64,000 nt of DNA, taken from contig NC_085869.1 in NCBI RefSeq assembly GCF_034702125.1, forward strand, positions 18,692,177 to 18,756,176. The letters are read 5' to 3'. This DNA comes from Engraulis encrasicolus. Taxonomy: Eukaryota > Chordata > Actinopteri > Clupeiformes > Engraulidae. Of the stretch, positions 1 to 64,000 are shown piece after piece (within the stretch, counting starts at the first letter, position 1; each line of letters begins with the position of its first letter). The translations under genes were made by a program, and so were the position numbers. The notes beneath the pieces are model-generated. The model made no database searches. It was not told where the DNA came from and worked only from the letters and a program-made list of their open reading frames with translations.

Positions 1-540
1 ATTTCCATACATTGTTTTTTTTTGTTTTTACTTGCATCACACACTCTGATATCTCTTTATTCACCTGTGTTGTATTTTTTTTACAAGGTAGCATTGTGTC
101 GCAGAGGGACTGCTCTGGGAAACCATAGTGGTCAATCACGTCAGTGTCTTAGAATGAGAGAGAGTAACTAACTGTTCAGATGCCATGGCATAAGTATATT
201 CCTAGCTGTTTATTGTTGTACATACAAAAGGAGTGCAATATTTGCAATAACTCGTGCCGTGTTTTATTTCATACACTGTATAAAAGATGATGTTCATTCT
301 TCTTGCCAAAGCGATGAAGTGTGAAACCAGTGACGGAGCCTACTGTGGATGTAATATGAAGCTTTTACCATTTTAGTGTTCCTTTTTACCATTTTATGTG
401 TTTTAAAAGAAATCATTTTATATTTGGGGAGGGAATGGGTTTTTATTTTTATTTAACAGAATGATTATGTTCTGCTGTATTTAAACAGAATTGTCCCCCT
501 AATACTTCTCTTTTAAATAAAAAGTCAATTCAATTTCATC
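1..540 (+). other. possible 3' UTR of an upstream gene
   Basis: AT-rich sequence with no supportable coding exon, ending with an AATAAA signal at 516-521. In vertebrates the gene upstream of slc15a1 in this orientation is commonly dock9, so this may be its 3' UTR. That is inference from synteny only; no dock9 coding sequence is visible. Confidence 0.3.
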
Positions 541-828
541 TGACCTCCCCATGTTTGTTGTGTGGGCTGTGAAATATTTATTATAGCGTAGAGTACAGTA
601 GAGTAGAGTATCATGTAGGCCTATTGATCCCGAGGGAAATTAAGGTGTCAAGTAGCATACATACATACATAAGTACAGAAGAAGACACAAGGACATAACA
701 CACAACATTACACATATATTCACAAACAAATATTTATAACAATATTTCACCAGAGTGCAAGAAAATGAAGCTTATATGAAGGTGTGATTAACCTTACAGT
801 TCCGATGCTGTGTTAATCTCTTTGTCAT

Positions 829-1040
829 GGCACCTGTGGCCTAGTGGTCAAGGAGATGGGCTTTAGGTCAGAGAGTTGCAGGTTCGAATCCCACCTTTCC
901 ACTCTGGATCTCACTTCAAGGCTTCAATGTGTCATTGAGCAAGGCACCTACCTGTAACCCCACACTGTTCCAGGGACTCTAACCAGTACTATGTGCTTAA
1001 AATAAGCATCAGCAAAGTGTAATTTAATGTAATGTAATGG
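829..1040 (+). repeat. tRNA-derived SINE with AATGT tail
   Basis: Starts with a tRNA-like head (box A region TGGCCTAGTGG, box B GGTTCGAATCC), followed by the family body containing GAGCAAGGCACCTA and a tail of repeated TAATG units. The same family recurs at 4781, 36151, 41303 and, reversed, at 57266 and 60613. Confidence 0.85.
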
Positions 1041-1385
1041 TTGCATAAACCAGTTGTGCAAACACTACAAGGATACAAGGAGTTGTACTTATCATATCCA
1101 CAGAAATACTTGAGTAAAATGTGCTGTGAAATCAGAGTTAGATCTATTAGCACATTTAAGGAGAATTCCTGCCAATTTCAGAATGCAATTGTTTTGCTCA
1201 TACTACCCTTGACTTGTCAGTACCGTGCATGGCTTCTCCTTGAGTGTCTGCAAAAGACACCATAAAATAGTACACAGTCCACCCACCCCCAGGTGTTTAA
1301 TAAAAAGTCTTCACCAACACTTCTGCTAGTCAATCTCATCAGGACTTGAGCATCGCCAGTTGGCCTTACAGGCAGAACCGTAAAC

Positions 1386-1447
1386 TGGGATTTATACACT
1401 ACCTGCTCAAAACCGGAGAGGAGACTTAGTACACTTTCACTTCAGCC
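1386..1447 (+). promoter_or_regulatory. slc15a1: proximal promoter / 5' UTR of slc15a1 copy A
   Basis: A TATA/CDX-like ATTTATA at 1390-1396 lies about 50 bases upstream of the ATG. The stretch from CTGCTCAAAAC to the ATG (about 1403-1447) is almost identical to the sequence directly upstream of copy B (about 18973-19017), so both copies carry a duplicated start region. CDX2 control of PepT1 is known in mammals; use of this site is inference. Confidence 0.4.
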
Positions 1448-15086
<13,639 letters not shown>

Positions 15087-15116
15087 ACTCAAATGTGAAT
15101 CAGATGGATCGTCTAG

Positions 15117-15663
15117 CGCTGGGGAACCTATGTCTCGAGGGCCGTTTATGGCCCTTGAGGCCGTCTTATTCGGCCCCTGATACAATTTTTATGTTATGCA
15201 GTTTCACATGAAATGTGACATGTTTTGTAAAGGAATCTTAGAAATTACATTTGAGGGGGGCGCGGTGGCGCAGCGCGCTAAGCCCCCCACACTTGGGCTT
15301 GCATGCCCACGGGGACCCCGGTTCGAGTCCGGCCGGGGTCATTTCTCAACCCTACCCCATCTCTCTCCACATTCACTTCCTGTCGCACCTTCACTGTCCT
15401 ATCCGAAATAAAGGCCCAAAAAGCCCCTAAAAATATCTAAAAAAAAAAAAAAAAGAAAGAAATTACATTTGCAATACAATTAAGTTATATTTCAGAGGAC
15501 CTAGAGAATATGTGGTCTGTTGTAAAGGTGGCTACCTTCAATGTAGGCCTAATGTGCAGGGGGAAATCCAGGTTTGTGTTCATAGTATGACCCTTGGAGG
15601 ACTTTTACGGCCCCTGGAGAAATTGAAATTGGCCCCTCAAATGAATAAGGTTCCCCGCCGCTG
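15117..15663. mobile_element. hAT-like MITE in the copy A 3' UTR
   Basis: Ends CGCTGGGGAACC and GGTTCCCCGCCGCTG. GTCTAG repeats at 15111-15116 and 15664-15669. Copy B has the uninterrupted site (GGATTGTCTAGAAAA near 39060), so the insertion followed the gene duplication. A SINE is nested inside. Confidence 0.75.
15254..15457 (+). repeat. tRNA-derived SINE with poly(A) tail, 14-bp duplication
   Basis: tRNA-like head GGCGCGGTGGCGCAGCGCG with box B GGTTCGAGTCC, body ending AATAAAGGCCC, then a poly(A) tail. Flanked by AGAAATTACATTTG at 15240-15253 and 15458-15471. Different family from the TAATG-tailed SINEs. A decayed relative lies at about 15680-15875. Confidence 0.92.
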
Positions 15664-16487
15664 GTCTAGGAATTGCTGACTGTAGGGGTGCAGTGGCACA
15701 CCAAGCCAACATGCTGGACCATATACGGACAGGATTACACATGGATCGAGGATGGAGTCCGGCCTGGGTCATTTCCCAACCCTTCCTCATATCTCTCCCT
15801 CAGTCACTACCTTATCAGTCTTCACCCTCCTATCTGACCAAATAAAGGCTTAAAAGCCCCAAAAATATTTTTTGGGGAAAAAATGCTTCTCACAAACTCC
15901 CACAAACAGTGGCTCCATGACCATGAGGGGCAATGTATGGCATAGATAAAGGCTATTGTACAACAAATAGCGTTATTAGCTTGTTAATAAGTGTTGTTAC
16001 AGCTACATTGGGACACATCGCAAATATGGGAACGGATGCACTACACCATTTTATCTTGTTGAAAGACTACTGGCTGTAGAATCGAAGCAATTGTATGGTA
16101 ACATTTGGTTGCTGTTTAAGTGTTAGTTATAATGTAAGATGTTTCTTTAAAATGTGTTTTGAAAATAAGTGTTTTGTATACCTTAGACCTCTGTTTTTCT
16201 TATGTAGAAAGTCATTATTGTTAATTAGTTATTGTTTTCCTAACAGTGCTATTATATTAAGTTTTCCTAGCATTGCTAAATAGTATTGTTGAGAAATACA
16301 TACAGGGAATGTATTGATGTAAGGCCTGTAACAGATTTGTCTGTTTATTATTTCAATTTTGCCAATAAATGACCAAAACAAAGCTTCTTGTGTCATTGGA
16401 GTTCCTCACACTGCATGGTCCCCTATATGGGGTCCCTCATATAGTTCACACAGCTGGGTGTGCCTCCGATGGCCTCACAGCCAGCCA

Positions 16488-16585
16488 AACGCCATTACAC
16501 GCTGAAGAAGGGCTCTGCCCGAAACGTTCGTGGGCGAATAAACAAAGAAGAAATCTGAAGAGTGCTGTCCTTCGCTTCATTTATT
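16488..16585 (+). mobile_element. 98-bp insertion with hammerhead-like head, 14-bp duplication
   Basis: Flanked by CTCACAGCCAGCCA at 16474-16487 and 16586-16599. It contains CTGAAGA at 16500-16506, a 4-bp stem GGGC/GCCC, then GAAACGTT; CACG before the core can pair with CGTG after it. That is the conserved strand order of a type I hammerhead ribozyme with a minimal helix III. An AATAAAC-like segment follows. Ribozyme activity is inference. Confidence 0.6.
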
Positions 16586-16805
16586 CTCACAGCCAGCCAG
16601 CCAGCCCACTTCTGACACCATAGTTAAGGGGAGTAGAGTGGCTCTGCCAGGGCTCAAACCTGTGAAACCGATCCTCCTGGGATATCAAGCTGGCGCTACT
16701 GAGACACTTTTTTTGCTTGACAGTCAGATGGTACCTACAACCCAACAAACCCTACAAACAGGTAGGCCTATAAGGGGACAGACGCAAAACTGGAGCTAAA
16801 AAGTT

Positions 16806-16925
16806 TGGTAACACTTTATTTTAGGGTTACATATAAGCACTAACACAAACAATGTTAATGCCTGTATAAATAACTTGTAAGGCATGTACTAAGCAAAATA
16901 AAGTATTTGTTAAGCATGTATTCAC
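16806..16925. repeat. fragment of a GGTAACACTTTATTTTA repeat
   Basis: Begins with the GGTAACACTTTATTTTA end common in vertebrate MITEs. A similar block is at about 20469-20600. Confidence 0.5.
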
Positions 16926-17348
16926 AAATGTCTTGTTCATGCATAGTTACTAATTCTATTGCATCTGGTTGTCAAGTCAAAAACCCAGTCATCAATTGTA
17001 TCGCATCTGGTTGTCAAGTCATCCCAACGTTCTGCGCGCGTCCTTACATGCCTCCGATAGGGGCGCGTCTCAATAGATTAGGAAGTGGTGCCCGTACCAA
17101 GCAACGTACCAAGTGCAGTAGTTAATCTACTTTCTCACGAAGCCTTACTGTAGATCAAGTATGGAATAGCGGCCGACGAGGTGTCCCGATATCAAGGGAA
17201 ATAATGGACGAGGCGGAGCGGTCCCTATTCTACAGTGATGCATTGCTCAGCCCTGATGGCTTAGGCCCCCGCACTAGGCTACCTAGGGCCCCCTCATTAC
17301 CTAGGGCCCCCACACTACCCAGACCCACACTACCTTCAGTATATCATG

Positions 17349-18600
17349 AAAGTGAGTACACCCCTCACAGCTTTTGCAGATTTGAGAGTATATCTTTTCA
17401 TAGGAAAGCATTACAGAAACTTCACTTTGACACAATGGTTAGTGACCTTCTAACAACATATTTACATTATTACATTATATTGCATTTGGCAGACGCTTTA
17501 TAACCAAAGCGACTTTCAAAAGAGGACATATTCAAGCCAACATCACAAGCAAATACAATGTGCACAGGAGATATACAGAACAATAAGTGCAGTTGCAGAG
17601 GGGTTAGTTGTTGTTTTTTTTTTTTTTTTTTTTTAATTAAAGAGTAAATAACGAGTACACACACACAAACTAACTAAACTAACCATCATGTCAGGAGTCT
17701 GCCCTGGGGCAAGGCCAGTTCAAGCATTAGTCTAGTAGATTCTCTCGAAAGAGGAAGGTCTTTGGTTTGATTGAATATCAACCGTGCCGCCGCATTCTGG
17801 ATCATCTGCAGAGGTTTTAGCGCACAAGCAGGTAGGCCTGTCATGAGTGAGTTGCAGTAGTCAACGCGGGACAGGACAGTGGCCTGCACCAGTCGTTGTG
17901 TAGAATATTGTGTCAGCACAGGTCTGATATTCCGTACGTTGGACATATTTAACCGCTTAAATTTCTTTACAATCAAAATAGGCCTACAGCCATTCATGTT
18001 TGAACATGTACCCACAAAAGTGAGTACACCCCAGATTAAAATCCGGTAGAGAAGGGGCCGTGTTAGCTCGAATCATCTCGGGAAAAAAAGGGATTAAAAG
18101 GGAGGTCATCGGTGTGCGTTTCAAACCTGCTTTGCATTGAACTTTTACATTTTGAGTGTGCACCTGTCTTAAATAGATTGGTGTAAGATTTGACTGCAAT
18201 CCTATGGAGAATATCATGATCTGCTTCAGTAGTCACAGTGCATGTTGACATGCATGTTTCTTTTAGGTGTATTTCAGATTGCCAATGTTGACAGCATTCA
18301 TGCATCCCCAAACCATATCAGTCCCACTACCATGCTTGGCTATTGAGAGGATACACTTTTTTTGTAAAACTCACTTGTTTACCACCGCACATGCTTGACA
18401 CCATCTAAAGCAAATTTGTTTATCTTGGTCTCAAGAGAGATGAACAGACCAAGGATATGGATCACTGGAACCATGTCGTGTGATCTGAAGAGACCAAGAT
18501 AAACAAATTTACTTTCGATGATGTCAAGCATTTGCGGTGGTAAACAAGTGAGTTTTACAAAAAAACGTTATCCTCTCAATAGCCAAGCATGGTGGTGGGT
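17349..18600. mobile_element. decayed Tc1/mariner-like element with nested insertions
   Basis: AAGTGAGTACACCCC occurs at both 17352 and 18018, and transposase-like traces read on the minus strand (18063-18311). The blocks near 18370-18430 and 18495-18560 are inverted relative to each other. A SINE-like unit (from about 17462, GCATTTGGCAGACGC) and an L2 fragment interrupt it. Intergenic spacer between copies A and B. Confidence 0.5.
17690..17965 (-). pseudogene. L2-like LINE reverse transcriptase fragment
   Basis: The minus-strand translation contains SRVDYCNSLMTGLPA, followed by LQMIQNAAARLIFNQ, the conserved region after the RT domain in fish L2-type LINEs. Only a short 3' part remains. Confidence 0.75.
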
Positions 18601-18964
18601 GTTTAATGAAAATAATGTCTCTGGGGGGTTATAAATGAGAATCAAGAGCAATAAAACAACACCAATGGGACAGTCCAAAGTACAAAATAATGCACAAAGA
18701 TCAGGCTCAAAGAAAAAGACGTCACCAAAGTAGGCCCTAGGCAACTGTACAATCTTTACTCTATATACCTGATGATAAGATAACACTCGGCACAGAATTG
18801 TCTTGCAATTCACTTCTCCTCAATCAACATAAAGACAGTAAAGTAAAAACACAGGACACTCCCCGGCCACTTAATTACAAATGGTACACATTCCACCCTC
18901 CTCAAGCTGTCTAGGACACGTTTCAGTAATTCTCACCCTGTCAATTTCTCCTGAGATACAGTAC

Positions 18965-19017
18965 ACATTTCAGCTGCTCAAAACGGGAGAGGAGACTAGT
19001 ACACTTTCACTTCAGCC
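18965..19017 (+). promoter_or_regulatory. slc15a1: proximal promoter / 5' UTR of slc15a1 copy B
   Basis: CTGCTCAAAAC, then GGAGAGGAGACTAGTACAC up to the ATG, matches the copy A leader. The TATA-like ATTTATA of copy A is not kept; the same place reads GATACAGTACACATTT. Confidence 0.35.
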
Positions 19018-22000
19018 ATGGAAGGTGAGAAAGAAGAATAATGAAGATAAGTTTAGCCTTTTCCATACTGTACACATCCAACACTAACAGTCGCACATTT
19101 ATGATTCTACAGAGAAGGGGGATAAGGATGAGAATCGGAGGACAATTCCAAAGGTGAGGTTCATTTGCGGCATCTTTTCCCTACTTGGTGTTTGTCTTCA
19201 TTATAATTACTGGATTGGATTTATTTAAAGACAGAGTAAAGACAGAGCTGATTTTTTTTTACTGCAAATTTCAATGACACTAGACGATTTTACATAAAAT
19301 GTTTGGCCAATACGTATTTGAAGAAAACTTGACAATATTTTTTTACTGAACTGCTACATGTAGGCTACATTGCAAGCATAACTGGATTAGTGTTATCTGT
19401 GTTTATCATATGTGATCACCATATCAAAACATAGAATGTGTCTATAAAAGGTTTTGGAGGATATTTTAGTTTTTACCGTGCCAGTAATTCACTCAAATAC
19501 ACAGCCAGACCAAAAAAAGTTCCCAGCAAAAACAGGTCACACACAATAATATGTTGTTGGACCACCTTTAGCTTTGATTTGATGGCTTGTGTGTTGTTTC
19601 AATAATCATCTCTTAGGTCTGGATTTATTTCCTTCTACTGTATATGCATTATAAGGACAACTGCACTATGTTGAACATTAAGCCCCTTTTCTGAGTTGTC
19701 TGCAATGCTTTAGAGTCCCCCTAACTGTTTATCATGTTGTTAATCCCCCTAACTGTTTGTCATATCATTAACTGCTTGTCATGTTTGCTGCTGTCTCCGT
19801 TCTTTGGCTAATTGTGCATATTGCCTCAACTGGATTTAGAATGGCCGTCTATGGGCATGTCCAAACATTTGTTTTCAAGAATATGCAACTCAGTGTTCAG
19901 GAGTATTCACTAGTATTCCAATACCATTTTTGTAGTGAAACATGGCGTCTCTCGTTTTTTATGTAGCATTATGTAAATACATTTTCTTTTGCTTCATTCA
20001 CAAAATGGCAAATAATATATGACAGAAGCCATATTTCGCCTTCAAACTTGTTAGGGAATGCCAACAACCCTCCACTTAGTGAGATGTTTCGAAAACAAAT
20101 ATTTAGACTGTTTTTCTAGAACATATTTGGACATGCCAAGATGCAAGAAAACATGGTTCAGGGAGCATTTAATTATTTATTTAATCATTTATCATTATAT
20201 GGATTGGTCACCACAGAGTGCAGACTGCAACCTCGGGGAGAATCATTGGAGTGTGATGGAGAATGCTTTAACCCATTGATGCCTAAGGCACCTGCAAAAA
20301 AGGTGCTGAATGCCTGAGCCCTTTTTAAGAAAAGCTGCCCTCAGCCTATAAAAACCTAAATATCTGAACCTCTGAAGCACATAAAAACATGCAGTAAGTT
20401 GCATGTAAGCAGTAAGACCCTTATCTTTCATTAGAATGTTCATTCATCTCAAACAAACAACGATTTTGGTAACACTTCATAATACAGACTCCTTTTTAAA
20501 CATTTAAGCATTAGATAACCCTTCGTAAAACATTTGTTAACCATTATCTCTTTATTATTTCCCATTAGTTAATCATTAACATACACTTTTAATGGTTTTT
20601 GATACTGATACATATGTGGGTCAAAGACGTCCAACATGAAATTGTCCTTCAGTGCTAACGGACACTTTTGCTTATTGTAACTGTGAAAAACATGATTTTC
20701 AATTTTTTGAAAAGTGAATGCATGAAAGATAATGAAAAGAAAGAAAAATAATAATAATAAAAAAAATCTCTTATTTGCATTTACAGTAAGCAAAAATATC
20801 CGTGATGTCTTTTTTGTACACATTTTTTTTAGTTCTAACGTTCTTCCTCTATTCTGCCAGAAGGTGGAGTGCTGTGGCTACCCACTCAGCATATTCTTCA
20901 TATTGGTCACCGAGTTCTGTGAGAGATTCTCCTACTATGGAATACGAGGTACAGACAGCATTGCCTCAGTCTTCGGTGTTGTGATATTAAATATTACATA
21001 CAACATTGTCTCTGGTGCTGTATGAAGCACTGTCATCTCTCAGTGGCCTTTTGACATTTTCCTCTCTCTTCCTGACATTCCTCCAGGGATTCTGCCGTTG
21101 TACATAACGAAATTCTTGTTATGGGACACTCATAATGAATTTTATATGTACTATGCCTTTCTGGCCTGCTTGTACCTGGCACCGATCCTGGGGGGCATTA
21201 TTGCCGACTCTTGGCTCGGGACGTTCAAGTAAGCGTTATTGACTCGCATCTTCTCAATCTCACATTCCACCTCCTTCTTTATGTTCTTCATCTCATCTGG
21301 TATCTCTTCTTCATGTAGGACTATCATATACCTGTCAATTGTCTCTGCTGCTGGCCAGGTCGTATTGACTGTTAGCGCCATTGATGACATCACTGTACCA
21401 GACAATCTTACTGTTCACCGGTGAGTGGAATTTGATGTTACCATCTCGCTTTAGTCTTATAGTGCTTTAAAAACTCACAAAGAAAACACTCACAAAGATA
21501 GTGTCATTATGCATGCCAGTCCACAGAGTGAATACAAGAATTGTATTCATAGTCATGTGTGAATATTTATGTGTATTGCCTTCATGCTTATATTACTTAT
21601 ATATTATTGTGACTGTCGGAGAGATACCACAGACATGTATTCATCATGTAAACCCGGGATGGGCGACTACGAGAGAAGCTACAAAATGATAAATAACATT
21701 TTTAATATATATATATATATTTATACCGAATGTGTATTAAACCATGGCATTTTAACATGATAAACAACATTCAACTTGATAAACAACCAAATGTTCAGTT
21801 TGAAAGAAAGAGAAAAAAACTCATGTAGACTGTAGGCCTAATGCTGGCAATAAATTAAATTGAGGAGCCGCACTGAGGGAGGAGGCGGGCCGCATGTGGC
21901 CCCCGAGACTACAGTTGCCCATCCTTGATCTGAGGAGCTGTTTCCACGAAGCAGGATATTTTTATATGGATATTTTTTTCTCCTGGTTACATTGGTTTTG

Positions 22001-25000
22001 GCCTTCCGTTTCCACATAGCAGATATTTAAAATCCAGATATAAAAAAGCAGGCTATAAAAATATCCTATTTAAGGGGGCTGAAACACATTTGTTACAATG
22101 GAGGATTTATTTTTATCCATATGTTGCATTTACACGTAAACAGGAGGAAAAAAATACCCTGCTAAAAAAATATCCTGCTACGTGGAAACAGCACCTGAGC
22201 TATGCTATGCTTTCTGTCACAGGGTTCTTGCCGTGATTGGCCTGGTCCTAATTGTTTTGGGGACAGGTACAATCAGACCATGCCTACCTGCTTTCGGAGG
22301 GGACCAGTTTGAGCACCACCAGGTAAGATGGGTAGGCCTACGCTGTTTATTTGTTTATTGTCCATCACATCACATAAGCTGTGATATGATTTCACATCAT
22401 TTTTCATGTGTCATTTCATTTTTTTCAGACCAGGCAAAGGAGTATATTCTTTTCAGTGTTCTTCCTCTGCAAAGAAGCTGGATTACTTGTCTCTATTTTC
22501 ATCTCTCCGATTTTAAGACGTTAGTGGGGACATCATTCCATATCCTTACTGAATAACAATTTACTGTGATAATTTGCTATATAAATACTTTTTTGATTTG
22601 AGTTCCTTGGATGATGTCTGTTGCACCTCCCATGTGGCATATTGTGTTGTTGTAAGGCAACTTTTTATCCTTTTTACCTGATCCAAACAAATAATTTGTG
22701 TGTCAGTCGGTTTGTCTGTTAACCGAATAAATCAAAAGACATGAAAGCATTATCCTGAAATGCTAACAAATATCAACAATTGTACAGTATTCCTGTGAGG
22801 TCATGCAGTTCACTGTGGTGACCTGACAAGGACATGTTTCCTTTAGTATATGGGTCTACACTATACTGTACTTGTGTGCTTCCAAACGTTCTTAAACAGT
22901 TAGTTTAAATACCACTATATCAGAATCGTCACAATAGGACATAACTGGAATGCACAACCCTACCTCTTTTTTTAAATACAGTATATGTTCTATGTATGTC
23001 TGCTGTTGCCCAGTCTTGCACTTTATATGTCTGCATGGGTATTGTATAGGTACTCTAGGTGTAATGTACTGTATGTATATTTTCTATGTCTAATTGTCTA
23101 TGTACACACCTAGAGTCAAGAGTCTATGTCTGTCTGTATGGGAAAGTAAGAAGCAAGTAATTTCAATTCTTTGTATGACCAGCACATGTAAAGAAGTTAA
23201 CAATAAAACCGACTTGACTTGACTTGACTTGACGAAATGTGTTTCCCACCACAGGTCAGAAGTGTGGCATCCAAGTGTGCTACCCGCTTGTCTCTGGCGT
23301 GGCAGCAGCTCTGATGGTGGTTGCATTAGGTGGGTCGAACCTCATCATACTGAAAAGCCAAAGGCAATTAGAGCTTAACCGCCACTTTTACTGTATGCAT
23401 TAAATGTTAATGATAACATTCAGCATAGGCTACATTGTGTAATGTTGCTTTGTGTCCCATCAGTTGTTTTTGTTGTTGGAAGTCGAATGTATGTGAAAAC
23501 TGCTCCAACGGGAAACATCATTCTGCAGGTGTCAAAATGCATTGGTGTAAGTACTAATTAGTACATCTACATTCATGCTAGGCCTACTGCATTTTTGTTG
23601 AAGTTTTACTTTTATAAAAGTTTAATGCATAAGCGTAAGTAGCCTACAACATGTCATTTTTGTTGGTTTAAAGTTGTATTTCTGTATAGACCTACAGTCG
23701 TTTCATTATTATGGTATTATTATTTCTGGTGATCATCATCATAATTGTAGATTCAGGTTTTTCTATTTAACAGAATTGTTGATAACAAGTTGTTTAAGTT
23801 TGAAAAAGACCCAGCTGGACTATAAGAATAAGGTTGAAGAACAATGAAGGACTGGTAATGCCAGAGATGCCTGGAGAGGGCTGAATAAAATGATGGGAGC
23901 AAAAACTCATCTCGTGATAGACCCTGTCCAGTTCGCCAACAATATAAATACGTTCTACTCTAGGTTTGATATCCATGACTTTCAAAAGGAGTGTGATGAT
24001 GTGTGTGCTGGTCTGACACCTGACCCTATGATCATTCAGGAGCACACAGTGACCTCCATATTCCAGAGGCTAAACCCTCAAGGGGAGGGTGCTAAAAGAA
24101 TGTGCCAACCAACTAGGTCCAACCATCACAAAAATATTCCAACTGCTCCTCAACAGCAACTCTTATCCTACAGCCTGGAAGACAGCAACCATCATCCCTG
24201 TGCCAAAAACTCCCCAGGCCAAAACCAATAATGACTTCAGACCCATTGCCCTTACACCCATCCTCAGCAAATGCAAGGAGCACTTAATCCGCAATAACCT
24301 GACCCGCCAGGTAGCAGGTCAGTTAGACCCCATGCAATTTGCCAATCGTTCCAACAGGGGGGTGGAGGACGCTACACTCACTCTCCTAAATAACCTACAC
24401 TGTCACTTGGATAAGCCAAAGACTCACGCCCGTGTTCTTTTCATGGATTTTTCCTCAGCGACTCCGTAACCTCAAAGTCAGTTCTGACCTGGTCCTCCTC
24501 ATCAAGGACTTTCTGAAGGACAGACCTCAGCGGGTCTGCATCAAGAACTGCCTCTCTGACTCTCTGGTCCTCAACACCGGTGTTCCTCAAGGATGTGTGC
24601 TATCACCCCTGCTCTTCTCCATATACATAAATGAGCTACAGTGCAACACTGATGACCTATCCCTCATCAAGTATGCAGATGACATGGCCCTAATTGCCTG
24701 ACTAACAGCTCCCCCTACCTGCAGTACATCAACACCCTATCTGTATGGTTCGACAGCAGTTTCCTGGATCTCAATGTCTCCAAAACCAAGGAGATGTGGC
24801 TGGGAACCATGAAGAAGGGAGGCAATAAAGACTCTGGGCACACCTTCAGGCCAATCAGCATGAAGGGTCAGGAGGTGGAGCAGGTGTCTCAGTTCAAATA
24901 CCTTGGGACAGGCATAGATAGTCAGCTACAGTTCCAAGACCATGTGGACTACACCAACATGATCTCCAAAAATTTCGTGGTCCTGGACACGGATGTTAAG

Positions 25001-28000
25001 GACACAAAATCCGTGTCCAGGAGCACGGATTTTGCCAAAATTCTGTGCTCCTGGACACGGAATTGTTTTCCGTGCTCTTGGACATGGAATTGTTTGAAGT
25101 GCTTTCTATAGGCTATTTCCACAGTCTTGTGTTTTGTCAGGATTTTTCTAATTTTAAATATTTTGTCTAAAACAAAACATTTCTTACTGACAGGTTAGGT
25201 TTAGGGATTGTTTTGGTCTGGGCACAGCTAGTTTTCTTTCATTCATTATATGAGTTTGATAGCCTAGCAACCAACTGGAAAAGGTTTTTCTCAAAAATAT
25301 GTCTTTAATGACAGGTTAAGGTTAGGGAATGTTTTGGTCAGGCACAACTTAAATTGCTATAGCATAATTTTGTTTAGGATTAGCATTTGGTATGTATTTT
25401 CTAATGATAGAGTTAACACAGTGCTGTGGTAATAGCCTATAGAAAGCACTTCCGTGTGCCCATCACGGAAAACAATTCCGTGTCCAGGAGCACGGAATTT
25501 TGGCAAAATCCGTGCTCCTGGACACGGATTTCGTGTCCTTAACATCCGTGTCCAGGAGCACAGAATTTTTGGAGATCAGGCTGACTACACATTCAAAAAA
25601 GGCAGACAGCGCCTGGCTCTCCTGAGGAAAGTCAGGGGCCTCATCACCAGTCAGCGCACTATGTCCATGGTCTATAAGTCCCTGACAGAGAGTGTACTGA
25701 CATTCAACATTGTGTCATGGTATGGATACCTATCTGTCAAACAAAAGAACAAATTGGCACAGATCGTCAACCAGGCTGGAAAGATCCTTGGATACAAACA
25801 GCTGCAACTTTCACACCTGCACACGCAGGCCCTAACAAAGAAGGCTCATCAAGTCTATCTGGATCCTACTCACCCTCTTCACTTGTTCCACGGAAAAACA
25901 TCAAAAATATGGCAAATAATGGGCAGCATGTACACTTTTACACTTCAGCTTCAATAACAAGCTGCACCTGTGCAGTACAGAACTGCATGCTGATTGGATG
26001 TTGCACCTACCCAGGCGCGGGGCTGATTGATTGTTAATTGAAACCCGCGGATGGTGCTCATCCCGGCCATGGGGCTCATTGATTGTTAATTGGAACCCGC
26101 CGACGGGGGTTCATCCCGCCGGTGGGGTGCATTTAATGTTAATTGAGACCGCGGGCGGTTGTAATCACTGGCCCTCAGCTGGCAGCGGCAGCTGGGTGTT
26201 ACACATGCAGCTGCAAACCCCAGCTGCATGCGCCTGGTACTATCAGGGTGCCTACTGATGCTTAGTGCCCATGGAATGTGGCATCTGGGCAGGCTGGTCG
26301 GTATCAGCTCAGCCCTGTGCAGTGGTAGTGGGGCCTGGCAGATTGGAGTGTCTAGTGTGCCCTGATTACCCATAGCAAATGTCTCTCGAGAAGTCATGAT
26401 GGTGTTGATATGGTGGTGGAGAAAACTCTTTGAAAAAATGTATTTGTAACCGCCGGCCAGGCTGTATACCGCCCGCGACTGGTGAACATTGACTGGTTAA
26501 AAAACATCTCTAAAATATTTTGTGTTATCTCTTACAAAATATTTTTTTGAGTTCTGTGAGCTTATTCAAGTTTACAGTGTATTAATATAGTACATACAGT
26601 ATATGAGTTAATACATGGTGGAGTGTGTTTCATGCTAACTAAGCCGCCCAAACTGTTGTAGTTTGCAATCAAGAACCGCTACAGGCACAGAAGCAGTCAG
26701 TATCCCCCAAGAGAGCACTGGATGGACTGGGCTTCTGACAAATATGACGTATGTATAATTTTTTCTTTACCTTTGTAATGTATGTAAAAATGGCAAGGAT
26801 GGATATGGCAACAATGGATATAATGCATGTTTATTGGACTGTGCTGCCCTAACAGCGTATGGACCTAGATGACCAGACTCTATAGGCCATGTTGTGTTTT
26901 TACGTGTTTTTAATTTGGGTCTTTATAATGTGGATTGTGGAGAAGTGTCATGCAAGACAAAGTTCTGTGCACACATGCAATAGGTTGTATCTTATCTTAT
27001 CTCATCTTATCTTGTCTTGTCTTATTTTATCTTATCTTTAGAAACTCCTGATACAGCAGATCAAGATGGTCCTCAAGGCCTTGTTCTTGTTTTTACCCCT
27101 GCCTATGTTCTGGATGGTGCTTGACCAGGTACTGTAACATGGATGAAATCCCATTCAAAAGCACGATTGTATTGTAATGTTATGTATGAGGTAATGTAAT
27201 ACAAAAGAGATGTGTATTTGAGTCACATATTGACGAGTGGAGACTTGACAATTAATAGGAATGACTTCTTGTGACTTGACTTGACTTGACTTGTATGCTA
27301 TTAACTCAAGACTTGACTTGAACTTGTCAGTCTTAGCTTGCCATGACTTACAATGGCCTGTCAAGTCTACATATATTCCATTTTCTATATTTGTATGTGA
27401 AAATATTGCATTACAAAAAGAAAATGTAATGATTTCTCCTTAACCAGTACTAGTAGGCCTACTATCTTTGCTAATAACACAACTGCGAAGGGGCACATGC
27501 ATAGCAGTGTGGAGAGGAAATGAATTCATTTATGTCCAAAACTAGTTGTCGAAATTGTACGTAGAATACATGGTGACTTGTCCAGGACTTCTGGTGACTT
27601 CTTAAGGAAAAATGAGACTTGAACTTGGACTTGACTTGACTTGGTCAAATGTTTCTTAACTTGTGGCGGATGATACAGGTAGGGTGCATGTATGGTGATA
27701 ATGCAGAACTGGATTTGTACAGGAAGGTGTTACATCCTGCTGGGCATTGCTGCCTGTCGCACCTCCTCCGGTGCCCATGGGTCAGCTGCAGGGTCATCAG
27801 TCGGGAACCACCGTGTCATCAACGTTTCGCCCCTTTAATCCCGAAACGTCTCCGGTGGCGGGACAGTGACAGGGACGTCTCCCTGTCACCCCCTGCAGCT
27901 GATAGATGTTATCCCTGCGGCTGTTTTCTGGGGATAGTTGTTATTCCCCCAGCTCCTGTCCTTCCTCCGCAGCCAGAGCCAAAAGCTACCTTTTTCTGCC

Positions 28001-31000
28001 TCTTCTGCCAGCTCCTTTATTGCCTTCTTTAGCCTTCCTCCAGTGACTCCCACATCCTTCAGAGGGCGTATGGTCGACAGCCCCATAAAGCCTCGGCATC
28101 CAACTTCGACTGGATATATGGAAGTCTTCCAGCCCGCCTCCCGGCGCTCCGCAGCCAGTTCGGTGTACTTGGCCTTTTTCCGTTCAAAGGCTGCCTCAAT
28201 CCCTTCCTCCGGTGGTACAGTGAGCTCTATCAGAGCTACCGCTCTTGCCTTTGCAGACCAAGCCACTATGTCTGGCCGGAGAGATGTGGTGGTGATCTCT
28301 GTGGGAAAGTGAAGCTTTCTATCTAAGTCAACCTTCATGCTCCACTCCTGGCCGGGAGTGAGGGGCCTTGTTGTTTCTTTCTGCAGGTAGGTGATAATAA
28401 GTCGTGCCGGGTAACATTCTAGATTTCTTTCATTGCAAGCCTATAAACATCACATTCATATTCAGCTTCATGAAGCTTCATTTTTTTTCGTCCTCTTGCA
28501 GTGAATGGCTAAAATCCTTGAAAGCATGTGTGGTGTCTGTCTACTATGTGGTATTAGTCATTGACAGTATATTACAGCTGTCAATGGTATTGGTATGGAA
28601 TGCTAGTATATTGTGTTAATGTACTGCACTATGCATAGGTTTACCGTTTGTAAACAATTCCTGGCTACGCGACTCTAACCGTTTAACCTCTCATTGTTGG
28701 AAACTGCTGTCGGTCAAAAAATGAGCACACGTGGTTGGCTGCTTAGCATCTTGCCCCTCCTCACAACACGAATGTTTGTAAACGAAAAACCTATGTAGGC
28801 CTACTGTATATGGAATGGATGGTAATGGATCATAACAGGCACTAGACCCTGGCAGCACAACACCCCCATACTCAAGCAGCTTCACTGGATCCACATCAAG
28901 TCACGCATTACCTACAAAGTCCTCCTCCTAACCTTCAAGTCCCTCCATGGTCTGGCACCCCACTAACTCACAGACCTCCTTCACCCCTATGACCCCTCAA
29001 GATCCCTGCGGTCCTCTTCCAAGGGCCAGCTGATCGTCCCTCATACCAGGCTCAAGGCCACCAGTAACAGAGCCTTCCATGTGGCTGCTCCCATTCTTTG
29101 GAACAATCTGCCCAACCACATCCAGAATGCCCCTTCACTGGCCATGTTTAAGCAACACCTTAAGACACATCTCTTCCTGGAGGCTTATGGCAGCTAGTTC
29201 CACAAGCACTTTCACTTACATGCATTCACACACACGCTCACACACTGACGCGCACACACACTCACACTATCCAACACAACACTCTGTGAAGTGTCCTTGG
29301 GTGTTTTGAAAGGCGCTATATAAAACGAAAGTATTATTATTATTATTATTATTATTATATGCACTGTATGCTGCTGGACACCGTCATTCCATCCGGTAAT
29401 GACTTATTTCAGCTAGTCAACTCTTATGAAAATCGACCAGTTTGAGCGGGCGTGAGTGGGGGCACGACCCTGTTCTCAAAGGTGTCTGCCACAAGACCAA
29501 CAGGCCACTGGCTGTGCCTTGTGGGACTCCACTGTTGTTCCTGGGCTTCTTTCTCTCTGCACGGCGGATGATCGGGGCTGCTTTCTCTCTGCATGGCGGA
29601 ACGATCAGGATCGTTTGTAAGTCCCTTAGAGAGAGTAGAGTAGTTGAACGAATTCGACTGATAAGAGAACAATAGGACATGTATTTTGTGGAGTAATGTT
29701 TTGTGGAGTAAGTTTGGAGATACTGTGAATGCCCGCCTATCTATTTGAAATAACCATACAATAACTCCGGAACTCTGATAATGTTCGCCCAAGCCAGAAA
29801 ACACTTAGGGTGGACTACTGGATGGACGTCACGGTTCAAATGGTATTAGGGTGAATCTACTCCGCACCATCACTTTAAGTAATATCAGTGGCTATGTCAT
29901 TATGCTGTGTGTTTGGACATAACCACCATTGCCATCCACAGGCACACTGGAGTATGCAAGCCATGGGCATGGATGGAGACTTTGTAAGTAACCTTCACCA
30001 ACAGTCAGAGTAGCCATAAGTGACATTCAATGCTTGTTGACCAACTCACTCTTGTTTTTACACAGGGTTTTATTATTGTACAGTACGATCAAATGCAGGT
30101 AGGCCTATCTTGTGGTTATCAATGAAAGAGCATCATTAACAAAAAGAACAATAAGCCTAAACTGTTGTGTCAAATTCGTCATTAAAAAAATGTTGTCATC
30201 TTAGTCAAGTATATTACAGATTATACATACAGTAGGCTATATTACATTGCCTTTGTTTTGTTTTACAGACTTTGCTACCCATCTTGAATATCATTTTAGT
30301 TCCGGTCGCTGGCTTACTTATATACCTCATTGAAAAATGTGGCTTCAAAGTTCTGTGAGTTTTCTTGTTATCATTGTTACTATTTCTTAAAAGTCAGAAA
30401 GTCATTTACTGTATGACTGGTGGGATTCCAAGTATAGCACATTCTAATTGTAAGGTGCAGGAGAGTTTAGCTGGAAACCTTTAAAAATGTCAAAAATAGG
30501 CTCTATATTTTTCTTGTTGCACAGTTGAAGACCAAATTAATACCAATAATCTTTTCATGAATATTTTCTGAATAATGAACTAATATGTACTTGTATGACC
30601 AAAGAACAGTAAGTTTTGCAGCTAAAAATGTCTATTTCTCGTATGGAAAATGGTGGATCATGGAGAAGTTCCCTAGTTTTCATGTATGAAAAGTGCAATT
30701 TTCTCAGTCATATTGAATACATATGTAATATGAATTTGATGGTGATGGTAAGTATTTGTTAAAAAGGTAACATTTGTGAATGGGCAGCATGGATTCTGGA
30801 ACTACTAAAACTATTACACAGTACACCATGCTGCTGTGTGTGTGTGTGTGTGGGGGGGGGTGGGGGGTATAGGTTGGTACAGTATAGCCTACTTATGATG
30901 AAGTCAGGGCTGTTGGCTAACCTGATTATCAATGACGTTCAAATCTCTTCGAGACTTGCAACGCTGAAAGTGTTGCATCACTGGGAGGGCACAGTCTGGC

Positions 31001-34000
31001 TAGGTGTTGGCATGCACATGACAAGGACAGGGGGGCATTTCTTTAAAAACGGTGGCGAACCGACTGTTAGACAAATGACCACACATGTCTCCCACAGGCC
31101 CTTGAAGAGAATGGCAGTTGGGATGTTTCTGACAGCTATGGCCTTTATTTCTGCTGGCTTTGTTCAGCTTGAGGTTGATGTAAGTACATCCTGAGAATGA
31201 TAACCATTTTCTCAAAACCATTGTACACTCATTTTTTACAGTATGAACTTGTATACTATTTCATTTCAACAGAAAACCTTGCCTGCCATGCCCACAGAAA
31301 CACAGGCCTTCGTGAGGGTACTGAACATGAGAAATAACAACGTGACTGTAGAAATCGCACCTTATGCCGCTTTTCAAATTGGACCTAACCAGGTGGACCA
31401 CACACAATCACACTGATGATTTATTTGATTATTTATTTTTGACACATTCACTACGTTTACATGATGTTTTTAATTCCGAATTCATAATCAGTTCTGTGGA
31501 GTTTACTTTGATCTTTCCTTTATTCCAAATTAAGAGGTGTTAACATGACGTTTTCAAAGCTGAATTGGCCGGTCGCAAAAAACACGCCTCCTAGTTATTG
31601 TTGCTACGTCCTTCAAAACCTTAAAACCAGACACACGGTTTGGTTGCGGTTCATGTGTGTTCACTTATTGCATGCACACGCTGATTCCCAAAAGCTATAT
31701 TCAACTGTGGAGTACAACAACTTGATGATGGCGATATAATGTCTGTAACCAGGACATTTTGATGGTGTTTGGTGTAAACTGGGGAATTGCAGAGTCCACC
31801 AGAACCTTTGACAGGGCGTTGGGCACACTGCACACAGCTCTGGGGTAGTCACACTGGGTATCTTCTCTGTTCACTTTTAATAGTTGTAGTTGACAGTTCA
31901 TATCTGCATAACAATGTTGGGACAAGTGCAGCCCCATTCCAGTGTTCTTTTTTTTTGACTGTCACATGCCTAAGCTACACACACACAAACACACACCAAG
32001 AAGGAGAGAGGGCGGGGGTTGCTCCGTGGGATGTGTATTTGGCATATTTGACTTAAGTCACACAACTAGTTGTTTCCAAAAAATTGAATCATAATGCCGT
32101 GAATCCAATACTATTATATAATGCCATACACTATTGTCCTTAAGTTGGAGCGATGCATTGATATTGGTTAAGGTTACATTTTGTGCCAGCTGAATGCAAA
32201 GTGGAAGGGGGCTTATTAGCAAACAAGACGATTGCACAGTTAGCCTAAGCTACGTACAGTGTGGTTTGCTCCAAGTCCAAAATAAGCATACACATTTATT
32301 TTTCTTCATTCAATTCCAAATGGGCAAAGTGTTTTTTGTTGTTGACGATATAGGCTACATAGTTAGACAGGGGAATCACTTCCTTTTAAAACACTCTGCC
32401 AGCAACAGTTGAATGAACAAATCCTGCTACTTTTAAATATGATCACTTGGGGCTAACAGCCCACCAAATGGCTCCTGTCATCAGTCGGTTTGAGGTTTTG
32501 GCTTCGGAAAAGTGAAAAAAAACCTGAGGTCCCTATCAAAACATTTAGGTGGTGTTGGACATGGAGGTGCCATAGGCACACATTATACTGTCTCGCTGAA
32601 AGCGCAAGTTTTGACGGAGGTCCTTCAAATTCTATTCTCCTTAGCCGTTGCTGAGCTCGGATTGGTTGGCGGCCGCTTGTGGGAGGGGTTTTGTGATCGG
32701 TCAATTAAAGTATTTCTCAATTGGTTTTGTACATTTCTCGAATCTGTCTCGCAATTTGCAAAACATAATATTCATTCTCAAAACAGCTTTAACAAATGGC
32801 AAAACACGGTGGATAACCTGCAAAACCGAGTCTCTTGCTCAAAACCCTTATTTGTCTTTCAAAACCAAGTTTTTTGTGTCAATAAACGTATCAGCGCCAG
32901 CAGAATGGTTAGTCATTCTGTCATAGTGCATGGACAAGCTAGTCAAATCAATTTATCATGTTGTCAATTGAATAGTACACTCTTGAGGATCTTTTTTGAA
33001 GTGAAATGCTGTTTAGATTGGATGGGAAATGTTGTAAATTCAGTTTTATATTACATTGATCAGATAAGATTGAGATAGTTTCATGCATTCAGTGATAAAG
33101 CTTTTTGAGTGATATGACAAAAGCAATTGATAATGTACGAAATCACTGAGAATTGTACACACCCATGGCATGGTGGACGAGAGCATTTGCTATATGCCGA
33201 AAACAATGAGAAACTGATTTGACCATGTGCACAGGTAACACCAGGAAGACAGACTTTTGAGAATCATTATTCTGTTGTGAGAAATGTACAAAACCAATTG
33301 AGAAAAACTGTAAGCTTCATTCAGAATTAAATGGATTTAATTCCGAATTAAATGTCTCATGTAAACGTAGCCATTGACATAATCTTACACATTTCACTGT
33401 TATAATCCCTTATTTCATTTTAGGCAAATGGGGAGTATTTAACACTTGACTATGGAAGCTATGAAGATGTCTATTTGGACAATGAGCTTGTGCATGTCAG
33501 GGTCTTCTCAGGCACCAGGCAGACTCTAGTTATCAATCCCGCTCCTCATGTTGGTATGATCCGAGTAAGTGATTAATATATTCCATTATTACAAATTATC
33601 TACAATAAAATATATGCCCTCTGTAGTCAGTTATAATATCAATTTTATTTCTGCCTATAGTATGATGATGTAAATGGAAAACCTCATGGAGACAACTATG
33701 TAAGGTAGTCATTTCATTTCCCCCCCCCCCCCTAAGCTATAAAAGGAGCTGTGATTTAAAAGATCTTTCAGCCTCATTGTGTTACAATTCCGTTCCTTCC
33801 CTCAGATTCATCAGTGGCTTAAGCACAGGAGTAAGAGTGTCATTGAATGGAGTATATTTTGGACAATTATCCACACTAGTGATGTCCGGTTACAGCAGTG
33901 TATCACATGAGAGGTATGTGTATCTATCTATCTTTTATTGCAGTCTCTCTTATCCCTGTTTGTTTGGTGAGGACACAACAAATAATAATATAGCTAGAAA

Positions 34001-37000
34001 TGCACTCCTGGAGTTCAGACCTCCACCAAGGAAGCTGTTCGATAGAATATTTGACTATATGTTACACCCTACTTTTTTATGCAGTTAGAAACTGGAGTGT
34101 CAAAATTCATCCTATTCCACAATGGTGAAGTATCTTTAACAAGTCCGACAGGCGGACAACAGATGCGTCCGTCTATGCCCGTTCTGAACCTTTTTTGCCC
34201 AAACGCCCCCTTGGCCTCCTCATAACCTGTCAAGGCAATTTATCAATAAGCCTACCATGTACTGTATAAGCCTGGATTTGAAAAAGTACCATAGGATTTC
34301 AACAGTGTTGGGCAATTTACTGAAAAACTGTAATGCATTGCTGATTACATGTTACTGTCTTTTCAAAAGAATCCCTTACACTACATTTAGCAATGTGGGG
34401 ACCTAAGGCGAATTTAGCTTAGGGGGGCCATCGGTCCATCCCATATCACATTTTTTTTTAACATAAAATCTCTATTTTTGTTAGGCTATTTTTTTTTTTA
34501 AATCACTTTTTTTTTAATTTTTTTTTTTATTACAAACATAAAAAACAGGCAAACATTACAACCCTTTCTGGACAGATTTCAATGAATAGGCTATTTGCAA
34601 TTTTGCATAGGCCTACATTAAATAAACTAAAATGTGAAATTCTCTTTTCACTTTAATATGAGAGCAGTGATGTCCCCCCCTCACTGAAGTGTTATTTCAT
34701 GTGTGAGCATGATGCTGTCACCTATTTGAAGTGACGTTGATGTTGGATTTCATGGAATACTTTTAAATGCCGCTTTGGGAAGAAAACAGAGTAGGCGACA
34801 GGTGAACTGTATTTCTGTCAAAACAGTGGTTTGCAGGCGTTTGCGTTTTCACGTGGATATTGTCTTCGTGGACCGTAACAGACAAACCGTAAGTTCCATA
34901 AACTAATCAATGAGACATTGGCTACGTGTACATGATGTTTTTAAATCCGATTTAATAAATGCGATTTAAATAGATCGGATTAAGAGTTATTTTGCGATGT
35001 GTATACATGGCACTTTCACTTAAATGCGATTAAACGTCTGGGGAAAATAAAGCATTGCGATTGGACTGAGGACGCACGTGCTGAGCGAGCCAAATAAGGC
35101 ACGGGGGCGTGGTTCAATGCCACCGAGATGCAGGTCATCTTCCCCACGAAAATCGTTGCCTCAGGCGGACTGAAATCACAACATTTCCCCCTTTCTCCCT
35201 GGATCATTTACAATGCTACATTAGCTACCCTGTTAGCATAGAAAAACGAGTGGTCAAATGGTAATGTGGAGTAACTTTGTTGTGCTTCATTACTTCGTGG
35301 GGCACTTTTACATCAATATATGGAAGCCACAACATTTATAGTCGCTTTAGGGACTTTAAATTAAGCAAAACTTTCATGTGAAAATCAACAGGAAGTGCCG
35401 CCATGTTTTTCTCACTGGCAAAGAGCACGGTTGGTTTGCACGCATGAGCTCCAGGCCAAAACTGAGCGACTGCCACCTTGTGGACACAAGAGGGAATCAC
35501 AGGAGGGAATCACAATTCAGAAACGCATCACGGGAGGGAAACACATCACGGGAGGGCGGACGGACGGACGGACGGACGGAGGGACGGACGGACGGACGGA
35601 CACCAAAGCCTCTTATAGAGATGCGTGGGACGCATCTAAAAATAAATCATTGTGGTCCGGATCACCAACAACAACTCCACAAAAGTTCATCGAAATCTGT
35701 TCATAACTTTTTGAGTTATCCTGCTGACAGACAGACAAACAGAGATGAAGCAACGTGACCGAAAACATAACCTCCTTGGGGGAGGTAATAACTATTGCAT
35801 GCATATTGAATATACAGTATGTACAGTGTATATCTGATTTGTATTATTAGGCAAACATTCACAATCAGCAATGTTGCTGGACAGCAATGTGACTACACCA
35901 GGGAGTTTGGCTTTGGAGGGGTCTACACTATCGTCATCCCCAGTACTCTTTCCTGGGAGAATGTAAGCTACACATCACAGCAATACATACACTTAGGGGT
36001 ATAGCCAGGCTTCAGTATTTTATTTTATGTTATTTTATTCTTTATTTTACCTTTATTTAACCAGGGAACAAAGTCACATTGAGAATCGAATTCTCGTTTT
36101 TAACAGTACAAATTTGATCCATCCACTTTCTGAATCACCTGATCCTGTGTGGGCCGCTGTGGCCTAGTGGTTAGAGAGTTGGTCTTTCACTCTATGGGTT
36201 CCAGGTTCAAATCGCCCTTGACCTCTCCCTGCATCTCCATCCATGGCTGAAGTGCCCTTGAGCAAGGCACATAACCCCGTAACCAATACCCTGAAAAATA
36301 ATAACTGTAAGTCGCTTTGAATAAAATGCAAGCGTCAGCTAAGTGCAATGTAATGTAATGCAATGTAAGTGTCACAATCGTAAAACTAGACAAAAAACCC
36401 ACTTGGCAGCTGTCAATGTAAATCAAAGTAGAACAGGCCCACAGAACAGGTCCGTAAAAGATTGGCTTCGGACAAGTTTAAAAATGTCAGGATAAATATC
36501 CACCTTCATTGTATGGGTTGCTAAAATACATTTAAAAACAGTTGATATCAGTTAGGTAGACATTTAGCCATCCTTGTTTATTGTTTACTGTCAGCCATTT
36601 TTTGGCAGCCCTGAGCCCCTTTTCCATTGATTTCCTTTGACTGCCAAGGAAATGTCGCCAAGCCTAAGATGGCCGCCAGGATTGGTGTAATCAGTGGGGT
36701 GTGCCCAGTGTAATGTTTTTTGTGGGTCTATGGTCACAATGAGCAGGTAAAACATTAGCAAGGTGTGTCTAATTTTTGAAAAACATAATTTCAACCTCCT
36801 TCAAAGTCTTTTAAAGTTAAGTCTCTGTCTCCACCTCACAGTAGTCATTTTGGGCAGGGTGTGCACATCCAAAGTCACTTGTTGCAGGTGCTAGACAAAA
36901 GTGTCAGACAGTTGAAGAAGGTATGTCTGCACACTGCGGATTAAGCAAAAAAAAAAAGTTTATTCTGTTTTAATTTAATAAACTTTATTTTTTGGAGCTT

Positions 37001-39035
37001 TATCCGCAGTGTGCAGACCTACCTTCTTCATCGGCCTCACAGTACCAACATTTGCCAAGGTGTGTAACAGATGGCTTGTCTGTGTCTATCCAGTGCGGGG
37101 GCATTCAGGAGGTGGAGGAGATGCAGCCCAACAGTGTCCACATGGCTCTCCAGATCCCACAGTACTTCTTCATCTCTGCAGGGGAGGTTCTATTCGCTGT
37201 GGCTGGTCTGGAGTTCTCTTATTCTCAAGTGAGTGATATATTTTGCCGAAGAGGATCAGTAGTTGCTAGGCCTGTAAAGGTACACTGTATTGTATTTGTA
37301 CCAGGGCTTTGAACCGGTTCAAGGAACGAAAACGAAAACCGGGACCTTTTTGTATTTTACAGGGAACAGAAACGAAACCGTAAACGTTATTATTTTTTAT
37401 GTTCTGGAGCGGAAATACTTATTTAAAAATAATGGTAACTGGTTAATACCGGTTAATACCGTTCCTCAAACTCAAAAAAAAGTAATTATTTTCCTGTGCA
37501 CGTTACCATGACGGCTGAGGTTCATGTCCTGTGTGACATCAGACATTCTCTGACTGAATGGAGAGAGAGCTTTGGATTACAAAGTCTCCACTCCACATCT
37601 TAAATAAGAGAAACCACTGTCATACAGAAGGGCAGAGTTTCCATTGCATAATTGTAAAACATGGCAGAGAAGCGTGTGTAAAGTGCATCGAGAATGTTGG
37701 ACGTTATTGGGCATCCATGGCCGCTTCAAATATGCACAAACTCACAATGTCCATCATAGCGCTCCCTGTGACCCAAGTCAGCGTGGAGCGCGCATTTTCA
37801 TCATTGAGGTTTATTCTCCGCTTCTCCGCTTAGGTCGTCCCTGAATGACAAAATTCTGGAGGATATTCTTTTCATCCGCTTGAATAAACAGTTTGGAATG
37901 TTGGCTGATTCATTTGCACTTCCGTCTTTCTTCGTTAATTAACGTAAGTTAGGCCTATGGGGAGTAATCAGCTGACAGGAACGAAATTAACCGTTCCGGG
38001 AACAATATTTTTTGTTCTAACCGGTTCGGGAACGTCAATTTATTGGTGGAACTCATAACTGGAAACGTTATCATTCCGTTTCTGTTCGGAACGGAACGTT
38101 TGGAAAAAAATAATGGTTCAAAGCCCTGATTTGTACTGAACCGAATAGTGCTGTACCGAACCGAATAGTGCTGTACCGAAAGGTAGAGTAAGAGGTTACT
38201 CTGTTCATGTTTTAACATTATGCTGCTGCCACTACATGCAGTGGCTCTTGCAGAACGCTGACAGAGAATGCAGGGAAAAAACGGATGTAGAGGCTTGTTC
38301 TTTGTGAGACCTTGAGAAAAGCACTATTTCTTTCAATGATTAAATCTCCGACCCCAAGTAGCAGTTTGAATGTATTTTCTTTTTATATATACTGTACCGA
38401 AAATGTACCAAACCGGGACTCCAAAACCGAGGTAGCCTTTATACCTAACCGTGACTTTTGTATACCATTGCACCCCTTGTAGATTCCCATGTAACTTGAA
38501 AAATGGATTGGAATGACACATGACATTTTGACAGAAAAATATACTGTTTCATTCTAATTATGATTTTTGTCAGGCACCAAGCAACATGAAGACTGTTCTT
38601 CAGGCTGTTTGGCTGTTTACTTTATCTATGGGCTTCTTCATATCTCTTCTTGTGAACGAAGTGTCAGAGATCCTACAAACTTCAGAAAACTTTGAAATGA
38701 AAGAGGTATGGCATTAGTAAATAAGTATGTAATTTACATGTAATAACCTGTCTGCCCATATCAATATTCAGGTATTCCTCCCTGTCTGTCTTTTTCTTTT
38801 CCAACAGTGGGCAGAGTACATACTCTTTGCATCACTCTTGCTGGTCGTTTGTGTAATATTCTCCATCATGGCCTATTTTTACACCTACATTGATCCTGTT
38901 GCCATCGAGGCCGAATTCAAGCGGAAGGAGGGACTTGATTCTGATGAAACGGATGAAAATGATGAGCTGGAAATGAAAGAGAAAGAGTCTCAGCATCATG
39001 ATAACGAGGAAGGGCTAAAACAGAGCAAAATGTGA
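19018..39035 (+). CDS. slc15a1: Diverged PepT1 paralogue, copy B (complete, 23 exons, 721 aa)
   Basis: Same 23-exon structure as copy A, all GT-AG, with no internal stop in 721 aa. The fold signals remain: TM1 ExxERFxYY (34-42), GGIIADSWLG after TM2, a Trp in MFW, Glu588 (human E595), the extracellular domain and a charged tail ending QSKM. Key residues differ: Tyr68 for the proton-coupling His (human H57), Arg145 for K140, Phe172 for Y167, Glu176 for N171, Leu329 for N329 and Gly341 for D341. The FYLCINAGS signature of copy A is FFLCKEAGL. Small in-frame deletions occur in exons 5 (6 codons), 8 (3), 11, 12 and 14. The open frame over 23 exons argues for selection; the lost residues argue against ordinary H+/peptide uptake. 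An altered substrate, a non-transport role or early decay are alternatives. Confidence 0.88.
22975..23234 (+). repeat. retroelement 3' end with (CTTGA)n tail
   Basis: Ends TTTGTATGACCAG, CATGTAAAG, AACAATAAA, then repeated CTTGA. A second copy is at 43236-43466. It reaches to within about 20 bases of exon 8 of copy B (23255). Confidence 0.7.
23790..25960 (+). pseudogene. degenerate L2/Rex1-like LINE in intron 9 of copy B
   Basis: Translated pieces in several frames show FANNINTFYSRFD, a DFRPIALTPILSK block, MDFSSA (motif A, truncated), NTGVPQGCVLSPLLFS (motif B), YADDMALIA (motif C), and the downstream FKYLG and RLALLRKVRGL regions. A deletion after MDFSSA, frame changes and a foldback element (24955-25582) break it. 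The exact LINE clade is uncertain. Confidence 0.85.
24955..25582. mobile_element. 628-bp foldback DNA element nested in the LINE
   Basis: Direct 8-bp repeats GACTACAC at 24947-24954 and 25583-25590 bracket it. Arms of roughly 160 bases are inverted copies (TGATCTCCAAAAATT at the left, AATTTTTGGAGATCA at the right). Each arm contains repeated CCTGGACACGGA / TCCGTGTCCAGG motifs. Removing it restores the LINE frame DHVDYT-FKKGRQR. Superfamily is unclear; 8 bp fits hAT. Confidence 0.85.
26010..26155 (+). repeat. imperfect tandem repeat, about 55-60 bp unit x3
   Basis: Units share GGGGCTGATTGATTGTTAAT, then AACCCGC and TCATCCCG blocks. Intron 9 of copy B. Function unknown. Confidence 0.6.
27290..27320 (+). 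repeat. GACTT-rich tracts in intron 11
   Basis: Short GACTT/CTTGA repeats here and at about 27620-27645; the tail type resembles that of the element at 22975-23234. Confidence 0.35.
27886..28390 (-). pseudogene. retroelement C-terminal restriction-like endonuclease fragment
   Basis: An open minus-strand stretch of about 165 codons begins with TPGQEWSMKVDLDRKL and contains LRPDIVAWS, VALIELTVPPEEG, ERKKAKYTEL, YPVEVGCRGF and WLWLRRKD. The order RPD - ELT - ERKKAKY fits a PD-(D/E)xK nuclease core such as the restriction-like endonuclease at the C-terminus of some non-LTR elements. I recognise it as a repeated fish protein segment but cannot name the family with certainty. No reverse transcriptase is present beside it. 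It sits inside intron 11 of copy B. Confidence 0.6.
28843..29357 (+). pseudogene. L2-like LINE 3' end with ATT microsatellite tail
   Basis: The translation reads HWIHIKSRITYKVLLLTFKS, PHTRLKATSNRAFHVAAP and LWNNLPNHIQNAPSLAMFKQ, the usual C-terminus of fish L2-type ORF2 proteins. A short 3' UTR (GGCGCTATATAAA) and (TAT)n at 29332-29357 follow. A 5'-truncated insertion in intron 11 of copy B. Confidence 0.85.
31451..33370. mobile_element. 1.9-kb DNA element with CTACGTTTACATGA ends
   Basis: Left end CTACGTTTACATGA, right end TCATGTAAACGTAG. Subterminal AATTCCGAATT blocks also recur in short relatives at 34921-35035, 40322-40436 and around 44420-48110. No transposase frame is visible. A second element (32711-33310) is nested in it. 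Intron 16 of copy B. Confidence 0.7.
32711..33310. mobile_element. nested inverted-end element (TTTCTCAATTGGTTTTG)
   Basis: Ends TTTCTCAATTGGTTTTGTAC and GTACAAAACCAATTGAGAAA, with TA on both outer sides, which fits a Tc1/mariner-type MITE. Interior reading frames are not gene-like. Confidence 0.65.
33960..35790 (+). repeat. composite fish repeat in intron 19
   Basis: Blocks GACCTCCACCAAGGAAGCTG, TCACCAACAACAACTCC, TTTTTGAGTTATCCTGCTGA and CATAACCTCCTTGG are shared with the repeat beside stk24 exon 2 (56360-56800). A (GGAC)n tract (35558-35600) and a MITE relative (34921-35035) lie within. Confidence 0.55.
36151..36367 (+). repeat. tRNA-derived SINE with TAATG tail
   Basis: Head GGCCGCTGTGGCCTAGTGG, box B GGTTCAAATCG, tail of AATGTAATG units. 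Intron 20 of copy B. Confidence 0.85.
36844..37034 (-). mobile_element. snap-back hairpin insertion, 10-bp duplication
   Basis: Flanked by CCTCACAGTA at 36834-36843 and 37035-37044. The right part is a long hairpin (GAAGAAGGTATGTCTGCAC ... GTGCAGACCTACCTTCTTC, about 36911-37030); the left part is a 70-bp tail. Copy A lacks it at the matching site before exon 21. Same plan as 50457-50671 and 61053-61257. Confidence 0.75.
37310..38135. mobile_element. hAT-like element remnant with AACCGGTTC ends
   Basis: The left end near 37310 (GGGCTTTGAACCGGTTC) is matched by GGTTCAAAGCCC at 38114-38125. A short frame (37558-37833) reads PVTQVSVERAFSSLRFILR, similar to the hAT dimerisation region (SVERAFS). 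Probably a mostly deleted hAT transposon in intron 21 of copy B. Confidence 0.7.
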
Positions 39036-39856
39036 ACTCAAATGTGAATCATCAGATGGATTGTCTAGAAAACTGTGGGGTTGCAGTGCTGCAGCGTGCC
39101 AACATGCCGTACCATACAGTATTGGCAACATTGCTCTATGTTCCCACAGCCCGTTGGTCCCACTGCCCAATGGTCCCACAGCTTATTCTTCATGCTCCAA
39201 GTTCCCACATTTTTAAGAAATTATTCAAATAGGCAAGTAATAAGTAAACTAAAAGAACATGCCTTTCTCCCCGCCATGGGACATACGGCCTAAATTTGAA
39301 TAAATTCTAAGAAATGTGGGAACATGGGCCAGCAGGTAAAAGCTGTGGTACCAATGGGCCTAAATATTAATGTTTAAAGTCTTAGTAATGTGGGACCAAT
39401 GGGCTGTGGGAACATAGACACGCTTCCCCAACATTGCATTAAGGGGCCTCAGGTTTGAGTCCTGTGTCTGGGTAATTTCTGCTTGGGTCATTATATCCCC
39501 GAAACGCGGCACATTTGGGATATTATGGCTTTGCTCCAACTGCCACAGATATTTCAAATGTGTGTTTGGCCCATAACTTTTGAACGGGTGGATGGATATA
39601 TATTAGGCAGACAAACAAAACAATCACACCAACAAAAAGTTCCCGTTTTGAAAGTTTGCCATCTGGAAAGTTGGCCATCTTGAAAGCGCTGGCCTGCTGT
39701 GCCTGTCCTAGAGCATTAGCACACAAAATTTTGTGCAAATCTGTCCACCCGTTCAGGAGCTTGTGGGTTTTATAAATATCAGACAGGCACTTTCGATCAG
39801 ATTTACAGAACCACAATTGGGATGATATATATATACACAGAATACTGTCTATATAT

Positions 39857-39859
39857 ATA

Positions 39860-39920
<61 letters not shown>
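39857..39920. repeat. (TA)n microsatellite
   Basis: About 60 bases of uninterrupted TA, self-complementary. Confidence 0.95.
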
Positions 39921-39924
<4 letters not shown>

Positions 39925-40321
39925 GGTGGTGGTCAGGACAAAGCAGTAGGCCTACTATATCCCAGATGCTCTGCGTTTTGGGGATATAAATAGCTCAATA
40001 AACTTGTTGCTAATAAGTCTGTAGTTGTTACTGCTATAATGGGACACACCACAAATATGGGCACCGTCTTGTTGACAAAGATTACAAAAGTAATTGTAAC
40101 ATTTGGTTGTTATTTAAGTAATCTAAGTTATAATAATTGGATTGTGGTTTCCCTTTAAATTGTGTTTAGGAATAAGTGTGTTATATAGACCTCTTTGTTT
40201 TGCTCATGTGTCATTATTGATAATTATCTTTCGCTGTCCGCCATTGCCTGATTGTTCAGATGTATACATTGTATTAAGTATTCCTAGGTCTACAGTAAAC
40301 AGCAATACATACACTACATAC

Positions 40322-40436
40322 TGGCTATGTTTACATGAGACATTTAATTTGGAATTAACTCTTAATTCCGCTTTGAAAACGTCATGTAAACACATTATGA
40401 ATTCTGAATTAAAAACGTCAAGTAAATGTAGCCACT
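40322..40436. repeat. short MITE with GGCTATGTTTACATGA ends
   Basis: Left GGCTATGTTTACATGA and right TCAAGTAAATGTAGCC are near inverted copies; the interior has GGAATTAACTCTTAATTCC. Small relative of the element at 31451-33370. Confidence 0.7.
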
Positions 40437-41302
40437 GTCAGAGCAACATATTTACGTAAGGTCTATTATGTGATGATGAATTCCTTTTGAAATTAAAACT
40501 GCCCCAACGTCTTTTAAAAAGAAATTAAAATAAATAAACATTTTCATCTGCCTTTGCTTATGGTATCTACATTGACAGTTATCAATATGTATGATAATGT
40601 GCTATGAGAAAAATACTATTACTGTTGATGAGATTTGTTCGATTAAAATGTCCACTCTCATAATGCAAAAACATGGTAGCCTGATAAACCAGACTAAATG
40701 TGGAAGTCTAATTTAGACAAAACATTTTGCCGTCCAGCGGGTGGCACTGGTTCACCAGGCTAAAAACATGGACTTTTTGTCTTACTCTTAATAAAACATC
40801 AGCAAATGTACTTATACACTTCTTTTAAAATGAATGTAAAATTCACCAAAGTGCAAAACAGCTATTTAATCCTATCCTGTGATCTCTTCGGCTTGATGCT
40901 AATGCTCCCATCTACTTCCAGTGATTATGCTAAGCTATGCTAATAATTCTGATACCAAGAAATCAAAGTACTGAAAACACTGAGAAGAAAATCAAAATGA
41001 TATGCACAATAATGCTTGGAAATACCGCAAATACATGAAAATCAAAAAAGGGTGAACTGCTCCTTTAATTATAATCAATTTCATTATCCATATACTTTCT
41101 TTGCTGTTTATTTCATTGTGATATTATGTCATCATTACAACGCAGGAATAAGAAATGAGTCACAGAATGTGAGTCTGATTTCAAAGTGGGACCATCAAAG
41201 CAGCTCGCATTCTCTAGGATTTGATCACCGCTCTCACCAACACACTCAAATTCACACCTTGACCATGGCTCGTGATGCTTTTGCCATGTAATGAGAGTTG
41301 TG

Positions 41303-41989
41303 GTAAGCAGCTGTGGTCTAATAGGCCTATTTAGGGTGGGCTTAAGGTTAGAAGGTTGCAGGTTCAAATCCTGTCCTTATGGTGCATTCCAGTCCCAAAC
41401 CATCCTAGTAGGAGATCGCACTTATCCAACCTCCTACTACGAAAAATGCTCTGGAACGCCTCTCGAAGTGGGACATCCAACTAGCGAAGTCGGGGTGACT
41501 CGCACTACTCCCACCTCAACAAATCAAAGTCGGACGATAATGGCGGCCCCCATGGAGCCGTAAATGTCAATAAATAGTGAAGCTCCATTTCTCTTTTGTG
41601 CAGCTGTTCCAAACACAGCCATTTTAACTCAACATATTCTTCGTGTTATGATATTGTGTGAACATAAATGTAACATATGACAGAATAATAGCTATTATGG
41701 CTCATATCAAAACACCTCGCTAAAGCCAGCTAAAACGCTACGGTTGCCATGGTTGTAGAACTCCCACTTCAACTGTCAGGAACGGGAGCAGAAATATTCA
41801 GGTTGGATAAGTGCGATCTCCTACTAGGATGGTTTGGGACTGGAATGCACCATTACTTCTCCCTACACCTTCATCCATGGCTGAAATGCCCTTGAGCAAG
41901 GCACCTAACCCCATAATGTTAAATGAGGCTGTTCCTGCAAATGACTGAAAGTTGCTTTGGATAATTTGTCAGCTAGGTGTAATTGTAAC
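41303..41989 (+). repeat. tRNA-derived SINE split by a MITE
   Basis: The head (AGCAGCTGTGGTCTAATAGG, box B GGTTCAAATCC) and the body (GAGCAAGGCACCTAACCCC) are separated by the insertion at 41380-41852. Confidence 0.8.
41380..41852. mobile_element. Harbinger-type MITE, TTA duplication
   Basis: Ends TGGTGCATTCCAGTCCCAAA and TTTGGGACTGGAATGCACCA, arms about 55 bases. TTA at 41377-41379 and 41853-41855. Removing it rejoins the SINE (CCTTACTT). Confidence 0.88.
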
Positions 41990-42004
41990 TAGCAGTTACA
42001 GCAG

Positions 42005-42165
42005 TTACTAGAGTGTGTCGTGGAACGTCAGAGAACCTCCCTCCCGAAGCCTCATACAGTATCGGTGGCGTTGGATTTCGGACTGGTCCTTTAGGTTAGC
42101 GGTATCGTGCTGTGCCTCCCATATCCAAACTGATGCGTTGACTAGGAAGTGATGAGTTTGCGACC
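42005..42165. repeat. short repeat also present reversed at 52850-52960
   Basis: Contains ACCTCCCTCC, GGACTGGTCCTTTAGG and GCGGTATCGTGCTGTGCCTC, which recur in reverse complement at 52850-52960. Possibly a tRNA-derived SINE; boxes are not clear. Confidence 0.4.
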
Positions 42166-42776
42166 CCAAGGGGGGGTGAACTGCATGGGAACACCTCGGT
42201 TACATAATGTAATGTGGTCTAGAGTTCAACTTTTAAGTTAAAAACATACAGTAGGCCTAGCTTGCATTGGCAACAACATGACTGTCAAAGAGCAGAGTAC
42301 CAACTGCATGGAAAGGTCACTCACACTGTCTTCACTTTCAGGATGTAGACTTCAATGCTTCACACTCGCAATACTACTACCACAATAGTTCCATCTAGTA
42401 TGCACTACAATCCATGCTTCTTACATTGTGGTCAGCTCTCCAGGGGTCCCTCGTATAGCTTACACAACTGGGTGTGCCTCTTGTGGCTTCACGGCAGGGC
42501 ATCCCACTTCTGACACCAAGTAGTGTTTTTTTACATTCTATTTCTCCTTTATTTTACTAGGGTAAAACACATTGAGGCAGTTGCCTCTTTTTCAAGTGGG
42601 TCCTAGCCAAGAGAGCAAGGGGAATAGAAGAGTTTCCCTGCCACTTGATTGATTGATTGATGAACATATGAACCCAGATATCCTACCTAGGGTACCAAAC
42701 CATATCTGCGACTGAACATTCCACCTGCACTACTACATCTGTGACTGAACTTTCAACCTGCACTAACTCAAAACAT

Positions 42777-42867
<91 letters not shown>

Positions 42868-42995
42868 TTTCTGCACAAAACCCAAACATACACACACTGA
42901 CACACAACTCATACTCACACACATACACACACACACACACACACACATACACAGGTACACACACACAGACGCACACCGCACTTTCTACCTGCACT

Positions 42996-43080
<85 letters not shown>

Positions 43081-43112
43081 AAACACATACAAACACACAC
43101 ACACACACACAC
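42777..43112. repeat. compound (CA)n microsatellite
   Basis: Two long CA blocks (42777-42862 and about 43000-43073) with shorter ones between and after. The Thr-His reading frame is an artefact. Confidence 0.97.
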
Positions 43113-43235
43113 ATACTGCTGCTGGTGTATTTAATAAAACCTTTTTTAATTATTTATTTTCTTCAAATGCTACTATTACTATGTCAGAACGCTATAAAGG
43201 ACTTTTAAAAAAAAAGCACAACAAAATACCTCCTC

Positions 43236-43466
43236 TTAATGTATGTTCTCTACAAGTCTTCTGTTGTCCAGTCTTGCACTTTAAATGTCTGTATGAGCAA
43301 TGTCTACGTCCATACTGTCTATGTCCATGTATGAGTACTGTCTATGTCTATACTGTCTATGTCCTTACCTAGATTAGTCTATGTCTGCATGGGAGAGCAA
43401 GAAACGCAATTTCAAATTCTTTGTATGACCAGTGCATGTAAAGAAATTGACAATAAACTTGACTTG
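43236..43466 (+). repeat. retroelement 3' end with CTTGA tail
   Basis: Shares GTCCAGTCTTGCACTTTA, TTTGTATGACCAG and GACAATAAACTTGACTTG with the copy at 22975-23234. Confidence 0.7.
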
Positions 43467-44696
43467 TATTTAGGGAAAACTGGGGCTCTGACTGCTCCAC
43501 CAAAGGGCAATGTTTGTTGGGGCCTACCCACAACCCATGTGATGATCACACTACATCTGTAGACATTTCACAGCTAATGAATCGATTCTCAAAGACAGAT
43601 GTTTAGCTGGTGGTGTGTCCCAGCTAGACTTGGTATAAATATTAAGCTAATTAATTGATTGATTCTCAAGAACAGAGGCTTGACTGATGGTGTGTCCCAG
43701 CTAGACTTAGTAAAGGTCTAAATATTATGCATTTGGGGTTATGCGTGTGAACACAGGCTCGATTTACAGCTTAGCACAAGACAAACTGTATGCAGGCAAA
43801 ATGAGGTGTCTACCGACCAGAACAGGCTGACATCTAAAGAGGAGGAAACCTCTTTCAAAGAGTATGCACATTTTGTAGATTGGATTGTTGAGATGAGATG
43901 AACTGTTTCACTCTTGTCATTACAAATTGTAAGGGAAATTATGATCTCTGACAGATTCATGCACATGCCTACTTATCCCCTTGGCTTGACCCCTTGTAGG
44001 CCTACTCATAACCCCCACACACATCTAATCCTGAATTTCCCCTTTGGGATCAATAGTTACTCTCTACTCTACTCTACTCATTTCTACCAACACCACCACA
44101 ACCAGGGCCACTGACAGCATTGACCAGGCCTGGGACAAAGTCATCTGAAAGGGCCCCCACAGCCTACAGAGCCCAGTCTTGCGGAAAATCAACTGTATAC
44201 TTCGTGTTGGCGCTACGATATAGCCTCGTTTTTCGTGGTTGGGCAACACACACTGTCGTCAAGAGTGGGTGAGAGAGAGGGTTAGAGAGAGCGAGTGAGA
44301 AAGAGAGAGACCACCCGAGCAGCGTGCATTCCGGCAGTGTTACCAGATGTGTCTGACCAAATCCCGCCCAAAAGGTTCTCAAAATGCCCTAAATTCCGCC
44401 CAAATTCAACAAATTACATTGAACCCGTTTATATGCGCATCAATAAACCGTTTATGATTACGTTTTTGGAGTTACCGGTTTATTCGAGCGCTCATGTAAA
44501 CTGATTTTTTTTTTATAACCGCTTCATTGCCGTTATCGTTTTATGAGAAATCCGATTCGCACAGGTAGGTTTTTGGCTAATAAACTGATTTCTCGTGTCA
44601 TGTAACCAGCATAATCGGGTTATTGTCAGGTTATTGACATTCTAGAAAGATAAGTTGGCAATCACAAGCTTTAAACTCTACCTTAGTGTCACACAC

Positions 44697-47600
44697 CCAT
44701 CACACGGTCCATCCCTTGTCGTGGGGTGGTGGCTTGAGTGCCTCCGTGACCCGGAGAGCTATACCAGCGGGTGCGCATGCACCTAGTAGGGACTCCCATG
44801 CTGGACAGGTCAAAGGGTAGAGGTGAGACGAATTGGACCACCTCGCCCAGAGGTTAAATGGGTTGGCGTAGGGCCAACAACCCTACCCGTCAAAAATATA
44901 TATGTTACAGAAGCATCAATTACGACTCAAAAGCAACACGACTTGGGAAAGGAAGGGCTTCCACATAGGAGGTCAATGACGCAGAGCAGTGAAAGCCGAG
45001 AGGAAGCTGCAAGGCTGATCCCCCTTCTAACTCCCAGGAAGCACACCAACATCGCCACATGGAACGTCAGGACTATGTATGAAACGGGGAAGACAGCACA
45101 GGTCGCACAGGAGATGAGAAATTACAACATCTCTCTCCTGGGGCTATGTGAGACAAGGTGGCTACAGGCAGGACAGCTGCGACTAACATCAGGAGAGATG
45201 GTGTTATATTCTGGCCACACCGAAGATGGCGCACCGCACACGGAAGGGGTGGCCCTGATGCTGGCCCCACAGGCACAGCGTTCTCTCATTGGATGGGAAC
45301 CAGTAAACCCACGAATTATCACCGCCACATTTGCCACCAAGAAGAACAACATCAATTTGAGCATCATCCAATGTTATGCCCCAACAAACGATGCTGAAGA
45401 GGAGAGGAAAGACGAATTCTACGATCAACTACAGTATGTGCTAGCCAGACAGAAAGCAAAGGATATCACCATTCTCATGGGCGACTTCAATGCCAAGATT
45501 GGAGCCGACAACACGGGCTATGAAGACATCATGGGAGCACAGGGATTGGGGCAGATGAATGAAAACGGAGAGCGCTTAGCAGACCTGTGCTCACATAACC
45601 AAATGGTAATCGGAGGCAGCATCTTGCCCCACAAAAGGATCCACAAAGCCACTTGGAGATCCCCAGATCACATCACAGAGAACCAAATAGATCATATCTG
45701 CATCTGTAGAAAGTTCCGAAGATCATGCCAAGATGTGCGGGTAAAAAGAGGTGCGGATGTAGCATCAGATCATCACCTCTTGATAATGAGTGCAAAGCTA
45801 CGACTGAAGAAGCACTCCACAACCACCAGCGGAAGAATGCGATACAACGTTGGGCTTCTCAAGAATAAAGAAGTGCAGACAAAATTCCAGATCAACCTTT
45901 CGAACAGATACCATCAGCTACAGATACTGGAAGAAGACCTTGACACTGACATGGAGACAAGATGGCAACACACAAAGAAGTTGTGGAAGGACACATGTGA
46001 AGAAGTGCTGGGGAAAAAGGAGACAAAACACAAAGAATGGCTATCCATGGAGACACATCAGAAGCTGAAAGAAAGGAAGGAGAAGAAAGACAAATTGAAC
46101 ACGAGTACCACAAGACTGGCGAAAGCAAGGGCACAGAAGAACTACACAAACGCCAATAAAGAGGTGAAGAGAAGCATCAGAAAGGACAAACGAGATCATA
46201 TAGACAATCTGGCCAAACAAGCGGAAATGGCTGCAGGTCAAGGCAACCTGAGAGACCTCTATATGATAACTAAAAAGTTAGCAGGCAAATTCCAACAGAC
46301 TGACAAGCCAGTGAAGGACAAGGATGGAAAACCACTCACAACAAATGAAGATCAGCGAAGACGTTGGGCAGAACACTTCAGTGAGATACTGAACCAACCT
46401 ATCCCAGCAGAGCCACCAGATATTCCACCAGCGGAGGCAGTACTACCAATTAGCTCATGTAAGCCCAGCAAAGCAGAGATCATGAAAGCGATCACTTCCA
46501 TGAAGGATGGGAAAGCTGCAGGACCAGATGGAATACCAGCAGAAGCTATCAAAGCTGACCTAAAGACTGCTGTCGATATGCTGCACAGCCTTTTTTCAAA
46601 GATCTGGGAGGAAGAGACAATCCCAGAAGACTGGAGAGAGGGAACCCTCATCAAGATCCCAAAAAAGGGTGATCTCACCAGCTGCAACAACTACAGAGGA
46701 ATAACCCTGCTTTCAGTCCCAGGAAAAATTCTCAACCGCATACTACTGGACAGGATGAGCAAAGCTGTGGACCCTTTCCTGAGAGACCAGCAAGCCGGAT
46801 TCCGAAGCAACAGATCCTGCACAGACCAGATCTGCACTCTCCGCATCATTGTGGAACAATCTATTGAATGGAACTCTTCCCTATATGTAAATTTCGTAGA
46901 CTATGAAAAAGCCTTCGACAGTGTGGACAGGGAGACACTGTGGAAACTACTGCGGCACTACGGGATTCCAGAGAAAATCATCAGCCTGATTCAGAAAACC
47001 TACCAAGGAATGACATGCAAGGTGCTACATGCAGGCCAAGTGTCGGACAGTTTTGAGGTCAGGACCGGAGTTCGGCAAGGATGCCTCCTATCACCCTTCA
47101 TGTTCCTATTAGTTATTGACTGGATCATGAAGAACACAACATCAGGAAAGAAAAACGGTATTCAGTGGACCCTGTGGACGCAACTGGATGACTAAGACTT
47201 CGCAGACGACCTGGCGCTCCTCTCGCACAACCACAGGCAGATGCAGGAAAAGACCAACGAATTGGTCAAGACATCTCTAGGCGTAGGGCTAAGGATAAAC
47301 AGGAAGAAGACCAACATAATGAAGTTTAATAACTTGACCAACAATCCAATAGTAATAGAAGAGGAAATTATCCAGGAAGTAAACTCCTTCACCTACTTGG
47401 GCAGCATCGTGGATAAACAGGGTGGCACCGACAAAGATGTAACAGCAAGAATTGGAAAAGCAAGAGCAGCCTTCATCATCCTGAAGAGCATCTGGTCCTC
47501 CAAGGAGATATCTATGACAACCAAAGTCCGGATCTTCAATTCAAACATAAAATCCGTCCTTCTCTACGGCTCTGAAACGTGGAGGATGACAAAGAAGACT

Positions 47601-47989
47601 GTACAAAGGTTACAAACGTTTATTAACAGTTGTCTGCAGAGGATTTTCAGGATTTGGTGGCCAAACAAAATCAGCAACGAGGAACTCTGGAGGAAAGGGA
47701 ATCAGGAGCCAGTGGAGAAACAAATACTAAGGAGAAAGTGGGGTTGGGTTGGGCACACCCTTAGGAAACCAGCAACTACCATCACACGGCAAGCCTTGAC
47801 GTGGAACCCACAGGGAAAGAGGAAGAGGGGACGGCCTAAAAACACCTGGAGGCGGGACTCTGAGGCGGAGCTGAAGAGGTTGGGAACCAGCTGGGGAGAG
47901 GCGGAAAGGACAGCCCAAAACCGTGCTGCATGGAGAGGAGTCATTGATGGCCTATGCTCCATTGGGAGCGATGGGCCTAAGTAAGTAAG
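44697..47989 (+). mobile_element. near full-length RTE-like non-LTR retrotransposon
   Basis: A 14-bp target duplication TTAGTGTCACACAC brackets it at 44683-44696 and 47990-48003. A short GC-rich 5' leader, one long ORF (44823-47984) and a (TAAG)n tail follow in order. The outer DNA at 44400-44680 and 48004-48110 belongs to a MITE-like repeat, so the LINE landed in older repeat DNA. RTE-type membership is judged from the single ORF, short length and microsatellite tail. Confidence 0.9.
44823..47984 (+). pseudogene. endonuclease-reverse transcriptase ORF with one in-frame stop
   Basis: The LINE polyprotein. The APE-type endonuclease starts at about residue 76 (NIATWNVRTM) with CETRW, YAPTND, MGDFNAKIG and a final SDHHLL near residue 315. 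The reverse transcriptase shows GKAAGPDGIPAEA, VDYEKAFDSVDR (motif A), GVRQGCLLSPFMF (motif B) and FADDLALLSH (motif C). A C-terminal domain has LLYGSETWRM, GHTLRKP and GRPKNTWRRD. A TAA at 47193-47195, two codons before FADD, is the only break; the frame is otherwise open and unshifted to 47984. Not a host gene. Confidence 0.92.
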
Positions 47990-48003
47990 TTAGTGTCACA
48001 CAC

Positions 48004-49200
48004 TTTAGTGGAACACAGTCAATCGACAAACTGCATGTAAACAGCAATAAAACCCAATAACCTGTTTATTCCAATAACCTGATTATTGCGGCCATATAAA
48101 CAGGCTCATTGACTTATATGGGCCCAAAACGGCTGAAAAAATGCCAAATGGCCAATTTTCCCCGTTTTTACTCGCAGACGCTCATCCCAATCTGGCAACA
48201 CTGCATTCCGGGAGGGGAGCGCTGTCGTTGTGTCAGCTTAATGCCATCTCTCCCTTCCTCCAACATTGTCCCTAACCTTAACCCTAAACTTAACCCTAAA
48301 TCACTTGTTTGAAATGTTTGATTACCGTTGTTTAGTAATGTGTCGTTCACGAACAAACTGGTCGTTTTGAACGAGTCTTTGAAGTGAACGAAGCAAACTA
48401 GTTCCCCGCCTCTCAGTCACGTCGTTCATTGGTGAATCACCAGTCTCTGTCACTACTGTCAGTCAGTAATTTAGGAACCGAATGGCGTATGACCACCAAA
48501 CTTGCAGGGGATGATCTTCAGCCAAAGATCTATGAATGACATCAGTTTGGTGTCATTATTGGATATTAAGACATCATTATGACGTAATTTCCTGATTTTA
48601 TTGCCCACAATGTCACCTTAATGTATTCTCCATCTAACTTGGGTAATGCACATCAATTTTGGTTATTATGTGCTTCAGACCACTTCAAATGTTCACATGT
48701 GTGTCTGATGCTAATGAAAATGTAAAAAAAATATGAAAAGTGATGATGATGAGACTTAGATCAGTGATTTTTGGTCAGGCGTACCTATCAGAAAACCGTT
48801 GCCCAACCCCCCCGGTCTGGATAGGGTTAACGTGGCAGAGAAGAAGTCATACTTTTAGGTTAAAAGCAGCTTGTAATTGAGCTTTTTTAATGTGTGCTGC
48901 TGTTAAATAAATAATAGTATTAGGCAAAATGTATATATGTTTATATGTTTGGACAAGAGAAGCACACAGGCAAAGTAAGAATGCCCCCCTCCTCCTCTCC
49001 TTCACTGAACTAGTTCGCTTCACATTCACCCCTTGCTGTCTTGCATTGTGGCGTGACGTAGGCTAATCAAAATGAGTGAACGAACTGTGAACGAACAAAT
49101 TCCTCAGCAGAACTGAACGAAGAGAACAAACTGGCGGGAAAGAATCGCCATGCCCTTCACTACCGTCATTTTCAGTTAGCCGTCACTCACGCTTGATTGT
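48004..49200. repeat. repeat-derived spacer with GAACGA-rich element
   Basis: Begins with the right half of the MITE split by the LINE (AATAACCTG blocks to about 48110). A CCCTAA-like run is at 48268-48300. From about 48340 to 49110, GTTCACGAACAAAC at the left and GTGAACGAACAAATTC at the right suggest an inverted-end element. No gene seen. Confidence 0.45.
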
Positions 49201-49310
49201 TGACGTCCATCCGCATTATTCTTCCCCCCAGAACCAAGCTACCCCAATTGTCAATTCCCCCTTTCGTCACCCAACCACGAGAAACGAGGCTATTCGTAAC
49301 AGCACCACAA

Positions 49311-49440
49311 GGCTTAAAGTTGATTTTTTGTTCTGTTTTTCTCGTAAAGATTTCACGAATGGCCCGAGATGGTACCGCGAGGCTTAAAGTTGATTTTTTT
49401 TTTAGTTTTTCTCGTAAAGATTTCACGAATGGCCCGAGAT
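49311..49440 (+). repeat. 70-bp tandem duplication
   Basis: GGCTTAAAGTTGATTTTTT, then CTCGTAAAGATTTCACG and AATGGCCCGAGAT, occur at 49311-49370 and again at 49381-49440. Confidence 0.85.
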
Positions 49441-49519
49441 ATGGTTGGTACAATGTAATGAGGCTGCCTTGACCACAGCAGTCCTTGTGCTACAGTAGGC
49501 TAGAGGGATGCATACATCT

Positions 49520-50143
49520 ATAGAGTTCTTCAGTAACGCGGAAGCATGTAGTAGATTGTAGTCTTTCATGTTAGCATTTAAGGACTTCCTGGTTCGTATC
49601 GGCTTCCGGCCTCCATTGGGAATGAATAGGGGCCAGTTTCAAATAAGCTCCGAGTGCAAGCACACGCTTAGCGAACCCCCGCAAACTGTCGAGGGTGTTA
49701 AAAATAGGCTGTAGGTATGACATGGTTGATCATTTTGTGTCAAACTTCGACATAAATACGATGTTGCGTCCATATGCTAAACCCGGAAACTTTTGGCGAC
49801 TACAGAAGCGGCGCCTGTATCTAACGTCATGTACGTGCGGAGGGTTGTACCCATGGCAACCAAAGGAAAGTATGTAGTTCGGAAGTTTTAATGATCAGAA
49901 AGGGGTTAGCAATATTGAATTAAAATCGTCATGATTTAACATGTGAATACACCAACATGATGATACGATCCGTTCCACTAATGAGAAAGGGATGCGGGGA
50001 CACGCTAATGTTCGTTGTTGGCGTGCAACTTATATTTTTGCCAAACCTGAATCTCTATGGCGTGTTGCAATGTAAAAAAATCGCCATAGAACCGGAAGTC
50101 CAAACACCGCATACAAGTTGACGTCAACGCTGAAGAACTCTAT
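49520..50143. mobile_element. inverted-end DNA element
   Basis: Left end ATAGAGTTCTTCAG, right end CTGAAGAACTCTAT. No protein frame. Intergenic, upstream of stk24. Confidence 0.6.
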
Positions 50144-50144
50144 T

Positions 50145-50360
50145 TACAGAGATTCTTTAAGTATAGAGATATGCCAACATAATAGGTTTCTATGGGCACC
50201 TAACACGACCAGGTTCCGGTCTGCCTAAAGGGGCGTGTCATAATGCTCCTACAATGAATAGAACAGTCCTTAGGTCTGCCTATAGGTCTGCCTAAGGGGG
50301 GCCATAATAGAACCAGGAAACAATGGGTCAATGGAACCTCTCTCTACTCTCTCTGCTATT
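50145..50360. repeat. dispersed repeat, copy 1
   Basis: Runs from AGAGATTCTTTAAGTATAG to CTCTACTCTCTCTGC. A close copy sits at 53207-53433. Confidence 0.85.
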
Positions 50361-50456
50361 TAGGCTACCATTATCTCTAACACGCCCTGTCTGCCTTGAG
50401 TGCAAATGATGGTCTCTAGATTCTATTAAAAAATGCAAAGGGGACCAGACAGCCTG

Positions 50457-50671
50457 GGAAGAAAGGAGTCACCGGAGCATCTTCAGATGTGGAAAGTAAC
50501 TTGTTTTATTGGGCAAGCGCCAAGACATGGCGCTTGCCGAATAAAACAAGTTACTTTCCACATCTGAAGATGCTCCGGTGACTCCTTTCTTCCCCTGCAT
50601 TTACCAAGTCCTTTCCCGAGACGCACCAGATTGTGAAGTGCAGGAGCGTGGAGGATATCTCTCTTTGCTAC
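50457..50671 (+). mobile_element. snap-back hairpin insertion, 16-bp duplication
   Basis: GGGACCAGACAGCCTG at 50441-50456 and 50672-50687. The element begins exactly with a 137-bp near-perfect hairpin (50457-50593, arms about 66 bp, loop AGACA), followed by a 78-bp tail. It lies just upstream of the likely stk24 start. Confidence 0.85.
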
Positions 50672-50754
50672 GGGACCAGACAGCCTGTTGTAGAATTCTA
50701 GCCTATCAGAGAAATTGGGGTTCATACCGCAAGCTCCGCCTTTCGACAAATGAC

Positions 50755-51594
50755 AACTTTCAAGATGGCGGAAGTTGGACGTAGAAAGTGATGAGGATAG
50801 TCTAACAGAGCATCAAAACGATCTATCTGATATGTGTGTTGCTGTGCTCTTTTGGATATTTACCATAGACATGTGTGGCGGAAACGTTTAAGGCTGTCAT
50901 TTGGACTGGTGAGAAATTACGACCGGATATTTTTAAAATATTCGTAATTATTATTGGTTAGTTCTAGTTGAGGTAGCGAGAGTTGGCATCAAGCCGCTTT
51001 AGCTAGCTGGTCTCTAGCTGGTAAGCTAAGTTACTTTGTCTGGACAGGATATTACTTGATATAACTGGCTGATGTCCATCAGATGGCAATTATTCGTAGC
51101 AAACGTATCTGGCAATTGAGAGGAATAGCTGTCCATACTTCGCCTAATGTTTATTTCTGACGATGTCTGTTGACGTAGCCTAGCTTGTGTGCAAGCAATG
51201 GCAGGCAACTTAACTTGTTTTCGTTTCTTGTTTAGGTATTAGCTTTAGCTAGCGCTAGACGTTTGCAAGATACAATAACATCCATTCATTTAATGAATTA
51301 TTCTTCATCCTACCGGCATTAATGTAACTCCTGCATGTTTATGTGACGTCTTCAAGGACTTCAGCCAGTCCATGGCACTGAGTTTATCTAGCTCTGTTCT
51401 CAACATCATCGCCAAATTAACGTAAAAGCAGATCAAATGGGTGTTTATTACTTGCAAAGTTCTTACGGATTTCATTGCGCTCTGACAAGTTGACTCAGAA
51501 TATCAGAACGTTCTAAATAAGGAAGTGAAGCATTGTATGGAGATGTGTCTCGTGAACTGACAGCTCACTTTCTACAGCTTTCTGAATAGACGAC
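50755..51594 (+). promoter_or_regulatory. stk24: candidate stk24 promoter and 5' leader
   Basis: CAAGATGGCGGAAG at 50761-50774 matches the YY1-type element often found at TATA-less start sites. A possible donor (GACTGGTGAGAAA) is near 50910. No acceptor was settled, so the extent of 5' UTR up to the ATG at 51595 is uncertain. Confidence 0.35.

Positions 51595-64000
<12,406 letters not shown>

What the first reader, a model, noticed from the sequence alone, without database searches (positions are those of the whole stretch)
19018..39035. Intact PepT1 paralogue that has lost the proton-coupling histidine and the peptide-binding set
Seen: copy B keeps a 721-aa open frame over 23 exons, but His(57) is Tyr (CAT in copy A, TAT in copy B), Tyr(167) is Phe, Asn(171) is Glu, Asn(329) is Leu, Asp(341) is Gly and Lys(140) is Arg (human numbering). 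The adjacent copy A keeps all of these. Known: H57 and Y167 are reported as essential in mammalian PepT1, and N171, N329 and E595 contact the peptide N-terminus. Inference: copy B has become something other than an H+/dipeptide symporter, such as a transporter with new substrate or coupling, a regulator of copy A, or a very young loss of function. Changed site residues without stops or frameshifts are hard to explain by simple decay.
Basis: partly seen in the sequence, partly recalled or inferred. Interest (0 to 1): 0.88.

Follow-up and report, generated by a model that had tools for sequence, protein, structure and literature searches.

The report
Anchovy PepT1 copy with rewired pocket
Beside a gene for the ordinary peptide transporter PepT1, the European anchovy genome holds an uninterrupted second copy in which most of the residues known to grip and gate peptides are changed, so its protein likely moves something other than dipeptides or works by a changed mechanism; the same genome also holds a second version of this copy that keeps one of those residues.

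Summary
Copy B (19018-39035) is a tandem paralogue of PepT1 copy A (1448-15086) in Engraulis encrasicolus: 23 exons, 721 codons, no stop, 22 GT-AG introns. H57, Y91, K140, Y167, I170, N171, S302, N329, S599 and N630 are each invariant in 118 other close hits.

The copies likely split after the Coilia lineage did. B then evolved fast: dN/dS about 0.7-0.9 against 0.2-0.4 for A. Decay since the duplication is rejected: 0 stops (11-13 expected), in-frame length changes only, few polar residues in hydrophobic columns. ExxER, D298, E595 and two salt-bridge pairs are kept.

New here: unplaced contig C1492 of the same assembly carries exons 1-9 of a second, open version of B. It keeps H57 and Y91 (Y91 in a tract nearly identical to A) but has N171K and shares K140R and Y167F. 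Loss of H57 is thus not common to both versions; loss of Y167/N171 is.

Best reading: a proton-driven POT-family transporter with changed substrate. Relaxed constraint with recent silencing is the main rival. Expression and transport are untested.

The parts
1448..15086 (+). Copy A: conventional PepT1 (slc15a1) gene, 23 exons, 729 aa
   Evidence: Exon model; identical over 686 aa to RefSeq P0005 of Engraulis encrasicolus; keeps H57, Y91, K140, Y167, N171, S302, N329, S599, N630
19018..39035 (+). Copy B: tandem paralogue, 23 exons, 721 aa, open frame
   Evidence: Exon model; RefSeq P0001 matches it apart from N-terminus, exon 16 and two residues
21152..21154 (+). H57Y codon (TAT) of copy B, exon 4
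   Evidence: His in 118 of 118 other rows
21344..21346 (+). Y91S codon, exon 5
22275..22277 (+). K140R codon, exon 6
22462..22476 (+). TM5 motif changed: Y167F, I170K, N171E, exon 7 (FYxxIN to FFxxKE)
   Evidence: each of the three residues invariant in 118 rows
29942..29947 (+). S302A and R303H, start of exon 12 (S302 is a partner of H57)
30275..30277 (+). N329L codon, exon 14
30311..30313 (+). D341G codon, exon 14 (D in 111, E in 7 of 118 rows)
37184..37198 (+). E595 kept, S599A changed, exon 21
38634..38636 (+). N630F codon, exon 22 (partner of H57)
20912..20938 (+). ExxERFSYY motif of TM1 kept unchanged in copy B, exon 3
27723..27728 (+). Candidate 6-base exon (GAAGGT, AG/GT flanks) that would supply the two extra residues EG of RefSeq P0001
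   Evidence: the one match found in intron 11; use by the cell unknown
16126..25882 (+). Stretch collinear with unplaced contig C1492 of the same assembly (second version of copy B, exons 1-9)
   Evidence: blocks of 83.4-98.8% identity, lowest over exons 4-5, with insertions between

Best explanation
Copy B is an uninterrupted second PepT1-type gene whose protein likely still works as a proton-driven transporter of the POT family but is predicted to carry something other than ordinary di- and tripeptides. Shown: the frame, splice dinucleotides, ExxER motif, D298, E595, and the residue pairs R185-D323 and R159-E604 are kept, and the predicted fold is that of PepT1/PepT2. Shown: the residues that in human PepT1 hold the peptide's amino end (N171, N329), the FYxxIN motif around N171, S599, and three of the four residues of the H57 gate network (H57, S302, N630) are changed. 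Inferred: protons still enter through ExxER/E595. Inferred: the extracellular gate closes with D298 and the R185-D323 pair, as proposed from simulations for bacterial POTs without the TM2 histidine. Inferred: the acidic or basic residue now at 171 and the leucine at 329 select a new, probably non-peptide substrate. Shown: a second version of the gene in the same genome keeps H57 but has Lys at 171, and carries a tract nearly identical to copy A. Inferred: the two tandem genes exchange sequence by gene conversion.
Against: dN/dS of 0.72-0.91 over the whole B branch also fits weak constraint without new function. In one search the total of amino-acid differences (213) equals the neutral expectation (213-221), variable columns changed more than expected (88 against 59-62), and if B's silent rate were half of that assumed, only the absence of stops (6-7 expected) would still clearly stand out. 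Coding sequence differs between A and B about as much as alignable non-coding flanks (0.161 against 0.154 mismatches). Residue 171 is E in one version and K in the other, which looks more like drift than a fixed new pocket. RefSeq's model skips exon 16 and starts elsewhere, which may reflect poor transcript support. Resemblance to AtGTR1-3 is two of B's four changed positions in a table of 13; five positions at which those carriers differ from PepT1 (Y30, Y31, R34, Y64, D298) are unchanged in B. No expression or uptake data.
Confidence: 0.42

Rival explanations
1. Relaxed constraint and recent or impending loss: B kept function for most of its history under weak selection and is now a dispensable or freshly silenced copy with no new role.
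For: Branch dN/dS 0.72-0.91; B end branch 0.73 against 0.11 for A; number of amino-acid differences as under neutrality; opposite charges at residue 171 in two versions; irregular RefSeq model with exon 16 skipped; the strong local alignment of the 5' flanks of A and B starts only 45 bases upstream of the ATG, though a weaker match further up (score 35, best of 200 shuffles 25) remains.
Against: 0 stops against 10.8-12.5 expected; length differences in frame in 12 of 12 exons that differ, 22 of 22 introns GT-AG; replacement changes avoid hydrophobic columns and several exons; both versions open over exons 1-9.
Confidence: 0.3
2. Non-transporting partner: B keeps the fold but not transport and acts on copy A or as a substrate sensor at the membrane.
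For: Gate and peptide-grip residues are hit more than other invariant sites while the predicted fold is kept. Nutrient transceptors and the PHT1 (SLC15A4)-TASL scaffold are precedents of non-transport roles (listing and abstract starts only).
Against: ExxER, D298, E595 and the two salt-bridge pairs R185-D323 and R159-E604 are kept; exon 3 with ExxER is among the slow exons. No evidence of interaction with A.
Confidence: 0.12
3. Still a peptide transporter, with altered affinity, pH range or charge preference.
For: R27, E595, Y30, Y31, R34, Y40, Y64, W294 kept and K140R conservative; the second version keeps H57 and Y91; teleost PepT1 variants differ in charged-dipeptide handling (abstract passage of PMC10475540).
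Against: Y167F alone leaves <10% of rabbit PepT1 uptake (PMC3510438 passages); N171, N329 and S599 lost.
Confidence: 0.14
4. Assembly artefact: the odd codons of B come from misassembly of divergent haplotypes.
For: A divergent version of the same stretch lies on an unplaced contig, so haplotypes may not have been fully separated; RefSeq's B is from the same assembly (equal contig length 56,351,229), so it is no independent check.
Against: K140R, Y167F, loss of I170 and N171, and S174L are present in both contigs; frame and splice sites intact throughout.
Confidence: 0.02

Closest known systems
SLC15A1 / PepT1 (human, rat, teleost)
   Same: B is nearest to copy A of the same fish (69% over the tree's columns) and matches human PepT1 over nearly its whole length; same 23-exon layout as A
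   Different: H57, N171, N329, Y167, S302, S599, N630 changed; 48 of 234 invariant columns changed against 1 of 238 in A
Bacterial POTs without the TM2 histidine (PepTSt, PepTSh)
   Same: No His at the H57 position; the acidic residue at the D298 position is thought to serve the outer gate (PMC11265797 passages) and is kept in B
   Different: PepTSt keeps the Asn pair N156/N328 that matches N171/N329 (PMC5336358 table); B has E and L
Plant NPF transporters, glucosinolate branch (AtGTR1-3)
   Same: ExxE[R/K] and an acid at the E595 position kept, R at 140, L at 329; 171 and 297 also changed, to other residues
   Different: They also differ from PepT1 at Y30, Y31, R34, Y64 and D298, which B keeps; B descends from PepT1, not from NPF
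YjdL (DtpD) of E. coli
   Same: A POT whose substrate choice is set by the residue at the position that I map to S599 (PMC3478282 passages)
   Different: There Asp, here Ala; YjdL is a dipeptide carrier

Membership tests
POT family (PTR2, PF00854) | Profile match over curated cut-off | tested here: met
   P0001 313.6 bits against cut-off 27; copy A's P0005 438.3
POT family (PTR2, PF00854) | 12-helix POT fold | tested here: met
POT family (PTR2, PF00854) | ExxERFxYY motif in TM1 | tested here: met
POT family (PTR2, PF00854) | FYxxIN motif in TM5 | tested here: not met
   FFLCKE in B, FFLCTK in the second version; Y167, I170 and N171 each in 118 of 118 other rows
SLC15A1 (PepT1) by descent | Groups with PepT1 in a tree | tested here: met
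   B sister to A at 99/97 among Clupeiform PepT1
Working PepT1-type H+/dipeptide symporter | TM2 histidine H57 | tested here: not met
   Tyr in window copy B; His in the second version on C1492
Working PepT1-type H+/dipeptide symporter | Asn pair N171/N329 at the peptide amino end | tested here: not met
   E and L in B; 171 is K in the second version, whose 329 is not on the contig
Working PepT1-type H+/dipeptide symporter | Proton-coupled dipeptide uptake | not testable with these tools
   needs expression
Oligopeptide:H+ symporter subfamily TIGR00926 | Score over 821.6 bits | tested here: inconclusive
   P0001 592.2; but the N-terminally short P0005 (copy A) also falls short at 762.4
Plant NPF family | Closest relatives are NPF proteins | tested here: not met
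   In the PDB search NRT1.1 scores 77.4 bits against 682.4 for PepT1; the named ones of the 120 listed database hits are fish proteins, mostly called SLC15A1

The most novel reading that the evidence does not exclude
A vertebrate PepT1 has been turned, in one anchovy lineage, into a proton-driven carrier of a non-peptide substrate by the route plants took in the NPF family (ExxER and E595 kept, 140 to Arg, 329 to Leu, 171 replaced), and the anchovy still carries anciently different versions of its gate segment (Y57 with E171; H57 with K171) that are traded with the parent gene by conversion.
Probability: 0.15. Interest if true: 0.82.

Novelty: new variant of a known kind. Interest (0 to 1): 0.55.

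Why it matters
PepT1 is the vertebrate gut's dipeptide and oral-drug carrier, and its pocket and H57 gate were defined largely by mutants that lower or abolish uptake. A natural paralogue that changes these residues together while keeping its frame, with a second version that has one of them, is a ready-made set of combinations: it would let one ask which residues carry substrate choice and which carry proton coupling. If the substrate did switch, it would be a vertebrate case of what is known from plant NPF proteins.

Tried and rejected
Neutral pseudogene since duplication: rejected by the missing stops at each rate tried. Significant positive selection: not found; fast exons 4, 7, 12, 14, 22 give dN/dS 1.16 on the B branch, and codons 46-69 give 24 replacement and 5 silent differences between A and B, Fisher p = 0.40 against their own silent sites and 0.02 against the gene-wide silent rate (segment picked after seeing it). 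B older than the Coilia split: disfavoured by the tree (99/97) and by site patterns (A+B / B+Coilia / A+Coilia: 9/2/0 at the 473 columns where outgroups agree, 18/5/4 at 686 columns by majority). Fragment search with 165 aa of B: 18 hits, best identity 62%. Relatives in prokaryote contigs with alignment A1: 84 pattern matches, none confirmed. First structure job with 35 sequences: poor. Placing contig C1492: stretches near both ends match repeats, so allele or extra partial copy is undecided; no exons 10-23 of it were found. Blastn gap counts gave only 15 of 23 coding gaps as multiples of three (11 of 50 non-coding), probably because gaps are placed piecemeal; I rely on the exon lengths.

Papers: passages only of PMC8565842, PMC11265797, PMC4331665, PMC3510438, PMC3478282, PMC10609898, PMC5336358, PMC6923934, PMC10475540 and PMC12585885; passages and section 11 of PMC13403563; all others by listing and abstract start only.

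Full report
What is there. Copy A is a conventional PepT1 gene (1448-15086, 729 aa), identical over 686 residues to P0005. Copy B (19018-39035) has the same 23-exon plan, 721 codons, no stop and 22 GT-AG introns. Twelve exons differ in length between the copies, each by a multiple of three. In the alignment RefSeq's B protein P0001 agrees with my model except that it has another N-terminus (explained by a start in another frame of exon 2 and an exon 3 acceptor 28 bases upstream), leaves out exon 16 and has two more residues after exon 11. Downstream on the same strand is an STK24-type kinase.

The residues. In human PepT1 numbering B has H57Y, Y91S, K140R, Y167F, I170K, N171E, S174L, F297L, S302A, R303H, N329L, D341G, S599A and N630F; it keeps E23, E26, R27, Y30, Y31, R34, Y40, Y56, Y64, R159, R185, W294, D298, D323, E595 and E604. 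The comparison set is 118 rows: the 120 best of 2650 hits less the two anchovy proteins; some rows are unnamed, the named ones are fish. Among columns invariant in these rows B differs at 48 of 234 (one shared with A), A at 1 of 238, Coilia at 0 of 238, human at 8 of 238. Counted over human-numbered sites with B's 4 gaps, 52 of 238 are changed; of the nine residues that Killer et al. 2021 name as peptide contacts or H57 gate network (passages), 6 are changed against 46 of 229 others, p = 0.004. The third salt bridge of that paper, R161-D341, is absent in copy A too, where 161 is Thr.

History. The tree of 18 proteins puts A and B together at 99/97, with Coilia grayii next at 100/99; end branches are 0.11 for A and 0.73 for B. 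At the 473 columns where the Clupeiform outgroups agree, 92 changes are B's alone and 7 are A's alone. Between A and B dS is 0.34 and dN 0.20. With changes polarised by outgroup proteins and silent change split evenly, an assumption because no outgroup DNA was at hand, dN/dS is 0.72-0.91 for B and 0.20-0.37 for A. The best hit from another species is Coilia grayii at 66% to B, which is 79% to A; the fragment search gave 62% at most.

Is it under selection? A neutral simulation from copy A at 0.171 changes per site gives 10.8-12.5 stops (0 seen), 69-72 changes in invariant columns (47 seen) and 21-25 polar residues in columns that are never polar (6 seen). The total of differences, 213, equals the neutral expectation of 213-221, and variable columns changed more than expected (88 against 59-62). 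At half the rate 6.1-7.1 stops are still expected, and 1 of 300 runs with kappa 3 and none of 300 with kappa 1.4 had none, but the other two contrasts vanish or weaken (39-40 and 11-13 expected) (all). Replacement changes are unevenly spread over exons and silent ones are not. Exons 3, 9, 10, 11, 21 and 23 give dN/dS 0.35 on the B branch; exons 4, 7, 12, 14 and 22 give 1.16, where A has 0.09; exons 16-20 (extracellular domain) give 0.88 for B and 0.63 for A; the rest were not grouped, and the groups were chosen after seeing the rates. By my reading of the alignment the fast exons lie in TM1-2, TM5, TM7-8 and TM11. So B was held as an open membrane-protein gene for most of its life under partial constraint. 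A very recent loss is not excluded.

A second version. The whole-genome search found B-like exons on unplaced contig C1492, 24,368 bases. It aligns collinearly to window 16126-25882 in blocks of 83.4-98.8% identity, lowest over exons 4-5, with insertions between, and carries exons 1-9, in frame, 255 codons, no stop. Exons 1-3 are identical to B. It shares G138T, K140R, Y167F, S174L with B; it keeps H57 and Y91; residues 170-171 are T-K where B has K-E and 118 of 118 other rows have I and N. Intron 4 with most of exon 5 is 293 of 297 identical to copy A, with a 271-base exact run, while B aligns there with 123 gap columns: a tract most simply explained by copying from A. Codons 46-69 are different: 14% from A and 37% from B by nucleotide (from the counts) next to a B-like intron 3 (124 of 127 aligned bases), which suggests three old versions of this segment. 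Outside exons 4, 5 and 8 the two B versions differ by 4 silent and 3 replacement changes. Stretches near both ends of C1492 match repeats. The likeliest reading is the other haplotype of a heterozygous fish; an extra partial copy is possible.

How it would work. In human PepT1 N171, N329 and E595 hold the peptide's amino end, R27 and K140 optionally its carboxyl end, and H57-S302-N630-D298 closes the outside. B keeps R27, E595, D298, ExxER and two salt-bridge pairs, and loses the Asn pair and three of the four gate partners. For bacterial POTs without the histidine, simulations implicate the residue at D298 in the outer gate. In plant glucosinolate carriers the proton motif is kept while the pocket differs, with Arg at 140 and Leu at 329 in AtGTR1-3. 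Hence the reading of a proton-driven carrier with changed substrate. The resemblance is two of B's four changed positions in a table of thirteen and is a lead, not a test. Y167F and loss of the Ser that I map to 599 argue against ordinary dipeptide transport.

What is known. In paper searches for PepT1/slc15a1 with tandem and teleost, slc15a1 with anchovy, slc15a1a/b with duplication, pseudo-transporter terms and Engraulis with PepT1 no listed paper is about this gene by its title or abstract start; the anchovy genome paper has no 'slc15' in its main text. Teleost PepT1a and PepT1b from whole-genome duplication are known (PMC6923934, abstract start and passages); this tandem pair is a later, lineage-specific event by the tree.

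Noticed in passing
L009, L011, L012 (contig C1492 of the own genome, positions 12649-18935): Second, open version of copy B exons 1-9 with a tract of 293/297 bases identical to copy A and residues H57, Y91, T170, K171.
   Followed up: yes
window 9350-10435: Near-perfect inverted repeat in copy A intron 14: 467-base arms 99% complementary, 152 bases apart, with an inner 75-base pair.
   Followed up: no
window 44790-47981: LINE-type element: an 801-codon open stretch with endonuclease and reverse-transcriptase domains, and a second open stretch of 262 codons from 47196.
   Followed up: partly
window 51595-62728: Five coding exons of a kinase closest to STK24 (MST3), same strand as the PepT1 pair.
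   Followed up: partly
window 19128 and 20831-20832: RefSeq's copy B start fits an ATG in another frame of exon 2 and an acceptor AG 28 bases before exon 3, after a poly-T tract; copy A has an AG there but no poly-T tract (read).
   Followed up: partly
window 8330-8720: Minisatellite-like array of ACATTAAGTGACATTAAATGACATTAAGTAACATTAGAGAG-type units in copy A intron 12, seen by eye.
   Followed up: no
G000:C15:38174139-38175752, G000:C13:50085917-50103150 and G000:C3:12429108-12429389: Other POT-type loci of the same genome: matches of 35-57% identity to B on C15; a locus on the minus strand of C13 with exons up to 81% identical to copy A; a more distant one on C3.
   Followed up: no
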